Source: Magnetovibrio sp. PR-2 (GTDB taxonomy: Bacteria; Pseudomonadota; Alphaproteobacteria; Rhodospirillales; Magnetovibrionaceae). Taken from it: a stretch of DNA of 64,000 nt. Of the stretch, positions 1 through 64,000 are shown piece by piece; within the stretch, counting starts at the first letter, position 1, and every line of letters starts with the position of its first letter. Both the position numbers and the translations under genes were made by a program. The notes beneath the pieces were generated by a model that was not told where the DNA came from, did not search any database, and saw only the letters and a program-made list of their open reading frames with translations. The DNA lies in assembly GCF_036689815.1 (NCBI RefSeq), contig NZ_JBAHUR010000006.1:124001-188000 (forward strand), given 5' to 3'.

Positions 1-1058
1 GCACCATTGAACTGCTCAGCACCTATGGCCTGACAAAGGGGCTTTACCTGCTTTATGCCATTGTAACATCAGCGGTGATTTTCGCTGTGCTGTGGTTTTA
101 TCTGGGCGGTGAAGTGGGCTTTGTCGATTTGTTTGGGCCAAACGCTTTGTATATTGTGGTTTTTGGCTTTGCCAACATTTTGGTGATGTATGACTTAAAC
201 GCGGACCGGGTTGCTTTGATTGCGGTCGGTAAGCAGGCCTGGGCCCACGTTTTAAGTGCTGTGTCGCTGTTCGTCTTTGCTTGCATCGTGATCCCGGCTA
301 TGATGTATGAAAGCAGCCTCAGTAGCGTGATGGGCGCCCTGTTCTTGGGCAATGTGGTTGCTCGGATCATGTCGTTTGTGGTGATGCGTCGAAATGCCAT
401 CGTGATGCGCCTCTCCACGCGCCAAGTCGTCACGGACCTTAAACGTCTTATGGGCCGCATGGGTGGAGGATACGCCCTTTACGGCATCTTGATTTTGACC
501 TTGTTGCAAGGCGATACGTTGCTTTTGGCTGCCATGGGCGGGGCTTTGATCGTGTCGGATTATGTGCTGATTTGGAAAGGAGCTGATGTGATCTTGCAGC
601 TCCTGTGGCGGCTCCCCGAAACGCTGACGCCTTATCTGATCCATATGGATGCAAAAGGTGAGCGTCATCGTATGCAGGGCATATACAAAAAGGCGAATAT
701 CACGATGATTGGCCTTAGCGCCCTTTGCGCCCTTTTATATGCTCTATTTGGTCAGGCTATCGTCGAGCTGTGGGTAGGTGTGGAACACACCCCGCAGGTG
801 AGTGGTGCTTTTGCGCTGGCCGGGCTCGGACTGTTTTGGATGGCGATTGCCCGCTTGCCAGTGGTGTATGCCTTTTCAACCGTCCGTTTGCAGCCTTTGG
901 TCGCTGTGCTGGGCTTTGAAACCATTGCCAAAGTAATAATCGTAATTGCACTTTTCCCATTCGTCGGGTTATATGCTCCTCTGATTGCGATGAGCGTCAT
1001 TCACGTTTTGGGTGTTGCTTATTTGTACCAAAATCTTCGCCGTAAAGTGTTTTCGTAA
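1..1058 (+). CDS. Polysaccharide flippase (Wzx-like), 5' end outside the window
   Basis: The frame is open from base 3 to a TAA at 1056-1058, so the window starts inside this gene; the first internal GTG at 75 is not taken as the start. The visible part of about 350 residues is a chain of hydrophobic segments separated by short basic loops, with no soluble domain. That is the pattern of the MATE/MOP-type Wzx flippases that move undecaprenyl-diphosphate-linked repeat units across the inner membrane. A glycosyltransferase starts 5 bp downstream and the next 34 kb is polysaccharide genes, which supports the call. The match is to general family shape, not to a diagnostic motif; a related membrane transporter remains possible. 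Confidence 0.6.
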   Translation, partial: TIELLSTYGLTKGLYLLYAIVTSAVIFAVLWFYLGGEVGFVDLFGPNALYIVVFGFANILVMYDLNADRVALIAVGKQAWAHVLSAVSLFVFACIVIPAMMYESSLSSVMGALFLGNVVARIMSFVVMRRNAIVMRLSTRQVVTDLKRLMGRMGGGYALYGILILTLLQGDTLLLAAMGGALIVSDYVLIWKGADVILQLLWRLPETLTPYLIHMDAKGERHRMQGIYKKANITMIGLSALCALLYALFGQAIVELWVGVEHTPQVSGAFALAGLGLFWMAIARLPVVYAFSTVRLQPLVAVLGFETIAKVIIVIALFPFVGLYAPLIAMSVIHVLGVAYLYQNLRRKVFS

Positions 1059-1062
1059 AATT

Positions 1063-2232
1063 ATGCCTCCCATCAATATCACCCACGTTATCACAGGCTT
1101 ATCGGTCGGAGGCGCCGAAAAAGTCTTGATGCGCTTGATTCATGAAATGGATCCGGCATGCTATAAAAACAGCGTCATTTCTTTGACCGATCTGGGCAAA
1201 CTCGGCCAGCAAATGGTTGAGAGCGGGGTGAACGTCTCTGCGTATAATTTCTCCAAAGACAGTAGCAACATTTTGCCTTTCATGAAGTTGTGCCGCGGGA
1301 TCAGAGGTCAAAAGCCCGACATTGTGCAAACGTGGATGTATCACGCTGACCTGATAGGTGGAATTGCGGCCAAACTGGTCACTTCCGCCCCAATCATCTG
1401 GAACTTGCGTCAAAGTAATCTTCATGACGTTCACAGTAAAAAATCGACCATTCGAACGGCCCATTTGTGTGCCAAGGTGTCTTCGCTGGTTCCCAATACA
1501 ATCATTTGCGGTTCCGAAGCTGCCCATTCCGTACACTCCGAAATGGGCTACGACGTCACCAAGATGGTGACTTTGAAAAATGGTTTTGACCACAGCAAAT
1601 ACAAAGAAAATTCCGAAATCGGCGTAGCTTTGCGCAAAAAAATCGGCATATCGGAGAGCTCCTTTGTCGTCGGCAACTCGTCTAGGTATGACCCGCAAAA
1701 AGACCACGAAACCTTTTTGAAGGCAGCCAGCTTGCTGATGAAGGCCCATGACGACGTCGCCATTTTGCTGTGCGGTGAAAACATCTCCGAAGACAATGAC
1801 GATCTTAAGAGCCTTATCGAAGAGTACGGTCTGACGTCAAAAGTTCACATTCTTGGTCTGATGCACGATATGGTCGAGTTCTACTCCGCTATTGATGCTC
1901 TCGCCTTAAGCTCGGCGTTCGGTGAGGGGTCGCCCAATGTCCTGGGCGAAGCCATGCTGTCCGGCCTGCCGTGCGTTTCGACCGATGTTGGCGACAGTGC
2001 ACAAATCGTCAATGACTATGGTTACATCACCAAAGTGGGGGATTATGACGCGTTTGGGCAGGCCCTGATCAAATTGTCGAAAATGTCGCCGTCTGAACGC
2101 AAAGCTATGGGTATGAGCGCGCGCAAATACATACAGGATTCAAACCCGCTGTTGACGATGGTGCAACGTTACGAAGCCTTGTATCGTCGCGTTTACAGCC
2201 AGCAATACAATACCGTTTGTTCGGCCACTTAA
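1063..2232 (+). CDS. Glycosyltransferase, GT4 family
   Basis: This 389-residue protein has the two-domain GT-B layout. The N-terminus carries the glycine-rich acceptor-domain loop (ITGLSVGGAEK), and the C-terminal domain carries the GT4 donor-site signature FGEGSPNVLGEAM, with the E-x7-E glutamates, followed by GLPCVSTDVGD. It probably adds one sugar of the repeat unit to the lipid carrier at the cytoplasmic face of the membrane. I take the ATG at 1063 as start; the reading frame extends 17 codons further up but into the end of the flippase gene, and alignment with the family begins at the later methionine. Donor and acceptor sugars cannot be read from the sequence. Confidence 0.85.
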   Translation: MPPINITHVITGLSVGGAEKVLMRLIHEMDPACYKNSVISLTDLGKLGQQMVESGVNVSAYNFSKDSSNILPFMKLCRGIRGQKPDIVQTWMYHADLIGGIAAKLVTSAPIIWNLRQSNLHDVHSKKSTIRTAHLCAKVSSLVPNTIICGSEAAHSVHSEMGYDVTKMVTLKNGFDHSKYKENSEIGVALRKKIGISESSFVVGNSSRYDPQKDHETFLKAASLLMKAHDDVAILLCGENISEDNDDLKSLIEEYGLTSKVHILGLMHDMVEFYSAIDALALSSAFGEGSPNVLGEAMLSGLPCVSTDVGDSAQIVNDYGYITKVGDYDAFGQALIKLSKMSPSERKAMGMSARKYIQDSNPLLTMVQRYEALYRRVYSQQYNTVCSAT

Positions 2233-2257
2233 ATCAATTCACACGTCAGTTCGCAAA

Positions 2258-2692
2258 ATGATCGATCATATGTATGACAGCGTCGAACAATTGCAAGAAG
2301 GTGATGCCTACACTTGTGTGGTGAACTATACCGATGCACTGGTGGAGGCTTTTGCCCAGGTGTCCGCCGACCAAGCACCGGTCCATATGGATGATCAGCA
2401 CGCTCAATCCCTGGGCTTTGAAAGCCGGATCGTGCATGGCTTGCTGATCAACAGCGCTTATTCCAAAATGTTGGGCATGCATTTGCCGGGGCCGAACACG
2501 GTTATCCAACAGTTGAACTTTGATATGCTCAAGCCCGTATACGTGGATGATACCTTGGAACACCGGGTCGAAGTTGCGGCGCTAATCGAAGCTGTTAAGG
2601 GCGTGAAGTTGAGACTGTCCGCCGTCAATCAAGTCGGCACGTTGGTGAACCGAGGATCCGCCCTGTGCGTTTTTCGTTCTGAGTTTCCATGA
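2258..2692 (+). CDS. MaoC-like hot-dog hydratase
   Basis: At 144 residues this is a single hot-dog domain of the MaoC/R-specific enoyl-CoA hydratase family. The hydratase signature is visible: VSADQAPVHMDDQHAQ then GFESRIVHGLL, containing the catalytic Asp/His pair (D-x4-H) and the later H-G of the helix. Family members hydrate 2-enoyl thioesters to (R)-3-hydroxyacyl thioesters. It is followed immediately by an SDR, then FkbH and an acyl carrier protein, so it may shape an acyl group destined for a surface polysaccharide. Substrate chain length and carrier (CoA or ACP) are unknown. The start ATG has no strong ribosome-binding site; a second ATG lies at 2270. Confidence 0.8.
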   Translation: MIDHMYDSVEQLQEGDAYTCVVNYTDALVEAFAQVSADQAPVHMDDQHAQSLGFESRIVHGLLINSAYSKMLGMHLPGPNTVIQQLNFDMLKPVYVDDTLEHRVEVAALIEAVKGVKLRLSAVNQVGTLVNRGSALCVFRSEFP

Positions 2693-2710
2693 TTGAGCAT
2701 TGAGACATCT

Positions 2711-3391
2711 ATGCAGGTTCAAGAAGGTGATCGAATTTTTGTGTCTGGAGCCACCGGCAGCATCGGTGAAGCCGCCGCGCGCCTGTTGTATGAGCGGGGC
2801 CTGAAACCGCTGATCGGTTACCACCGTAATGAAGTCAAAGCGCGTCAGTTGGCCCAAGAGTTGGATGGCGAGGCGGTTCAGCTCGGAACCGGGGAACTGC
2901 ATCTACCCAACCCGGTGGAAAACGAAAGCAGCCCCATAACGGGCATCGTCCTAGCCGCGTCGCCCGTGTTGCGGATCGAACCCCTGCGAAAGCTCGACAT
3001 GGTCGATCTTCAAGCCCAGTGGGATGTGAACGTTGGGGAACATTTCCAGCTGTGTCAGGCTCTGATCAACGCTCACATGAAGCAAAACCGCCGGGGTGTC
3101 GTCGTCGGTGTGTTGTCTGATGCCATGGGCGGCGGCAATGCGAAAGCTGCACCGCAGATGGGGGCCTACACGATTGCTAAGTATGGCCTGTTGGGCCTGA
3201 TGAAGGCATTTGAAGCCGAATATGCGTGGTTGAGGTTTGAGCCGGTTTCTCTGGGTTACACTGAAACTTCCATGCTCGATGCATTCGATCCCCGGTTTTT
3301 GGATATGATGCGCAAGAAAGAACCCAACCAGAGATTTAGCAGTCCACAAGAAGCCGCAGCTAAAATCGTCGACGCGGTTTTTGCAACGTGA
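2711..3391 (+). CDS. Short-chain dehydrogenase/reductase
   Basis: A 226-residue Rossmann-fold SDR. The cofactor loop reads SGATGSIGEAAARLL (TGxxxxIG type), a catalytic Tyr-Lys pair is present in AYTIAKYG, and the usual active-site Ser may be S in GVLSDAMGGG. The likely role is interconversion of a keto and hydroxy group on an acyl or sugar intermediate; with MaoC upstream it could work on a 3-hydroxyacyl/3-oxoacyl thioester, but this is inferred from position only. Start choice: ATG 2711 gives the usual short lead into the first beta strand; a TTG at 2693 directly after the upstream stop is an alternative. The C-terminus (residues from about 180) is short compared with FabG. Confidence 0.75.
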   Translation: MQVQEGDRIFVSGATGSIGEAAARLLYERGLKPLIGYHRNEVKARQLAQELDGEAVQLGTGELHLPNPVENESSPITGIVLAASPVLRIEPLRKLDMVDLQAQWDVNVGEHFQLCQALINAHMKQNRRGVVVGVLSDAMGGGNAKAAPQMGAYTIAKYGLLGLMKAFEAEYAWLRFEPVSLGYTETSMLDAFDPRFLDMMRKKEPNQRFSSPQEAAAKIVDAVFAT

Positions 3392-3434
3392 TGGTTCTGA
3401 CATTTCAAGATTAAACGAATTGGGGTTTGCCCGT

Positions 3435-5381
3435 ATGGCTCAGATTAACGCGCCGACAGATCTTTTCTGGCTCAAGAAACATCAAGACTTGCCTGATGCG
3501 ATCGGCACGCTGAGAGACCTGTCCTTTGGTGACGCGGCCGGAGTGGAGCTGGCGCGCGTGTTGTCGCTGCACCAGATGAGCTTTTTGGAAGAGAAGAAAC
3601 TCGACCGTATCGTTCAATCGCATCTCGAGGCCGCGCCTGGGTTCGAGCACGAAAAGCTCAAGCGGATCAAACTCGCGATTTTGGCGGATTCGACCTTTGA
3701 TCACTTGGTCGCATCCTTGCGTGTTGCAGGATTGCGCCGGGGCTTCATAATTGATTGTTACGTCGCGCCCTATGGGCAAATTCAACAACAAGTCTTTTCG
3801 CCGACGTCGGAGCTGAAGGATTTCGACCCGGACGTGGTCTTGATTTCGCGCAATACGGCGGGGCTGGTTTCTGCGCTGACGCCGGGTTTAAGCGGCGAAG
3901 ATGTGGACGCCATGGCGGCCTCGCACGTGGAGGAACTTTCTAAAGTTTGGCAAGCCCTCAAGTCGGAACTTGGCGTGACAGTCGTTCAGCAAACCGGCGC
4001 GCCCATTGCGCCTACACTGTACGGCAGTTATGACCGCCATGTCGCCTCTTCGCCGCGGACGTTTGTGGAAAAGTACAATGACGAGCTTTGGCGCGCTGCC
4101 GCCGAAACGGGTTGCTTACTTTTTGATATGGACCAGCTCTATGCGAAGTATGGCATTGTAAACATGTTCAATCCCATGCTTTGGAACCACGCCAAACAGG
4201 AGACGGCCCCCGCCGCCGCGCCCATCTGGGCTGATTACTGTGTCCGCACGTTGCAAGCTGCATATGGGCTTTCGAAAAAATGTCTGGTGCTCGATTTGGA
4301 CAACACGCTTTGGGGCGGCATCATCGGCGACGATGGTCTTCAGGGTATTTCGTTGGGCATGGGCAGTGCCGTTGGTGAAGCGTTTTGGGCCTTTCAGAAC
4401 TATGCCAAGCAGCTCAATCAACGGGGCATCTTACTGGCTATTTGTTCTAAAAACACCTACGAGGTGGCCGCCGAGGCCATCAATGCACACCCCGAAATGG
4501 TTCTGAAGGAAAGCGACTTCAGCGTCATCAAAGCCAACTGGCAACCCAAGCCGGACAACATTGCCGAAATCGCTCAGGAGCTGAACATCGGTCTCGACAG
4601 CCTGGTCTTTTTCGATGACAACCCGATGGAACGCGACCACGTGCGCCAAGCGCTGCCGATGGTCTGTGTGCCCGAAGTTCCGCAAGACCCGGCGCACTAT
4701 GTAAACTGCTTGGAAAGTGCGGGGTATTTCGAGACCGTCAGCTTGACCGCAGACGACTTGGTGCGCGCCTCACAATACAAAGCGAATAAGGAGCGTGCTA
4801 AAGTCGAGCAGAGTGCCGACAATATGGAAGCCTACCTGTCCAGCCTGGGTATGGAGCTTTCCATTTCCCCGTTCGTTCCGATCGATATGCAGCGCATCAC
4901 CCAGTTGGTCAACAAGACCAATCAATTCAACGTCACAACCAAGCGCTATCAACAGGCGGAGCTAGACCACCTCGCCGACAACGAAGATGTCTTGACCATA
5001 TCCGCACGCCTGAAGGACAAATTTGGGGATAACGGTTTGATTTCTGTAGTGATCGCAAAGCATGGCGAGTATGCGGGCGGGCCTGCGCTGATCATTGACA
5101 CCTGGCTAATGAGCTGTCGGGTTCTGGGCCGAATGGTCGAACATGAGCTGTTCAATCATGTACTGGACTATGCCCGGCGAAAAAACATGGAGGTTGTGGT
5201 TGGAGAGTATATTCCGACAGAGCGAAACGCCATGGTGAGTGATCTGTTTTTGCGTTTTGGCTTTGCGGCTGAAGGGGAGAGTGTCGGGGTGAATAAGACT
5301 AAGACATCAGAGACTTTTGTGTTAAAAATTGACGCAAATGTCGCCGCACTAGACACACCAATCAACGTTTCAGTTTCTTAA
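3435..5381 (+). CDS. FkbH-type HAD-IIIC protein (N-terminal SGNH-like, HAD, C-terminal GNAT-like)
   Basis: A 648-residue long-form FkbH protein. An N-terminal SGNH-like region has ADSTFDHLV near residue 84. The HAD core has motif I LVLDLDNTLWGG with nucleophile D287 and acid/base D289, motif II with Ser in LAICSKN (about 338) and the motif III acidic pair in VFFDDNP (394-395). The tail has the FkbH signature NKTNQFNVTTKRY and a GNAT-like fold ending IPTERNAMV. Characterised FkbH enzymes dephosphorylate 1,3-bisphosphoglycerate and pass glycerate to an acyl carrier protein. An ACP begins 16 bp downstream, followed by MBOAT and SGNH genes, which suggests that FkbH loads that ACP. The start is uncertain: TTG at 3381, overlapping the SDR, is open in frame but has no ribosome-binding site. 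Confidence 0.85.
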   Translation: MAQINAPTDLFWLKKHQDLPDAIGTLRDLSFGDAAGVELARVLSLHQMSFLEEKKLDRIVQSHLEAAPGFEHEKLKRIKLAILADSTFDHLVASLRVAGLRRGFIIDCYVAPYGQIQQQVFSPTSELKDFDPDVVLISRNTAGLVSALTPGLSGEDVDAMAASHVEELSKVWQALKSELGVTVVQQTGAPIAPTLYGSYDRHVASSPRTFVEKYNDELWRAAAETGCLLFDMDQLYAKYGIVNMFNPMLWNHAKQETAPAAAPIWADYCVRTLQAAYGLSKKCLVLDLDNTLWGGIIGDDGLQGISLGMGSAVGEAFWAFQNYAKQLNQRGILLAICSKNTYEVAAEAINAHPEMVLKESDFSVIKANWQPKPDNIAEIAQELNIGLDSLVFFDDNPMERDHVRQALPMVCVPEVPQDPAHYVNCLESAGYFETVSLTADDLVRASQYKANKERAKVEQSADNMEAYLSSLGMELSISPFVPIDMQRITQLVNKTNQFNVTTKRYQQAELDHLADNEDVLTISARLKDKFGDNGLISVVIAKHGEYAGGPALIIDTWLMSCRVLGRMVEHELFNHVLDYARRKNMEVVVGEYIPTERNAMVSDLFLRFGFAAEGESVGVNKTKTSETFVLKIDANVAALDTPINVSVS

Positions 5382-5397
5382 ATGTAGGCCGTAGAAT

Positions 5398-5643
5398 ATG
5401 ATACACGAAGAAATTTATGCTGTGCTCAATGAGATTTTTTGCGATGTATTGGACGACAGCTCGATCGAGCTCAAAGCCGAGACGAGCGCCAGCGAAATCC
5501 CGGAATGGGATTCCTTCAGCCACATCAACTTAATTGTTGCGATCGAACTGCATTTCGGCCTGAAATTCAGCAGTTACGAAGTCGAACGTCTGGAAAATGT
5601 CGGTGGCATGGTCGAGCTCATCGCGACGAAACTCAAGGGCTGA
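5398..5643 (+). CDS. Acyl carrier protein of the FkbH/MBOAT cassette
   Basis: An 81-residue, acidic, all-helical carrier protein. The phosphopantetheine attachment Ser is S39 in the sequence EWDSFSHINLI, at the start of helix II as in ACPs and PCPs. It differs from FabD/FabF-type AcpP (DSLDxVE) and resembles dedicated carriers found beside FkbH genes. It lies between fkbH-like and MBOAT genes with 16 and 28 bp gaps, so it is probably the carrier charged by FkbH and used as donor by the MBOAT protein, the position DltC holds in D-alanylation. It needs a phosphopantetheinyl transferase, which is not in this window. Confidence 0.88.
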   Translation: MIHEEIYAVLNEIFCDVLDDSSIELKAETSASEIPEWDSFSHINLIVAIELHFGLKFSSYEVERLENVGGMVELIATKLKG

Positions 5644-5671
5644 TGTTCCAATCATTGTGACCTCACGCTAG

Positions 5672-7339
5672 ATGCCATTTAACTCATTCGATTTTATCTT
5701 CGTCTTTCTGCCGCTTTGCATTGTGGGGTATTACCTCGTGCAAAAGTATTTCGGCAAGACGCCGTCTTTGGTGTTTTTGCTGGGTGCATGTTTTGTGTTT
5801 TACGGCTGGTGGGACCCGGGCCTGATCTGGGTCATATTTGCATCAATCGGATTGAACTTTTTTTGCAATGTCGTGTTGACGACGCTGGATCGAAAGCAAG
5901 AAACCACACGTTTCATTGTTTTGATTTTTGGGGTAGGCCTGAACCTATCCCTGATTGCTTATTATAAGTATTTCTTCTTTCTGGGCTCCATTGTCGATGA
6001 TGCGTTCTCGACGTCATTCAATTTCTCGGAGCTGATTTTGCCGCTGGGCATTTCGTTTTTCACGTTCCAGCAAATTGCCTTTTTGGTCGACACCTGGGGT
6101 GGACATGTGAAGCGCCAAAGTCTTTTGCATTACGCGTTGTTTGTCACCTTCTTCCCCCAGCTGATCGCGGGCCCCATTGTGCGCCACGATGAACTGTTAC
6201 CGCAATTTCGAAAAATGACGCTCTTTTCCAACACCAATTTGAGCATCGGCTTGACCTTCTTTATCATCGGTTTAGTCAAAAAGGTTTTGATCGCCGACAA
6301 CCTCGCGCTGTTTGCAACCCCGGTATTTGTCAAAGCCGAGGGCGGAACCTTGGTGTCGTTTGTGGACGCCTGGGGGGCGGCGCTGGCGTATACATTTCAG
6401 CTTTACTTCGATATCTCCGGATATGCCGACATGGCGGTTGGCTTGGGGCGTATCTTTGGTATACGCATTCCGCTGAATTTCAATTCACCCATGAAAGCCA
6501 AGAGTATCATTGATTTTTGGCAGCGTTGGCACCTGACGTTGACGCACTTTTTAACAGGCTATTGCTACAACCCGATCACATTGAAGGTTACACGCTATCG
6601 CGCCATCAGGCGCCTGCCGGGGCTACGGGGTGGTGTGGGCACCCCCGGCGCATTTTTGTCGCTACTGGCCATGCCGACCATGATCACTATGACATTGGCC
6701 GGCATTTGGCACGGTGCAGGCTATCAATTCATTGTCTTTGGTTTTTTGCACGGCCTGTTTTTGGTTCTGAACCACGCCTGGCGGGGCTTGATGCACAGTT
6801 GGCATGTGAAACTTGGGGCTTGGGCGAAATCGGTCCTGACGCTTGCGTCCGTCGCGCTCACATTTTCACTGATTGTCGCTTTATTTGTCCCGTTTCGTTC
6901 CGGCTCAATGGACAGTGCCATCAACATCTGGCAAGGCATGATGGGGATGAACGGCATCGTTTTGCGCGAGAGCTATGCTTCGATCCTGGGCCCCATTGGC
7001 CCGGTCTTACAAAGCCTTGTCGGGTTGGAATTTTCAAACAGCGCCATGTTGATCTTCAAAGGCACAGACCAAGTCAAATGGCTGGCGTTCGCGTTGTTCA
7101 TCTGTTGGGCGCTTCCCAACACGCAGGAGTTTATGGCGCGGTATTTGGTGATGAAAGACCGTTCGGATGGTATATCGACCGACAGTCCTGTCTTTCACAG
7201 CTACGCCCACATTCGCAAAATTCCGGATGTGATCAGCTGGAAGCCGAACGTATTTTGGGCCATTTTGGCGACTGGGGCATCAATCGCCATCGTCAACAAA
7301 CTGACCTCGACATCCGAATTTTTGTACTTTCAATTTTAA
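5672..7339 (+). CDS. MBOAT-family membrane O-acyltransferase (AlgI/DltB-like)
   Basis: A 555-residue polytopic membrane protein. Family marks include FYGWWDP near residue 43, LPLGISFFTFQQI near 124, FQLYFDISGYADMAVGLG near 242, DFWQRWHLTL with H287, and the catalytic-histidine segment GIWHGAGYQFIVFG with H347, followed by FLHG (H360). AlgI and DltB take acyl groups from a carrier on the cytoplasmic side and deliver them through the membrane to an exported polymer. Here the donor would be the ACP immediately upstream, and the SGNH protein immediately downstream is the usual partner (AlgJ/AlgX or DltD position). The acyl group is not known; FkbH next door points to glycerate or a hydroxyacyl group. 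Confidence 0.9.
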   Translation: MPFNSFDFIFVFLPLCIVGYYLVQKYFGKTPSLVFLLGACFVFYGWWDPGLIWVIFASIGLNFFCNVVLTTLDRKQETTRFIVLIFGVGLNLSLIAYYKYFFFLGSIVDDAFSTSFNFSELILPLGISFFTFQQIAFLVDTWGGHVKRQSLLHYALFVTFFPQLIAGPIVRHDELLPQFRKMTLFSNTNLSIGLTFFIIGLVKKVLIADNLALFATPVFVKAEGGTLVSFVDAWGAALAYTFQLYFDISGYADMAVGLGRIFGIRIPLNFNSPMKAKSIIDFWQRWHLTLTHFLTGYCYNPITLKVTRYRAIRRLPGLRGGVGTPGAFLSLLAMPTMITMTLAGIWHGAGYQFIVFGFLHGLFLVLNHAWRGLMHSWHVKLGAWAKSVLTLASVALTFSLIVALFVPFRSGSMDSAINIWQGMMGMNGIVLRESYASILGPIGPVLQSLVGLEFSNSAMLIFKGTDQVKWLAFALFICWALPNTQEFMARYLVMKDRSDGISTDSPVFHSYAHIRKIPDVISWKPNVFWAILATGASIAIVNKLTSTSEFLYFQF

Positions 7340-7357
7340 ACCAGCAGTCAAGCCGTG

Positions 7358-8548
7358 ATGAAAACTTGTAAGACATACAACATCGTCATATTGGGCTCTA
7401 TCACCGTTTTTTTGATCGGTGTTATGGGCTTCAATTTCATCAACGATCCGTGGGCTTTGCGTTCTGGTGGGCAAGCCCAGTGGGATACGACAAACTATAT
7501 TGATGTATCAAATGAGAGGGTGACGCATGCCTACTGGATGCGGCGAAAACCCATTGATGTCCTGCACATCGGATCTTCAAGGGTACGGCAAATGCTTAAT
7601 TCGGGGTGGGACGGCTATATCAATACGGATGTGGCGGCAGAGATTTATCCAGAGATGTCCGTTTACAGCGCGGGCGTTTCAGGAACCAATATACATGTCA
7701 TGCGCCGCATCGCGGAACACGCGGTTGAGCTCCACGACGTCCAATCTGTCATTATGATGATTGATTTTGTGTCCATGAACGATGCCCGCCCGGACGGTGC
7801 AGGATGGAAAGACGAGCGCTACTTAGGTGGGCGCATTACCGAAACGCCGATTGCCGTTTATTCGAACTTTCTCAGCTTCGAGATGGCCAAAAGCTCTTGG
7901 AGCAAACTTAACCAGGATGAAAAATCACCTGTAGACGTGACGCGAAAGTCGCGTACGCGCTCCCAGCGTGAAACGTTGTGGCAACAGGCGTTGGTCGAGT
8001 TTTACCGCTATGACCTTTACGGTTGCTATTCTCTGTCTGATCAAACGGCTGAGCACTTGGATAAGGCTTTGGCTGTTTTAAAGCAGAACAATGTCGACGT
8101 GATTATCATGACGCCGGTCATTCACAGCACGTTGTTGGAAATGGTGGAGTGGACAAACAATTGGCCGAACTATGAAAAGTTTTTGCATGTGTTGACAGCG
8201 GTTGGGGCCAAGTATGACGTTCCCGTCTGGCACTTTTCACCTTATTCGCAATTGACGTCTTTCGATGTCTTAAGCGAGTCTCACAAAATCGATAGTGACG
8301 ATACAAACGTGCATAGTTTCTATGATCCTGGCCACGCCAGCCACGCATTGGTCTCTGATGCTCTTCGTTTGGTGAAAGGGTTCAAGACCCGTAATGATAC
8401 GCCTTCTGATTTTGCTGTGAAGTTGTTGCCGAAAACTGTTGACGGAGAATTGGCTAAGCTCGCCCAAAGCCGTCTCGAGTTTCTCAAAACCGCACCGGAT
8501 ATTTTGAGTTTGATGCCAAAACGCCAACCTGCGGACAGATGTCAGTAA
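7358..8548 (+). CDS. Membrane-anchored SGNH-like protein partnering the MBOAT
   Basis: A 396-residue protein with one N-terminal hydrophobic segment (about residues 8-26) and a periplasmic remainder. An SGNH-type block I, DVLHIGSSRVRQ, places a candidate nucleophile at S73/S74, and a C-terminal FYDPGHASHALV supplies a D-x2-H pair like the Asp-His of DltD/AlgJ proteins. The usual role of such partners is to complete acyl transfer onto the polymer in the periplasm. ATG 7358 is used; the GTG just before it is less likely. The gene closes the FkbH-ACP-MBOAT-SGNH cassette, and a 319-bp gap follows. Overall similarity is weak, so the family call rests on motif and position. Confidence 0.6.
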   Translation: MKTCKTYNIVILGSITVFLIGVMGFNFINDPWALRSGGQAQWDTTNYIDVSNERVTHAYWMRRKPIDVLHIGSSRVRQMLNSGWDGYINTDVAAEIYPEMSVYSAGVSGTNIHVMRRIAEHAVELHDVQSVIMMIDFVSMNDARPDGAGWKDERYLGGRITETPIAVYSNFLSFEMAKSSWSKLNQDEKSPVDVTRKSRTRSQRETLWQQALVEFYRYDLYGCYSLSDQTAEHLDKALAVLKQNNVDVIIMTPVIHSTLLEMVEWTNNWPNYEKFLHVLTAVGAKYDVPVWHFSPYSQLTSFDVLSESHKIDSDDTNVHSFYDPGHASHALVSDALRLVKGFKTRNDTPSDFAVKLLPKTVDGELAKLAQSRLEFLKTAPDILSLMPKRQPADRCQ

Positions 8549-8867
8549 GCCCGCCTCAGAAAAGCGTGTGGAATGACACAAAACAATCCTCATCTGCAGC
8601 GTGGCTCACGGCAGTGTTGGCAATGATGCTCTCCGCGAAATTTCATCTGTTACGCCCATTAGCCCGAATGCCTGAACCAAGGCCTATGTGGAACGTATGA
8701 AGGCATTTACCCATGCCTTTCAGAGGGTGTTGTGAGATCGTATCGTCGAGCGTCGAGGCTGCGTTTTCTTGACGCCTGATTCCAGAGTGGCCGATGGCAG
8801 ATTAATATTGTTTTGCATAAAAGCGATCATACATAGGGGCTGACATGGCTGTGAAAGCTTAAAACAA
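8549..8867. other. Intergenic region, no gene recognised
   Basis: About 320 bases between the MBOAT cassette and the radical SAM gene. All frames are interrupted. Short coding-like scraps can be read around 8670-8740 on the plus strand (a frame reading AYVERMKAFTHAF), which may be a decayed gene, but the match to any transposase or other family is not convincing. The last 60 bases are AT-rich and end in a six-codon minicistron (8844-8861) before the ATG at 8868. No clear terminator hairpin is seen. Confidence 0.4.
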
Positions 8868-10376
8868 ATGGAATTAAGGCGTATTCAGGAAACCTGTGAG
8901 GAAGCACTCAGGTCCGTCACTCAAGAACAAGAGACCGCTCTCCGATCTCTTCGGGTGCTTTTGATCCAGCCTCCTGAAATCGATGGTGTGAAATCTCTGC
9001 TTCCTCACTTTCAAAAGGGGACGAAAAATGTCGGATTTAAGCCGCCCTTGGGACTTCTGTCGATCGCCAGCACGCTTCAGGACCGGTCTTGCCATGAGAT
9101 TGAGTTAATTGATGCAATTGCCGAGGAACTGACGTTTGAAACGTTGCTGGACAAGGTTGTTGCATTTCGACCCGATGTCATAGGGATTACGGCTTGGACA
9201 GATTTTTGGTGGCCTGCATTCCATACGTGCGAGATCATCAAACAATCTTTGCCTCATGTTCATATATGTGTAGGGGGGCCGCATGTCGGCATTTACCCCA
9301 CAGAAACATTGGATATGGATTGCGTTGACAGCGTCGTTGTCGGTGATGGGGAAATGCCATTTCTCTATTTATGCAACATGGTGTCACACGATCACCTGAT
9401 CAATGATTTCCCAGGCCTACATATCGCCGCAGGCGGGGTGAAGACGCCGCCACTTAGGCAGTTTGTACAAACCGACCTCGATGACTTGCCCATGATAAAT
9501 CGGGCCTTATTGCCAATCTCAAACTATGGCTCTGTTTTAAGTAAGACGGCAGTTTCGACAACGATGATCACGAGCCGTGGATGCCCATACCGATGCACCT
9601 TTTGCAAACTGGATTTTCAAAAAAATGTGGCTCGATCGGCGGACAATGTCGTTTCCGAATTCCAACGGATTGCGGACTTAGGCATTCGTGAGGTTGAAAT
9701 CTATGACGATACATTTACCTGGGGAAAGGCGCGCCTGCGCAGCATTTGTGAAGGTTTAATCGCCTCTGGCAATCAGGTGAAATGGGCTGTTCGAGACCGG
9801 GTTTCATCAGCCGATCCTGAATTGTATCAATTGATGTATCAAGCAGGGTGCCGCCGTATCCATTTAGGCATTGAATCTGGTGTTCAAAGTGTCTTGGACA
9901 AAATGAAGAAAAGGATCACCCTCGAGCAGGCCCGGTTTGCAATTCAAGCGGCACGAGAAGCCGACTTTGAGATATTGACCTATTTTTTGTTCGGCAATGC
10001 AGGAGAGTCCGTGAAAGATATGGAGCGGACGATTGAATTCTCCATTGAATTAGACGTAGATTATTCTGAGTTCTCCATCACTATTCCGTACCCAGGGACA
10101 GAGATGTATCAAACGATGCTGTTATCCGGGGAGATTGAAGGCGATTTTTGGCTGGCGTATGCCAAGGCCCCTGTTCCTCATCTGTCTCCCGACCAAGTCA
10201 TTGGAAATAAAAAGAGTTTAGCCGTTCTGAGGAAGGCGCTCAATCGTGGGAACCGTAAATTTTACTATCGCCCTCGCTATTTAATCCGTGAACTATTACG
10301 GGTCTCTAGTTTTTCGGAATTGTTTCGAAAAATGCGCATGGGAGCCCGTCTCGCACGGTCTGTCTACATTAAATAG
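8868..10376 (+). CDS. B12-binding-domain radical SAM protein
   Basis: This 502-residue protein has an N-terminal Rossmann-like cobalamin-binding domain (about residues 28-180: LLIQPPE, GLLSIA, RPDVIGITAW, VGGPHVGIYP, VGDGE) and a radical SAM barrel. The 4Fe-4S cluster motif is SRGCPYRCTFC, with C239, C243 and C246, and later barrel landmarks are HLGIESG and YFLFGNAGE. Members of this class methylate unactivated carbons or rearrange lipids, sugars and peptides. In this setting an action on a sugar or lipid carrier is a fair guess, but nothing in the sequence names the substrate. No strong ribosome-binding site precedes the ATG. The gene stands alone between gaps of 319 and 383 bp. Confidence 0.85.
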   Translation: MELRRIQETCEEALRSVTQEQETALRSLRVLLIQPPEIDGVKSLLPHFQKGTKNVGFKPPLGLLSIASTLQDRSCHEIELIDAIAEELTFETLLDKVVAFRPDVIGITAWTDFWWPAFHTCEIIKQSLPHVHICVGGPHVGIYPTETLDMDCVDSVVVGDGEMPFLYLCNMVSHDHLINDFPGLHIAAGGVKTPPLRQFVQTDLDDLPMINRALLPISNYGSVLSKTAVSTTMITSRGCPYRCTFCKLDFQKNVARSADNVVSEFQRIADLGIREVEIYDDTFTWGKARLRSICEGLIASGNQVKWAVRDRVSSADPELYQLMYQAGCRRIHLGIESGVQSVLDKMKKRITLEQARFAIQAAREADFEILTYFLFGNAGESVKDMERTIEFSIELDVDYSEFSITIPYPGTEMYQTMLLSGEIEGDFWLAYAKAPVPHLSPDQVIGNKKSLAVLRKALNRGNRKFYYRPRYLIRELLRVSSFSELFRKMRMGARLARSVYIK

Positions 10377-10759
10377 TCCGCCTTGAGCGCCAACCGCTCT
10401 CACGCGTCCAGATGGCCCCTTCTAGGGCTTCATGCCCCGAAACGCCCCTCAGGTTGGGGTGAAAAACGGCCCCGTTTAGACGTTACAGAGGGCTTGTTTA
10501 TGCACCCGTTATGATACAAAATGTGCGCTGCAACAAGATGTTAGGGGTGCTGAATGGCGGGCTTAGGATTTGATTTCGGAAAGCCTGGATTGCTTGAAAA
10601 CGTTGGCAATTTTAATCACCAATACGAGTATGCTGATTAACGGGATATATGCTTTTTGAAGCATTTAACATGTCTGTGTGACGGCGTCACTTCGTCTTAA
10701 GTTTTGACTATTTTTCGAATTTCACCGGGTGCGTGGCCGGGTGCGTGGGAAGGACCTTC
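10377..10759. other. Intergenic region upstream of the ACP island
   Basis: A 383-base gap without a credible gene. The first 100 bases hold GC-rich inverted repeats (around 10442-10480, including CCCC/GGGG arms and AAACGG-CC-CCGTTT) that might end transcription of the radical SAM gene but lack a good T run. The remainder is AT-rich and contains a 13-base palindrome at 10678-10690. A promoter for the 10.8-23 kb gene run presumably lies here, but no pair of -35 and -10 boxes with proper spacing stands out. Confidence 0.4.
10678..10690. repeat. Perfect 13-base palindrome upstream of the ACP island
   Basis: GTGACG-G-CGTCAC is a perfect inverted repeat 69 bases before the ACP start codon. Its arms resemble half-sites of Crp/Fnr or LuxR-type operators (GTGA...TCAC), although the spacing is shorter than the 16 bases typical of Crp. 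It could be an operator for the gene run that follows. Chance occurrence cannot be excluded. Confidence 0.35.
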
Positions 10760-11056
10760 ATGGACAAGATTAGAGATAAAGTCGCGGGAATTGTTTTTGA
10801 GGCATTGGAACATTCCTGGGCTGAATATGACCATCATGAAAAGGCTTCAATGGACAGTGCCATTTTTGGCAAAGATTCTCTGCTCGATTCCACAGCCCTT
10901 GTCTCTATGGTTCTCGATATCGAAGAGCATGTTGAGGAGGTCACCGGCGTGACGGTGTCTTTATTAGACGAGAAGGCCGTCTCACAAGAAAAAAGCCCAT
11001 TTCGAAACGTTTCTGCGATGATTGAATTTGTTATGAGTTCGATTGAGGAGCAATAG
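10760..11056 (+). CDS. Acyl carrier protein
   Basis: A 98-residue acidic helical protein with the carrier-protein core KDSLLDSTALVSMVLDIEE; S44 (in LLDST) is the likely phosphopantetheine site. ATG 10760 is chosen because GGAAGGA lies five bases upstream; a GTG at 10733 is also in frame. It is slightly longer than AcpP, with an inserted stretch around residues 70-80. It opens a close gene run with an SDR (2-bp gap) and an adenylating enzyme, so it is probably a dedicated carrier for an acyl or aminoacyl group used in the surface glycan. It is unlikely to be the fatty-acid synthesis ACP. Confidence 0.8.
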   Translation: MDKIRDKVAGIVFEALEHSWAEYDHHEKASMDSAIFGKDSLLDSTALVSMVLDIEEHVEEVTGVTVSLLDEKAVSQEKSPFRNVSAMIEFVMSSIEEQ

Positions 11057-11058
11057 AC

Positions 11059-11763
11059 GTGTCTGATTTACCCGTATTGGTGTTGACTGGAACCAGCAGA
11101 GGAATTGGGCGACACCTTGCAGAGCACTATCTTGCAGATGGCTGGATCGTTGCCGGGTGTAGCCGTTCTGAGACAGACATCGATCACGAAAATTTCCATC
11201 ATACCTGTTTGGATATAACCGATGAAAAAGAGGTTATCAAATGGGTTCGAAAAGTCTCCCGTGAACAAGGGCGCATAGATGCGACGATTAACAATGCTGG
11301 TGCGGCCAGTATGAACCATATTTGCCTGACCCCAGCGGCAACGGTTGATCGATTGATGGACTTGAATTTTAAAGGAACATTCTTAGTCTCGCGTGAGAGC
11401 GCGAAGGTCATGATGAAGCGTAAGTATGGACGGATTGTGAATTTTAGTTCAGTTGCTGTGCCCCTGACTTTGGAGGGTGAGGCCGTGTATGTCGCTTCAA
11501 AGTCTGCAGTTACGGCTTTTTCCCAGGCGATGGCCCGGGAAGTTGTTGAGCATAACATCACCGTTAATGTTGTCGCCCCACCCCCGATTGATACAGCCTT
11601 GACCCAGAGCGTGCCCAAGAAATCCATGGATAGGCTGCTGGGGCGCATGTGCGTGTCTCGTTACGGTCAGTTTGAGGACGTGCACAATGTCACCGACTTT
11701 TTCCTGAAGCCAGACAGCTCAATGGTGACCGGTCAGGTTATTGCGTTGGGTGTCCCCTCATGA
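11059..11763 (+). CDS. SDR-family reductase (FabG-like)
   Basis: A 234-residue SDR with NAD(P)-binding loop TGTSRGIGRHLAE, the NNAG structural motif (INNAGAAS), active-site Ser in VNFSSVA and Tyr-Lys in YVASKSA. It most resembles 3-oxoacyl-ACP reductases and would fit reduction of a 3-oxo group on the ACP just upstream. GTG 11059 is used as start, with GAGGAG 10 bases upstream. Its last bases overlap the following adenylating enzyme (ATGA), showing translational coupling. Sugar or alcohol substrates are also possible for this broad family. Confidence 0.85.
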   Translation: MSDLPVLVLTGTSRGIGRHLAEHYLADGWIVAGCSRSETDIDHENFHHTCLDITDEKEVIKWVRKVSREQGRIDATINNAGAASMNHICLTPAATVDRLMDLNFKGTFLVSRESAKVMMKRKYGRIVNFSSVAVPLTLEGEAVYVASKSAVTAFSQAMAREVVEHNITVNVVAPPPIDTALTQSVPKKSMDRLLGRMCVSRYGQFEDVHNVTDFFLKPDSSMVTGQVIALGVPS

Positions 11764-13115
11764 GCAAATGGCTGCTTGAAACCTTAAAAGGATATGGGGC
11801 AAGCGACGCGATTGTCTGGAATGGGAAAATAACGTCGTACAGTGAACTGGTTGATATAGCTGAAATGCTAGATAAACAGTTTCATGAGTATGGAATACGG
11901 CCCGGTGCAACAGTTGCCTTGGTTGGTGATTTCGCTCCTGAAACATGTGCTGGGTTTATCGCCTTACTCGGCCAGAGTTGTATAATCGTTCCCTTGATGC
12001 CGAGCACATATGTTAAGCATCCTGAGTTTCTTGATATTGCAAATGTTGATTATATTGTCGACAGCCGTGACGGCATCTCTATTCAAAAGCGAGACGCCAG
12101 CCCACGTCATTCTCTTATTCAAGAGCTGGTGGACCAGGGGCATCCGGGATTAATTCTCTTTTCCTCCGGCTCGACGGGTGGCAGTAAAGCCGCTGTACAT
12201 TCTTTGGTGTCATTGTTGGAGAAATATCGCACAAAGCGTCCGGCAATGCGGTCTTTGACGTTCTTGTTGTTAGATCACATTGGTGGCGTGAACACGTTTT
12301 TCCACGTGATCTCTAACGGAGGCATGCTTGTCGCCACAAGCGACCGCTCGCCAGCAGGTGTGTTTAAAGCGATAGAGTTTGCCGGTGTCGAACTCTTGCC
12401 TGTTTCGCCGACTTTTTTGAATTTGTGTTTGCTCACGAAAGAGTATCAAAATTACGATATTTCAAGTCTGCAGAAAATTACCTACGGTACGGAGCCTATG
12501 CCGCAGAGCACTCTTGACGCGATACACAGAGAGTTTCCTGGGGTGACTTTGCAACAAACCTACGGCCTGTCTGAAGTTGGAATATTAAGCTCAAAGAGCA
12601 AAAGCGATGGATCGCTGTGGGTGAAACTTGGCGGGCATGGGTATGAAACGAAGATTGAAGACGGGCACTTGTTGATCAAGGCTTCTTCCGCAATGCTGGG
12701 CTATCTCAATGCTCCGTCACCGTTTGATGAGGATGGTTGGTTAAACACCCACGACATCGTCGAACGTGATGGCGATTATATTCGCTTCAAAGGCCGTGAT
12801 TCCGAAATTATCAATGTTGGCGGTGAGAAAGTGTTTCCTGCAGAAGTTGAAAGCCTGCTGCTTGAGATCGATAACATCCAAGATGTGACCGTTCGGGGTG
12901 AACACAACAGTTTGCTGGGGCAAATTGTTGTGGCAACAGTGAACCTTGAGTATGAAGAATCTTCTCGTGAATTAAAGAGACGCATTCGGATGACGCTTAA
13001 GGGCAAAGTGTCTGATTATAAAATCCCTCATAAAGTCGAGGTCGCAACGTTTAATCAATACAACAACCGGTTTAAGCGCATGCGACGTGCAGAGTTCGGC
13101 AAGGAGGGCGCATGA
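11760..13115 (+). CDS. AMP-binding acyl-activating enzyme
   Basis: A 451-residue ANL-superfamily enzyme. The P-loop is LFSSGSTGGSKAA (about 133-145), the A5 region reads QQTYGLSEVG, the hinge is FKGRDSEIINVGGEKVFP, and the C-terminal catalytic Lys is probably in NRFKRMRRAEF. Such enzymes adenylate a carboxylic acid and pass it to CoA or a carrier protein. The hinge GRDSEIINVGGEKV is of the acyl-CoA/acyl-ACP ligase type, unlike the aminoacyl type of the second adenylating enzyme at 14796. It overlaps both neighbours by 4 bp, so it is in one transcript with the ACP and SDR. Its substrate cannot be read from the sequence. Confidence 0.85.
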   Translation: MSKWLLETLKGYGASDAIVWNGKITSYSELVDIAEMLDKQFHEYGIRPGATVALVGDFAPETCAGFIALLGQSCIIVPLMPSTYVKHPEFLDIANVDYIVDSRDGISIQKRDASPRHSLIQELVDQGHPGLILFSSGSTGGSKAAVHSLVSLLEKYRTKRPAMRSLTFLLLDHIGGVNTFFHVISNGGMLVATSDRSPAGVFKAIEFAGVELLPVSPTFLNLCLLTKEYQNYDISSLQKITYGTEPMPQSTLDAIHREFPGVTLQQTYGLSEVGILSSKSKSDGSLWVKLGGHGYETKIEDGHLLIKASSAMLGYLNAPSPFDEDGWLNTHDIVERDGDYIRFKGRDSEIINVGGEKVFPAEVESLLLEIDNIQDVTVRGEHNSLLGQIVVATVNLEYEESSRELKRRIRMTLKGKVSDYKIPHKVEVATFNQYNNRFKRMRRAEFGKEGA

Positions 13116-13720
13116 GCGAATGCTTCTTGCTGGATTCATCCCACCTGGAGGACGTTATTCAGGCTCACCTCGAAACATGGGAGGCCTCTTCATTATCGGT
13201 TCAGCTGGGCCCTACATTTCTAAAAGCTTTTTATAATCTTGCCATAGAAGACCCAGCCACGATTGCCGTTGGAATTCGCCAAAGTCATGACGCTCAAATC
13301 TCTTCATGGTGCTTGGGGTTTCGCCAATACAGCGCATTTAACGCCACGCTCAAAAAAAGACTGGGATTGAGCCTTTATTTTCTTGTCGCTAAAAAGGTTT
13401 TAACAGGAACGATTTCGATTGGGCAGGTGGTCGATAACATTCTGGGAAACGATCAGGCCCGGTCGGTGAAATGCCCGGAAAACCACTTGGGAGCCTTTGG
13501 CTGCATTGGCAAAAATTTTGAAGATGTGCTTTTATTAACAAAATTGATCGCCTACACTGCCGCACAGTTGTGTGAAACAGAATCAGCATGTTGGGCCGTT
13601 ACGAACGACACGAACAAAGGCGGAAAAATGGTCATGAAAAGAGCTGGTTTTTCGCAGATTGATGAAATCCAAACAAAAGACAGAACACTTGGGATCTATG
13701 AGTTCTCTTCAGGCACTTAA
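13112..13720 (+). CDS. GNAT-family N-acyltransferase (probable)
   Basis: A 202-residue protein with a GNAT-like course: an N-terminal segment containing GPTFLKAFYNLA, a central strand LGAFGCIGK followed by a long helix with acidic and small residues, and the C-terminal pattern VTNDTNKGGKMVMKRAGFSQ that matches the N...A...Y/F-x-K-x-GF end of the GNAT fold. It would transfer an acyl group from CoA or ACP to an amine, for example an amino sugar. It overlaps the adenylating enzyme by 4 bp and the methyltransferase by about 23 bp. The acetyl-CoA loop is not the textbook R/Q-x-x-G-x-G/A, so the family assignment is moderate. Confidence 0.6.
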   Translation: MSECFLLDSSHLEDVIQAHLETWEASSLSVQLGPTFLKAFYNLAIEDPATIAVGIRQSHDAQISSWCLGFRQYSAFNATLKKRLGLSLYFLVAKKVLTGTISIGQVVDNILGNDQARSVKCPENHLGAFGCIGKNFEDVLLLTKLIAYTAAQLCETESACWAVTNDTNKGGKMVMKRAGFSQIDEIQTKDRTLGIYEFSSGT

Positions 13721-14723
13721 TGTGGATTTTTTTCGCTGTCCGAGCTGTCATAGCGAGAATATGATTGCAGGTTCCGATGGTGATGTGTGGGCCAAATGCT
13801 CGGCTTGTGGTGAGCAGTTCAGCTATTTTGACGATTTTCCATTTCTTGTTTCGCAAAGTTTTATGGGATTGGTTCGAGATGCAAACAGCGTCACGATCGA
13901 GGCTCAAAACTTAGATGCAATGCCTGCCGATGTTGTTAAGCAAGCAAATATCAAGTTTCACAATGATATTGCCGAGCAATATGAGCACGATGTTTCAACA
14001 TACGACATATTTAAAGAGGGTGGAGCTTGTCAGCATCGCTTGCAAGAAACCATTCAGGAAGCTGGGAAGGCTTCTGGAAATGACGTGTTGCTCGATGTGT
14101 GCTGTGGAACCGGCAATGTATTGAGAACAGCGGATAACGTTTTCAAGAACTGTATTGGTATCGATATTTCGACCAATATGATGAAAATTGCTCACAAGCG
14201 CGAACTTGAAGTCCTGGGCGCAGACGCAACGAACATTCCTTTTGCCAACGATAGCGTGAATTGCGTAACAGCTTTCAGCGCATTGCATCACCTTGTTGAT
14301 TACACGGATGTTGTTCAAGAAATGGCCCGCGTGCTGAAGTCAGGTGGGACTTTTTACACCGATTGGGATCCGAACGGGCATGTCACACACACAGGCTGGG
14401 CGGTCTCTTTGTTGGTGAACACCGTTCATTGGGTGCGCCGGATGATTTTAAAAGGGCAAATACCTGAAACGGATGAACAACAAGTTGCTGAGTTTCACCA
14501 TAATTCAGGTCCTGGATTTGAAGCTGAAAAAGTTGCTGAAGTGTTGCGGAATGCAAACTTTAAGTCGGTAGAAGTTGTCTATCACCTCAACCCAAACAGC
14601 TTTTCAAAGAGCTCGAAATGGTCACCTGTCATTGCCGTGATGGGATTTTTGAAGCTGATTAGTTTTGTCTCCCCAACACCTAAGAACCTCTACCCTTGGG
14701 TTGCCGTCAGGGCAATCAAGTAG
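13698..14723 (+). CDS. SAM-dependent methyltransferase with N-terminal zinc ribbon
   Basis: A 341-residue protein in two parts. Residues 1-50 form a Trm112-like zinc ribbon with CPSC and CSAC knuckles. From about residue 110 it is a class I methyltransferase with motif I LLDVCCGTGNVL, GIDIS after strand 2, and FSALHHLVD at motif IV, as in UbiE/type 11 enzymes. The C-terminus contains a hydrophobic stretch near 330. I choose ATG 13698, 23 bp inside the GNAT gene; TTG 13659 and ATG 13662 are in frame upstream. In this cluster it could methylate a sugar, an acyl group or a lipid carrier. The target is unknown. Confidence 0.8.
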   Translation: MSSLQALNVDFFRCPSCHSENMIAGSDGDVWAKCSACGEQFSYFDDFPFLVSQSFMGLVRDANSVTIEAQNLDAMPADVVKQANIKFHNDIAEQYEHDVSTYDIFKEGGACQHRLQETIQEAGKASGNDVLLDVCCGTGNVLRTADNVFKNCIGIDISTNMMKIAHKRELEVLGADATNIPFANDSVNCVTAFSALHHLVDYTDVVQEMARVLKSGGTFYTDWDPNGHVTHTGWAVSLLVNTVHWVRRMILKGQIPETDEQQVAEFHHNSGPGFEAEKVAEVLRNANFKSVEVVYHLNPNSFSKSSKWSPVIAVMGFLKLISFVSPTPKNLYPWVAVRAIK

Positions 14724-14795
14724 CTTGAGATGTCTATTGGTTGTGCTGACAAAACCCTTGTGAGATTTTCGTTTTAGGTCGGTGAGGCTGTTGCC

Positions 14796-16286
14796 ATGGT
14801 AAAGGATTATTACTCGAAAATGCTTGGAGTGTTTAAGAACTCCGAGCGCGATGCTTTTGTTCGCTACGATGAGCGCCATTCGTATACCGAGATGTACGCC
14901 AATATGCTGAAAGTTAACAGCCTGTTGTCTCAGTTCCAAAATCGTCGGGTTGTGATCTACGCCAATAAGGACTTCAATACGTATTGCGCCTTGTTTGCGA
15001 CTGTCCTTTCAGGCAATGCCTGGGTTCCGATGAACCCAACATTGCCCCCGAACCGTGTCCTGGAAATGATGTCACAGGCAGAGCCTGAAGTTATTCTATC
15101 CGACCAGGATTTGCCAGCCGAGCTCTCAGACTACGCCTCCGAAAAGAATGTTCCCGTTTATCGTTTGGAAGCTTTGATTGAAGAGGATGACGTAGCAGAT
15201 TTTAATCTGGATAATATCCAAGCCGATAATGACGCCATTGTATACTTCACATCTGGGTCGACAGGTATGCCTAAGGGTGTCCCTTTGAAGCATAAAAATT
15301 ACATCCAAACAGTTGAAAATTTACTGGAACTTTTACCCTTTAATCAGGGAGAGATATTTGCGGATTATCACGATCTCGGATTTGTTATATCTGTTCCGAT
15401 ATTGTTCCCGTGTGTGATGACGGAAAGTGCGATCTCACCTGCGTTGAACAACATGGACTTGCTGATGCCAGGAAATCACTTGGCGGCAAACAATATAACG
15501 GTCCTGATTACGGTGCCGTCAACGATTGCCAGCATTAGACGGTTAAAGCCTGATGGGTTACCGACTGTGCAATTCAATATCATCGTCAGTTGCGGTGAGC
15601 CAATGCACATTGATATTCTTGAGTACTGCTTGGATAAGTTGAACGCTCATCAAGTGAATAACTTTTATGGCAGTACGGAAGTTTCATGTTGGACATTCCG
15701 TCATTTGTGCCAAGCCGAAGATGTTGAACGTTTTGCCCAATTTGGGGTTATGCCGATCGGCTCCCTCCTACCCGGTACTGAAATGAAAATTGTTGAAAAT
15801 GGGGAGCTTTGCGTTTCAGGGGTGCAAATCACGTCTGGTTACCTGAACGGTGTAAACCCGGAAGCCTTCTCAGTTGAAGACGGACAGACGTGGTTTCATA
15901 CGGGTGATAAAGCCGTTCCGTTTGAAGATGTCTGGATTTGCAAGGGCAGGTTAGATAGCCAGGTTAAGATTTCAGGCTATCGCATCGAGTTGTCAGATAC
16001 AGAAGCCCATTTGCGCGCAATGGATGGCGTGGAAGCTGCTGTTTGTGTCGTGGCTGGTGAAGCGGAAGGGAAGTACATTGTTGGCATTTTGCACACGAAA
16101 AAAACGATTGATGTCAGTGAAGTAAAATCGTTCTTGGCGAGCCGCTTGCCGAGCTACATGCATCCAAAGAAAGTCATTTGCAAGGCGGATATGCCTTTGA
16201 ACAAATCTGGCAAAATTGACCGTTCAGGATTGAAGCAAGCATTTTTCGACGGCACATTAACGGCAGACGCGAAGGCCGGGAAATGA
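14796..16286 (+). CDS. Stand-alone adenylation protein, DltA/NRPS type
   Basis: This 496-residue ANL enzyme has core motifs of amino-acid adenylation domains: A3 YFTSGSTGMPKGVPL, A5 NNFYGSTEVSCW, A7 WFHTGDKA, A8 GRLDSQVKISGYRIELSD, and A10 LNKSGKIDRSGL with the catalytic Lys. The A8 form QVKISGYRIEL is that of NRPS and DltA domains and argues for an amino acid or amino-acid-like substrate. No condensation, carrier or thioesterase domain is attached, so it must charge a separate carrier, presumably the ACP at 10760 or the one at 25587. It follows the methyltransferase after a 72-bp gap and overlaps the GT2 gene by 4 bp. The amino acid cannot be predicted confidently by eye. Confidence 0.82.
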   Translation: MVKDYYSKMLGVFKNSERDAFVRYDERHSYTEMYANMLKVNSLLSQFQNRRVVIYANKDFNTYCALFATVLSGNAWVPMNPTLPPNRVLEMMSQAEPEVILSDQDLPAELSDYASEKNVPVYRLEALIEEDDVADFNLDNIQADNDAIVYFTSGSTGMPKGVPLKHKNYIQTVENLLELLPFNQGEIFADYHDLGFVISVPILFPCVMTESAISPALNNMDLLMPGNHLAANNITVLITVPSTIASIRRLKPDGLPTVQFNIIVSCGEPMHIDILEYCLDKLNAHQVNNFYGSTEVSCWTFRHLCQAEDVERFAQFGVMPIGSLLPGTEMKIVENGELCVSGVQITSGYLNGVNPEAFSVEDGQTWFHTGDKAVPFEDVWICKGRLDSQVKISGYRIELSDTEAHLRAMDGVEAAVCVVAGEAEGKYIVGILHTKKTIDVSEVKSFLASRLPSYMHPKKVICKADMPLNKSGKIDRSGLKQAFFDGTLTADAKAGK

Positions 16287-17059
16287 CCGGCTCAGGGGTG
16301 AATTCTCTTTCTCTAGTTGTTCCTTGTTACAATGAGGAAGAAGCCATTCCATTGCTCGCCGAAAGGATAACGGAGCTGTGTGCATCTTTGTCCAAACGCG
16401 AGATAGAGGCCGAAATCATTATTGTTGATGATGGTTCTCAAGATTGCACATGGGATGTTTTGCAAAAGGAGTTCAAAAAGGTCAAAGGCACCGTTTTGTG
16501 CCGTCATGAGGTCAATTCCGGATTTGGCTCTGCCCTAAAAACGGGGTTAACTCGGGCTGGCGGCGACGTCGTCGTTACGGTTGACGCCGATACGAACTAC
16601 GACCTTCGACTGGCTCCAGAGATGCTACACTTCTTTGAAGCCGGATATGATATCGTCACCGCCTCCCCCTTTGCACATGGAGGGGCATGTGACTATCCAA
16701 TACATCGTTATGTCTTGAGCAAAACCGTTGCGTGGCTCTATCGATATGCGCTTGGTGCCGATATGAAACCGCTAAGTGTATATACTTGTGGTTTTCGGGC
16801 TTATCGGAATACGGTTGTTTCGAATATCCTTCCAGATGCAGATGATTTTCTTGCGACGTCTCAAGCTCTGATCAAAGGTTTGTTGCTAGGCTACGAGATT
16901 GCTGAAATGCCTGTTAAAGTGCATCCGCGTCTTCACGGCCATTCAAAAATGAAATTCGTTCGCACAGCCTTTCGACACATCAAGTTTCTTTGGTCTTTGA
17001 AAAGACGTAAGTATGTTGTGATACGCAATGATGATCCCGCGTCTTTCTCCGTCATTTGA
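16283..17059 (+). CDS. Glycosyltransferase family 2, DPM-like
   Basis: A 258-residue GT-A protein: SLVVPCYNEEEAI at the N-terminus, IIVDDGSQD as the nucleotide-binding loop, VTVDADTNYD supplying the DxD metal motif, and a late HGHSKMKF that resembles the R-x-x-G-x-S-K-M segment of dolichyl/polyprenyl-phosphate mannose synthases. It may make a polyprenyl-phosphate-linked sugar at the cytoplasmic face, which is a donor for periplasmic modification. There is no membrane anchor beyond short hydrophobic patches. It overlaps the adenylation gene by 4 bp and the aminotransferase by 32 bp. Confidence 0.85.
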   Translation: MTGSGVNSLSLVVPCYNEEEAIPLLAERITELCASLSKREIEAEIIIVDDGSQDCTWDVLQKEFKKVKGTVLCRHEVNSGFGSALKTGLTRAGGDVVVTVDADTNYDLRLAPEMLHFFEAGYDIVTASPFAHGGACDYPIHRYVLSKTVAWLYRYALGADMKPLSVYTCGFRAYRNTVVSNILPDADDFLATSQALIKGLLLGYEIAEMPVKVHPRLHGHSKMKFVRTAFRHIKFLWSLKRRKYVVIRNDDPASFSVI

Positions 17060-18227
17060 CTGCTCAGACTTTGGATCTGTTCTGTTCAATAATGAACTGA
17101 ACCCCATTGAACAATTCGAACAAGAACTAGCCGTTTTTGCCGGCATGGAATATGCGCTTGCCTTTCCGATGGCAAGAAGCGCCATGTTTGCATATATAAC
17201 CGCAATGGGGTGGAAAGGCAGAGAGATTATCATACCTGCTTATACATGCGCTGTGGTTCCCAACACCATCATCCAAACAGGAAATATTCCAGTATTCGTG
17301 GATATTCGCACGGATGATTTTAACATGCAGGTGGGATTAATTGAGGCTGCCGTGACAACGAATACGGCAGCAATTCTGCTGACACATATGTATGGCTTTG
17401 CGCTGGATATAGAGCCTCTATCGCGCATCTTAAAGCACCGCTCTGACATTACCCTTCTTCAAGATTGTGCATTAGCCATGGGAACAACACTTTCGAATGT
17501 TCCTGTTTGCCAAAATGGCAGTGCGGCATTTTTTTCGTTTAGTTTAGGTAAGCAGCTTAGCACTGTCGAAGGTGGGGCGTTGGTAACGGATGATGTGGAT
17601 GTCTACGAAGCGGTGAAGGCTGTTCGAAATGAACGATTTTCGAACCCACGGATTTGGCGGAGCATGCGGCAGTTGACTTTAATGCTCGGCGCTCATGTCG
17701 GCTTTTCGCCCAGGATCTATCCGTTTGTTTTATGGTTGCATAGGCATAGCAACATATTTCGGGGAATAACGGATTATTACGCTGAAAATGAGATTTTTGT
17801 TGCGGGGAATTATCTGGAAACGATGCCTGAGAGTCTCGCTGGGTTGGGCGTGTCTCAGTTAAAAAAAGCCAATGCAATTTTATCTGCCAGAATAGAAAAT
17901 TCACGGTACTTGCGTGATGTATTGGAGACGTGTGAAGGTGTGCGTTGCCCCGCAGACATCGAAGGGGCTAGCTGGTCCCATTTACCATGCTTGGTTGATG
18001 ATCGAGATGCATTTATAGGGCATATGGAAAACTGTAACGTAAATGTTGGGTGTGAAGTGTTTAATTATTCTCTTTCGGATATGCCGATCTATAGGGAATA
18101 CGTGCATGGAGATTTTGAGGTCAGTCGATATGTCGCACAGCATATTGCTCTCATCCCAAACCATGCAAAACTGAGTCAAGCCGATTTAGATGCTATTCGA
18201 CATGGGCTCGACACGTGGAGACAATAA
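17028..18227 (+). CDS. DegT/DnrJ/EryC1-type PLP aminotransferase
   Basis: A 399-residue PLP enzyme. D146 in LLQDCALAMG should contact the pyridine nitrogen and K175 in FSLGKQLSTVEGG is the Schiff-base lysine. The SLGK context differs from the usual sugar aminotransferase S-x-K-N, so it is a divergent subfamily member. Its relatives convert keto sugars to amino sugars; a role on the glycan made by neighbouring enzymes is likely. It starts inside the end of the GT2 gene (32-bp overlap) and its end overlaps the deacetylase-like gene by 13 bp. A second, more classical DegT enzyme lies at 23209-24324, so two different amination steps are probable. Confidence 0.82.
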   Translation: MMIPRLSPSFDCSDFGSVLFNNELNPIEQFEQELAVFAGMEYALAFPMARSAMFAYITAMGWKGREIIIPAYTCAVVPNTIIQTGNIPVFVDIRTDDFNMQVGLIEAAVTTNTAAILLTHMYGFALDIEPLSRILKHRSDITLLQDCALAMGTTLSNVPVCQNGSAAFFSFSLGKQLSTVEGGALVTDDVDVYEAVKAVRNERFSNPRIWRSMRQLTLMLGAHVGFSPRIYPFVLWLHRHSNIFRGITDYYAENEIFVAGNYLETMPESLAGLGVSQLKKANAILSARIENSRYLRDVLETCEGVRCPADIEGASWSHLPCLVDDRDAFIGHMENCNVNVGCEVFNYSLSDMPIYREYVHGDFEVSRYVAQHIALIPNHAKLSQADLDAIRHGLDTWRQ

Positions 18228-19630
18228 CACAGAGCATTTATATTCAAGCGCCCGCAGACGTGATCGGCAAACCCTGGTTCGTTTATACGCTGGACCTTTT
18301 ACAGACGGTCATCGGAACAAATGCCCCCATCCAATTTGGCTCTAACCCCGCCCCTAAAGGCACATGCGCGACCATCTATTATGGTGTCAATCCACCGTCG
18401 GGCGACGGACTATATGTTCCGTGTTGTCCTGAGATTGGTGATGCCCAAACGAAACCAATTCATTTCCAATGTGCCTCGTCTGGGGATGTCAAAATTCCTA
18501 TCTATGAAAGCTCTATAGACAGAGCTTCTGGAGAGGTGGATTTATTTTTTAATTTTTTTGCTTATGTTTCGTGCCTAGAAGAATTTGAGTACGAGCGAAG
18601 AAGGGGGCCATCCCATTCGTATGTGCGAAAATTCCAGAAAGATAAGACGCGGTTTCTTCGACCTTATGCACATTTTATTGGGCTTGCTCTTCGTGAAAGG
18701 ATTGCAAAAGAATATCCCTATACGTTACGCCAAATTGGCACAGATGCCGTTCTGTATTTAACGCATGACATTGACGTCATACGCAAAACCATGCGGACGC
18801 GACTGAAAGAAGGAATGTTCCGGGTTTATGCAAGCTTGAAGGACAGGTCTCTAAAGTCCAAGTGGATCTTGAGGATGTTTTTTGGGGACGCAGATTATTT
18901 CAATATTGCGACAATCTCAGATCTAGAAGATCGCTACGGGGTTAAGTCTTGTTTTAACGTGTTTGTATCACGCCCCCCTGTTGATATTTTTACACGGTTA
19001 AAATCCATGTTATTTGACCCTGGTTATAATCTTCAGCGTGAACCAGAGCTTATTTCTGTGCTGCAAAACTTAATGAACAGCGGAAATGAAATCGGTGTTC
19101 ACTTTGCCTTTGACAGTTGGTGCGAAGCTGATTGTATGAGAGATGAACAGATTCTCTTAGCCAAAATGTTGGCACAGCCCCCGCGACAATCTTGCCGACA
19201 GCATTGGCTTCGATTTTCATTCTCCAAAACCTGGTCGTCACAATGGGAAAGTGGGGTCAAAGTTGACACATCTCTTTGCTTTAATGACCTAGCCGGGTTT
19301 CGCTCCGGGCTTGCGATGGCTTATCATCCATTTGACCATATTCGCCAAAGAGCACATGATATCATTGTCCTTCCAACGATCGCTATGGATACACATTTTC
19401 ACTATTATCAAACCCTATCTGAGGATGATCGGCGCGCAGCAATTCTTACGTTACTTTCCGATGTAAAAGCCGTGGGGGGCAAAGCTGCGATTGTTTGGCA
19501 CACGCACACGTTTTCAGAGGACCATGGGTGGGGGGCGGACTATTCTTATGTGCTGTCCTTGATGAAGGAATTGGATATGAGATATGGCTTGCCGAAAGAT
19601 CTCATCGTAGAAAAGGCAAAAGATACGTGA
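18215..19630 (+). CDS. Polysaccharide deacetylase-like protein (DUF7033-type N-terminus)
   Basis: A 471-residue soluble protein. Residues 1-150 match no motif I know beyond resembling the DUF7033 region, and the rest follows an NodB-type barrel: YLTHDIDV with H184/D185, GNEIGVHFAFDS with H297, the Arg/His segment CRQHWLRF (about 327-334) and a final IVWHTHTF (428-431). These match the metal-binding and catalytic elements of carbohydrate esterase family 4, with the first motif as THDID instead of TFDDG. There is no signal peptide, so it would act in the cytoplasm on a nucleotide- or lipid-linked sugar. GTG 18215 is used as start and lies inside the aminotransferase gene. Confidence 0.7.
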   Translation: METITQSIYIQAPADVIGKPWFVYTLDLLQTVIGTNAPIQFGSNPAPKGTCATIYYGVNPPSGDGLYVPCCPEIGDAQTKPIHFQCASSGDVKIPIYESSIDRASGEVDLFFNFFAYVSCLEEFEYERRRGPSHSYVRKFQKDKTRFLRPYAHFIGLALRERIAKEYPYTLRQIGTDAVLYLTHDIDVIRKTMRTRLKEGMFRVYASLKDRSLKSKWILRMFFGDADYFNIATISDLEDRYGVKSCFNVFVSRPPVDIFTRLKSMLFDPGYNLQREPELISVLQNLMNSGNEIGVHFAFDSWCEADCMRDEQILLAKMLAQPPRQSCRQHWLRFSFSKTWSSQWESGVKVDTSLCFNDLAGFRSGLAMAYHPFDHIRQRAHDIIVLPTIAMDTHFHYYQTLSEDDRRAAILTLLSDVKAVGGKAAIVWHTHTFSEDHGWGADYSYVLSLMKELDMRYGLPKDLIVEKAKDT

Positions 19631-20271
19631 AGAACCTTCTGCTTTGTATACGATCATTCGTCTTGGACATTTTTTCAACGAACAAATATACCGGAGTCCG
19701 CATTCACCCGACGGCCGTCATTGATGGTCCGTGCACCATAGGGGAAGGCACGTCAATCTGGCATTTCTCTCATTTGTATAAGGGGTGTTCAATTGGTCCA
19801 AGAAGTATAATTGGCCAAAATGTAATGATCGGCCCGCATGTTCAAATTGGTTCAGGCTGTAAAATCCAGAACAATGTCAGTTTGTATGAAGGTGTAATTG
19901 TAGAAGACGATGTCTTTTGCGGCCCAAGCTGCGTATTTACAAACGTGATTAACCCGCGTTCGCCGATTGACCGTAAGCATGAGTTCAGAAAAACAACGGT
20001 GTGTCGCGGGGCATCGATAGGTGCAAATGCGACGTTAGTTTGTGGCATAACGATTGGTGAGTATGCATTTGTCGGTGCCGGTGCAGTTGTGACGACCGAC
20101 GTCGGAAAATTTGAAGTGATTGTTGGAAATCCAGCAAAAAAAATGGGCTACATGTGTAAATGTGGGGAAATGCTACCTAAAGACAGTTGGACAAGGGCTG
20201 TGTGTCATCAATGTGGTGAAGCGTATCAAATCAATCCTCAAAACCAATGCGAGTCCACCTCTTTGTCTTAA
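19627..20271 (+). CDS. WbpD/WlbB-like hexapeptide N-acetyltransferase with C-terminal zinc ribbon
   Basis: A 214-residue left-handed beta-helix acyltransferase: repeats such as VIDGPCTIGEGTSIW, SIIGQNVMIGPHVQIG and ASIGANATLVCGITIG fill residues 30-160. The tail holds two cysteine knuckles (CKCGE and CHQCGE) in a zinc ribbon seen in WbpD relatives. WbpD acetylates the 3-amino group of UDP-GlcNAc(3N)A to give the 2,3-diacetamido sugar. The GTG at 19627, overlapping the previous stop (GTGA), is preferred to an upstream ATG that lies deep in the deacetylase gene. The WbpB-like dehydrogenase directly downstream supports this role. Acyl groups other than acetyl are possible. Confidence 0.8.
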   Translation: MKNLLLCIRSFVLDIFSTNKYTGVRIHPTAVIDGPCTIGEGTSIWHFSHLYKGCSIGPRSIIGQNVMIGPHVQIGSGCKIQNNVSLYEGVIVEDDVFCGPSCVFTNVINPRSPIDRKHEFRKTTVCRGASIGANATLVCGITIGEYAFVGAGAVVTTDVGKFEVIVGNPAKKMGYMCKCGEMLPKDSWTRAVCHQCGEAYQINPQNQCESTSLS

Positions 20272-20282
20272 GTGATTTAGCC

Positions 20283-21323
20283 ATGCAAAATAAAATAAAA
20301 ATCGCTCAAATGGGTTTGGGGCACTGGGGGCAAAACCTGCTGCGGAATTTCATCCGCAACCCTCGGGCGGAAGTTGTCGCTCTTTGCGATCAAAATATCG
20401 ATAACTTGCAGCCTGTTTGCGACGTCCTTCCATCAGCTCGGCGTTACAAGAGTATTGATGAACTTCTCTCTGACACGAATGTTGACGCGGTTTCAATCGC
20501 TACCCCTTCTGGGCAGCATTTTGAACACACGCAAGCCATCATTCGTTCGGGTAAAGACGTGTTTGTCGAAAAGCCGATGACATTGTCGCTTGAAGACGCG
20601 GTGTCGTTGGCTCAAACCGCTGCACACGAAGACAAGCTGGTCATGGTCGGTCATACATATCTGTATAACGCCATCGTGGAACGTGTGAAGGACTATATCC
20701 GCTCCGGCGAGCTTGGGGATGTATATTATGCTTATTCTCAACGATTGAATTTGGGCAAATTCCGTCAAGATTCAGATGTCATCTGGACTTTGGCCCCGCA
20801 CGATATTTCAATGTTTAACTATTGGTTTGATAGTCGCCCCCATCAAGTGAGCGCCAGGACCCTGTCTTACGTGGGGGAAAAGCAACAGCATGCTGAAATA
20901 TGCTTTGCACAGCTCGATTACCCAAATGAGGTCAGCCTGCATTTGCACTTGTCTTGGGTCGACCCACAAAAGATACGTAAGTCAGTCATTGCCGGATCCC
21001 AAAAAATGTTGGTTTACGATGATGTCGATCAGACACAACCGATCAAAATTTACGATAGATCTATGGAACTTGATGAAATTATTTCTGGTCGAGCAGCCGG
21101 ATATAATGTGACAAAGCGGGCCGGGGATGTGTTCATTCCCAATGTCTCAACGGCGGAGCCCCTGTATTTGGAACTGGATCACTTTATCGACTGTATGCTT
21201 GGACTTGCTCAATGCAAAACGGATGTGACCCAAGGATTAGAAGTCACAACGATTATGGACGCCCTTTCAAGGTCCGCATTGGAAGATGGCGAAGTTACCC
21301 CAGTTGATTATCATGATTTGTAA
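20283..21323 (+). CDS. Gfo/Idh/MocA oxidoreductase (WbpB/WlbA-like)
   Basis: A 346-residue two-domain dehydrogenase: N-terminal Rossmann loop GLGHWGQNLLRNF, the family hallmark VEKPMTL (about 100-106) with the catalytic Lys, and a C-terminal alpha/beta domain containing WTLAPHDISMFNYW with a catalytic-type His. WbpB/WlbA oxidise C3 of UDP-N-acetylglucosaminuronic acid before amination by WbpE. Position after the WbpD-like gene, with WbpE- and WbpI-like genes 2-5 kb away, argues for the diamino-uronic acid pathway. The enzyme that makes the uronic acid (WbpA) is not in the window. ATG 20283 is chosen over a start 36 bp upstream. Confidence 0.8.
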   Translation: MQNKIKIAQMGLGHWGQNLLRNFIRNPRAEVVALCDQNIDNLQPVCDVLPSARRYKSIDELLSDTNVDAVSIATPSGQHFEHTQAIIRSGKDVFVEKPMTLSLEDAVSLAQTAAHEDKLVMVGHTYLYNAIVERVKDYIRSGELGDVYYAYSQRLNLGKFRQDSDVIWTLAPHDISMFNYWFDSRPHQVSARTLSYVGEKQQHAEICFAQLDYPNEVSLHLHLSWVDPQKIRKSVIAGSQKMLVYDDVDQTQPIKIYDRSMELDEIISGRAAGYNVTKRAGDVFIPNVSTAEPLYLELDHFIDCMLGLAQCKTDVTQGLEVTTIMDALSRSALEDGEVTPVDYHDL

Positions 21324-21335
21324 AGTGGTGAGCAG

Positions 21336-23168
21336 ATGTGCGGGATAGTCGGGATACTCAACCGGAATGAAGAACCTGTATCTCGAGAAATTTTAGCTCA
21401 TATGACCAAACGCTTGGCCCATAGGGGGCCGGATGCGAACGGTGTTTTCACAAACGGCGAGATCGGCATTGGCCATCGCCGCCTGTCCATAGTCGACCCA
21501 ACACCCCATTCAGATCAACCCATGCGCCTCGGTTCGGGGCGTTTTGTTCTTTCATATGCAGGCGAGTTATATAACTTTAAAGACATACGCCATGAGCTGA
21601 AGCAGAAGAATATAATCTTCAAAACGGAAGGTGATACAGAAGTCGTGTATCAGGCTTTGTCTGCATGGGGCATGAAAGCTTGCGAGCGATTTAATGGGAT
21701 GGCCGCTTTGTCGTGGGTGGATCTCGACCAACGCTGCTTGTACTTGGTGAGAGACCGCCATGGTATAAAACCGCTTTATTATGCGGACCTTGGCTCAACC
21801 CTTATTTTTGCTTCAGAAATTAAGGCGATGAGAGACCACCCCGATTTTAAGCCTGAATTGAATTTGGACTCATTCGCGGAGTATATGGCGTTCCAGAATA
21901 CGATTGGAGGACAGACTTTATTTAAGAATGTTCAAATGGTCCCACAGGCGAGCATCGTACGGATACCCTTTGAAAAAGACCAACCTATCGAAACGACACA
22001 GTATTACAGACCACAGTTCGAAACGGATATGCGGAACCTTTCTGTTGAACAAAAGGCGGAAAAACTGGACGCCTTACTGAAAGAAGCCATAACGCGGCAG
22101 ATGGGCGGGAAAGAACAGCCTTCTGTTTACTTGAGTGGAGGTATCGACTCGTCGCTAATCTCCTCAATCGCAAGCCTTCAGCATTCGCCAATACATACAA
22201 TTCATATAGGATTTGATGTCAAAAATGCTGCGCGTGATGAACAGCACTATGATGAATATGAAGCGGCCAAGGCCATATCTCAAATCATTGGTTCCACTCA
22301 CCACGCCCAAATGATGTCAGCAGAAAAGTCTGGAAGCAATTTTGAGAACATCATCTTGAATCTCGAGGATGTAAAGATGGGGCAGTGTTATGCAAATGAT
22401 GCAGCCGCCCGTACGGCAAGTGAATTTGGAAAAACGGTTGTTTCAGGTTTGGGCAGTGATGAGCTGTTTGGGGGATATCCTTGGCGCAACAAGATTGTGC
22501 TGAACAGTTCATCTATGGCCGAGTTCGAGAAAAATATTCATGATTATTGGCATAGCCTCACGCGTGAGGACGAGCGCAACAAGTTACTGTCCCCGATTAT
22601 ATCTCATGTCAAACACGTCGACACCCGCGCAATCGTTAGAGACGTTCTCACGATTGACGATATTCAGGGGGAAGGCCAACAAAACTATTTTAATGCTTGG
22701 CGTGCATTTGAATATAGGACTTTTCTTCAGGGCTTGTTGATGCTTGAAGACAAAATCGGCATGTCCTATGGCGTTGAGACACGGTTTCCTTTTTTGGATA
22801 ACGAGATCGTCGAATATGCTATGCAGCTTCCATTTGCACATGCCTTATCGTCCGGAAATAATAAGGGGAAAATGATTCTTAGAGAGGTTTTGCGAAAATA
22901 TTTGCCTGAAGAATATGCCGCCAGAAGAAAAATTGGTTTTACCGGTGCAAATAATAGCTGGTATCGGATTGGTGGTGGTCAATATGTTCGCAAGCAACTC
23001 TTTGACCCGAAAGAGCCAATCTATGACTATACGGATTATCAGTTCGTGAAAAAATTAATGGAAGAGCATCTCGCGGGAATAACGAACAGGCATAGGTTGA
23101 TTTGGGCCCTATTATCCTTGAACCAAATGCTGAAAATATTCTTTCACAATTCATCCGCCCCACAATAA
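21336..23168 (+). CDS. Asparagine synthase-like glutamine amidotransferase
   Basis: A 610-residue class II amidotransferase. Cys2 in MCGIVGILNR is the glutaminase nucleophile, with LAHRGPDANG and YAGELYNF nearby. The C-terminal synthetase domain has the PP-loop VYLSGGIDSSL and a late DKIGMSYGVETRFPFLD. Besides asparagine synthesis, such proteins (WbpS, WbmE) amidate uronic acids in O-antigen clusters. Its position next to the WbpB/WbpD-like genes makes a uronamide the leading hypothesis. It ends the plus-strand run; the next genes are on the opposite strand, 40 bp away, and no hairpin terminator is obvious between them. Confidence 0.85.
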   Translation: MCGIVGILNRNEEPVSREILAHMTKRLAHRGPDANGVFTNGEIGIGHRRLSIVDPTPHSDQPMRLGSGRFVLSYAGELYNFKDIRHELKQKNIIFKTEGDTEVVYQALSAWGMKACERFNGMAALSWVDLDQRCLYLVRDRHGIKPLYYADLGSTLIFASEIKAMRDHPDFKPELNLDSFAEYMAFQNTIGGQTLFKNVQMVPQASIVRIPFEKDQPIETTQYYRPQFETDMRNLSVEQKAEKLDALLKEAITRQMGGKEQPSVYLSGGIDSSLISSIASLQHSPIHTIHIGFDVKNAARDEQHYDEYEAAKAISQIIGSTHHAQMMSAEKSGSNFENIILNLEDVKMGQCYANDAAARTASEFGKTVVSGLGSDELFGGYPWRNKIVLNSSSMAEFEKNIHDYWHSLTREDERNKLLSPIISHVKHVDTRAIVRDVLTIDDIQGEGQQNYFNAWRAFEYRTFLQGLLMLEDKIGMSYGVETRFPFLDNEIVEYAMQLPFAHALSSGNNKGKMILREVLRKYLPEEYAARRKIGFTGANNSWYRIGGGQYVRKQLFDPKEPIYDYTDYQFVKKLMEEHLAGITNRHRLIWALLSLNQMLKIFFHNSSAPQ

Positions 23169-23208
23169 TCGTTCATCTGCTTATAGGGCGCAGGGCTTGG
23201 CAATGAGA

Positions 23209-24324
23209 CTACGCGTGAACGAGCTCTTTAAGCGTGTCCGTTATATATTCAATTTGTTCATGTGTAATGCCTGGGTAGATCGGCAAAGACATGATTTCAT
23301 CACAGGCTTTTTCGGTTTCTGCTAGCGACGTTTTCTGATCAGCGTAAACTCTAAATGCAGGCTGTGAATGAAGAGGAATTGGATAATGCACGCCAACCTC
23401 AATGCCTTTACGGCGCATCTTCTCCTTAATCTCATCGCGGTTTTTGAGCCTGATGACGTACAGGTGATAGACGTGATGAGCCTTTCCAGGGACGTGCAGA
23501 ATGGAGACCTCGTCAACGTCACGCAGTAGTTGGGAATAGTATTTTGCAGCTGCGCGTCTTTCCCGGTTCCACCTAGGCAAGTGTTCCAGCTTTATATTTA
23601 AGATTGCCGCCTGCAAAGCGTCCAATCGCGAGTTGGTGCCAACTGTCTCGTGAACAAATTTGTCCTGGCGTCCGTGATTGCCTCTTCTTTTAATCCTGTC
23701 AGACAGGTTTTCATCAAAAGAATGAACGGCGCCGCCATCCCCAAAAGCCCCTAAGTTTTTACTTGGGAAGAAACTGTAGCAAGACGCATTGCTGAGCGTG
23801 CTTGGCGGTTTTCCATTCCACAGAGCACCATGTGCTTGAGCCGCGTCTTCAACAATCTTTATGGACCTGTTTTTGGTGATGCGATTTAGCGTCTCCATAT
23901 CAACCATTTGTCCATACAGGTGGACAGGAAGAATGCAGCGCGTGTTGTGCGTGATTGAATTTGCGACATGAGACAAATCCATGAGACACGTCGATGGGTC
24001 AATATCAACAAATACAGGCTTGTATCCTGCTGAAATAATCGCTTCTGCTGTTGCTGCAAAGGTTAGCGAAGGCGTAATGATTTCATCGCCCCCGGAACTT
24101 GGCCCCAGAACGTCCATAAGCGCCAGGCTCAACGCATCTGTACCACTTGCACATGACGAGACATGCCCGCCACCCAAATATTGGGCAAAGGCGTCTTCAA
24201 AGGCCTTGATGTCAGCCCCTCCAATAAAGCTATTCTCTTGCCAACACGTCTCGAAAGCCAACTGAAGTTGGTCCTTGATCGGGGCGTGCTGTAAAGAAAG
24301 GTCAACCAGTGGTATGGGGTTCAT
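23209..24324 (-). CDS. DegT-type aminotransferase (WbpE-like)
   Basis: A 371-residue sugar aminotransferase. It begins with the WbpE-like IPLVDLSLQHAPIKDQL and has SCASGTDALSLAL for PLP phosphate binding, D160 in VEDAAQAHGA, and Schiff-base K189 in FFPSKNLGAFGDGGA. WbpE transfers an amino group from glutamate to C3 of the 3-keto uronic acid made by WbpB. It is the last gene of the minus-strand run (radical SAM, deacetylase, ACP, epimerase, aminotransferase) and lies 32 bp after the WbpI-like gene. The plus-strand WbpB and WbpD-like genes complete the route. Confidence 0.88.
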   Translation of the reverse strand: MNPIPLVDLSLQHAPIKDQLQLAFETCWQENSFIGGADIKAFEDAFAQYLGGGHVSSCASGTDALSLALMDVLGPSSGGDEIITPSLTFAATAEAIISAGYKPVFVDIDPSTCLMDLSHVANSITHNTRCILPVHLYGQMVDMETLNRITKNRSIKIVEDAAQAHGALWNGKPPSTLSNASCYSFFPSKNLGAFGDGGAVHSFDENLSDRIKRRGNHGRQDKFVHETVGTNSRLDALQAAILNIKLEHLPRWNRERRAAAKYYSQLLRDVDEVSILHVPGKAHHVYHLYVIRLKNRDEIKEKMRRKGIEVGVHYPIPLHSQPAFRVYADQKTSLAETEKACDEIMSLPIYPGITHEQIEYITDTLKELVHA

Positions 24325-24356
24325 GTTGAGTTGATCTGATATCTTGGAATTTCAAA

Positions 24357-25508
24357 TTATGACGTTTCTGTCGAACTGACGTTAAGTGAAGAAAGGGGCG
24401 CGCATTTTTCATTCACGTGTTTGCCTTGATCTAAACGTTGTAATGAATATCGTTCAATAAGGATATCCATAATGTTCTCAGCCGCTTGTCCGTTCCCAAA
24501 TATCACGGGTTGATGTTTGGGCGGCGTGAAGTTCTCAATACCTTCTAAAATCTTATTCGTATCGTCACCAGCGATGATTTCCCAACCTGCATCGACCATT
24601 TCAGGTACCCAATTGAGTTCTATGAGAGAGACGACCGCTTTGCCCATCATGAACGCTTCACGGCGCAAACCGCCTGAATCAGACACAACTTTACTTGCTT
24701 TGGAGATTAACTTTATGGTCTCGATGTAACTTTGTGGCGGCAGTAGGGTAAGGTGGTCGTTACTTTGCAACGTGTCCCACAGCCCCTCGCGTTCGAGGGC
24801 TTGTTTCGTCCGAGGATGAACCGGGAAAATGATATCGTTTTCAGTGCGAATGAGTGCGTTACAGATATTCCTAAGGCGCGTGGGTGAATCCGTATTTTCT
24901 GCGCGATGGAATGTGACTAACAGATAACCGTCGTCTGTCGGCTCGATTTTGTGTTCGGAACAAATGTTAACCAGTGCGTCCTTCATGATATCGCCCACCA
25001 AAAAAACATTCTCTTTTGAGTATCCCTCACTCAGGAGAACGTTTTCTGCATGTTTTGTGTGGGGGAAGAGCGTATGGGCACAAAGCTCTACCCCTCTACG
25101 GTTAATTTCCTCAGGGTTATTGAGGTCGTTTGTATGAATACCTGTTTCAATATGAGCAACAGGTATGTCCAAAGCATTTGAGGCCGTCGCCCCGGCGAGT
25201 GAAGACGTCACATCGCCGTAAACGACAGTCACGTCAGGACTTTCAGCAGCAAGGGTGGTTTCAATGAATTCCAATAGCTGAGGAAATTCATCTGAAAAGG
25301 TGCTGTTTTGACGTTGAAACGTGTAGTCGGGAAGAGGAATGCCGAGCTCCAAAAAAATATTTGTGAACATCTCCGGGGCAAAATGTTGCCCTGTATGGAG
25401 TGTCACAAGGTTTATGTTTCTGGATTTGCTCGCCCGCGAAAAAGCATAGTGTTTGACAACATTCGGCCGGGCGCCCAGTACGACGGCAACTTTCAGAGAC
25501 GGTGGCAT
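24357..25508 (-). CDS. UDP-N-acetylglucosamine 2-epimerase family protein (WbpI-like)
   Basis: A 383-residue WecB/WbpI-family enzyme with GT-B-like fold. Visible blocks are VVLGARPNVVKHYAFSRA at the N-terminus, VVYGDVTSSLAGA, HIETGIHTNDLNNPEEINRR containing the catalytic acidic residues, FHRAENTD and VSDSGGLRREAF near the nucleotide site. WbpI inverts C2 of UDP-GlcNAc(3NAc)A to give the manno sugar. The adjacent WbpE-like gene makes this more likely than the housekeeping WecB reaction. The final 25 residues are polar and unlike the family. Confidence 0.85.
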   Translation of the reverse strand: MPPSLKVAVVLGARPNVVKHYAFSRASKSRNINLVTLHTGQHFAPEMFTNIFLELGIPLPDYTFQRQNSTFSDEFPQLLEFIETTLAAESPDVTVVYGDVTSSLAGATASNALDIPVAHIETGIHTNDLNNPEEINRRGVELCAHTLFPHTKHAENVLLSEGYSKENVFLVGDIMKDALVNICSEHKIEPTDDGYLLVTFHRAENTDSPTRLRNICNALIRTENDIIFPVHPRTKQALEREGLWDTLQSNDHLTLLPPQSYIETIKLISKASKVVSDSGGLRREAFMMGKAVVSLIELNWVPEMVDAGWEIIAGDDTNKILEGIENFTPPKHQPVIFGNGQAAENIMDILIERYSLQRLDQGKHVNEKCAPLSSLNVSSTETS

Positions 25509-25586
25509 GCAGTTTCTCTAGATGAAAGGCAGAAAAGTATCCTGATAAGCACTCAATACCAGGGACATGAACGGTCGAAAAACAAT

Positions 25587-25841
25587 CTATTCAGAAATTA
25601 GGGCAGAGAGTAGGGAGATGGACAGCGTGGCGTCCGTTCCCATGTGTTGGGCCAAGTCGATGTTTTTGTTATATTTGGTTTCTAAATCGGAGATCAAAGC
25701 CACTAAGTCAAACGAGTCCAACCCGCTATTTTGCGTTAAGTCTTCATCTACATTGATCGTCGCATCGGTAACACCATTTTGGCTTAAGTATTGAAGGACG
25801 GTGTTTTGAACCGTTTCTGTGATATTTTCGACATCTGACAT
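25587..25841 (-). CDS. Acyl carrier protein
   Basis: An 84-residue acidic carrier protein; S43 in SGLDSFDLVALISDLE is the phosphopantetheine site. The ATG at 25841 is selected because GGAGG lies just upstream; the frame is open for 30 more codons but those read as non-coding. It sits between an ArnD-like deacetylase and the WbpI-like epimerase on the minus strand. It is the third dedicated ACP of the locus, and nothing beside it encodes a condensing enzyme, so its acyl group must come from one of the adenylating enzymes or from fatty acid synthesis. Confidence 0.85.
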   Translation of the reverse strand: MSDVENITETVQNTVLQYLSQNGVTDATINVDEDLTQNSGLDSFDLVALISDLETKYNKNIDLAQHMGTDATLSISLLSALISE

Positions 25842-25937
25842 GAATGTGGCCTCCGACAGTTTTCCGTATTGCCTTAAAAGCTGAACTCGACTTCGTTTAG
25901 TTTTGTGAGTGTTAGGCTCAAATTTCTGCAAATCAAC

Positions 25938-26855
25938 TCAGGCTTGTTCGCGTAGCAGCCCTATGAAATCGGTTGCTGCGACATTACCGACAGCACCGTC
26001 ATAAGAATAATAAGATATCTTTTTTAGGGGCAAGGTCGAAGCGTCAAGTTTTTCTGCATAACGATCATAGCGCTCTCCGACACGGCCTGTTTGAGCCATA
26101 AACTGAAACAACTTGTCCATGTGTTTGCCAAATTGAACAAACTCATATTCTGTATGAATTGTCATGGCGACATAATTTCCGCGGCTGTCAATCTGTCGCT
26201 TGAGATAATCGAGAACTTTATCATGATTACCCTTATGGCGGACGACTAAGGGAAAGACGTTGTCAAGATTGGCGGGAACTTGGATGGTCGGTGAGACATA
26301 CTCACCAATTTTGACCCGACAAGGGCCTGTTCCAATGAAATCGGAAGCATAAGAAAAGTCCAAACCGTCTTGAACTCTCAGCATCGTTTCATTGCAACGC
26401 CACGCCGGAGAGCCGGTTCCTTTTGGCCTACCATTTAAGGCCGATGAGTATGTCTTGAGAGCCAGATCCAGCTGCTCTTTGTATTGTTCCGGTGAAAGTG
26501 TATAGGCGTTATCTGAGATAAAAGCATGATCATAGCCATGAAGGGCAACCTCATGCCCATGCGCGATGATTTTTTGCAGAACTTCAGGGGCGCCACCACC
26601 AATTTCGCAGCTACGATCCTGGCTGTTATCAAGCAAATTATAGGTCTGCCAAGGCTTCATATAATAGACTTGCTTCCAAAAAGCGGGTTTTAAAGCCCGC
26701 TTCAGGCCAGCTGAGACAATATTGTTCGGCCCCATTGGAACGAAAAAAGATGCCTTGAAACCGTATTTTTCAAAAAGCTCTAGGTAAAAGTCAACGCCGT
26801 TGCGAATGCCTTCAATGGAATCAACATCGATGCGGATCAGAACAGGTCTAGTCAC
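25938..26855 (-). CDS. ArnD-like polysaccharide deacetylase
   Basis: A 305-residue NodB-type deacetylase. RIDVDSIEGIRNGV at residues 8-21 and KASFFVPMGPNN match ArnD, the deformylase acting on undecaprenyl-phosphate 4-formamido-arabinose, and the H-x3-H type metal motif appears in ALHGYDHAF. A final TIHTEYEF carries a catalytic-type His. There is no signal peptide, consistent with a cytoplasmic-face enzyme acting on a lipid-linked amino sugar. It lies between the radical SAM gene (41-bp gap) and the ACP. Deacylation of a lipid-linked amino sugar followed by re-acylation from the ACP would make sense but is inference. Confidence 0.8.
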   Translation of the reverse strand: MTRPVLIRIDVDSIEGIRNGVDFYLELFEKYGFKASFFVPMGPNNIVSAGLKRALKPAFWKQVYYMKPWQTYNLLDNSQDRSCEIGGGAPEVLQKIIAHGHEVALHGYDHAFISDNAYTLSPEQYKEQLDLALKTYSSALNGRPKGTGSPAWRCNETMLRVQDGLDFSYASDFIGTGPCRVKIGEYVSPTIQVPANLDNVFPLVVRHKGNHDKVLDYLKRQIDSRGNYVAMTIHTEYEFVQFGKHMDKLFQFMAQTGRVGERYDRYAEKLDASTLPLKKISYYSYDGAVGNVAATDFIGLLREQA

Positions 26856-26896
26856 AGAAGATTAAAGCCATTTTCTAGAGTTTTATAAAAGATAGC

Positions 26897-28591
26897 CTAC
26901 TCTGCCGCAGAAATTTCGCGGCGACCGCTATCTTCTTCTGGAACATAATCCTTCAGCGTGGCGTTTGCGTCAATAAGACCTTTCTCGATCTTATCGCTTG
27001 GGGCACCGATGGGACGCGTGTTCGTGATTGTATATTCAGATAAAGGCTTGATGGTTTTGCCCTCGATCACAGGGCCTTCGTATTTAACACCGCCCTTGAA
27101 GACAATTTTGTTAAACCACTTGAAGTATGTTCCCATCACGTGACGAGACACCGGATCCCAGTGAATGACGGTCAAAAACAGGTCAATCAAAAACAAGGTA
27201 ATTGTTTTCGGGAAGTAAGCGAAAATTTTGAAGATCTTCGTTCTTAAGATGAAAAAACGCATCCATTTTGGCAGTGCTGGCATAATGCGGTAGAAAATGG
27301 CATATGAACGGAACAACTTCTTCAGATCCGGGCGGTTGGTAATGCCATAATCGTAGTAATATGCGGAATACCCCGCATTGATACGTTCTTCGTCTTCTTC
27401 TGTAATCAGTCCCCATTCAATGGCTTGTTTCACCATCGGCGTTTTCGGATAGACCGTCAGAAAAAAGGTGTTGACCTTGTTGATCATGTCGCATTTTGAA
27501 TATTCAACTGCTGCATTGTAGAGATATTCAGCTTTCAATTCATTGGGCAAACCAAAGATGTGGTCGCAAGAGTACTTAACCTTGTGCCTATCAAGATTGT
27601 CAAAGCAAGCCCGAATTTGTTCATTGGTTTCAGGTCGACGCAACAGCTTTTGGCGGTTCTTTTCGTCCATGGACTGAATGCCCAACTGCACGCGGTAACA
27701 ACCACTTTCGCTCAGCAAGCGAGCCGTTTCGTCGGAGCACACCATGGGGTGGCCCATGCAGATGTAGGGGACCCCGACATGCTCGGCATACTTTGGTGCG
27801 AACTCGCGGAACCATTTTTTATTCGAAAAGAGAATGTTATCTTCAAAGTCGAAGAGGCGCACATTGTACTTTTCTTTGGCTTTCACAAGCTCGTCAATGA
27901 TGAGGTCGACACTTCGGCGACGCGGGTCGCGGGTGTCGTTGAACAGCTCATAAAAAGCTTGTGAACAGAATGTGCAGCTGACAATGCATCCCTTGGATGA
28001 CAGCGTGTAGTAGCGGTTGCGCACGACAATGTCGTCTTCGAACAGGGCAATATCGTTCGGGGGGATTTCATCCATGTCCTGCAGGGGGCGTACCGGATTG
28101 TAGAGATACCCGCCATCCTTTTTAAAGACAAGGTTGGGAATCGAGTGATCGATTTCACCACGGTCCATTGCGTTGCAAAGCTCAACCATCGGCTGCTCAC
28201 CCTCACCGCAACAGACGATGTCCACCCATGGGGTTGAGAGCGGTGTTTCGGGGCAATTCGTGGCAAACAGCCCGCCGAACACAATCGGAACGTCAAGTTG
28301 CTTTTTAACCCCTTCGGCAATGGCGATGGCCCATTGGTAGGTGTCGGAAATCACGCCGATCGCTACGAGATCCGGCTGCATGTCGACGATTTTTTGAACC
28401 ACCTTCTCGCGCTGACTGAACAGGCTCGCCAGTTGCTTCATGGGGAAGCTTTCACCAACAAAGTAAAGATGTTCATCAAAAAGCGCAGGATCGAAAGCCA
28501 TGGCTGTTTCGTGTCCGGCTTGTTTTAGGGCCGCAGATACGGCGGCCGTACCCATGTTCATTTCCCCCATTGCGGACAAAACAACTTTCAC
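26897..28591 (-). CDS. B12-binding-domain radical SAM protein
   Basis: This 564-residue protein combines an N-terminal cobalamin-binding Rossmann domain (residues 1-150, with VFGGLFATNCPE and CCGEGE) and a radical SAM barrel whose cluster motif SSKGCIVSCTFC gives C202, C206 and C209. RVQLGIQSMDE and DHIFGLP are later barrel strands. Residues about 440-475 form a hydrophobic stretch (FFILRTKIFKIFAYFPK...) suggesting membrane contact and thus a lipid-linked substrate. Start is GTG 28591 with AAGGA about 10 bases upstream. It is the first gene of the five-gene minus-strand run. The reaction (methylation, rearrangement or other) cannot be assigned. Confidence 0.85.
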   Translation of the reverse strand: MKVVLSAMGEMNMGTAAVSAALKQAGHETAMAFDPALFDEHLYFVGESFPMKQLASLFSQREKVVQKIVDMQPDLVAIGVISDTYQWAIAIAEGVKKQLDVPIVFGGLFATNCPETPLSTPWVDIVCCGEGEQPMVELCNAMDRGEIDHSIPNLVFKKDGGYLYNPVRPLQDMDEIPPNDIALFEDDIVVRNRYYTLSSKGCIVSCTFCSQAFYELFNDTRDPRRRSVDLIIDELVKAKEKYNVRLFDFEDNILFSNKKWFREFAPKYAEHVGVPYICMGHPMVCSDETARLLSESGCYRVQLGIQSMDEKNRQKLLRRPETNEQIRACFDNLDRHKVKYSCDHIFGLPNELKAEYLYNAAVEYSKCDMINKVNTFFLTVYPKTPMVKQAIEWGLITEEDEERINAGYSAYYYDYGITNRPDLKKLFRSYAIFYRIMPALPKWMRFFILRTKIFKIFAYFPKTITLFLIDLFLTVIHWDPVSRHVMGTYFKWFNKIVFKGGVKYEGPVIEGKTIKPLSEYTITNTRPIGAPSDKIEKGLIDANATLKDYVPEEDSGRREISAAE

Positions 28592-29202
28592 GACTTCTTA
28601 TCCTTACTTTGACGGGGGGAGAGAGAGGGATTCAAGTGTTTGCAACTTGCCTGATTATAAACAAATAAGAATCTCAAGAGAGCAGGCTCACCTAGAAAAC
28701 GTGCCATATTGATCTACATTTTGCAGTCGATCTGCCTTCGTGCATAGTGAGTTCTTATACATGATATAAGTTGTTCCTGAATACCTGCAAGCTGATTTTG
28801 AAAGGATGATATTGAAATAGCCGTAAAATTAAACACGATATAAAGTAAGGTTATAACCTGAATTTCGGGCCGCCAGGTTGATCAAGTGACCATCATTGGA
28901 CAAACTCGAATTCAAATGAGGTGTCGCGTTTTATGTTCGCGACGGACTTTTGTTGATGGTATAGCTTAAGTGATTGGGCTTAAAGTTATTTTCTGAAAAA
29001 AGTCTCGCCCGGCCCGCCATCAGAACGTTTAAGAGTGAAAGGCTTCTCAATCACCCCCACCTTGCGCGATTGTGGCAATTGAGACAGCCGTTCTAAGAGT
29101 TGACCTACCCCCCCATAAACTGGTCCATTTTGAGTGTGAATATTCTTGTTTATGATGGGCAGCCCGTCAAAATATGTCGTATTTTTTATGTGAGTGGGAA
29201 CA
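28592..29202. other. Divergent intergenic region, AT-rich, no gene
   Basis: About 610 bases separate the minus-strand radical SAM run from galE. All frames are short and broken. A minus-strand TATAAT lies at 28654-28659, about 62 bases before the radical SAM start. A segment at 29101-29127 (TGACCTACCCCCCC followed by ATAAACTGGTCCA) resembles terminal inverted repeats of IS3-type elements, but no partner end or transposase is present. The galE promoter must lie in the right part; AT-rich stretches are present but no convincing box pair. Confidence 0.45.
28654..28659 (-). promoter_or_regulatory. Candidate -10 box for the minus-strand radical SAM run
   Basis: Reading the minus strand, a perfect TATAAT occurs in TTTGTTTATAATCAGG, placing a start of transcription near 28647 and a leader of about 56 bases before the GTG at 28591. 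No good -35 box is seen at 16-18 bases upstream, so the site is only a candidate. Confidence 0.35.
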
Positions 29203-30186
29203 ATGCCTGAAAAAAGAATTCTCGTTACGGGAGGTGCCGGATATGTCGGATCGCATGCCTGCAAGGCTCTGGCGGCGGCAGGATTTACGCCGATCAGTTT
29301 CGATAACCTCTCAAATGGGCATGAGTGGGCGGTAAAGTGGGGCCCCTTGGTCCGCGGGGACATTCTCAATCCCGAAGATCTCGACGCGGTCATTGGCGAA
29401 TATTCCCCTCTCGCGGTGATGCATTTTGCGGCGCTCATCGAAGTTGGTGAATCTGTTAAGTATCCAGAGCGTTTCTACCGTTCAAACGTGACGGGTGCTT
29501 TGAATGTTTTGGAAGCTATGCATCGCCACAGTCTCAAAAAGTTCGTTTTTTCAAGTACCTGTGCCGTTCATGGCGACGTTGGCGACCAGGCGATTGTCGA
29601 AAACTCACCGATCTCACCGATCAGTCCGTATGCCAAGACAAAAGCGTATGTGGAAAGTCTGATGGCGGACTTTTCGGCGGCCCACGGTTTGAACGGTACG
29701 GCCTTGCGCTATTTTAATGCATCAGGGGCTGATGGCGATGGCGAGATCGGCGAGGCCCACGATCCCGAAAGCCATTTGATCCCAATCGCTTGCCAAGCGG
29801 CTTTGGGACAGCGCGAAGGCATGTACATTTTCGGCGAAGATTACGACACGCCGGATGGCACCTGTGTGCGCGATTATATCCACGTCACCGATCTGGCAGA
29901 TGCCCATGTCAAAGCTTTGGTGCGGCTTTTGGAAGGGCAAAACGGGATAGATGCGTTTTGCCTTGGCGGTGGTGTGGGGTCCAGTGTACGACAGGTTCTG
30001 GACACGGTAAAAGAGGTGTCCGGCGTGGATTTCCCCGTCAAAATGGAGGCCCGCCGCCCGGGCGATGCGCCGCGTCTGGTCGCTGATTTGACCAAAGCCA
30101 AAACCGTTTTGGGGTGGACGCCGAAGCAGAGCGATCTGCACAGCGTCGTTCAAACCGCATGGAATTGGCACAAAGAGCGGGCATAA
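29203..30186 (+). CDS. galE: UDP-glucose 4-epimerase
   Basis: A 327-residue extended SDR. VTGGAGYVGSHACKAL is the NAD loop, SSTCAVHGD holds the active-site Ser/Thr, and YAKTKAYVE supplies the catalytic Tyr-Lys; ALRYFNASGAD and CVRDYIHVTDLADAH are strong GalE signatures. It interconverts UDP-glucose and UDP-galactose (or the N-acetyl forms) for polysaccharide synthesis. ATG 29203 is chosen over GTG 29194. It is separated from the CDP-sugar operon by 122 bp and may be transcribed with it. Confidence 0.92.
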   Translation: MPEKRILVTGGAGYVGSHACKALAAAGFTPISFDNLSNGHEWAVKWGPLVRGDILNPEDLDAVIGEYSPLAVMHFAALIEVGESVKYPERFYRSNVTGALNVLEAMHRHSLKKFVFSSTCAVHGDVGDQAIVENSPISPISPYAKTKAYVESLMADFSAAHGLNGTALRYFNASGADGDGEIGEAHDPESHLIPIACQAALGQREGMYIFGEDYDTPDGTCVRDYIHVTDLADAHVKALVRLLEGQNGIDAFCLGGGVGSSVRQVLDTVKEVSGVDFPVKMEARRPGDAPRLVADLTKAKTVLGWTPKQSDLHSVVQTAWNWHKERA

Positions 30187-30308
30187 CTGCCGAATTTAGC
30201 TGTTGTTCGGCTTGTGGTGGGAGGCGGAGTTCGCTAAAAGAAACCCATAGATTCGAAGGCTTTTCACCGTCTGAGGGTCATGCCTGATATTTAGTTTTGG
30301 AGCCGATC

Positions 30309-31082
30309 ATGAAAGTCGTTCTGCTTGCCGGTGGATTGGGGACGCGCATTGCCGAAGAATCCGATCTCAGACCCAAGCCCATGGTGGAAATCGGCGGTAT
30401 GCCGATCCTGTGGCACATCATGAAGATGTACGCCTCTCACGGCCTCAACGAATTTGTCGTGTGCCTTGGCTACAAGGGCTACATGGTCAAAGAATATTTC
30501 GCCAACTACGTTCTGCATCGCTCCGACGTGACGATGGATCTGGCGAAAAATCAAATCACCTATCACTCCACGCAAGCCGAAGACTGGAAAGTCACCTTGG
30601 TCGACACCGGTGCCGATACCATGACCGGTGGCCGCGTCAAGCGTGTGGCGCCCTACTTGGATAAGGGGGAGCCCTTTTGCATGACCTATGGCGACGGTCT
30701 CTCGGACGTGGATATTTCTAAGCTGATCGATTTTCATAAAACCCAAGGCCGTGAAGCCACGGTGACCGTGGTTCGCCCGTCTGGCCGTTTCGGCGCGACC
30801 AAGTTGGACGGCGACCGGGTGAGTGAGTTTGTCGAAAAGCCTGCCGGTGAGGGCGATTTTATCAACGGCGGCTTTTTTGTTTTGGAGCCGAGCGTTCTCG
30901 ACCGCATTGCCGGCGACGATACCATTTGGGAGCGCGCACCCCTGGAAGGTCTAACCGGGGACGGCCAACTGTCCGCCTTCCAACACGATGGCTTTTGGCA
31001 GCCCATGGATACGTTGCGTGAAAAACGCATGCTCGAAGATTTATGGGCTTCGGGCGATGCGCCCTGGAAGACCTGGGGCTGA
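30309..31082 (+). CDS. rfbF: Glucose-1-phosphate cytidylyltransferase
   Basis: A 257-residue nucleotidyltransferase of the RfbF/DdhA type: VLLAGGLGTRIAEES at the N-terminus, LRPKPMVEIGGMPILWH, MTYGDGLSDVD with the metal-binding Asp, and the late FWQPMDTLREK that is diagnostic of the cytidylyltransferases. It makes CDP-glucose from CTP and glucose-1-phosphate, the entry step for the dehydratase encoded at 32003. A TTG four codons upstream is in frame, but the ATG at 30309 is the normal family start. It opens a tightly packed run of six genes. Confidence 0.92.
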   Translation: MKVVLLAGGLGTRIAEESDLRPKPMVEIGGMPILWHIMKMYASHGLNEFVVCLGYKGYMVKEYFANYVLHRSDVTMDLAKNQITYHSTQAEDWKVTLVDTGADTMTGGRVKRVAPYLDKGEPFCMTYGDGLSDVDISKLIDFHKTQGREATVTVVRPSGRFGATKLDGDRVSEFVEKPAGEGDFINGGFFVLEPSVLDRIAGDDTIWERAPLEGLTGDGQLSAFQHDGFWQPMDTLREKRMLEDLWASGDAPWKTWG

Positions 31083-31085
31083 TGC

Positions 31086-32006
31086 ATGGTGGGTTTGGAT
31101 GAGGCCTGGGCGCGCACGACGACCATTGTCGTGACACACCATTCCAGCGCGGTGATCGGACCGTGCTTGGATAGCGTCTCGCGTTCGGCGCGCATCATTG
31201 TGATCGACAACGAAAGCACCGACGACACCTTAGACATCGTGCGCGCACGCACGCCGCAGGCGGAAATCATTCAAAACAAAATCGGTGTCGGGTACGGCAA
31301 TGCGGCCAGCCAGGGGTTGGCGCTGGTCGAAACCGAATACGCCTTGTTGATGAACCCGGATGCAGAGTTCATCGGCGATGCCTATGGCAATTTAGTGGCC
31401 GAAGCCGATGCGCACCCCGATGCCGGGTTGTTGTCACCGTTGCTGTTGGGCACGGATGGCGATTATGATCGGGCGTGGAACGGGCCGCTGTTTTTGCGTG
31501 ACCAAATGCCTAGCGACCGGTCCAACGAACCCAAGCCCGAAGGCTCGTTTTGCACTTGGGTGGTATCGGGTGCCGTGAACTTGGTGCGCATGTCGGCGGT
31601 CAATCAAGTTGGCTATTTCGACGATGCGATTTTCCTCTATCACGAAGACGACGACATTTGTCATCGACTGAAGGACGCGGGCCATAACATTGTGGTCGTC
31701 GCGGGGGCTGAGTGCCGCCATATTGGCGGTGGCTCCATCGGCGCGGGCTGGGACAGGCACTGGGAAAAATTCTATAACATGTCTTGGTCGCGCTTATACT
31801 TTGAAGCCAAGTACAACGACTTGGCGGCGGCCAAGCGGTTAGGTTGGAAACAGATGCTGCGCTTCGGTCCCAAAGCTTTGCTGATCTTCCGCCCGCGCAA
31901 AGCCGTTCGGGACGCGGCACGCTTTTGCGGCGCGCTGGACTTCATGCGCGCCAAAGCCGTTTCCAAAACAACCAACCGTGCACGCCCGAAGGGGGCTGAA
32001 ATATGA
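31086..32006 (+). CDS. Glycosyltransferase family 2 (rhamnosyltransferase-like)
   Basis: A 306-residue GT-A enzyme with TTIVVTHHSSAVIG, IVIDNESTDDT, and LLMNPDAEF, which contains the metal-binding acidic residue. A later FLYHEDDDICHRL is the conserved acceptor/catalytic-base region of WbbL/RfbF-type rhamnosyltransferases. It is embedded in the CDP-sugar operon between cytidylyltransferase (3-bp gap) and dehydratase (4-bp overlap), so it is the best candidate for transferring the unusual CDP-activated sugar. Its C-terminus is basic and may lie on the membrane. Confidence 0.88.
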   Translation: MVGLDEAWARTTTIVVTHHSSAVIGPCLDSVSRSARIIVIDNESTDDTLDIVRARTPQAEIIQNKIGVGYGNAASQGLALVETEYALLMNPDAEFIGDAYGNLVAEADAHPDAGLLSPLLLGTDGDYDRAWNGPLFLRDQMPSDRSNEPKPEGSFCTWVVSGAVNLVRMSAVNQVGYFDDAIFLYHEDDDICHRLKDAGHNIVVVAGAECRHIGGGSIGAGWDRHWEKFYNMSWSRLYFEAKYNDLAAAKRLGWKQMLRFGPKALLIFRPRKAVRDAARFCGALDFMRAKAVSKTTNRARPKGAEI

Positions 32007-33067
32007 GCATTTCCATCACGCCTGACTTTTGGAAGGGCAAGCGCGTTTTGCTGACGGGGCACACCGGGTTTAAGGGCACCTGGATGGCGTTGTGGCTGCA
32101 AAATTTGGGCGCTGAAGTTTTTGGTTTTGGCTTGGAACCCGACAGTGATCCCAGCTTGTTTGACATGCTCGCCCCCTGGGACGGGATTACGTCGATCATC
32201 GGCGATGTGCGCGATGGGGATGCCATTAAAAAAGCGGTCAAAGACGCGGACCCGCAAATCGTTATTCACATGGCGGCCCAGGCCTTGGTGCGCCGCTCTT
32301 ATCGTGAGCCGGTGGATACCATCACGTCCAACATCGTCGGCACCGTCAACATGATGGAGGCCTTGCGCGACGCTGAAAACTTAGACGTTGCGTTGATTAT
32401 TACATCCGACAAAGTTTATCAAAACACCGACGACGGCTTGGCCTTCGCTGAGGATGCCCCACTGGGCGGGGACGATCCGTACTCGGCGTCGAAAGCTTGC
32501 CAAGAAATCGTCACCCAGTCGTGGGCGAAAAGTTATTTTGGCGATCGCGACGTGGTGATCGCCACCGCGCGTGCGGGCAATGTCATTGGTGGGGGCGACT
32601 TTTCCGAAGACCGTCTCATTTGTGATATCTACCGGGCTTTGGCCAGCGGCGAGAAGCTGGTCTTGCGCAGCCCCGACGCCACGCGGCCCTGGCAGCATGT
32701 GCTGGATTTGGACGCGGGTTATTTAATGTACATCGAACGCTTGGCCAAACGGCAGGTAGACACACCCTTGGCGATGAATTTCGGCCCAGCCCCCGGGCCC
32801 AGCTACACCGTCGGCGCGATTACCGAAAAAATGATGGCAGCCCTGGGCCAAGACATGGACCCGGACATCAAGCCGTCGAAGCTGAAGGAAAAGACGCTGT
32901 TGTCCGTGGACGCCAAACAGGCGCGCGAGGTGTTGGGCTGGGAAGCGAAACTGGATGTCGATGCGACGGTGAAATTCACAGCGGATTGGTACGGCGCTTT
33001 TATGAACGGGGCGGATGCCAAAGAACTCACGGCGCGTCAATTGGAAGAGTACGGAGCATTTGAATGA
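32003..33067 (+). CDS. rfbG: CDP-glucose 4,6-dehydratase
   Basis: A 354-residue extended SDR: VLLTGHTGFKGTWMALWL as cofactor loop, a form typical of CDP-glucose 4,6-dehydratases, VIHMAAQALVRRSY, active-site region TSDKVYQN and YSASKACQE with the catalytic Tyr-Lys. It converts CDP-glucose to CDP-4-keto-6-deoxyglucose. The gene overlaps the glycosyltransferase and the C-methyltransferase by 4 bp each. No 3-dehydrase (RfbH/E1) follows, so the 3,6-dideoxy route is not encoded here. Confidence 0.93.
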   Translation: MSISITPDFWKGKRVLLTGHTGFKGTWMALWLQNLGAEVFGFGLEPDSDPSLFDMLAPWDGITSIIGDVRDGDAIKKAVKDADPQIVIHMAAQALVRRSYREPVDTITSNIVGTVNMMEALRDAENLDVALIITSDKVYQNTDDGLAFAEDAPLGGDDPYSASKACQEIVTQSWAKSYFGDRDVVIATARAGNVIGGGDFSEDRLICDIYRALASGEKLVLRSPDATRPWQHVLDLDAGYLMYIERLAKRQVDTPLAMNFGPAPGPSYTVGAITEKMMAALGQDMDPDIKPSKLKEKTLLSVDAKQAREVLGWEAKLDVDATVKFTADWYGAFMNGADAKELTARQLEEYGAFE

Positions 33068-34287
33068 GCACTTGTCGCTTTTGTGGTGCGGACATTTCTT
33101 TGGACCTGGTGGACCTGGGCGAACAGCCGCCGTCCAACAGCTATCTGAAGTCTGGCGATGCACCTGAAAAGGCTTTCCCGCTGCGCACGGTTGTGTGTGA
33201 AGACTGTTATCTGGTGCAGTTGGCCGACGAAGTCCCACCCGGTGAAATCTTCAACGCTGACTATGCATATTATTCTTCCTTTTCAGTCAGCTGGGTGGCA
33301 CACGCCAAGGCCTATGCTGCAGATATGATCAAACGCTTCCAACTGGGGGCGAACAGCAAAGTGGTCGAGATCGCCAGCAACGACGGCTATTTGCTGCAGC
33401 ACTTCGTGGGCGCAGGCGTCCCGGTTCTGGGGGTTGATCCGGCTGCGGGCTGCGCTGCGGCGGCGAAGGAAAAAGGCGTCGAAACCGAGGTCGCCTTTTT
33501 TAATGCTGAGACGGCAACGCGTCTCAAAGCGGCCGGCCACAGCGCGGATTTGATGGCCGCCAACAATGTCTTGGCCCACGTGCCCGACATCCGCAGCTTC
33601 GTCGAAGGTTTTGCCGTTTTGTTGAAAGACGACGGTGTGGTGACGTTTGAGTATCCGCATCTGTTGAACCTGCTCAATTTGGTGCAGTTCGACACCATCT
33701 ATCACGAACACTATTCGTACCTGTCTTTGTTGGCGGTGGAACGGATCTTTAGCGAATGCGGACTTCGGGCCTTTGACGTGCAAGAGCTGACGACCCATGG
33801 CGGATCTTTGCGCGTGTTTGCGTGTAAAAAAGCGTGCACCCAATACCCTGATCAGCCCGAGCTGACGGCGATGCGGCTCAAAGAAAAAACGGCAGGCCTG
33901 GACTCGCGCCTCGCCTATCAGGGCTTCCAAGCCAAGTGTGAAGCAGTGCGTGAAGGATTGCTGTCGTTTTTGGCGGATGCCCGTGACAACTCTAAAACGG
34001 TTGTTGGTTACGGCGCGGCGGCCAAGGGCAACACGCTGTTGAATTATGCTGGGGTCGACGCCGATCAAATTGATTTTGTGTGCGACGGGAACCCAGCCAA
34101 GCAAGGCACCTATTTACCGGGCTCGCGCATTCCGGTGCTTTCGCCCGATCACATTGAAACGGCAAAACCGGATTACGTTGTGATTTTGCCTTGGAACCTC
34201 AAAACGGAAATCGGTGAGCAGCTGTCATCCATACGCACTTGGGGTGGCCAGTTCGTTGTCGCCGTTCCACAAATCGAGGTGTGGTGA
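33064..34287 (+). CDS. NDP-hexose C-methyltransferase (TylC3/TcaB9-like)
   Basis: A 407-residue three-part protein. The N-terminal zinc site uses C4 and C7 (CRFCG) and C45 and C48 (CEDC). The middle SAM-binding domain has VEIASNDGYLLQHF, and YHEHYSYLSL (213-220) matches the catalytic Tyr/Glu-His cluster of TcaB9 and related C3-methyltransferases. The C-terminal domain has VVGYGAAAKGNTLLNY, typical of these enzymes. Family members add a methyl to C3 of a 4-keto-6-deoxy sugar; here the substrate would be CDP-linked. Position and tight coupling to the dehydratase and epimerase agree. Which carbon is methylated is inferred from homologues. Confidence 0.88.
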   Translation: MSTCRFCGADISLDLVDLGEQPPSNSYLKSGDAPEKAFPLRTVVCEDCYLVQLADEVPPGEIFNADYAYYSSFSVSWVAHAKAYAADMIKRFQLGANSKVVEIASNDGYLLQHFVGAGVPVLGVDPAAGCAAAAKEKGVETEVAFFNAETATRLKAAGHSADLMAANNVLAHVPDIRSFVEGFAVLLKDDGVVTFEYPHLLNLLNLVQFDTIYHEHYSYLSLLAVERIFSECGLRAFDVQELTTHGGSLRVFACKKACTQYPDQPELTAMRLKEKTAGLDSRLAYQGFQAKCEAVREGLLSFLADARDNSKTVVGYGAAAKGNTLLNYAGVDADQIDFVCDGNPAKQGTYLPGSRIPVLSPDHIETAKPDYVVILPWNLKTEIGEQLSSIRTWGGQFVVAVPQIEVW

Positions 34288-34823
34288 TGAAGATAACCCC
34301 GCTCAACATCCAAGGTGGCGCTTTGATAGAGATCGAGCGCTTGGGCGATGAGCGAGGATACTTCGCGCGCAGCTTTTGTGCGCAAGAGTTTGCAGACGTG
34401 GGTTTGAAACTGGATGTCGTGCAAAGCAACATTTCGCAAAACGCCCAGGCGGGCACCTTGCGCGGCATGCATTATCAAGCCGAACCCAAACCCGACCCTA
34501 AGTTGGTGAGCTGTATCCAAGGCGCGATCTTTGACGTCATCGTCGATATCCGTGTTGGGTCTGACAGTTATCTCGAGTGGTATGGTGAGGAGCTCAGCGC
34601 TGAGAACCGCAAAGCCTTGTTCGTGCCACCCGGCTGTGCGCATGGCTTCATCACACTCACCGACGATGCGGTGGTGCATTATCAAATGGGCGAAGTGTTT
34701 GTGCCCGAACTGGCCCGGGGTGTACGTTGGAACGACCCGGCTTTTGGCATCGACTGGCCGCGTGAGCTGGACGTGATTTCGGACCGGGACGCAAGCTATC
34801 CCGACGTGCAGGTGCTGACATGA
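34287..34823 (+). CDS. RmlC-like sugar 3- or 3,5-epimerase
   Basis: A 178-residue cupin of the RmlC family, with GTLRGMHYQ containing the catalytic His and VVHYQMGEVF carrying the catalytic Tyr; VPPGCAHGF is the conserved strand. It should epimerise C3 and/or C5 of the 4-keto sugar after C-methylation. The start ATG overlaps the stop of the methyltransferase (TGATG). In this operon the sugar is CDP-linked, whereas classical RmlC uses dTDP, so it is not labelled rfbC. Confidence 0.88.
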   Translation: MKITPLNIQGGALIEIERLGDERGYFARSFCAQEFADVGLKLDVVQSNISQNAQAGTLRGMHYQAEPKPDPKLVSCIQGAIFDVIVDIRVGSDSYLEWYGEELSAENRKALFVPPGCAHGFITLTDDAVVHYQMGEVFVPELARGVRWNDPAFGIDWPRELDVISDRDASYPDVQVLT

Positions 34824-35713
34824 CCCGCGTGCTGGTCACGGGTGCAACGGGATTGATCGGCCGACATGCTGTTGCCGATTTGGTTGAACGTGGTCTCGAC
34901 GTGCATGGTGTGGTCCGCACACGGCCATGTGATTTTCCTGAAAATATGACGTGGCACGAAGCCGACTTGCTCGACCCCGGCGAAGCCCAGCGTGTCGTTC
35001 AAGAGGCACAGGCGACACACCTGTTGCATTTGGCGTGGGTGACGGAGCACGGTGAATTTTGGGGCTCGCTCGACAACAAATTGTGGCTGACGGTTTCTCA
35101 GCGCTTAATCGACGCCTTCGTGGCACAAGACGGAAAGCGTGTTGTCGTGTCGGGTTCTTGTGCGGAATACGACTGGACCCAGTTGGGGGACGGAATTTGT
35201 CGCGAAGACGAAACGCCGCTGAAGCCTCATACGCTTTACGGGCAGTGTAAGGTGGCGTTATCGAATTGGCTGTTGAACCGGACAGATGTCCGTGCGGCGT
35301 GGGGCCGGGTGTTCTTGCTGTATGGCGAAGGCGAAGCTCCCAAACGCTTGGTTCCGGATGTTGCCCGGGCGCTGGTTGACGGCGCAGAGGCCAAATGTTC
35401 ATCGGGCACACAAATTCGAGATTTTATGGATGCCCGTGACGTGGGGCGCGGATTTGCGGCCCTGTTGATGAGCGACGTGACAGGTCCCGTCAACGTCGCG
35501 TCGGGTGAGGCGGTCACCATTGCTGAGGTTGCGAACACTCTGGGCCAATTGGCGGGACGGGCGGATCTGGTCAAGCTGGGTGCTTATCCAGATCGAGCGG
35601 ATGACCCGCCAAAACTGATTGCCAACGTTGAGCGATTGAATAAAGAAGTTGGGTTTACGCCCCTTATCAGCTTGCGAGACGGTCTCAAGGCGGTCTTAGA
35701 CGGTTTTGTTTAA
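34820..35713 (+). CDS. NAD-dependent epimerase/dehydratase, probable 4-ketoreductase
   Basis: A 297-residue extended SDR with VLVTGATGLIGRHAV, SGSCAEYDW and YGQCKVALSNWL (Tyr-Lys pair). At the end of the CDP-sugar operon the expected job is stereospecific reduction of the 4-keto group to finish the nucleotide sugar. It starts with a 4-bp overlap to the epimerase gene and its 3' end overlaps the convergent JAMM protease gene by 18 bp. Other SDR reactions cannot be excluded. Confidence 0.82.
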   Translation: MTRVLVTGATGLIGRHAVADLVERGLDVHGVVRTRPCDFPENMTWHEADLLDPGEAQRVVQEAQATHLLHLAWVTEHGEFWGSLDNKLWLTVSQRLIDAFVAQDGKRVVVSGSCAEYDWTQLGDGICREDETPLKPHTLYGQCKVALSNWLLNRTDVRAAWGRVFLLYGEGEAPKRLVPDVARALVDGAEAKCSSGTQIRDFMDARDVGRGFAALLMSDVTGPVNVASGEAVTIAEVANTLGQLAGRADLVKLGAYPDRADDPPKLIANVERLNKEVGFTPLISLRDGLKAVLDGFV

Positions 35714-36139
35714 AATATCCACCCGGGTGATCTCTTGGGTGTCGCGATTGAGCTGAAAGGCCTGCGTGACTTCGGCTTGTCCATGGCTCACAGCACAGAT
35801 AAGCCAAATCATTTCCGGTTCGAACGCCATGTTGACGTCGGTTTCAGATGGCTCTGCCGGGTGATCAGGGTGGGAATGATAATGACCGATGATTTCCTCT
35901 TCCGTCCCGCTCAACGCACGCATCAAATCGAATCGCACTTGAGGGTCGACCTCGAAACGGTCCATTCCCCCGCCGGCTGTTTCGTCGTGCAGCGTATTTG
36001 GGCTGGGCACAACGCGTGTGAGGGTTACCTCCCCCCTTGAATCCGTGCGTCCAGCCAACAGACCGCAACATTCAAAGGGATAGGCCGCTTCGGCCTGAGC
36101 GTGAATGTCGTCTAACTGATCGGAGCGGAGACGGATCAT
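35696..36139 (-). CDS. JAB1/Mov34/MPN (JAMM) metalloprotease-like protein, M67 family
   Basis: A 147-residue JAMM-domain protein. The zinc site is GHYHSHPDHPAEPSETD (H-x-H-x7-S-x2-D), with the catalytic Glu probably in FECCGLLAG near the N-terminus. Bacterial members are isopeptidase-like enzymes that process sulfur-carrier or ubiquitin-like proteins, or have unknown substrates. No ThiS/MoaD-like gene is nearby. It is 3 bp from the DUF6476-like gene and likely co-transcribed with it. Confidence 0.85.
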   Translation of the reverse strand: MIRLRSDQLDDIHAQAEAAYPFECCGLLAGRTDSRGEVTLTRVVPSPNTLHDETAGGGMDRFEVDPQVRFDLMRALSGTEEEIIGHYHSHPDHPAEPSETDVNMAFEPEMIWLICAVSHGQAEVTQAFQLNRDTQEITRVDILNKTV

Positions 36140-36142
36140 GGC

Positions 36143-36475
36143 TTAAGGATGTGTGGCTGTCTGATTCAAAACTTGTCCGGTGCGGGTGTCGATCACCACC
36201 AATAAGTCGGCGTTCACACCATCGCGCGCCACCAACAAGATTGCGCGCTTACCGTCCATGTTCACCGACAATATTTTTGCGGCTTCAGACAACCCCATGG
36301 AGCCTGCCGGAATATCCTTGAGCGTGGCCGTTGCGTCTTCCCCTTGGCTCGTCGTATCGTTGGAGCGGAACATCTTGTAGTCGGGGTTTTGGGCTTTTTG
36401 ATAAAATCCATAGATGATCAGTCCCATCAACAAAACGATGAGAAAGCCCATCACCATCACTAAGCCTTTGAGCAT
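36143..36475 (-). CDS. Single-pass membrane protein, DUF6476-like
   Basis: A 110-residue protein with one N-terminal transmembrane helix (GLVMVMGFLIVLLMGLIIYGF) and a small soluble domain ending in KRAILLVARDGV and VVIDTRTGQVL, which looks like a beta-rich segment of unknown role. The ATG at 36475 is supported by AAGGA eight bases upstream; the frame continues to 36547 but that part overlaps rluD. Its start codon and that of rluD are 19 bp apart on opposite strands, an arrangement seen in Rhodospirillales-type genomes. Function unknown. Confidence 0.7.
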   Translation of the reverse strand: MLKGLVMVMGFLIVLLMGLIIYGFYQKAQNPDYKMFRSNDTTSQGEDATATLKDIPAGSMGLSEAAKILSVNMDGKRAILLVARDGVNADLLVVIDTRTGQVLNQTATHP

Positions 36476-36494
36476 TTCGGAAGTCCTTACAATC

Positions 36495-37484
36495 ATGAAC
36501 GACAAGTCTTGTGAGACGACATACACCGTACACGTACCACAAAACAAGGCCGGGATGCGCTTGGATAAGTTATTGAGCGAAGAATTGGATCAATTGTCGC
36601 GTGCGCGCATCAAGGCGTTGATGGACGATGACTGCGTTTTGATCGGCGATTTGGAGGGCGAGCCCCTCAAAGACGCCAAGAAAAAGGCGCGCGCAGGGGA
36701 TGTCTTTGTCGTCTGTGTGCCGCCCGCTGTCGCGGCTGAACCGGAACCCCAAGACATTGCGTTGGACGTACTCTATGAAGACGACGACCTGATCGTCATC
36801 GACAAACCGCCGGGCCTGGTGGTGCATCCGGCGGCGGGCAATGCCGACGGCACGTTGGTCAATGCCTTGCTACATCATTGCAAAGGCAGCTTGTCGGGCA
36901 TCGGCGGGGTGGCGCGCCCTGGCATTGTCCATCGCCTAGATAAAGGCACGGGCGGCTTGATGGTGGCGGCGAAAAACGATCGAGCTCATGAAGGGCTCAG
37001 CAAGCAGTTCGCAGATCACTCTTTGGACCGGGCATATTATGCGCTGGTGTGGGGCGTGCCAAAACCGTTGAAGGGCGAGATTGAGGGCAATATCGGACGT
37101 TCCCCCCAAAACCGCAAAAAAATGGCTGTGGTGGAGCGCGGCGGGAAACACGCGCTCACACGCTACAAAGTCTTAAAGGTGTTTGGCACCGTGGCCTCCC
37201 TGGTGGAATGCCGCTTGGCGACGGGGCGCACGCATCAAATCCGGGTGCATATGACCTCCATCGGTCACCCTTTATTGGGGGATCCGGTTTATGGCGGCGG
37301 TGGAAAATCGAGAAAGACTCGGCTCTCAGAGAACACAAAAAACCTGATCAATCAGCTCGACCATCAAGCATTGTATGCTTTTGAACTTGGGTTTATGCAC
37401 CCTTGCTCATATAAGAAGGTTGTGAATAACCGACCTGTTCCTCAATATATCAAAGACTTATGCATTTCTTTGGAAAAGGTTTGA
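36495..37484 (+). CDS. rluD: Ribosomal large subunit pseudouridine synthase D
   Basis: A 329-residue RluA-family enzyme: S4 domain GMRLDKLLSEELDQL at the N-terminus, then the catalytic loop GIVHRLDKGTGGLM with the active-site Asp, LATGRTHQIRVHM, and PLLGDPVYGG. It makes pseudouridines in helix 69 of 23S rRNA. ATG 36495 is chosen; the open frame extends 27 codons up into the divergent gene. The last 60 residues (from about 37300) are more AT-rich and less typical than the rest. Its TGA stop lies inside a TTGACA at 37481-37486. Confidence 0.9.
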   Translation: MNDKSCETTYTVHVPQNKAGMRLDKLLSEELDQLSRARIKALMDDDCVLIGDLEGEPLKDAKKKARAGDVFVVCVPPAVAAEPEPQDIALDVLYEDDDLIVIDKPPGLVVHPAAGNADGTLVNALLHHCKGSLSGIGGVARPGIVHRLDKGTGGLMVAAKNDRAHEGLSKQFADHSLDRAYYALVWGVPKPLKGEIEGNIGRSPQNRKKMAVVERGGKHALTRYKVLKVFGTVASLVECRLATGRTHQIRVHMTSIGHPLLGDPVYGGGGKSRKTRLSENTKNLINQLDHQALYAFELGFMHPCSYKKVVNNRPVPQYIKDLCISLEKV

Positions 37485-37520
37485 CATAGATAAATTCCTG
37501 AGTAATGTACTAGGGTATTG

Positions 37521-37549
37521 TTGCAGTCGCGGCAAATGCCGCGTATACT
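37521..37549 (+). promoter_or_regulatory. Candidate sigma-70-type promoter of rpoH
   Basis: TTGCAG at 37521-37526 and TATACT at 37544-37549 are separated by exactly 17 bases, a good vegetative promoter. Transcription would start near 37556, giving a leader of about 45 bases before the rpoH ATG. A second -35-like TTGACA at 37481 has no well-spaced -10. The spacer is filled by a perfect inverted repeat. Confidence 0.65.
37528..37543. repeat. Perfect 16-base inverted repeat inside the rpoH promoter spacer
   Basis: CGCGGCA-AA-TGCCGCG is a perfect palindrome with a two-base centre lying entirely between the -35 and -10 boxes of the candidate rpoH promoter. That placement is typical of a repressor operator or of a MerR-type activator site. 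No gene nearby encodes an obvious partner. Confidence 0.55.
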
Positions 37550-37599
37550 AAGTCCATAGGGAAGGGCCGATTAGGCCGCTAGTGAGGAGGTCATCAAAA

Positions 37600-38514
37600 A
37601 TGGCTGAATTGTATAAAGCTACTACACAAAAAAGTGTGTCATTGCCGCGTTTGGACATTTCACCAGAGCAAAATCTTACGCGTTATCTCCAAGAAATTCG
37701 TAAATTTCCGATGCTGTCGTTGGAACTCGAGCAATCGCTTGCCAATGATTGGGTCAAAAATGCCAATGACGATGCGGCTCATCAGATGGTGACATCTCAC
37801 CTGCGTTTGGTTGCCAAAATCGCCATGGGCTATCGCGGCTATGGTCTGCCGATAGCGGAACTGATTTCGGAAGGCAACGTCGGCATGATGCAGGCGGTTC
37901 AGCGTTTCGACCCGGACCGTGGCTTCCGTCTGGCGACGTACGCCATGTGGTGGATCCGTGCCGCCATTCAAGAATACATCCTGCATTCCTGGTCCTTGGT
38001 TAAAATGGGCACGACGGCGGCACAGAAAAAGTTGTTCTTCAACCTGCGCCGCCTCAAAGGCCAAATGCAGGCCTACGAAGAAGGCGACTTGACGCCGGAA
38101 CACGTCACGGAAATTTCTGAAACCTTAGGCGTGTCGGAAACGGAAGTCGTCAACATGAACCGCCGTCTGGGCGGGCCGGACAGTTCTTTGAACGCGACGG
38201 TGCGCATGGAAGGCGATGAACAGTGGCAAGACTGGCTGGAAGACGATGGCGACAGCCAAGAAGACCAGCTGGGCGAGTTTCAAGAGCTCATCCGCCGCCG
38301 TTCGCTTTTGAAAGGTGCGATGAAGAGCCTGTCTGGCCGCGAACGCACCATCTTGACCGAACGTCGTCTCAAAGAAACGCCGGCAACGCTGGAGAACCTC
38401 TCCAAGTCGTTTGGCATTTCGCGTGAACGTGTGCGTCAGATCGAAGTGCGCGCCTTTGAAAAACTGCAGAAATCGGTCAAGAACGCTATGATCGAGCAAA
38501 ACATCTCGGCTTAA
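37600..38514 (+). CDS. rpoH: RNA polymerase heat-shock sigma factor sigma-32
   Basis: A 304-residue sigma factor. Region 2 contains EGNVGMMQAVQRFDPDRGFRLAT-type sequence (here split as EGNVGMMQ and RFDPDRGFRLATYAMWWI), and the RpoH box QKKLFFNLR, which separates sigma-32 from sigma-70 and sigma-38, is intact. Region 4 has SFGISRERVRQIEVRAFEKL, the -35-recognising helix-turn-helix. It directs transcription of chaperone and protease genes. GAGGAGG at 37584-37590 sits nine bases before the ATG. A hairpin terminator follows at 38541. Alphaproteobacteria often have several rpoH copies; only this one is in the window. Confidence 0.95.
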   Translation: MAELYKATTQKSVSLPRLDISPEQNLTRYLQEIRKFPMLSLELEQSLANDWVKNANDDAAHQMVTSHLRLVAKIAMGYRGYGLPIAELISEGNVGMMQAVQRFDPDRGFRLATYAMWWIRAAIQEYILHSWSLVKMGTTAAQKKLFFNLRRLKGQMQAYEEGDLTPEHVTEISETLGVSETEVVNMNRRLGGPDSSLNATVRMEGDEQWQDWLEDDGDSQEDQLGEFQELIRRRSLLKGAMKSLSGRERTILTERRLKETPATLENLSKSFGISRERVRQIEVRAFEKLQKSVKNAMIEQNISA

Positions 38515-38540
38515 AGTTCCCAGACCCCCTCAAAACAAAA

Positions 38541-38570
38541 CCGCCGCTGAAGATCTGCGGCGGTTTTTTT
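38541..38570 (+). terminator. Rho-independent terminator of rpoH
   Basis: Seven-base arms CCGCCGC and GCGGCGG with a nine-base loop are followed by seven T residues, 26 bases after the rpoH stop. Confidence 0.9.
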
Positions 38571-38600
38571 GTGCTCAGAGCGCATGCATTTAGGCGCATA

Positions 38601-39164
38601 TTAGGGATTGTGCGGCCGCCCCCCGTCCATGTCTATGTGGTCCATGGCGTGCTCAAGGTGATCTTCTTGGGCTTCTTCTTTTTGCATTTCGACGATGGCG
38701 GCAACGTCCTCACCCCATTCTTCAATCAGGTCCTTTTGTTCGCCGCGCAGCTGGGCCACTTTGCGTTGCTGTAATACCATCACAAACGAACTGATGACCG
38801 ACGGTAAGGTCAAGAATAACAGCCAGCCGAATGCGGCAGAAGAGTACATCACTAAGAGTGTCCAGACGTCGGAAATGATCTCGGCCGAGCTGTGCCAGGT
38901 GTTGATCCCCGCCCACAGATCGATGACATAGGGAAAGACGCCAATGACATTGATCGAGCCGACACTCACGGCGCCACTTTTTTGTTTGCTGCGATCGACG
39001 ATCAGCGCCACGATCGTGGGCACAAGGCCAACTACCACCAACAATAAGGTCGGCCCAGCCACCACGGCAAACAAGGCCAACAATAATAAAGCCCACGTGA
39101 TGTAGGTGCTGCCGCGCCGACGCATGTTTTCGTTGCTCATGTCGGAAGGCATTTGTTGATTCAT
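38601..39164 (-). CDS. Hypothetical membrane protein (three to four helices)
   Basis: A 187-residue protein with hydrophobic segments at about 20-60 (two helices: ITWALLLLALFAVVAG and LLLVVVGLVPTIVALIV), 70-90 and 100-130, then a charged C-terminal helix rich in Glu, Gln and His ending EHAMDHIDMDGG. I do not recognise a family. It lies 12 bp downstream of the large pseudokinase-like gene on the same strand, and both are membrane proteins, so they probably form one operon and may act together. ATG 39140 (MSNENM) is an alternative start. Confidence 0.6.
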   Translation of the reverse strand: MNQQMPSDMSNENMRRRGSTYITWALLLLALFAVVAGPTLLLVVVGLVPTIVALIVDRSKQKSGAVSVGSINVIGVFPYVIDLWAGINTWHSSAEIISDVWTLLVMYSSAAFGWLLFLTLPSVISSFVMVLQQRKVAQLRGEQKDLIEEWGEDVAAIVEMQKEEAQEDHLEHAMDHIDMDGGRPHNP

Positions 39165-39176
39165 ATTAAATCCTCC

Positions 39177-41513
39177 CTACAACGCCTTTACAAAGATAAC
39201 GACGGTGACAGCGATCATGGAAACCACCAAAGCCATCATCGCGGTCGCGCGCTCACCCGATTCTGTGGCGCGTTTCTTTTGATCGACATCGCCGCCGACA
39301 TAGCTATCGATTTCAACTTCGGCTTGGGCGAACGCCAATTGGGCTTCTTCGAAATCAACCTTGTCGACATGGCGGCGTTCGGCGTTGTCAATGAGATCGA
39401 AGAGTTCAGGCAGCCGGCCTTGTCGAACCAAGGCTGGAATTTCGCTTTCAATGCGTCTGCGTGTGGTGCGGCTGTGATAGGTCTTGATCGCGGGTTGCAA
39501 CAATCCGCCCAACCAGCTGGACAATCCGAACAAGGTCTGTATTTTTGAGCGCCACTGCATCAGCGCATACAGGCTCAATATTCCGATCAGCGACGCGTCT
39601 TCGCGCCCATCAGTTATGGCTTTGAGGTGAGGCGTGATGTCGTGCTTAAAGTGCGTAGCGATGTAGGCCGCAATGTGCTTGTCCATGGGCAGTTCATGTG
39701 TGTCGACATGATCGGCGACTTCATCCATGGCCTTCAAGAAGTCATCGATATGCCCGACATATGCCGTTTGCAAAATTGGGCTTTGGCACGGCAGATTTTC
39801 GTTGAGCTCATAGAGGCAGCGTTCCAGTCCATATCCCATTTCGCCAATGCGTGCGAACCCGCGCAGCGCGTTGAAGGTTTTTTCCATAATGGTCAAGTCG
39901 GGTGTTCGGTTTTCCTGACAGGCCACCCAATAGCTCACCAGATCACGGGCCAAGATCTCTCCTGGCATTTGGAAGTTTCCAGTGCGTAGGTATTCGATCG
40001 CCACGGCGTCGCCGAACCCGTCGGGTTGGAATGCAAATGATTTAAAGCGGATCGGTCCTTTGTGATCCAGGCGCATACAGACTTTAGACACCAAAACATC
40101 GTCGGAACCGTCAGGAGAGTTTTCGTGCACCTTGGCGATGGTCACGGCGCCGGCTACGCCATCGGCAATATGATTGTCGCCCAGGCTGGAGCGTAGCCAT
40201 TGTTCCAGCTTGCCGCCTTTGATTTGTTTGACGGCCTCTTTGATGTTTTTTGAAAACGCATGGGCGATGGCTATGGTGGTGCGGAGATCGCGCCCGCCGA
40301 ACTTAAATGCAGTTTTGGGTTTGGGTGCGGGGCGGCGTTGGATGGGGGTTTTCTTTTGACCGTTCAGCCAGGTTTCCAACGCTTCGCCGTTCCAACGTTC
40401 AAACTCGTCATCGGCCAGCAGGCCGCGTAGTGGTTCGATCAGGGACAAGGGGACGCGTTCGTTGCCGCATAGGGTCTGGTAGCTGCCGTATTCGGATTTT
40501 GCGGCCAACATGTCGTCTTCAGAGAGCTTGCGCACCGGGTTGTAGCCCAAAAGGGCAAACAGGGCGGTGACGCCTAAAGCATACATATCGTCGTAGGACA
40601 TTCCTTCACCGCGCCCGGACGGCATGGCGTAGGCCCGTTCGATGGTTTCATAGATGGCGGGTTGGTCGTATCCCGGGGGCGAGGTGATGCATTCTCCCAA
40701 AACCAATTGCCGGCGTTCCTTGTCGAGGAAGAACAAATTGTCGACGCGTACAGCCCGGTGCGCATAATCAATCGCAGCCAATTCTGTGGCCGCTTGGGCT
40801 ATCGGCTCCATGATCAATTTGCCCAGTTCATATTCATTAATGCGGATAGGCTTGTCGCCGAACGCATCAATCAAGCGCCCGCCCATGGGTCGTTCGTAAA
40901 TGGCGATGACCGCAGTCTGTTCCGTCGCCGTCCAAAACGCCGGGCCAAAATCGACCAGCAGCAACATCCCGTTCATGCGCCGGGCTTTTATTTCGCGCAT
41001 CATGCGGGTGCGCAGGGGGATGCCGGGCTTGGTGACCAAGGCAAAGACATGACGACCGGGCTCGCGCCGGTCTTCTGCGGCGTAGGCATAGGCCTGGGGT
41101 GAGTTAAGCTCTGTCAACGCCATGGACGGATAGACGGTATAGCGGCCATTGACGGTGACGGGGGGGTGATCGATGGGATCGAGCTTGGGCTGATCCGTAT
41201 CGTAATCCGGCATCGGAATGTCGGGGGCTTTGCCCTTTGAGGCCTGTTGGGGGACGCTGGATTCTATGGGTTCAGCCAGAGCGTCTTCGGTGCTGTTCTC
41301 TGGGGTGCTGTTCTCTGGGGTATCAGCCTCAGACGCGCTTTTGGATGCGACGGCCGCGTTTTCGAGTTCTTTAAGAGACGGTGTGTCGTCTGTTTTGGGT
41401 TCGCCAGAAGACGTATCCGTAGGCACGCCAACAGCTCCGCCACCGTCATCCGGTGCGGGCGCGCTGTTCTGAGCCTCAGCCGTTTCTACGGCTTGGTCCA
41501 GGGCGTCGGCCAT
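39177..41513 (-). CDS. Large membrane-anchored pseudokinase-like protein
   Basis: A 778-residue protein. Residues 1-115 are a disordered, acidic, Ser/Pro/Thr-rich tail with a tandem TPENS-TPENS repeat encoded by a 15-bp duplication near 41288-41320. Residues about 120-390 follow a protein-kinase fold: DYAHRAVRVDN (251-259) is the catalytic loop and MSYDDMYALGVTAL (305-318) the alpha-F region. However, the catalytic Asp of HRD is Ala254, the Lys is Arg256, and the DFG site reads GEC (273-275), so catalysis is doubtful. The rest is alpha-helical, and the last 20 residues are a transmembrane helix, suggesting a tail-anchored protein with the bulk in the cytoplasm. Probable operon partner: 38601-39164. 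Confidence 0.65.
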   Translation of the reverse strand: MADALDQAVETAEAQNSAPAPDDGGGAVGVPTDTSSGEPKTDDTPSLKELENAAVASKSASEADTPENSTPENSTEDALAEPIESSVPQQASKGKAPDIPMPDYDTDQPKLDPIDHPPVTVNGRYTVYPSMALTELNSPQAYAYAAEDRREPGRHVFALVTKPGIPLRTRMMREIKARRMNGMLLLVDFGPAFWTATEQTAVIAIYERPMGGRLIDAFGDKPIRINEYELGKLIMEPIAQAATELAAIDYAHRAVRVDNLFFLDKERRQLVLGECITSPPGYDQPAIYETIERAYAMPSGRGEGMSYDDMYALGVTALFALLGYNPVRKLSEDDMLAAKSEYGSYQTLCGNERVPLSLIEPLRGLLADDEFERWNGEALETWLNGQKKTPIQRRPAPKPKTAFKFGGRDLRTTIAIAHAFSKNIKEAVKQIKGGKLEQWLRSSLGDNHIADGVAGAVTIAKVHENSPDGSDDVLVSKVCMRLDHKGPIRFKSFAFQPDGFGDAVAIEYLRTGNFQMPGEILARDLVSYWVACQENRTPDLTIMEKTFNALRGFARIGEMGYGLERCLYELNENLPCQSPILQTAYVGHIDDFLKAMDEVADHVDTHELPMDKHIAAYIATHFKHDITPHLKAITDGREDASLIGILSLYALMQWRSKIQTLFGLSSWLGGLLQPAIKTYHSRTTRRRIESEIPALVRQGRLPELFDLIDNAERRHVDKVDFEEAQLAFAQAEVEIDSYVGGDVDQKKRATESGERATAMMALVVSMIAVTVVIFVKAL

Positions 41514-41613
41514 CTTTGCCCTCCTGCCCGAGTTCTACGGGCGTATAAGATATCGCTTAAATGTAGCCATAAAAGGCCTAAAAAACAATGACTTTGAACG
41601 ATTCTCGATGCAT

Positions 41614-41648
41614 TTCGGGCCCCGCGTATGGTTAACGCGGGGCCCGAA
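41614..41648. repeat. Strong hairpin downstream of purA
   Basis: Perfect 13-base arms TTCGGGCCCCGCG and CGCGGGGCCCGAA with a nine-base loop lie 43 bases after the purA stop (minus strand) and about 100 bases before the pseudokinase gene. There is no T run on either strand directly after the stem, so it may stabilise or process mRNA, or act as a Rho-dependent or imperfect terminator for purA. Confidence 0.6.
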
Positions 41649-41690
41649 TCACTATTGGTAGTACCTTAGGCGAAAAGGCCCCTAAAAATC

Positions 41691-42983
41691 TTAATCCGCA
41701 AACGGGTCGTGGACCAAGATTGTGTCGTCGCGTTCGGGGCTGGTGGACAGAAGTGCCACGGGTGCTTCGATCAGCTCTTCGATGCGGCGCACGTATTTCA
41801 CGGCGCTGGCGGGCAGGTCCGCCCAGCTGCGCGCACCATAGGTGCTTTCCGACCAGCCTTCCATGGTCTCATAGATGGGCTCGACGTTTTCTTGCTCTTT
41901 GGTGGACGCGGGCAGGTGGTCCAGCTCTTTGCCGTCCAGCTTGTAGCCGACGCAGACTTTGAGCTCTTCCATGCCGTCCAAAACGTCCAGCTTGGTCAGC
42001 GCGATGCCGCTGATGCCGTTGACTTTAACGGCTTGGCGCACCAGAACGGCGTCGAAGTAACCACAGCGGCGCGGACGGCCCGTGGTGGTGCCAAATTCGT
42101 GACCGCGCTCCCCCAGGCCCTGGCCGACGTCGTCGAACAGTTCGGTGGGGAAGGGGCCTGCGCCGACGCGGGTGGTGTAGGCCTTGGTTATGCCCAGGAC
42201 GTAATCAATGGCGTTTGCACCCATGCCCGAACCGGCGGCAGCTTGGGACGCCACCACGTTCGAAGAGGTCACAAACGGATACGTGCCGTGATCAATGTCC
42301 AAAAGCGTGCCTTGCGCGCCTTCGAACAAAATGCGTTTGCCCGAGGTTTTGGCTTCGTCCAGGATTTTCCAGGTGGTGTCAACGTAGGGCAGAAGCTTCG
42401 GCGCCATTTCCATCAAGGAGGCGACGATTTCGTCGGCGTCCAAAAGCGGCTGGCCCAAACCTTTGAGCAGCGCGTTGTGGTGGAACAGCATTTTGTCCAC
42501 TTTGACTTTGATCAGCTCTTCATCGGCCAAGTCACCGGCGCGGATGGCGCGGCGCGCGACTTTGTCTTCGTAGGCCGGACCGATGCCGCGCCCGGTGGTG
42601 CCGATTTTGGCTTTGCCCAATGCAGCTTCGCGCGCTTGGTCCAGGTTTTGGTGCAGCGGCAAAATCAGCGGTGCGTTTTCCGCGACCTTCAAGCGGTCGG
42701 GTGTGACGTCGACGCCTTGTTCTTTGATGCTGTCGATTTCGCTCATGAGGTTCCACGGATCCAGCACCACACCGTTGCCGATGACCGATAGCGTGCCTTC
42801 GCGCACGATGCCGCTGGGCAGGATGTGCAGCTTGTAGGTCACGCCGTCAATGACCAGCGTGTGACCAGCGTTGTTGCCGCCTTGGAAGCGCACAACGACG
42901 CTGGCGCGTTCCGAAAGCCAGTCGACGATTTTACCTTTGCCTTCGTCGCCCCATTGGGAGCCGACGACCACTACGTTGGCCAT
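41691..42983 (-). CDS. purA: Adenylosuccinate synthetase
   Basis: A 430-residue enzyme with the family's exact hallmarks: [19 protein letters not shown] at the GTP-binding N-terminus with catalytic Asp and Lys, NAGHTLV with the catalytic His, [37 protein letters not shown] (given here in part as [16 protein letters not shown]) and [15 protein letters not shown]. It makes adenylosuccinate from IMP, aspartate and GTP in AMP synthesis. It starts 24 bp after the hisZ stop, so hisZ-purA is one operon, a common alphaproteobacterial pairing. Confidence 0.97.
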
Positions 42984-43007
42984 GTTAAAACCCTCTTCCC
43001 CTTAAAA

Positions 43008-44168
43008 TTATGTCAGTTCACGCACAGAGCCGCCTTCAAGCCGGTGCGTGCAGTTGAGGCGACGGGCTTCAGTGTCCGCATCGCCGGTCTCATCTAAGGC
43101 GCTGATGGTGCGCCAACCCTCATCGCGAAGTTTTCGGGCCTCAGCGGCCGGAGTGTTCGCAGGCAGATAAACGCTGCCCTTTTGTTCGCCTGCGGGCAGA
43201 GCCTGCAAGACGGTATCCATAAACACAGTGAATCCTGTGGCACTTTCGGCGTTGCCGTTACCTTCGGATTCATAGTGACCGCCGCGGCCCAGTTCGCCTT
43301 TGGCAGCGCGGGCAAACAGCGCAAACGTCACGCCCGTGTGATATTCAAAACCCCGGATCTCCACCGGATCTACGGTCAGTTGAATGTTGGCGTTAGCGGT
43401 TTTCAGGCCTTCGACCACTGCGCTCAAATGCGTGCACAAATCGCGTGCGCTTGCGGGCAGGTCAATGGCGCTCAGTTTTTCCAAGGCCTGTTCGGCGGAG
43501 CCCACGGCTTCGATCATTCCCAACAAAGCCGTGGTGGCCGCATCGCCTAAGGTATCGCCCAAAGCCCCAACGGCGGCAGCGTCCTTGCGGTTTAAGGCGG
43601 TGAGCAAATCGCGCGATTGGTCTTTGGAAAGTTCCACATCGTCCAACACCAAGCCCGCCAAGGTGGGCAGGCCCAAATCGATGGACAGATTTTCCAAGCC
43701 AATGGCGTCCAAGGCTTCGACCGCCATCAAAATCACTTCGACGTCGGCCGCCGGGCCGGATGCGCCGATGAGCTCTGCACCCACTTGGCCGAATTGGCGT
43801 TCGGGGCGCAATTGCGATCCTTTGACGCGCACGACTTGTCCGGCGTAGGCCAGACGCAGCGGGCGGGGGGAATTGCTCATGCGCGAACCGGCGATGCGCG
43901 CCACTTGCAGCGTCATGTCGGGGCGCAGCGCCAACATGCGTTGGCTGACCGGGTCTTGGACGCGGAACGTTTGGTCCGCCATCGCCTGGCCGGGGCCGTG
44001 CAGCAGGTTTTCTTCAAACTCCATCATGGGCGGCTTCACACGGCCATAGCCCCACGCGTCAAAATGGGCAACCAGACGCTCTGCGGCGTCGGCTTCGCGG
44101 GCGGCTTCGGGCGGCAGGCCATCTTGCATGCCTGCGGGCAGCAGGGCCTTGTCGGTAATGTCGCTCAT
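43008..44168 (-). CDS. hisZ: ATP phosphoribosyltransferase regulatory subunit
   Basis: A 386-residue protein of the class II aminoacyl-tRNA synthetase-like fold without catalytic motifs, as in HisZ. LLPAGMQDGLPPEA and a motif-2-like MLALRPDMTLQVARIA are present, and EIRGFEYHTGVTFALFA is the late HisRS-like segment. HisZ binds short-form HisG and is needed for the first step of histidine synthesis; hisG is not in the window. ATG 44168 (MSDITDKAL) is preferred over the upstream frame extension to 44228, whose reading is basic and unlike the family. Confidence 0.92.
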   Translation of the reverse strand: MSDITDKALLPAGMQDGLPPEAAREADAAERLVAHFDAWGYGRVKPPMMEFEENLLHGPGQAMADQTFRVQDPVSQRMLALRPDMTLQVARIAGSRMSNSPRPLRLAYAGQVVRVKGSQLRPERQFGQVGAELIGASGPAADVEVILMAVEALDAIGLENLSIDLGLPTLAGLVLDDVELSKDQSRDLLTALNRKDAAAVGALGDTLGDAATTALLGMIEAVGSAEQALEKLSAIDLPASARDLCTHLSAVVEGLKTANANIQLTVDPVEIRGFEYHTGVTFALFARAAKGELGRGGHYESEGNGNAESATGFTVFMDTVLQALPAGEQKGSVYLPANTPAAEARKLRDEGWRTISALDETGDADTEARRLNCTHRLEGGSVRELT

Positions 44169-44390
44169 GGAATTCGGACTTTGTTCGGGTATCTGAAATC
44201 TTCTTCGAGACGTCCGGTGAGACGCCACTTCGGGTCAAATCGGACAAGAGACTGAGTAAGTAGCCGAAAACGCGCTTTTGGGCAAGTCCGCCAATGCCCT
44301 GTTCAGTAAGGAATGCTTAACGGGTTGGGGGTAAGACTCAGGGTTCTGTGCGTCCCGAGCGTGTGATTTTCGGGATTTAGCAAGGGATAG

Positions 44391-44531
44391 ATGAGCATGA
44401 ACACGCAGACAGTCGCAATTGAGCCTCAGGCCTCCAACACAATCACCCAAATGGTGACGTTGGGACTTTATGGCGTGGGCATTGGTGCGGGTGCGCTTTT
44501 TGGCGTTGCGGCGATTCTCCTGGTGGCTTAA
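44391..44531 (+). CDS. Small single-helix membrane protein (46 residues)
   Basis: ATG 44391 is preceded by AAGGGATAG and opens a 46-codon frame ending TAA 44529-44531. The product has a polar N-terminus of about 20 residues (MSMNTQTVAIEPQ) and a C-terminal glycine/alanine-rich transmembrane helix LGLYGVGIGAGALFGVAAI. Codon use looks genuine, and the frame sits alone in the gap between hisZ and the M1 peptidase gene. Function unknown. A start at the second ATG (44397) is equally possible. Confidence 0.5.
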   Translation: MSMNTQTVAIEPQASNTITQMVTLGLYGVGIGAGALFGVAAILLVA

Positions 44532-44545
44532 TCACCTGAAATTTA

Positions 44546-46468
44546 TCAAAATTTCCAAGTCAGTGGGCTTTGGGTGCTTTCCCAGGTGCCCTTGTCGATG
44601 GTTTTTCCCGATTTCATCACCACAAAACTGCGGCGTTTGTAGTGCGGCAAAACGCGACTGAGCGCTTTTAGGGCTTGAAGGTCTTCAGCTTCCACCGCCA
44701 AGACCGTCTGGTCGCCTTTGGTTTTAAAGGCCCAAGCCCGCGCGTCGCCTTTGGCGGCGATATCTGCGGGGGGCGCGCTCCAGTCTCTGGCTTTTAAGTG
44801 CGCCCGAACGTCGACAGCCGGACCGGAGACGATCAAGGTTTTGGCCTGATTGGGGTCCAACAGGCGCAGCCGGGTCTGAAGCAAACGCGCAGCAAGATTG
44901 AAAGCCCCGTCGCGCAATTCGCCGTCGCCCAAAGCCATCAGCTGGGTTTGGGCGTCGAGTGTAATGTCGCGCAGTATAGGTGGGGCTTCGCCGGGATGGA
45001 GCTTGCGAAAGATATCGCCGTTGGGGTCAATGGTGAGGGTGCTGACGGGCTTGAGCGTGCTCAGGCTGATGCTTTGAGTTTTTTTTCTCAAATTTACCGT
45101 TCGGCGCTGGTCGTCTAACTGCACGGTGAGGTCTAAGGGATAGGCCGGGCCGGGTTGGCGCTGTTCGATGGTGAAGGTGACGGACGTGTCCGTGCGTTGG
45201 GCGTCTTTTAAGACCAGATCCGGGGCACCTGTGCGTGAAATCCAAGCCTCAAAAAAAGCGTTAAGGTTTTGGCCGCTTTCGGCTTCAAACGCGGCTTGAA
45301 TATCGGACCAGTCGCCGATTTTGCGTTGGTTGTCTTGGTAAAACCGCTGCAAAGCCTTGGTAAAGGTCTCAGCGCCCAGCTGGGTTTTGAGCATGTGAAA
45401 CACGTAAGCGGTTTTGCCGTATCCCACCACTTGGGCGGCGTCGTGGATTTTGGATCGGAACGCCGAGATGGGCTTGTCGCGATCTGCGGGCAAGGCGGCG
45501 TAGTTTCTCAGCCACTCCATGCGCTTGGCCTTGCCGCCGCCGGGCTTGGCGGCTTCGGCCATGGCGTGGTCGGCTTGGTAGGTGGTGAGCCCCTCGGCCC
45601 AGTTGCCCGTGGCGTAATCGACGTCCACGGCGTTGCCCCACCAGTTGTGCACAATTTCGTGGGGCAGGGAGGTGTAGCGGATAAACGGCAGGGTCAGGAC
45701 ACGCTTGCCCATATAGGTCATGCCGGGCAGGCCCCAGCCGACGGGGGCGGGCCCAGAAATGATGGCGAACCCCGGATAGGGATAAGAGCCGATTTCATGG
45801 GCATAGTATTGAATATAGCGCGCGCTGTCTTTGAGATAGTCTTGCGCGAGCTTGGACAGTTCAGGATGGAAGTAGGTGCGGATCCGCACGCCGTCCGACA
45901 TCAGCTCGTCGACCTGGAACGGCCCCGTGATCAACATAGGCGCCGGGCTGAAACGGGTGATTTTGTACTGCGCCCGGTAGCCCTCAGCGTCCTCGTCTTC
46001 GGCTTCCAGTTTACCGGGCAGCACAAACGTTTGGCCCTTTGGGGTTTCCCCCGCAAGTTCCCACGTGGAAAGTTGGTCTTGTGGATGGGCCACCCAGCTT
46101 GGGTCAACAAAACCACCATCGCGGCTCAACCCTGCAAGGCCGAAGCCTTCGTAGGAGAGTTCCAGTGTGTGATTGCCAGGTTCGGCGAAGATGATGATCA
46201 TTTCTGCGCCATCACGGCTATAGGTGATGGGCACACCGTCCGACGTTGCACTGGAGATTTTGAGTTCGTCTGAGATATGCAAGACGACTTCGCCCGTTCC
46301 GGCAATCTCCAGGGTGTCACGAACCCGAAGGGATTTTTTGTCCGGATCGATTTTGAAGGCGACGGCGTGGTGCAAAACCTCGGCTGCGAAGGCCGGGGCC
46401 GGGGACAGGGCCAGGGAAAGCGCAACGGTCCAGAGCGCCAACGCGATGATCCTGCCGAGCGTGCGCAT
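44546..46468 (-). CDS. M1-type zinc aminopeptidase family protein, secreted
   Basis: A 640-residue protein with a signal peptide (cleavage likely after AFA at residue 28). The gluzincin site is HEIVHNWWGN (H270, E271, H274) with the third ligand probably E292 in GNWAEGL, 17 residues after H274, one shorter than classical M1 enzymes. No canonical GAMEN exopeptidase motif is seen; GPAPVGWGLPGMTY at about 239-252 lies where it should be. Roughly residues 390-640 are beta-rich. It is translationally coupled to the upstream ChaN-PDZ lipoprotein (stop and start share one base). The substrate is unknown; action is periplasmic. Confidence 0.78.
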   Translation of the reverse strand: MRTLGRIIALALWTVALSLALSPAPAFAAEVLHHAVAFKIDPDKKSLRVRDTLEIAGTGEVVLHISDELKISSATSDGVPITYSRDGAEMIIIFAEPGNHTLELSYEGFGLAGLSRDGGFVDPSWVAHPQDQLSTWELAGETPKGQTFVLPGKLEAEDEDAEGYRAQYKITRFSPAPMLITGPFQVDELMSDGVRIRTYFHPELSKLAQDYLKDSARYIQYYAHEIGSYPYPGFAIISGPAPVGWGLPGMTYMGKRVLTLPFIRYTSLPHEIVHNWWGNAVDVDYATGNWAEGLTTYQADHAMAEAAKPGGGKAKRMEWLRNYAALPADRDKPISAFRSKIHDAAQVVGYGKTAYVFHMLKTQLGAETFTKALQRFYQDNQRKIGDWSDIQAAFEAESGQNLNAFFEAWISRTGAPDLVLKDAQRTDTSVTFTIEQRQPGPAYPLDLTVQLDDQRRTVNLRKKTQSISLSTLKPVSTLTIDPNGDIFRKLHPGEAPPILRDITLDAQTQLMALGDGELRDGAFNLAARLLQTRLRLLDPNQAKTLIVSGPAVDVRAHLKARDWSAPPADIAAKGDARAWAFKTKGDQTVLAVEAEDLQALKALSRVLPHYKRRSFVVMKSGKTIDKGTWESTQSPLTWKF

Positions 46469-47739
46469 TAGTTATTCCCATGCACACTTTTGTGGGCGGC
46501 GTCTTGCTCAGCCAAAGTCGGGAAGCGGGCCATGATATCGAGCTCAGTCTTGTCGCGCTTGATCTTCAGCGGCAGAACGGTGCCGGGGCTCATGGACTTG
46601 ATGATCTCAACCAAATCACCGACTTTTTTGACCGGGGTTCCCGCAGCTTTGACAATGACGTCGCCTTTTTGAAGGCCGTGTTTCTGGGCGATGGATCCTT
46701 CGACCACGTCACCAATGAGCACCCCGTCGTCCGAACCTTCGATCATCACCCCCAGTTTGGGCTTAGGCCGGTTGAAGGCTTGTTTGGTGGGTTCGATGCC
46801 GAACACCGCATCGGCAGCGACGCGATCGCCACGTTGCAGATCGGAACATTTGCGCAGATCATCCCACGGCGTCAACACACCATAATTGGTGCGGCCCAAA
46901 TGATTGAGTTGTTCGGGAATGCCGAGGAAATGATCCATGTGTCCGCGCCCGACAATGGCGACGAATTGCGGGGTGCGGCCTTGGGTTTCGGCGGCTTTGA
47001 GCGCGCTGTCAGCGGCCTCGGCCATGGCGCGGTCCCAGGTGAGCTGCACGTCAACAAAGTTGGAAAACATTGGGTTGTCCAACGTCGGCGTTTTCGACGC
47101 GTCTTTGTCGTCGTGTCTGGTGTAAACGGCGGCCAACATATCGATATAGGGCTGAACGGCGGGCGCGGGATCACCGACACCTAAGCGTTCATCTTCAGGC
47201 ACATTTTTCCAGCCGTTGGCAGAGATTTTGCGGATCAATGTCCGGTCCACGTTCAGCGCCACCATGGGTATGGTGTTCATGCGCGCAAACTGGAACAGGG
47301 GCATGTAGTGGCCGATGTCGTACTTCCAGACGGTTTCCCAATCGGTGTCGCGGGCGAAGTCGTCTTCGTTAAGCTCTCCGGCGACCCATTTGTCCAGCAC
47401 GCCTTGGACCCGGCGGGGGAAACTTTCAAAGCCCAAAATCAGATCCGGGTTTTGCAGATAAAGCTGGGAAAGGGTCTGCATCTGCCAGCGGTGGTGATCG
47501 GCATATGTGTGGGTTTCGCCCAGCAGGACAAGGTCTCTGGTGCGCATCCGCTCGATCACAGTTTGGGTGGAGAGAGAGGTGCCCCGCGCTGGATCAAACC
47601 AAGTGCCTTGGGGCACACAGGCCGTGCCGCGCATGTCATCGGCAGCGCCCGCGAAGCTCGACGGTGTTTGGGCATTTACGACGCAGCCGGACAACGCCAA
47701 GCTGAGCGAGAGGCCTAGGCATACAGTTTTGAAGCTCAT
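46468..47739 (-). CDS. ChaN-family lipoprotein with C-terminal PDZ domain
   Basis: A 423-residue lipoprotein: the signal peptide ends in LALSGC with lipidated C19. The ChaN/Tiki-like domain begins at DLVLLGETHTYADHHRWQ and contains VAIVGRGHMDHFLG; in known ChaN proteins such residues bind heme or form a metallo-active site. From about residue 325 a PDZ domain is seen (GVLIGDVVEGSIAQKHGL and KGDVIVKAAGTPV). The gene's stop overlaps the M1-type peptidase start by one base (TAATG), so the PDZ protein and the peptidase probably work together in the periplasm. Confidence 0.78.
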   Translation of the reverse strand: MSFKTVCLGLSLSLALSGCVVNAQTPSSFAGAADDMRGTACVPQGTWFDPARGTSLSTQTVIERMRTRDLVLLGETHTYADHHRWQMQTLSQLYLQNPDLILGFESFPRRVQGVLDKWVAGELNEDDFARDTDWETVWKYDIGHYMPLFQFARMNTIPMVALNVDRTLIRKISANGWKNVPEDERLGVGDPAPAVQPYIDMLAAVYTRHDDKDASKTPTLDNPMFSNFVDVQLTWDRAMAEAADSALKAAETQGRTPQFVAIVGRGHMDHFLGIPEQLNHLGRTNYGVLTPWDDLRKCSDLQRGDRVAADAVFGIEPTKQAFNRPKPKLGVMIEGSDDGVLIGDVVEGSIAQKHGLQKGDVIVKAAGTPVKKVGDLVEIIKSMSPGTVLPLKIKRDKTELDIMARFPTLAEQDAAHKSVHGNN

Positions 47740-47858
47740 AGTCTTGAATCTAGCCGATAAAATGTGGCACGGCTATGGCGCGATTGCCTGAGACCCTATT
47801 GTCAGTCCGCGCTTCAATGGATAGGGTGCACGTCTTGAATTTTAGAGGAGAACCATCG

Positions 47859-49421
47859 GTGAGCAGATCCGGGCCTAACGGCGGCGCAATCGCTGCAGGC
47901 GACGTGCAAACGGCACAAGCCGGTGCGGACATTTTGAAGGCGGGCGGTAACGCGTATGACGCGGTTTTGGCAGCCTTGTTCGCGTCCACCATTGCCGAAC
48001 CGGTGTTGTCGAGCTTGGCAGGCGGTGGGTTCTTGTTGGCGGCCCCCCAATCCGGACTGGCAACGCTTTACGATTTTTTCGCCCACACACCGCTCCAAAA
48101 ACGCTCAGAAGTGGACTTTCACCCGGTTTTGGCCGATTTCGGCACGGTGACCCAGGAATTTCACATCGGCATGGGCTCCATCGCCACACCGGGCATCGTC
48201 AAAGGTGCGTTTGAAGTGCATCGCGAGCTGGGCCGTCTGCCCATGAGCGAAATTGTTCAGCCCGCCATAGATTTAGCCCGCCATGGTTTGGATTTGTCGC
48301 CGTTGCAGGCCTATATCTTCGAAATTGTCGAACCGATTTATATGTCGACGCCTGAATGCCGCCAACAGTATGCCAGCCCAAACAATTCCAATGCGCTCAT
48401 CGGTGCGGGCGAACGCATGACGGTTCCGGCCAAGGCGGATTTTTTGGATGTTTTGGCGCGCGAAGGCGACGACTTGTTTTATCGTGGCGAGGTGGCCGCT
48501 GCCGTCGCGTTGGATTGTGAGGACAAGGGCGGGCACTTGGACCGGGCGGACTTTGAAAATTACCAGGTCCTCAAACGCAAACCGCTGGTGGTCGACTATG
48601 GCCAGGCGCGCATCTTGACCAACCCGCCGCCATCTGTTGGGGGCATTTTGATCGCGTTTGCGCTGAATCTGTTAAAGGACACGGGCTTGGGTGGTCACGA
48701 ATTTGGTTCGTTTGCGCATCTTGACCAACTCGCCCAGGTGATGGCGTTGACCAATCAGGCGCGGGTGGAAAGCGGGCTTAATCAATGCCCAAAGGGGGGT
48801 GCAGAAAAGCTGTTGGATGCGGATTTCATCGAACGCTACCGCAGCGAAATTCTGGACGCGCCCAAAGCCCATCGCGGCACCACCCACATCAGTGTGATTG
48901 ACCGCGATGGCAACGCAGCGTCCCTGACCGTGTCGAACGGGGAGGGCTCTGGCTATATCGCCCCCCATACCGGCGTGGTGTTCAACAATATGTTGGGCGA
49001 AGAAGACATCAATCCCGAAGGTTTCCACCAATGGCCCCAAGACACACGCATGTCGTCCATGATGGCGCCAAGCTTGTTGCAACGCGAAGACGGCATGAGC
49101 CTCGCGCTGGGTTCTGGCGGCTCTAACCGCATCCGCACGGCGATTTTGCAAGTCTTGCTGGACGTTTTGGAATTTGGTCAACACATCGAAGAAGCCGTGA
49201 CGCGTCCGCGCATTCATTTTGAACGGGGCCTTTTGAACGTCGAATCCGGGTTTGACGAAGGGGTGGCTCACCAGCTGTCCCAAGCGTTTGAAAACTGCAA
49301 ACTATGGGACGGCCAAAACTTGTTCTTTGGCGGCGTGCACGCGGTTGAATACAACGCGCGGACGGGCACGCTGTCGGGCAGCGGCGATCAACGCCGTGGC
49401 GGCGCGGCCTTAGTCGTTTAG
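47859..49421 (+). CDS. Gamma-glutamyltransferase family protein
   Basis: A 520-residue Ntn-hydrolase. The catalytic Thr is likely the second Thr in RGTTHISVIDRDGNAAS, where autoprocessing would cut before the small subunit; LAGGGFLLAA and AGGNAYDAVLAALF are family segments. It lacks a signal peptide from the chosen start, unlike periplasmic GGT. GTG 47859 is preferred because AGAGGAG lies eight bases upstream; an ATG at 47775 is in frame but would place 28 atypical residues in front. It cleaves gamma-glutamyl bonds such as in glutathione, or a related substrate. Confidence 0.82.
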   Translation: MSRSGPNGGAIAAGDVQTAQAGADILKAGGNAYDAVLAALFASTIAEPVLSSLAGGGFLLAAPQSGLATLYDFFAHTPLQKRSEVDFHPVLADFGTVTQEFHIGMGSIATPGIVKGAFEVHRELGRLPMSEIVQPAIDLARHGLDLSPLQAYIFEIVEPIYMSTPECRQQYASPNNSNALIGAGERMTVPAKADFLDVLAREGDDLFYRGEVAAAVALDCEDKGGHLDRADFENYQVLKRKPLVVDYGQARILTNPPPSVGGILIAFALNLLKDTGLGGHEFGSFAHLDQLAQVMALTNQARVESGLNQCPKGGAEKLLDADFIERYRSEILDAPKAHRGTTHISVIDRDGNAASLTVSNGEGSGYIAPHTGVVFNNMLGEEDINPEGFHQWPQDTRMSSMMAPSLLQREDGMSLALGSGGSNRIRTAILQVLLDVLEFGQHIEEAVTRPRIHFERGLLNVESGFDEGVAHQLSQAFENCKLWDGQNLFFGGVHAVEYNARTGTLSGSGDQRRGGAALVV

Positions 49422-49708
49422 TCTGTGCCTAATAAGCGCTTGCGCAAATCCAGATAACGCACGGTGGCGTCGGCTTGGTCCATGCATTCGGACAACTGCT
49501 CACACGGCACACCTTCTTCGCAGGCCGCGCGTTGTTTCAGGGTTGCCAAGCCATGGGCCCGGCATATGGATTTTGCAAACGTACCTCTGAGTGAGTGTGT
49601 TTCTACACGCGGAGCACTTCCGTCCGGGCCTTCTTTGGGCCCGTGCGCATATCCCTCTGAACGGTTCTCGTCCTCTTGAGGCACGGCCTTATGGGCCGTT
49701 TTTGCCAT
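49418..49708 (-). CDS. Small hypothetical protein with four cysteines
   Basis: A 96-residue hydrophilic protein with GGAGGA eight bases before its ATG. The second half contains ICRAHGL, AACEEGVPCEQLSECMDQ: four Cys spaced as C-x15-C-x5-C-x5-C, which may bind metal or form disulfides. No family is recognised. Its stop overlaps the convergent gamma-glutamyltransferase stop by 4 bp. The good ribosome-binding site and the lack of an alternative frame support it as real. Confidence 0.55.
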   Translation of the reverse strand: MAKTAHKAVPQEDENRSEGYAHGPKEGPDGSAPRVETHSLRGTFAKSICRAHGLATLKQRAACEEGVPCEQLSECMDQADATVRYLDLRKRLLGTD

Positions 49709-49852
49709 GCTGTGTCCTCCAATAGTCCCGCAACGTGTTCTGTCGTGCGGGGTAGATTAATAAGACGTTGGCCTGAACTGCTCGTGAACAGGCGCATCTT
49801 GCTCACTGCGCGAGTCTGGTCGATAAAACTCAAAAATTAGTTAACTCTAGGA

Positions 49853-49882
49853 TTGGCGGCTAAATTGTCGTAAACCTATAAT
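49853..49882 (+). promoter_or_regulatory. Candidate promoter of the Crp/Fnr regulator
   Basis: TTGGCG at 49853-49858 and a perfect TATAAT at 49877-49882 are 18 bases apart. The predicted start of transcription, about 49889, falls on the upstream GTG that would otherwise extend the protein, which argues for the GTG at 49928 as the true start codon. Confidence 0.6.
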
Positions 49883-49927
49883 CAGAATGTGAGCGAACCT
49901 CGGAAGCCATTTAGGGAGGGCATACCG

Positions 49928-50614
49928 GTGAGCGATTCACTCAAAGACATCCGGCTCTTGTCCGAGTTGGATGAAAAAGAGTTAAGTGTTGTTGAGCGGA
50001 ATTGCGCCTGGAAGACCTATGGCGCGAACGAGCAGATCATTGACCAGTACTCCAACAGCCGCGACATCTTGTTCGTAGCCGATGGGCGTGTGCGGGTGGT
50101 GAACTATTCTGTTTCGGGGCGTGAAATCACCTTTAGCGATTTGGAAGCCGGAAGCCATTTTGGTGAGCTTGCAGCTATTGACGGTTTGCCGCGATCGGCC
50201 AGCGTCATGGCCTTGAAAGAGACGCGCATTGCAGCGCTCCCATCGGAACAGTTTCACCAAATCGTCTTGGACCACCCCGAAATTGCGTTGAAGCTGATGA
50301 AGCATCTGGCGCATTTGGTGCGCACGTCAACGACGCGCATCATGGACTTGTCCACCCTTGGGGCCAACAACCGTATTCACGCTGACCTTTTGCGTTTGGG
50401 CCGCAGCATAACTGAAGACGACATGACCGCGTCCATCAAACCCATTCCGGTTCATTCCGATGTGGCGTCGCGTGTCAGTACCACACGTGAAACCGTGGCG
50501 CGGGTCATGAACGACTTGGCGCGCAAAGGCATTGTGGAACGTCAGAAAGACGCTCTGGTGATTTTGGACATGGAGCGTTTGGAAGACATGGTCGAAGACG
50601 TGCGTGGGGACTGA
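49928..50614 (+). CDS. Crp/Fnr-family transcriptional regulator
   Basis: A 228-residue regulator. The cyclic-nucleotide-binding fold (about 5-120) contains FGELAAIDGLPRSASVMA, the phosphate-binding cassette with Arg-Ser as in cAMP-responsive members. The winged helix-turn-helix has SDVASRVSTTRETVARVMNDL, with recognition-helix residues R-E-T-V-R close to Crp. There is a single Cys, so it is not an Fnr iron-sulfur sensor. The start GTG 49928 is preceded by GGGAGGG and fits the promoter. Convergent with the chemotaxis gene, with a shared terminator between. Targets unknown. Confidence 0.88.
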   Translation: MSDSLKDIRLLSELDEKELSVVERNCAWKTYGANEQIIDQYSNSRDILFVADGRVRVVNYSVSGREITFSDLEAGSHFGELAAIDGLPRSASVMALKETRIAALPSEQFHQIVLDHPEIALKLMKHLAHLVRTSTTRIMDLSTLGANNRIHADLLRLGRSITEDDMTASIKPIPVHSDVASRVSTTRETVARVMNDLARKGIVERQKDALVILDMERLEDMVEDVRGD

Positions 50615-50637
50615 GGCTTCGCAATTGCGGACAACAA

Positions 50638-50665
50638 AAAAGGCCGGGACAATCCCCGGCCTTTT
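50638..50665. terminator. Bidirectional terminator between Crp/Fnr regulator and MCP gene
   Basis: AAAAGGCCGGG, a loop of about six bases, then CCCGGCCTTTT: 11-base arms ending in T runs on both strands, 24 bases after the regulator's stop and 20 bases after the converging MCP gene's stop. Confidence 0.88.
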
Positions 50666-50684
50666 GTCGTTTTGGTGTCCGCTT

Positions 50685-52757
50685 TTATGCCAGTTCGTCT
50701 TGGCTGGGGCGGATTTCTTCCAAGAAGCGTTTCATCTCTTCGCGCAGGTGGGCGGATTGAGAGCTGAGTTCGTGAGCGGCAGAGCGGATATTTTCCGCCG
50801 AAGACCCCGTTTCCTCAGCAGCACGGTTGACCTCTTCGATAGAGTTTGACACTTCCGTCGTGCCTTGGGCGGCATGTTCGACGTTGCGGGCAATCTCTTG
50901 GGTCGCAGCACCTTGTTCTTCCACTGCGGCTGCGATGGTTGACGCGATTTGGCTGATGGAATCGATGGTTCCGCCAATGGATTTGATCGCTTGGACCGCG
51001 TCCGATGTGGCGTCTTGGATCTCATCGACTTGCGCCGAAATCTCATCCGTGGCCCGGGCCGTTTGGTTGGCGAGGTTTTTGACCTCACCGGCGACAACCG
51101 CGAAGCCTTTGCCGGCTTCACCCGCACGCGCCGCCTCGATGGTGGCGTTGAGCGCAAGCAAGTTGGTCTGATCCGCAATATCCGTAATCAACGCCACAAC
51201 CTCGCCGATCCGGTTGGCGGCTTCCGCCAGACCTTGGACCTTCTCGTTGGTGGCATGGATTTCGGTCACAGCCTCGCTCGAAATATGGGTTGAGTGAGAC
51301 ACTTGGCGCGAAATTTCGCTGATGGCGTTGGACAGCTCTTCTGCTGCAGACGCAACGGTTGAGACGTTTTCGGACGCTTGCATGGCCGCATTGGTCACGG
51401 TTTGCGAACGTTCCGACGTGATCTTTGCCGTTGATGTCAGGCCTTCTGCATTGCCTTCCATACCGCCTGCTGCATCGCGCACGTTCTTGGCGATGGAGCC
51501 CACAGAGTTTTCGAAGTTGTCGGCCAGCTCCAACATGGCGCGCGCTTTATCACGCGCTGAAATGCGCGCAGCGTTGGCCTGTTCGGATTCCAGCCTCTTG
51601 ACCTCGATGGCGTTGTCTTTGAAAACCTGAACCGCTTCGGCCATTTGACCGATTTCGTCTTCTTTGCCAACACCGGGGACTTCGACCTCCAGATTGCCAT
51701 GGGCCAGTTTTTTCATGGCGTCGGTCATGACGTTCACAGGTTTGGTCAACAGCGTATTCAAAACGAAGAACAAGACACCAACCGTGGCGATGAAGAAGCC
51801 TGCTTTGGTTAGGAACGACATGGTCGAAGCACTTGACTGTTCATCCGCCAAGCGTGTCCGACCGTCGTTGACCTTGGCATCCACAGCTTCGGTTTGGGTG
51901 TGGACCCGCTCTTTGCTCGCCGCGCTGTCTTCTTTGAGTTTGGCGCGTTGCTGTTGGGCGACCGTTTCCATTTCGGCCATCTGTGCAGCTGCGGTTTTTT
52001 CCAACTCGATCAAAGCAGCACGTGACACGGCAACTTCCAAGACGCCGCGCAGCTTGGTATTTTTACCGTGACATGCCTGGCAGTCTTCGTCGTTTTCCAT
52101 GATGTAGTAGGCAAACTCGACGGGCTCCAATTCACCGTCATCGTTTTCAGCTTCACCATTGGTGGAAAGGCCGATTTTGCGCTCTTCTACCGCTTTTTTC
52201 AAGGTGTCAGCGCGTGGGCCTTCATCAATGAAAACGGGATCCTCGGGATCGCGTTTTTCGAACGCATCACCGCCAGCCAGTATATTGATTTCGTCGATGG
52301 TCTTGTTATCGCGAAAGGACATTTCGCCGGACGGTCGCCACAGGTTGATGGCATAGATCGCCGGGTTTTCCAGCAGCGTGTCCATCATATCTTGGGCCGT
52401 AGCGGCTTCACCCATCATCATGGCGTTTTTGATCAACGTCAGGCTCGACGCAGCAATGCCGTTGCGCGTGCCTTCCAAGAATTTGCGGGTTTGTTCGGTG
52501 CTTAGTGTGTTTTCGGCAACGGACTTGGACAGTTGCGCTTCAAGATTCTGTTCAGAATTTTTAAGGTTGTCGTTTAGCAGCTCGTCAATTAAGGCGTCTT
52601 TATCTTCGATGGCGCTATGCATGACATGGGTGAGCGATTCGGTCTCTTCATTAAGCGTGTGTGTGATGCTCGAAGCAATGATGAAATCGGCCGCAGAACT
52701 GACGGTAATCAGCAAAACGGCTGCTGCTATGATCTTTGCACTCAGCGATTTCAGCAA
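50685..52757 (-). CDS. Methyl-accepting chemotaxis protein with periplasmic CxxCH heme motif
   Basis: A 690-residue transducer. TM1 is near residues 8-27 ([13 protein letters not shown]...), followed by a periplasmic domain holding CQACHGK (C226, C229, H230), the c-type heme attachment motif of DUF3365-like sensors, then a long coiled coil and TM2 ([17 protein letters not shown]). A HAMP domain ([19 protein letters not shown]) and the MCP signalling tip [25 protein letters not shown] follow. The heme could report redox state, oxygen, NO or CO. TTG 52757 is selected, with AAGGGGAGA five bases upstream; the frame is open to 52817. It will signal through a CheA/CheW system that is not in this window. 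Confidence 0.85.
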
Positions 52758-53072
52758 GGGTGTCTCCCCTTTTCTGGGTTTTGTGTCCGCAATACGTGCC
52801 CAGGGTATTACTGCCACTCCTGTCAGCTTTTTTTATTTATTTAGGCCTTAAGGTGAATATTCCTTCGAGAACACTTATTTCTCAACAGATTTCTTCGAGA
52901 ATAGTTCCAAAAAGTGAACAGATTCCCGTTTTTGGGCAGAAATCACAATTTTTTTGGGTTTTTTCGGAGAAGGCGTGATGGTCGTCACAGCGACGGGAGG
53001 GGAATCTCGCCATATTGAACGCATCGATGGCCACCGAGCCATCACCGAATACTCAAGACGATGGAAACGAAC
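52758..53072. other. Intergenic region upstream of the MCP gene
   Basis: About 315 bases with no credible gene. It contains two 9-base direct repeats at 52863 and 52893 and AT-rich tracts around 52940-52965, including TTTTTTTGGGTTTTTT. The MCP promoter should be here on the minus strand. No clear -35/-10 pair was fixed. Confidence 0.4.
52863..52901. repeat. Two CTTCGAGAA direct repeats 30 bp apart
   Basis: CTTCGAGAA occurs at 52863-52871 and 52893-52901. Start-to-start distance is 30 bases, close to three helical turns, and both lie about 105-145 bases upstream of the MCP start. They could be half-sites bound by a regulator on one face of DNA. Confidence 0.4.
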
Positions 53073-53156
53073 ATGACTTCTCTCAAAGCCTTTGGCCTCG
53101 CATTATCGTTGCTGCTGATGTCCACGGCCTTGTTGGACCCGAATATTTGGATGTAA
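53073..53156 (+). CDS. Possible 27-residue hydrophobic small protein
   Basis: ATG 53073 follows GATGGAAACGAAC and starts a 27-codon frame ending TAA 53154-53156. It reads MTSLKAFGLALSLLLMSTA then LLDPNIWM: a basic start and a hydrophobic core like a bare signal peptide. A clear rho-independent terminator stands 60 bases downstream, showing that a short transcript probably exists here. It could be a small protein, or the transcript could be a small RNA that does not code. Confidence 0.35.
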   Translation: MTSLKAFGLALSLLLMSTALLDPNIWM

Positions 53157-53215
53157 TCGGTCCCATTTCCACCGTCTTTTCGGTTTCTCTTTCGTGTTTC
53201 TCCCAAACCTTTTGG

Positions 53216-53243
53216 CCGCCAGCTCTCTGGCGGTCTTTTTTTT
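53216..53243 (+). terminator. Rho-independent terminator of a short transcript
   Basis: CCGCCAG and CTGGCGG arms with a four-base loop, followed by TC and eight or nine T residues. The nearest upstream frame on the plus strand is the 27-codon ORF at 53073. Confidence 0.85.
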
Positions 53244-53447
53244 GTGTAAAATGGTCGTCTTGGCCTTTGTCTTGTGCTCGATTACTGCTAAGTTCGAAGC
53301 GTTTGAGATGTTTGACTTGTTGTGCGGAATGATCCATCATCAAATCAAACGCGGGGCGAGTGCGTCCCTTGGGGGAATTCGAGACTTAGTATCGAAATGT
53401 TCCAGGCAGGTTGCCCATAATAACCGTCTGAAACCGAAGGAAAGAAA

Positions 53448-53813
53448 ATGGCCAAGACCATCTTGATCGTCGAAGACAATGAATTGAACATGAAGCTCTT
53501 CAACGATCTTTTGCAAGCTCACGGATACGAAACCGTCCAAACCAAGGATGGGCGCGACGCTCTGAATTTGACGCGCGAACACAAACCTGACCTGATTTTG
53601 ATGGATATCCAATTGCCGGAAATCTCTGGCCTGGAAATCACCAAGATGCTCAAAGCCGATGACGAGCTCAAGCATATCCCGGTGATCGCCGTGACCGCAT
53701 TCGCCATGAAAGGTGATGAGGAAAAAATCCGCGAAGGGGGCTGCGAAGGTTACATCGCCAAGCCGATTTCGGTTCCGAACTTCTTGGAAACGTTGTCGAA
53801 ATTCTTAGGCTAA
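53448..53813 (+). CDS. divK: Single-domain response regulator DivK
   Basis: A 121-residue receiver domain. Acidic pocket E9/D10 in [11 protein letters not shown], phosphoacceptor D53 in LILMDIQLP, Thr in [10 protein letters not shown] and Lys105 in YIAKPIS. The [14 protein letters not shown] beginning and [10 protein letters not shown] are strongly DivK-like; in Caulobacter DivK relays PleC/DivJ signals that set cell polarity and CtrA activity. pleD, the usual neighbour, is not adjacent here. AAGGAAAG precedes the ATG. A terminator follows at 53836. Confidence 0.9.
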
Positions 53814-53835
53814 CCCGGCCCAACAGGTATTTCAT

Positions 53836-53867
53836 AAGGCCCGCCGATTTGGCGGGCCTTATTTTTT
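53836..53867 (+). terminator. Rho-independent terminator of divK
   Basis: AAGGCCCGCC and GGCGGGCCTT (ten-base perfect arms) with a five-base loop, followed by A and six T residues, 23 bases after the divK stop. Confidence 0.92.
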
Positions 53868-53880
53868 GGCTGCAAAGGCC

Positions 53881-53915
53881 CAAAACAAAAGCGCGCCCCA
53901 TGAGGAGCGCGCTTT
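53881..53915 (-). terminator. Rho-independent terminator of rpmG
   Basis: On the minus strand, AAAGCGCGC with GCGCGCTTT (extended by two C-G pairs) and a short loop are followed by TGTTTTG. It stands 36 bases after the rpmG stop and back to back with the divK terminator. Confidence 0.85.
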
Positions 53916-53950
53916 GTTGATTCTTTGATGATCTTGTCGCTGAGAAAGCC

Positions 53951-54118
53951 TTATTTGATTTTGGCTTCCTTGAAGACCACGTGCTTGCGCACAACCGGAT
54001 CGTACTTGCGAAGTTCGAGTTTTTCGGTCGTGTTGCGCGGGTTCTTCTTGGTCACGTAGTAGTAACCGGTGTCAGCGGTGCTGACCAGCTTGATCAGGAT
54101 AGTTGCCGGTTTGGCCAT
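53951..54118 (-). CDS. rpmG: 50S ribosomal protein L33
   Basis: A 55-codon frame beginning [19 protein letters not shown] and containing [20 protein letters not shown] and ending [10 protein letters not shown]: the full pattern of L33, with the conserved [10 protein letters not shown] and L-x-L-x-K-Y-x-P. It lacks the paired cysteines of zinc-binding L33, so it is the C-minus form. The ATG is at 54116-54118. It is a monocistronic gene with promoter at 54169-54196 and its own terminator. Confidence 0.97.
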
Positions 54119-54168
54119 CTTTCTGCTCCGCTAGAATTTTCGTGAACGTATAAACGCTTGAGCGGCGT

Positions 54169-54196
54169 AAAATACGGCGCTTTTCGCCGATGTCAA
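54169..54196 (-). promoter_or_regulatory. Sigma-70-type promoter of rpmG
   Basis: On the minus strand TTGACA (54196-54191) and TATTTT (54174-54169) are 16 bases apart, about 50 bases upstream of the rpmG ATG. The -35 hexamer is the full consensus, as expected for a ribosomal protein gene. Confidence 0.65.
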
Positions 54197-54214
54197 GCGC
54201 AAACGCCTGGAAAC

Positions 54215-55861
54215 CTAAAACCGTTCTGCGGTGTTGCTGGTGTTGGAGGGGCTGAGCGCGTAGTGATACAGCTCCGGGTCGTTCAAGATGGTTTTGGCAA
54301 TGCCCTTCCAGATGTCTTCTGAAGCGCCAGTGCTGAAGGTTTTGGCGGGGCAGGATTCGCGCAATTTGGCGCGCCGTCCGTCAAACGCCAGCCCGGCTTT
54401 GCGCCAAGACACCATGACGGCGCGTTGTTGGTCAATTCGCGTCTGATTGGCCAAATGCGGGGCTTTGACATAAGGCGTGGGGCGGTTGGAGCAAATGCTG
54501 GGCTGCACACCCAAACCATGGATGGCGTAGCCGGACGGCGTGACCAATCGCGACCATGTCAGGGTGATTTCTCCATCGTTGGGGAGGCGCAAGACGGTTT
54601 GCACGGTGCCTTTGCCGTAAGAGGTCGAGCCCACCACGACGGCCCGGCCCAAGTCCTGAAGGGCCCCTGCGACCAATTCTGCGGCCGATGCGCTGCCGCC
54701 GTCGATCAAGACCACCAATGGCGTGCCTTCCGCCACATCGCGGCCTTCGGCGCGGTAATCGTGAAAGCTGTCAGGGTGGCGGCCTCGCGTGGCGATGATG
54801 CGCCCGTCACGCAAAAACAAATCCGCAACGTCAACCGATTGTGACAACAAACCACCCGGATTGCCGCGCAGATCGATAACGATGCCACTGAGCGCATTGT
54901 TTTCAATGGCGTCTTCATTCCATTTCAAAATCGTGCGCATGGTTTTGGCAGTTTTTTTGTTAAAGCCCGTGACGGACAGGAACAACACATCGTCTTCGGT
55001 TTTGGCTTTCACGGTTTGGCGCACCACGTGGGCACGTTTGACGCGAAAACCAATGGTGCGCTCCGGCAGGTCGGGCAGCTCGTTGATGCGCTTGACGTGA
55101 ACGGTCAGATGGCTGTCCACAGGCCCACGCAGCAGGCGTGCGACCTTGTGCACGGACAGTCCCGGGGTTTTGTGGCCGTTGACACTCAGGATAACGTCGC
55201 CCTTTTTAATCCCGGCTGTGTCGGCAGGGCCGCCGTCTTGGACCTGGGTGATGGTGATGTCACCTTGAAAATTGGCAAAGCGGATATCAATGCCGCCAAA
55301 ACCGTCGCGCCGGGCTCGGTTGGCGCGGGCCTCATCAGCTCCGGCGTAGCGCGAATAGATATCCAAGCCCGAGAGCATGCCGTCGAACACAGCCTCAAAA
55401 ACGCGTTCGTTGTCGATGTTTTCGAATTCGTCGGAGTGTTTTTGCGCCGCTTCGACCATGGCGACGATGAGCGCCGTCCAGTCGTCCGGGGATTTGCTCA
55501 GCGGGCGCGGATGGGACGCGATGATGTTGTCGGCTTTGTGCAAATGCACGGCGCTGTCAAACTCGCTGACGGTGAACGTGGGATCGATGGTCGCTAAGCC
55601 TTGCACGGCACCAAGCGCCAGAGCGTCAGTATAAACCGGTTCGATATAGCGCTGTTGTATGCCGCTCAACCCCGCCCGGATGGTGCGCAAGATGGCATTG
55701 TGGCGGGTTTCTTGGGCCTGGATTTGGGCTTCTGTGGGCTTGGTCGTTTCAAGCGTCGTCGCGGCCTGCTCAGGCGCACACGCGGCCAGGGTGAGGGCGA
55801 GCAAAATCCCCGCACCAACACTCCCAAAAGACCCACTGGGTTTGGCAATAGACAGTACCAT
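54215..55861 (-). CDS. S41-family C-terminal processing protease, lipoprotein
   Basis: A 548-residue protein with a lipoprotein signal (LTLAAC, Cys28). A PDZ domain (about 185-260) has GPADTAGIKKGDVILSVNG. The S41 core has the serine in IDGGSASAAEL and the lysine in TSYGKGTVQ, the Ser-Lys dyad of CtpA/Tsp proteases. It should cleave or trim periplasmic proteins. ATG 55861 is used; an earlier ATG at 55888 adds nine residues. Its neighbours are unrelated in function (rpmG and rnr), so the substrate is unknown. Confidence 0.88.
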   Translation of the reverse strand: MVLSIAKPSGSFGSVGAGILLALTLAACAPEQAATTLETTKPTEAQIQAQETRHNAILRTIRAGLSGIQQRYIEPVYTDALALGAVQGLATIDPTFTVSEFDSAVHLHKADNIIASHPRPLSKSPDDWTALIVAMVEAAQKHSDEFENIDNERVFEAVFDGMLSGLDIYSRYAGADEARANRARRDGFGGIDIRFANFQGDITITQVQDGGPADTAGIKKGDVILSVNGHKTPGLSVHKVARLLRGPVDSHLTVHVKRINELPDLPERTIGFRVKRAHVVRQTVKAKTEDDVLFLSVTGFNKKTAKTMRTILKWNEDAIENNALSGIVIDLRGNPGGLLSQSVDVADLFLRDGRIIATRGRHPDSFHDYRAEGRDVAEGTPLVVLIDGGSASAAELVAGALQDLGRAVVVGSTSYGKGTVQTVLRLPNDGEITLTWSRLVTPSGYAIHGLGVQPSICSNRPTPYVKAPHLANQTRIDQQRAVMVSWRKAGLAFDGRRAKLRESCPAKTFSTGASEDIWKGIAKTILNDPELYHYALSPSNTSNTAERF

Positions 55862-55952
55862 AGCGAAATAGTCCACTATTTGGGGCATTTCGTCACTCAG
55901 AAAATTCTGTGCATTGGTATTAATCCAGCAGGCTTAATCAGGAAATATTCAA

Positions 55953-58265
55953 TTATTTCCGTTCTCTACGGCGTGATGCGCGGGATTTACCCTTGGGCTT
56001 TTTGCGGTTTTTGGACTTGGAATCCGCCCGTCCTTTTCCTCCACGGGGGGCAAATTTGCCTTTTTTGCCCATGAGGCGCTCGGGTTTTCCGGGGCGTCCG
56101 CCAGTGGTGATTTGGAACACCGTGGAGCCCGACATGGGATCCGCTTCTTTGATCAAGCATTCGACCGGGTCGCCCAGACGGTACTCATAGCCCGTTTCGC
56201 GGCCTTTGAGCATGTGACGGGCTTCGTCGTGGTTGAAGAAGTCTTCACCCAACGACCGGATCGGCACTAAACCGTCGGCGCCAGTGTCGTCCAGTGTCAC
56301 GAACAAGCCAAAGCGTGTCACACCGTTGATGCGGCCCTTTTTGATGGTGCCGATTTGTGCGGATAGATACAACGCGGTGAAGCGGTCCACCGCATCGCGT
56401 TCCGCACCCGATGCGTTGCGTTCGGTGACGGAAAGGTGTTCACCCACTTCGCGAAAGCTCTTGTGGTCGTCTTCGAGCGCCCCATCCCCCAGATGCAGGC
56501 CGCGCACCAGCGCGCGGTGGACCAAAAGGTCTGCGTAGCGGCGGATGGGTGAGGTGAAGTGGCAGTACTTGTTCAGCGCCAATCCAAAGTGCCCGCAGTT
56601 GTCGGGATTGTATTCGGCCTGGGCTTGGGAGCGCAGCACCACTTCTGAAACCATATGGCTGTTGGGCGAGTTCTTGGCCTTTTGCAAGATCCGGTTGAAG
56701 TGGCTAGACCGGATCACTTGGCCCTTGGAAAACGGAATGTCGACGCTGTCCAAGAACTCGCGCAGTGCCTCCAGCTTTTCGGGCGAGGGCACATCGTGGA
56801 TGCGGTACATGCACGGCTGTTTGAGTTTTTCCAGCTGCTGAGCGGCGGCGACGTTGGCCAAGATCATGAACTCTTCGATGAGCTTGTGGCTGTCAAAGCG
56901 TTCGCGCTCAATCACACGGTCCACTTCGCCGTTGTCGCCCAGCAAGATTTGACGTTCAGGCAAATCCAGTTCCAACACCCCGCGTTCTGCACGCGCCTTG
57001 AGCAACACCTCGTATGCGCCGTACAGCGGCTTGATGATGTCGTCCACCAGCGGTGCCGTGAGCTCGTCGGGTTCGCCATCAAAGGCACGCTGAACTTGGG
57101 TATAGGTGGTGCGCGCTTTGGACTTCATCAGCCCACGCACGAATTCGTATTTGGTCAGCCCCCCGGTGGCGTCAATCCACAAGTGCGCTGCCAAGCACGG
57201 CCGTTCTTCTTGAGGCTTCAGCGAACACCAACCGTTGGACAGTTCTTCGGGTAGCATGGGCACCACTTGATCGGGGAAGTAGACCGAGTTGCCCCGTTGA
57301 AACGCCCCTTGGTCCAAAGCGTCGTTCGGACGCACGTACCAGCTTACGTCCGCGATGGCGACCATAAGATGCCAGCCGCCGTCCACATTGGGATCGGGCT
57401 CGGCAAAAACCGCGTCGTCGAAGTCGCGGGCGTCTTCGCCGTCGATGGTGATCAACGGCACGTCGCGCAGGTCCGTGCGTTTGTTTTTGCCTGTGCCCAA
57501 ATCAGCAGCAGTGGCTGCGCGGGCTTGTTTGAGGGCTTCTTCAGAGAAGGCCGTGGGGATGGAGTGGTCGTAAATGGCGATTTGAGAAATCGCTTTGGCG
57601 CCGGCGCGGTTGAGCTTTTCGCACAGCTTCACTTGGCGCAGGCCGAGCTTCTTGCCGGGCAGGACTTCGGCACGGACCAAGTCGCCTTCGCTGACATCCA
57701 CACCGCCAGTGTCGAGAACGACAAATTCAGCTTTGTGTCGCTTGTCGGTGGAGCGCAACCGCCCATGCCCTGCGTTATCAAGTTTGTAAACGCCCAGCAC
57801 GTCTGCGGGCGCGTGCTCCAACCGGCGGATGGTGCTGGCTTCATAAGCCGAACGGCCATCGTCCATGTCTTCGATGCGTTTCATGCGCGCCAAGACGCGA
57901 TCGCCGACGCCCAGCGCCCCTTGGCCACGGCGCACCGGAGCCATGTAGATAACCGGCGGTGTAATTTCTGGGTCCCACACCACGGGCTTGCCCAACAGTT
58001 CGCCATCCGTGTCCACGTCCATGACTTGCACCACAGTGACCGGCGGCAGGGCGCCAGGGTCGGACAGTTTCTTGCGTTTGGAAGACAGCATGCCGTCGTC
58101 TTTGAGTTCTTTGAGAACCTTTTTGAGCTGCAGCTTTTGCTCGGCGTCTAAGCGGAATGCACGCGCGATTTCACGCTTGCCGACGCGGCCGGGACTGTCC
58201 TTGATGAATTCAAGGATTTGGTCTTTGGACGGGAACGGGGCGGGGTGTGACGATTGTTTTGACAT
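55953..58265 (-). CDS. rnr: Ribonuclease R
   Basis: A 770-residue exoribonuclease. An N-terminal winged helix (about 10-70) is followed by cold-shock domains, then the RNB catalytic domain with TIDGEDARDFDDAVF containing the metal-binding Asp residues and FTSPIRRYADLLVHRAL, and a C-terminal S1 domain (GVTRFGLFVTLDDTGADG). The last 60 residues are Lys/Arg-rich, as in other RNase R. It degrades structured RNA 3'-5', helps mRNA and rRNA quality control, and can associate with ribosomes. GGAGAC precedes the ATG. The length is typical. Confidence 0.95.
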   Translation of the reverse strand: MSKQSSHPAPFPSKDQILEFIKDSPGRVGKREIARAFRLDAEQKLQLKKVLKELKDDGMLSSKRKKLSDPGALPPVTVVQVMDVDTDGELLGKPVVWDPEITPPVIYMAPVRRGQGALGVGDRVLARMKRIEDMDDGRSAYEASTIRRLEHAPADVLGVYKLDNAGHGRLRSTDKRHKAEFVVLDTGGVDVSEGDLVRAEVLPGKKLGLRQVKLCEKLNRAGAKAISQIAIYDHSIPTAFSEEALKQARAATAADLGTGKNKRTDLRDVPLITIDGEDARDFDDAVFAEPDPNVDGGWHLMVAIADVSWYVRPNDALDQGAFQRGNSVYFPDQVVPMLPEELSNGWCSLKPQEERPCLAAHLWIDATGGLTKYEFVRGLMKSKARTTYTQVQRAFDGEPDELTAPLVDDIIKPLYGAYEVLLKARAERGVLELDLPERQILLGDNGEVDRVIERERFDSHKLIEEFMILANVAAAQQLEKLKQPCMYRIHDVPSPEKLEALREFLDSVDIPFSKGQVIRSSHFNRILQKAKNSPNSHMVSEVVLRSQAQAEYNPDNCGHFGLALNKYCHFTSPIRRYADLLVHRALVRGLHLGDGALEDDHKSFREVGEHLSVTERNASGAERDAVDRFTALYLSAQIGTIKKGRINGVTRFGLFVTLDDTGADGLVPIRSLGEDFFNHDEARHMLKGRETGYEYRLGDPVECLIKEADPMSGSTVFQITTGGRPGKPERLMGKKGKFAPRGGKGRADSKSKNRKKPKGKSRASRRRERK

Positions 58266-58317
58266 GTCTCCAGCTTATACACGTTTCGGCTGGATCGGGG
58301 CAGAAATTGTTCGCCGC

Positions 58318-60495
58318 TTAGCCATTCTGGCGGAGCATTTTGCGGAAATCGTCCACTTGAAGCGGCATGGAAAGCAAGAAGCCCTGCATTTCGTGACAAC
58401 CTTCGCGTTCCAAGAACGCTTTTTGCGGTTCGGTCTCGACGCCCTCGGCGACCATGCGCAGACCAAGGGCTGAGCCCAAATCCAACATCGCCTTCACAAT
58501 CGCATCGGCTTCGGCGTTTTGGCCCAAGTCGTTCACAAAGGATTTGTCGATTTTCACCATATCAAAGGGGAAGCGACGTAGGTACGCCAAGCTGGAATAC
58601 CCAGTGCCAAAATCATCCATGGCGAGGTTGGCACCGTGGTCTTTGAGTTTGTGGAGCAAAGCGCTGGCATTGTCTGGGTCGAACATCACGGTGTTTTCGG
58701 TGATCTCCAAATCGATTTGCAGGTTATTGCCGTCATAGGTTTCGAGATGGCGCTGTACGGAATTGAGAATCTCATCGCCGTGGAACTGGCGCGCCGATAC
58801 ATTGACGGAGACCCGCACCGGTTGGTCGGTTAAGGACGTCCACGTTTGGGCTTCGGCCAAGGCGGTTTTCAGCACCCAATCCCCGATGGGCACGATCAGG
58901 CCAATGTCTTCGGCGATGGTGATAAAGTCGTCGGGCTCGATCACACCACGTTCGGGATGGTTCCAGCGCAAGAGCGCTTCGGCCCCGGTGATGCGCCCGG
59001 TGAGCAAGTCGAAGCTGGGTTGGTAGTAGAGCTCTAAATGATTTTCAGCAAGTGCTTCGTAAAGCCCTTGTTCCACATGCAGACGGTTTTGGGTTTCAGT
59101 GTTGATGTCTTGGGTGAAAAAGACAAAGCCGCCCTTGCCCCGGGCCTTGGCTGTGTACATGGCGCTGTCCGCGTGCATCAGAAGTTGCGACGGTCGGGTG
59201 CCGTCTTGGGGATACATGGACACACCGATGGAACAGCGCGCGCGGTGATTGCTGTTGCCCATTGTGATGGGCCGGGCAAGTTCTTCGATGATGCGTTGGG
59301 TGACGTAGGCAACGTGCCCTTCGTTGTCGGGATTGACCAACAGCACAACGAACTCATCACCACCGATGCGGCAAACCGTGTCAACGGCGCGGATGCTTTG
59401 TTTGATGCGGTCTGCGATTTCAATCAACAACACATCGCCCGCTTGATGGCCCAGCGTGTCGTTGATGGTTTTGAAATCGTCCAAGTCGATGAACATCACG
59501 GCCAAGTGCTGTGCGCTACGCTCGGCCTGGGCGATGGCTTGGCTCAAACGGTCGGCGAAAAAAGCGCGGTTGGGCAGTTTTGTCAGGGCATCGTGTTTGG
59601 CTTGGTGTTCCAGATCGCTTTCATATTGTTTTTGGGCGGAGATATCTTGCAACGTCTCCACCGCCCCGATCATGGAACCGTCGGGATCGCGCAGGGGGGC
59701 TGCGGTGAAGTAAAGCCACTTTGGCCCGGAGCAGAGATCGGGAAAGTGATCCGTCGCTTCCCAGGCATCATCGACCAGGGGCGATTTTTTCCAGATGCCG
59801 CTGTAGTAGTCGGCAAGCTTGTTGGTCTCGGAACTGATCAACAAGTCGGCCAGGACGGGACGCTCATGACCGTAAAAGGGCTGCCACTGGTTTTTTGTGC
59901 CGACCATGTCTTGGGAGGAATTGTTGATGGTGGTTTCGCACGCTTTGTTCCAATGGGTGATTTCGTGTTCCGCGTTCAACACGAACATGGGCACCGGGCA
60001 GCCGTCGATGACTTCGTTCAACAGATGCAGCGTTTTTTGGGTTTCTTCTTCGGATCGTTTTTGTTGCGTGACGTCGCGTAACGTTTCGATGGCGCCGATG
60101 ACCTTGCCGTCTTTGTCGTGGAGCTTTTGCGCGGTGAACGCCAGCCATTTGCCGCCGTCGGGAAAGTGCGGGAAGAAGTCGTCCGCTTCCCAGGCGCCTT
60201 TAACGATTTCGGAAGGATGGAACTTGCCTTTGTAGTACAGCGGAATTTCCGCCGTGCGCTGATCCAAAACCAAATCGGCCATGGTGGGGCGTTCGAACGG
60301 ATAGAAGGGCTTCCAACTGTCCAAGGTACCGACGATTTCGGACGCCGGGGTGCCGGTGATCAATTCGCAGGCGTGATTCCAGTGCACGACGACATGGTTG
60401 TGGTCGATCACAAAGGTGGCGACAGGCGTCCCCTCCAGGGCTTCGAACAAAATAGAATCGTTCGAAGTGCTCAACAGTGAAGTCGTTTTTTTCAT
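58318..60495 (-). CDS. PAS-PAS-GGDEF-EAL cyclic-di-GMP protein
   Basis: A 725-residue cytoplasmic protein. Two PAS domains (about 15-145 and 157-290) are near-duplicates of each other, sharing HWNHAC/HWNKAC, the W-x-PFY-x-x-ERP motif and the FPD-x-x-x-KWL-x-FTA segment. A GGDEF domain (about 300-460) has an intact RIGGDEF at 376-382, and an EAL domain (about 475-720) has GAEALLRWNHPE with the Glu. Both active-site motifs look complete, so it may make and break cyclic-di-GMP, with balance set by PAS ligands. It could link to biofilm or polysaccharide control in this organism, but no direct tie to the glycan locus is visible. Confidence 0.92.
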   Translation of the reverse strand: MKKTTSLLSTSNDSILFEALEGTPVATFVIDHNHVVVHWNHACELITGTPASEIVGTLDSWKPFYPFERPTMADLVLDQRTAEIPLYYKGKFHPSEIVKGAWEADDFFPHFPDGGKWLAFTAQKLHDKDGKVIGAIETLRDVTQQKRSEEETQKTLHLLNEVIDGCPVPMFVLNAEHEITHWNKACETTINNSSQDMVGTKNQWQPFYGHERPVLADLLISSETNKLADYYSGIWKKSPLVDDAWEATDHFPDLCSGPKWLYFTAAPLRDPDGSMIGAVETLQDISAQKQYESDLEHQAKHDALTKLPNRAFFADRLSQAIAQAERSAQHLAVMFIDLDDFKTINDTLGHQAGDVLLIEIADRIKQSIRAVDTVCRIGGDEFVVLLVNPDNEGHVAYVTQRIIEELARPITMGNSNHRARCSIGVSMYPQDGTRPSQLLMHADSAMYTAKARGKGGFVFFTQDINTETQNRLHVEQGLYEALAENHLELYYQPSFDLLTGRITGAEALLRWNHPERGVIEPDDFITIAEDIGLIVPIGDWVLKTALAEAQTWTSLTDQPVRVSVNVSARQFHGDEILNSVQRHLETYDGNNLQIDLEITENTVMFDPDNASALLHKLKDHGANLAMDDFGTGYSSLAYLRRFPFDMVKIDKSFVNDLGQNAEADAIVKAMLDLGSALGLRMVAEGVETEPQKAFLEREGCHEMQGFLLSMPLQVDDFRKMLRQNG

Positions 60496-60610
60496 TTGCC
60501 CATACGGGGAATGCCCCGCAAATCCGTTTCCCCACAGTCTTAGATATTTGGACGATTATGGGCGAAAGCAAACGAAAATGTATCTGGCCCTTAAGTCTTA
60601 GTGCTTTGGT

Positions 60611-62167
60611 TTAACCCGCGTCTCGCACACACCGCACATGGTTGAAGACCCGGCGCACGTCGCCTTGGGGACCATGACCCCAGATCGGGTACTGGTCGAC
60701 AGAACCCACTTTGGGGTCTGAACGCTGCGCACCCGCACCGTGGACGTCTTGGAAATCCTCTTTGTCGGCGGATCCGCTGGGGCCGCTTCCACCGCCCATG
60801 CGTGGGCGACTCATTGAGCCTGGACCGCCTCTGGGCCCGCCTTGCATGTCACCTTGAGGCCCGCCTTGTTGGCCCATCATGTGGGGTGGAGGCATCATGC
60901 CGCCTTGTCCCCCTGGGCCCATCATATGCGGTGGGGGCATCATCCCGCCTCCACCGCCCATGGGAGGTGGGCCTTGGTTTCCACGTGGTCCGCTCATGTT
61001 TTGTTGACGGCGCTCAGGCATGCTGCCACCCATTTGCCCCCCGCCGGGTGATTTAAACGCACCTAGTGCTTCACCGAAGTAGACCACAATGGCGTCGGTG
61101 CCGGGATAGCGCCCGTCCAAATGCGTGGTGGAGGTCCAATAGCCGGCGAAGTTGGGTTTGCCGGTCTCATCCGTGATTTCAGTGGTGTAAAAGATCGGGT
61201 CGATGGCGGCGGTGCGCGTGGTTTGCGGGGCGCGGGTGTAGTCCAAGATGGCTTGCAGTTCTTTGGCGTTGGGCAAGCGCCAGTCGCTTTTGCCCCCATA
61301 GCTTGCCGTTTCGCAGTACGCCAAGGATTCCACCCAATCGAGCTGCCCGTCGCCTTTTTTGGTGCCCGAAACACTGGATTTTAAATCCGGGTGTCCCGTG
61401 TCCAGCTGCATCCATTCCAGGCCCGTGGCTTTGTCCAAGACGATGTCATGGCCTGCTTCGACGAAATCGTTTTGGCCGAACGCCGGATTGCCGCGCACCA
61501 AGCGCAGGTAGTAGCCCCCAGAGCGCATCATGGGGCGCTGGGGATAGCCTTTGATGCGTCCGTCGGCGAAGTTCACACCGAAGAAGGTCGGACTGCCGCC
61601 CATGGTGGTGCCGACGTAGGCCGTCGACGTCACGTACTGTGCGTCGATAAAGCGGTTGGCGTTATTCGCCTTAGCGCCTCGGTCGGTGGGGTATTCGAAA
61701 TTGAAGACCTTCGTGTCCATGTACGGTTTGGCGTCGCTTGGCGTTGATGTCATGTTTCCCATGTTCCCCGTCGCGCCATCGAACCTCATCAAAGAATAGA
61801 GCTCTTTGATGGTCGGGACGCGCCAGTCGTTATGTCCGCCCGTGTTGGCGCGGCGCGCCATGGACGGTGCCGATGACCATTCAACATTGGCCTGAAAGTC
61901 CTTTTCCCACATGAGCCCCGTGACCAAGTCCGTCACGGTGCCGTCTGCGTTGTCTTGGTACTTGGGCGGGTTCTTGGTGTAGTTGGCGTCTTGGCCGAAT
62001 TGGTCTTCGCCGGCTTTGGGACACGACCAACTGGCACCGCCACGGGTGCCATAACACTTGGTCTGGCCGGTATCGACCATGGGAAAGGTAAGGCCCGATT
62101 GGGCTAGAGAAGGTGTGCAAACACCAGCCGCAGCAAACAGTGCCAACCCAGCCAAAACGGTTTTCAT
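60611..62167 (-). CDS. Secreted DUF1566 (Lcl C-terminal) protein with Gly/Met/Pro-rich tail
   Basis: A 518-residue protein with a signal peptide (cleavage near residue 22, after PSLAQ). It carries two copies of the DUF1566 pattern: DLVTGLMWEKDFQ with DWRVPTIKELYSLM at about 80-125, and KATGLEWMQLDTG with SDWRLPNAKELQAIL at about 245-310. Residues about 375-465 form a low-complexity tail with repeats of MMPPPHMMG and glycine runs. DUF1566 is a C-type-lectin-like fold found in surface and secreted proteins; ligand unknown. GGGGAGG precedes the ATG. The tail suggests a flexible, possibly adhesive or metal-binding stretch. Confidence 0.8.
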   Translation of the reverse strand: MKTVLAGLALFAAAGVCTPSLAQSGLTFPMVDTGQTKCYGTRGGASWSCPKAGEDQFGQDANYTKNPPKYQDNADGTVTDLVTGLMWEKDFQANVEWSSAPSMARRANTGGHNDWRVPTIKELYSLMRFDGATGNMGNMTSTPSDAKPYMDTKVFNFEYPTDRGAKANNANRFIDAQYVTSTAYVGTTMGGSPTFFGVNFADGRIKGYPQRPMMRSGGYYLRLVRGNPAFGQNDFVEAGHDIVLDKATGLEWMQLDTGHPDLKSSVSGTKKGDGQLDWVESLAYCETASYGGKSDWRLPNAKELQAILDYTRAPQTTRTAAIDPIFYTTEITDETGKPNFAGYWTSTTHLDGRYPGTDAIVVYFGEALGAFKSPGGGQMGGSMPERRQQNMSGPRGNQGPPPMGGGGGMMPPPHMMGPGGQGGMMPPPHMMGQQGGPQGDMQGGPRGGPGSMSRPRMGGGSGPSGSADKEDFQDVHGAGAQRSDPKVGSVDQYPIWGHGPQGDVRRVFNHVRCVRDAG

Positions 62168-62231
62168 GACGCCTCCCCTGTGTTTCGTCCAGGAGAAGAG
62201 TTTGCGTCAACGTTTAGGTGTAGACAAGGCC

Positions 62232-64000
62232 TTAGCTGGCGGTTTTTTTCTTCGCAGCCGCTTTCTTTTTGGTGGCGGCCTTTTTCTTCGAAGCGGCCTT
62301 CTTCTTGGTCGCAGCCTTTTTCTTCGGGGCAGCCTTTTTCTTGGACGCGGCTTTTTTCTTGGCTCCACCTTTGGATTTGGCAGCCAACAGCTCCAACGCT
62401 TTTTCCAGCGTCACGTCATCTTTGTCCAAATCTTTGGGCAGGTTGGCCTTGTCGCGACCGTGCGACACGAAGGGCCCCCAACGTCCGATCTTCATCAAAA
62501 TCGGTTTTTTGTCGTCCGGGTGTTTGCCCAGTTGCACCGGCGGGGTCTTGCCGCTGTCGGCAATCAAGGCGACCGCGCGGTTGAGACCAACCTCCACCGG
62601 ATCGTCTTCTTTGAGCGACACGTACAAGCCCGACCATTGCAGATAGGGGCCGAAGCGACCGATGCCGGCCTGGATCATTTCTTGGTTTTCCGGGTGCAGG
62701 CCGATTTTGCGCGGCAGGCTCAACAGACCCAAGGCGCGCTCGAACCCAACCTCGGCAGCGTTTTCACCCATGGGGATGGAGGAGCGCTTGGGCTTGAATT
62801 TTTTGTCTTCGGGATCGATTTCACCGCGTTGCACATAGACGCCGTAGGGGCCTTTGCGCACGGTGATTTCCAACCCGGTTTCGGGATCCGTGCCCAAAAC
62901 CTTCGGGCCTTTTTCCAGCTCGGCTTGGAACGGATCGGCGTTTTCGCCCGCTTCCGGTGTGACCAACGGGCGGGTGAAACGGCATTCGGGATAGTTGGAA
63001 CAGCCAATGAACGCACCGAACTTGCCCAGCTTCAACGACAAGCGGCCATCGCCACAGGTCGGACATTTGCGCGGATCCGTGTCGCCTTCTTTTTCCGGTT
63101 CGGGGAAAAAGTGCGGCGCCAAGACTTCGTCCAGGGTGTCCAAAACTTCGCGCACGCGCAGCTCTTTGATGCCGTCCACGGCGGCTGAGAAGTTCGACCA
63201 GAAATCCTTCAGCACCGTTTTCCAGTCAATACGTCCGCCGGAAATGTCGTCCAGCTGTTCTTCCAAATCCGCCGTGAAACCGTATTCCACGTAGCGTTCG
63301 AAATAGCTGGTGAGGAACGTGGTCACCACGCGGCCCCGGTCTTCGGGGATGAAGCGGCGTTTGTCCAACGTGACGTAGTTGCGGTCTTGCAGAACCGAAA
63401 TAATCGACGCGTAGGTGGACGGACGCCCAATGCCCAGCTCTTCCAACTTTTTCACCAAGCTCGCTTCCGAAAAACGCGGCGGGGGTTGGGTGAAGTGCTG
63501 TTCAGGCAGGACTTCTTTAAGACCCAATGCCTGGCCTTCGGTCATGTCGGGCAGGATGCGGTCTTCGCTGTCGGACGATTTATCGCTGGCTTCTTGATAG
63601 ACCCGGTAAAAACCGTCGAACGCAATCATGGAGCCCGTGGCGCGCATCACAACGGTGCGCTCGGCCTGGGCAATGTCCACGGCGACTTGGTCCAAAACCA
63701 CCGGTTCCATTTGGCAGGCCACGGTGCGCTTCCAGATCAGCTCATAAAGTTTGAGTTGATCGGCGTCCAAGTGTCCGGCCATTTGTTTGGGATGGCGAAA
63801 GACGTCGGTGGGACGAATGGCTTCGTGGGCCTCTTGCGCGTTTTTAGCCTTTGACTTGAAGACGCGCGGCTGGGCGGGCACATAAGCCTCGCCATAATTC
63901 TTGCCGATGAGCGAGCGCGCAGCCGCCACCGCTTCGCCCGCCAAAGTCACACCGTCGGTCCGCATGTAGGTGATCAGACCAACCGTCTCGCCACCGATGT
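62232..64000 (-). CDS. topA: DNA topoisomerase I, N-terminal part outside the window
   Basis: The frame runs off the right end; about 589 residues of the C-terminal side are visible. The active-site Tyr lies in GLITYMRTDG, close to the window edge, so the Toprim domain is missing. KAKNAQEAHEAIRPTD and LEELGIGRPSTYASII are hallmark topoisomerase IA segments. A CPTCGDG/CSNYPEC zinc ribbon follows, then several topoisomerase C-terminal repeats and a Lys-rich tail of repeated KKKAA-type units (about 62243-62360), typical of alphaproteobacterial TopA. It relaxes negative supercoils. Confidence 0.95.
   Translation of the reverse strand, partial: IGGETVGLITYMRTDGVTLAGEAVAAARSLIGKNYGEAYVPAQPRVFKSKAKNAQEAHEAIRPTDVFRHPKQMAGHLDADQLKLYELIWKRTVACQMEPVVLDQVAVDIAQAERTVVMRATGSMIAFDGFYRVYQEASDKSSDSEDRILPDMTEGQALGLKEVLPEQHFTQPPPRFSEASLVKKLEELGIGRPSTYASIISVLQDRNYVTLDKRRFIPEDRGRVVTTFLTSYFERYVEYGFTADLEEQLDDISGGRIDWKTVLKDFWSNFSAAVDGIKELRVREVLDTLDEVLAPHFFPEPEKEGDTDPRKCPTCGDGRLSLKLGKFGAFIGCSNYPECRFTRPLVTPEAGENADPFQAELEKGPKVLGTDPETGLEITVRKGPYGVYVQRGEIDPEDKKFKPKRSSIPMGENAAEVGFERALGLLSLPRKIGLHPENQEMIQAGIGRFGPYLQWSGLYVSLKEDDPVEVGLNRAVALIADSGKTPPVQLGKHPDDKKPILMKIGRWGPFVSHGRDKANLPKDLDKDDVTLEKALELLAAKSKGGAKKKAASKKKAAPKKKAATKKKAASKKKAATKKKAAAKKKTAS

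Follow-up and report, generated by a model that had tools for sequence, protein, structure and literature searches.

A FkbH, carrier protein, MBOAT and SGNH-like gene cassette predicted to support carrier-fed acylation of an exported glycan

Introduction

How might an MBOAT acyltransferase that is encoded beside an acyl carrier protein be supplied with its acyl group when no AMP ligase accompanies it, and which acyl group would it deliver? The question is raised by a window of 64,000 nucleotides (the whole stretch of DNA analysed here), in which genes for a FkbH protein, an acyl carrier protein (ACP), an MBOAT and an SGNH-like protein lie head to tail on the + strand at 3435-8548. A 2025 paper states that, apart from Dlt, MBOAT/SGNH pathways operate with no carrier protein (PMC12148441).

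Results

The open reading frames of the window bear out the four genes that an earlier, sequence-only reading had described, in the same order and with its spacing of 16, 28 and 18 bp. The last gap is 15 bp when measured to the GTG at 7355, where the SGNH-like frame opens, and 18 bp when counted from the ATG that forms the next codon (7358). That reading had presented the four genes as the cassette, which proved incomplete, as genes for a MaoC-type dehydratase and an SDR reductase directly upstream had been overlooked (Table 1). The group 1 glycosyltransferase gene that precedes these two may belong to the same operon and point to the recipient glycan. No separate DltX is encoded between the FkbH, ACP, MBOAT and SGNH-like genes, since the 15-28 bp that separate them are too short for one and the MBOAT itself carries the motif. 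The cassette genes do not include an AMP ligase either; two AMP ligases are encoded in a separate AMP-ligase/ACP/SDR module, which begins at 10733, 2.2 kb downstream of the cassette, and could be confused with it.

Table 1. Features of the locus, by position in the window
Feature	Position	Strand	Basis or remark
Glycosyltransferase group 1	1012..2232	+	PF00534 91.2 bits; ends 25 bp before MaoC
MaoC-type (hotdog) dehydratase, 144 aa; proposed glyceryl-ACP dehydration	2258..2692	+	PF01575 53.8 bits
SDR reductase, 232 aa from a TTG start; proposed to reduce a 2-keto group, yielding lactyl-ACP	2693..3391	+	PF00106 57 bits
FkbH (HAD-IIIC), 648 aa; proposed to load glyceryl	3435..5381	+	upstream TTG start at 3381 possible
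Acyl carrier protein, 81 aa	5398..5643	+	predicted phosphopantetheine Ser39 of EWDSF, codon 5512-5514
MBOAT acyltransferase, 555 aa	5672..7339	+	PF03062 70.9 bits
MBOAT residues 288-312, helix overlapping the stretch aligned with the DltB HC helix	6533..6607	+	alignment, model
C-terminal acyl-shuttle motif FLYFQF (FxYxxF) of MBOAT	7319..7336	+	
SGNH-like protein, 397 aa, N-terminal hydrophobic helix, GSSR and DPGH blocks	7355..8548	+	

The FkbH protein, which is the sole FkbH match in the genome, scored 313 bits with NCBIfam TIGR01686 (cut-off 146.65) and 63 bits with PF21211 (FkbH_N). Its HAD-IIIC FkbH domain retains the DxDxT motif as DLDNT (4293-4307), which together with Cys561 is invariant in 12 aligned sequences, the window's included, in agreement with the intact HAD residues that had been noted before. 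The carrier protein, previously recognized by its EWDSF site, does contain the serine of that site and matches the PP-binding family PF00550 just below the cut-off (19.5 bits against 20.8, E 0.0012). An ACP was present in 75 of the 80 loci of the best 80 FkbH relatives of one scan.

For the MBOAT, the nearest solved structure was DltB in a sequence comparison (E 3e-24) and also in a fold comparison (6bug_C, E 1.2e-12, TMt 0.76), which used a model with a pLDDT of 86. His347 of the WHG motif is invariant among 22 aligned sequences including that of the window and, with the Pfam match in Table 1, upholds the earlier call of an MBOAT with this histidine. Against the DltB equivalog TIGR04091 the protein scored 160.6 bits, where the cut-off of 375 places it outside the family; this score and the lack of DltA in the cassette ruled out a plain Dlt operon. 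The region that corresponds to the HC helix of DltB, which is the docking site of DltC according to PMC11035591, aligns without gaps to DltB residues 302-317 and is helical up to residue 312 in the model. At its C-terminus the protein carries FLYFQF, which conforms to the FxYxxF sequence described, in PMC12148441, as a C-terminal acyl-shuttle motif with a function in MBOAT/SGNH systems. Of the 61 FkbH-linked MBOATs, 53 have a tyrosine among their six C-terminal residues. Since a fused FxYxxF shuttle, as in PatA, is combined with a putative DltB-like docking region, the MBOAT/SGNH half of the cassette appears to be a hybrid. It had been proposed that FkbH here replaces DltA; FkbH indeed occupies the place of the charging enzyme, but with the shuttle fused to the MBOAT the locus is not simply a Dlt system with one enzyme exchanged.

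The position at which DltB has helix HC is the position of an LGGN loop in other MBOATs. This loop was found in none of the 61 FkbH-linked MBOATs and in 31 of 36 MBOATs that have no FkbH, ACP or AMP ligase within 7 kb; it was present in three of four MBOATs with an AMP ligase and no ACP, in none of four with both, and in the two other MBOATs of the genome. The net charge of the loop differed little (mean 6.5 for FkbH-linked and 5.6 for unlinked MBOATs).

Divergence prevents a clean assignment of the SGNH-like protein to a family: no sequence family is clear (a DUF1574 match is below the cut-off), and a sequence comparison with solved structures gave no match. Foldseek matched its AlphaFold model (mean pLDDT 70, with residues 146-200 unreliable) to SGNH hydrolases and DltD with a probability of 0.9-1.0 and E values of ~1e-3 to 1e-2, none at or below 0.001, and we regard the match to the SGNH fold as moderate. 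Only G73, S75, D324 and H327 are invariant among 16 aligned sequences (window included). The invariant Ser, Asp and His, the hydrophobic helix and the fold match agree with the membrane-anchored SGNH-like protein proposed previously. A catalytic-histidine MBOAT and an adjacent protein of this type would, by analogy, form a pair like those by which exported polymers are acylated, as the sequence-only reading had suggested. By a crude motif rule, an SGNH-like neighbour accompanies 41 of the 61 FkbH-linked MBOATs and is absent from 20.

Co-occurrence across genomes had been named as a check on the cassette, and its outcome was favourable: the set recurs widely. The 80 FkbH relatives mentioned above come from several phyla, and within the fetched stretches, which are sometimes cut by contig ends, an MBOAT was seen in 51 loci and none in 29. 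When the FkbH and MBOAT tables of the order sample were compared by eye, each of the 12 FkbHs with 380 bits or more had an MBOAT no farther than 4 kb away, and none of the 21 weaker ones had one within 10 kb. In the phylum sample, which excludes six FkbH matches that fell short of the family cut-off, at least 16 of 88 FkbHs lie within 10 kb of one of the MBOATs listed, compared with ~0.3% for a random site if 4 Mb per genome is assumed. Chance neighbourhood of FkbH and MBOAT was ruled out by the proximity counts of these two samples. The remaining 72 of 88 have no MBOAT within 10 kb among the matches listed, and so most FkbHs of the phylum sample may serve something else. Two FkbH matches came from phage records; FkbH was also seen beside a WcbI-family protein, and in a single open reading frame with an AAC(3)-like domain.

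An MBOAT tree of 105 rows was built by a quick method from 61 FkbH-linked sequences and 44 without FkbH, after four short pieces had been dropped; the 44 represent 40 chosen regions (the best and some low scorers) of ~107 listed, plus the genome's own two. On this tree, which has long branches with several FkbH-linked rows among them, the FkbH label requires 5 changes (shuffled mean 33.7), and one branch (SH-aLRT 97) unites 41 rows, all of them FkbH-linked, including the MBOAT of the window. A single origin of the FkbH-linked MBOATs was rejected by the AU test (p-AU 2e-7).

These distributions bear on a different division of labour, in which a cytoplasmic acyltransferase would use the FkbH/ACP product to N- or O-acylate a nucleotide sugar, with the MBOAT/SGNH pair separately O-acetylating from acetyl-CoA. 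The 29 of 80 loci with no MBOAT in the fetched stretch fit such an arrangement, as do the WcbI-family neighbour of FkbH and its occurrence in one frame with an AAC(3)-like domain. However, FkbH-linked MBOATs form branches of their own and lack the LGGN loop that the genome's two other MBOATs possess, and the cassette genes are spaced by only 15-28 bp; we consider separate pathways very unlikely. Carrier-fed acylation of the surface by the MBOAT/SGNH pair is, in our judgement, highly probable.

Which acyl group is carried probably depends on the two genes upstream. The MaoC protein retains the Asp and His of the SGDxNPLH block as SADQAPVH, and the SDR contains YTIAK; the SDR gene ends 43 bp before the ATG of FkbH and would overlap FkbH if the latter began at TTG 3381. 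Among 63 FkbH+MBOAT loci (51 from the FkbH-hooked scan and 12 from the order survey), MaoC and SDR were seen in the fetched stretches of 17, as neighbours in 11, the window included, and fused in 6. The gene order MaoC-SDR-FkbH recurs in other phyla, and fused MaoC-SDR forms occur as well; on these grounds the reading of the two as unrelated neighbours was rejected. As 38 of the 63 loci, some of them cut by contig ends, show no visible MaoC, the two genes represent a variant outside the core, and a glyceryl form probably exists.

According to a review, it is DH-KR proteins that turn glyceryl-S-ACP into lactyl-S-ACP when FR901464 and lankacidin are made. Plasmid pSGRIFU1 encodes a DH-KR-like protein, MaoC plus SDR by Pfam, near ACP and HAD-IIIC genes, and the fused protein of locus L042 aligns with it across both domains (23%, E 1e-17). 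We take the pSGRIFU1 cluster to be of the lankacidin type. The window likewise encodes a MaoC/DH and an SDR/KR together with FkbH and ACP, but its SDR is of another lineage than the lankacidin-type KR. In a tree of 46 SDR sequences it falls in a branch of stand-alone SDRs adjacent to FkbH, and the lankacidin-type DH-KR and most fused SDRs occupy a separate branch, so that the product or its stereochemistry may differ. Because MaoC and SDR lie beside FkbH, and in view of the DH-KR chemistry in the review and the MaoC-SDR protein of pSGRIFU1, lactyl seems likelier than glyceryl; that lactyl is the group made in the window has, by this analogy, about an even chance. The sequence-only reading had named glyceryl or another hydroxyacyl group; of these, lactyl is the more likely.

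If MaoC and SDR instead served another pathway of the locus, the same system would deliver unmodified glyceryl. The 38 loci without MaoC are in keeping with this, as are Stutzerimonas loci such as L064 and L066 and Sinorhizobium meliloti pSymB, where the core genes were seen to have neither a MaoC nor a matching SDR next to them. In S. meliloti 2011, a laboratory strain, pSymB has MBOAT, ACP and FkbH genes grouped without a MaoC, and in strain RCAM1750 an SGNH-like gene separates the MBOAT from the ACP. Delivery of unmodified glyceryl is unlikely for the window, where the two genes lead directly into FkbH, in an order found in other phyla; elsewhere the two also occur fused. The ACP could also bear a differently tailored acyl group, made by action of MaoC and SDR on another hydroxyacyl-ACP or by a radical SAM protein (8868-10376) or a methyltransferase (13659-14723). 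A B12-binding radical SAM protein takes the place of the SDR in 6 of the 63 loci (four checked by Pfam), and locus L037 has a methyltransferase and a glyoxalase-family protein, which indicates that tailoring varies; the window's SDR also lies outside the lankacidin-type branch. Yet the radical SAM protein of the window reaches 339 bits, against 830-918 for those beside MaoC (two profile builds), which suggests another subgroup, and its gene begins 319 bp past the SGNH-like gene; we regard a differently tailored group as improbable here.

Discussion

The sequences show directly which genes are present and in what order, which catalytic and shuttle residues they encode, that the set recurs and to which subfamily the MBOAT belongs; each chemical step that follows, and the recipient, we infer from relatives. 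FkbH would take 1,3-bisphosphoglycerate, strip its phosphate and load glyceryl onto holo-ACP. MaoC would then dehydrate glyceryl-ACP to enol-pyruvyl- or pyruvyl-ACP, whose alpha-ketone the SDR would reduce to give lactyl-ACP. The latter would dock at the HC-type helix on the cytoplasmic side of the MBOAT, and the MBOAT would transfer the lactyl group onto the tyrosine in the FLYFQF at its own C-terminus. In the periplasm, the SGNH-like protein would accept the group from this tyrosine on its serine and finally esterify a sugar of the exported polysaccharide built by the surrounding locus. This full scheme, a glycolysis-fed and carrier-protein-dependent MBOAT-SGNH O-acylation by way of lactyl-ACP, is in our view evenly balanced between right and wrong.

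The proposed system resembles Dlt, which D-alanylates teichoic acids, in its carrier gene beside the MBOAT, its DltB fold, its HC-aligned region and its SGNH partner. It differs in having FkbH where Dlt has the AMP-forming ligase DltA, in a shuttle tyrosine fused to the MBOAT rather than placed on a separate DltX, in an acyl group expected to be a hydroxyacid, and in a host that is, to judge from the nearest named relatives, probably Gram-negative. With the MBOAT/SGNH systems that use acetyl-CoA it shares the C-terminal FxYxxF shuttle on the MBOAT and the SGNH protein; those systems employ acetyl-CoA and no carrier, according to PMC12148441, whereas a carrier protein is encoded here, and the LGGN loop of many unlinked MBOATs is missing. 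The cassette thus looks like an exception to the no-carrier statement of that paper. The lankacidin and FR901464 starter units are similarly ACP-bound C3 units from 1,3-bisphosphoglycerate processed by a dehydratase and a ketoreductase. There, however, the product primes a polyketide synthase and the DH-KR is one protein, whereas the cassette encodes MaoC and SDR as two proteins, has an SDR that belongs to another branch, and continues with an MBOAT/SGNH pair.

In the open literature, with few subscription journals covered, the passages retrieved on FkbH with MBOAT concern only cyanobacterial peptides, where the two act separately; none turned up on FkbH with O-antigen or on HAD-IIIC with MBOAT, and no description of such a carrier-fed surface acylation system was found in the papers searched. 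Background was also drawn from PMC10143770, PMC13122637, PMC6162330 and PMC4765723; PMC6164871 offered nothing of use.

We lean slightly towards a widespread class of surface acylation that is distinct both from Dlt and from the systems using acetyl-CoA. In such a class, glycolysis-fed, carrier-charged MBOAT/SGNH systems with the shuttle built into the MBOAT would place C3 hydroxyacids (glyceryl, lactyl or a radical-SAM-tailored form) on exported glycans, FkbH and MBOAT would have been paired at least twice, and the type of donor would be readable from one MBOAT loop. If this is true, the statement that non-Dlt MBOAT/SGNH pathways lack a carrier (PMC12148441) would need qualifying. Genome sequences would then allow the acyl source of bacterial surface sugars to be predicted: an MBOAT that lacks the LGGN loop and has a carrier gene next to it would mark a carrier-fed system, and the presence or absence of MaoC and SDR with FkbH would separate lactyl from glyceryl. 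Glyceric acid esters are known on some polysaccharides, for example gellan, and the cassette would offer a candidate route to them.

Gene content and surroundings of the cassette

The FkbH, ACP, MBOAT and SGNH-like genes identified by the sequence-only reading were confirmed in that order on the + strand, separated by 16, 28 and 15 bp; taking the ATG at 7358 as the start of the SGNH-like gene makes the last gap 18 bp. FkbH has an N-terminal FkbH domain and a strong HAD-IIIC/FkbH domain match, the MBOAT family match is clear, and the PP-binding match of the ACP is weak but plausible. The SGNH-like protein carries a GSSR and a DPGH block; in an alignment of 16 sequences just four residues are invariant, the G and an S of the first block and the D and H of the second. 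Its predicted model matches the fold of SGNH hydrolases and DltD, a match we rate as moderate because E values reached only ~1e-3 to 1e-2. A genome-wide search returned one FkbH and three MBOATs.

MaoC-type dehydratase and SDR genes, with zero gap between them, lie upstream of FkbH, and a glycosyltransferase gene ends 25 bp before MaoC. Between the end of the SDR and the FkbH ATG lie 43 bp; with an alternative TTG start of FkbH the two genes overlap. The neighbouring region encodes a DegT-type aminotransferase, a UDP-GlcNAc 2-epimerase-type enzyme, an asparagine-synthase-type protein and a sugar dehydratase, and looks like a surface-polysaccharide locus. The window also holds a second carrier module, ordered ACP-like, SDR, AMP ligase, unassigned 202-aa ORF, methyltransferase and second AMP ligase. 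Its SDR clusters in the SDR tree with FkbH-near SDRs of two other loci (L046 and L047), where a related AMP ligase adjoins ACP and FkbH.

Positions of features in the window and at other loci (coordinates lie within each locus stretch or record)
Locus	Feature	Position	Remark
Window	MaoC	2258-2692 (+)	
Window	SDR	2693-3391 (+)	
Window	FkbH	3435-5381 (+)	
Window	ACP	5398-5643 (+)	
Window	MBOAT	5672-7339 (+)	
Window	SGNH-like	7355-8548 (+)	
Window	Second carrier module	10733-16286	
Window	ACP-like, second module	10733-11056	
L061	MBOAT, same genome	6650-8239	
L062	MBOAT, same genome	6661-8217	
L038	B12 radical SAM	5181-6797	
L041	B12 radical SAM	7729-9357	
L043	B12 radical SAM	7523-9139	
L044	B12 radical SAM	11420-13021	
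L045	B12 radical SAM	10710-12350	
L118	B12 radical SAM	8200-9843	
L124	B12 radical SAM	8197-9840	MBOAT none seen
L213	MBOAT, ACP, FkbH, without MaoC	815-5849	Sinorhizobium meliloti pSymB-type; SGNH-like gene between MBOAT and ACP, annotated TonB-dependent receptor
L214	MBOAT, ACP, FkbH, without MaoC	5480-10680	S. meliloti pSymB-type
L048	FkbH-like ORF with aminoglycoside 3-N-acetyltransferase-like domain	8503-11373	Same genus
L215	FkbH, ACP, WcbI-family acetyltransferase, fused MaoC-SDR	8899-13379	Niveispirillum plasmid; MBOAT not found in the 19.7 kb stretch
MT835480.1	FkbH relative	71476-73086	Human-faecal phage record
MT839313.1	FkbH relative	3-809	Human-faecal phage record

Recurrence and variants

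The gene set proved widespread across genomes. In a survey of the order, 28 of 150 genomes contained relatives of the window FkbH (33 matches). By-eye comparison placed an MBOAT within 4 kb of all 12 best FkbHs (at least 380 bits, the window's among them); none of the remaining 21, some of which sit on short contigs, was within 10 kb of any MBOAT among the matches listed. Across a phylum sample of 299 genomes, at least 16 of 88 FkbHs lay within 10 kb of an MBOAT among the matches listed. A random site would give ~0.3%, which puts the pairing well beyond chance; the majority of these FkbHs had no nearby MBOAT among those matches. An FkbH-hooked scan of named genomes, from which the 80 best loci were kept, found an ACP in 75 and an MBOAT in 51 within the fetched stretch.

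At six MBOAT loci and L124, a B12-binding radical SAM occupies the SDR's place between MaoC and FkbH. The three scanned (L038, L044, L118) were nearest the PhpK family, at 361-372 bits against a cut-off of 600, and at such loci the C3 acyl group may be methylated. The fused domain of L048 suggests an alternative way of passing on the acyl group, and L215 perhaps uses another delivery enzyme instead of MBOAT. The FkbH relatives in phage records could be phage-borne or host DNA.

An MBOAT of a probable carrier-fed kind

We compared 105 MBOATs, 61 of them near FkbH, in a tree built by a quick method. One branch (SH-aLRT 97), free of other MBOATs, holds 41 of the 61, including the window's; 13 more group, with weak support (76), with four MBOATs flanked by AMP ligase and ACP, the Dlt arrangement. 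A single clade of all FkbH-linked MBOATs, and with it a single origin, was rejected by the AU test (p-AU 2e-7); therefore, under the tree model, the pairing was gained more than once, or lost.

An LGGN loop between the RWH and WHG motifs occurs in 31 of 36 MBOATs with neither FkbH, ACP nor AMP ligase within 7 kb, and in three of four with AMP ligase and no ACP. It is absent from all 61 FkbH-linked and all four AMP-ligase-plus-ACP MBOATs. We infer that the loop marks acetyl-CoA users. The genome's two other MBOATs carry it, and neither FkbH nor ACP was found within 7 kb of them. At the equivalent stretch, PMC11035591 places helix HC of DltB, to which DltC binds through Met302, Val305, Ile306 and Met309; Lys312 and Arg317 lie close by. 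The window MBOAT aligns to this stretch without gaps, its residues 288-312 are helical in the predicted model, and among solved structures DltB is the nearest to it in both sequence and fold. From these sequence comparisons, the FkbH-linked MBOAT appears to be of the carrier-fed kind.

PatA is acetylated on the tyrosine of its own C-terminal FxYxxF motif, and DltB relies on a separate shuttle, DltX (PMC12148441). The window MBOAT ends in FLYFQF. Tyrosine falls among the last six residues in 53/61 FkbH-linked, 36/36 unlinked and 0/4 AMP-ligase-plus-ACP MBOATs. Dlt and the cassette both have a carrier protein, but the cassette's shuttle is fused to the MBOAT; the Pat type shares that C-terminal shuttle, and of these two only the cassette has the carrier. 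The description of a Dlt system with a different charging enzyme was close, except that the membrane half is a Dlt/Pat hybrid rather than plain Dlt.

The acyl group

The sequence-only reading proposed glyceryl or another hydroxyacyl group; with MaoC and SDR preceding FkbH, lactyl is likelier here than glyceryl. Lactyl-S-ACP arises from glyceryl-S-ACP through DH-KR proteins in the FR901464 and lankacidin pathways (review, PMC4765723), and PMC6162330 gives pyruvoyl- or lactoyl-ACP, derived from 1,3-bisphosphoglycerate, as the possible starter of lankacidin. Streptomyces griseofuscus pSGRIFU1 encodes a 499-aa protein combining MaoC and SDR (Pfam) near ACP and HAD-IIIC genes, and both MaoC and SDR profiles built from FkbH loci match it; its polyketide cluster is taken to be lankacidin-type, a name the record itself does not give. 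Among 63 FkbH+MBOAT loci, MaoC and SDR are neighbours in 11 (the window counted) and fused in six; MaoC accompanies a B12 radical SAM in six and stands alone in two, and 38 show none. The window MaoC retains its Asp and His. Among 46 SDRs placed in a tree, the window's groups with other FkbH-adjacent SDRs, apart from the lankacidin-type protein. We consider the case for lactyl evenly balanced, because the DH-KR parallels favour it while the window SDR lies outside the lankacidin-type branch.

Significance

No description of such an FkbH/ACP/MBOAT/SGNH system was found in the open papers searched, a scope that leaves most subscription papers outside. On its gene content, the cassette would combine a carrier protein with a fused shuttle, its membrane half a hybrid of the Dlt and Pat types. 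According to PMC12148441, a carrier protein is missing from the MBOAT/SGNH pathways outside Dlt; the cassette looks like an exception to that statement.
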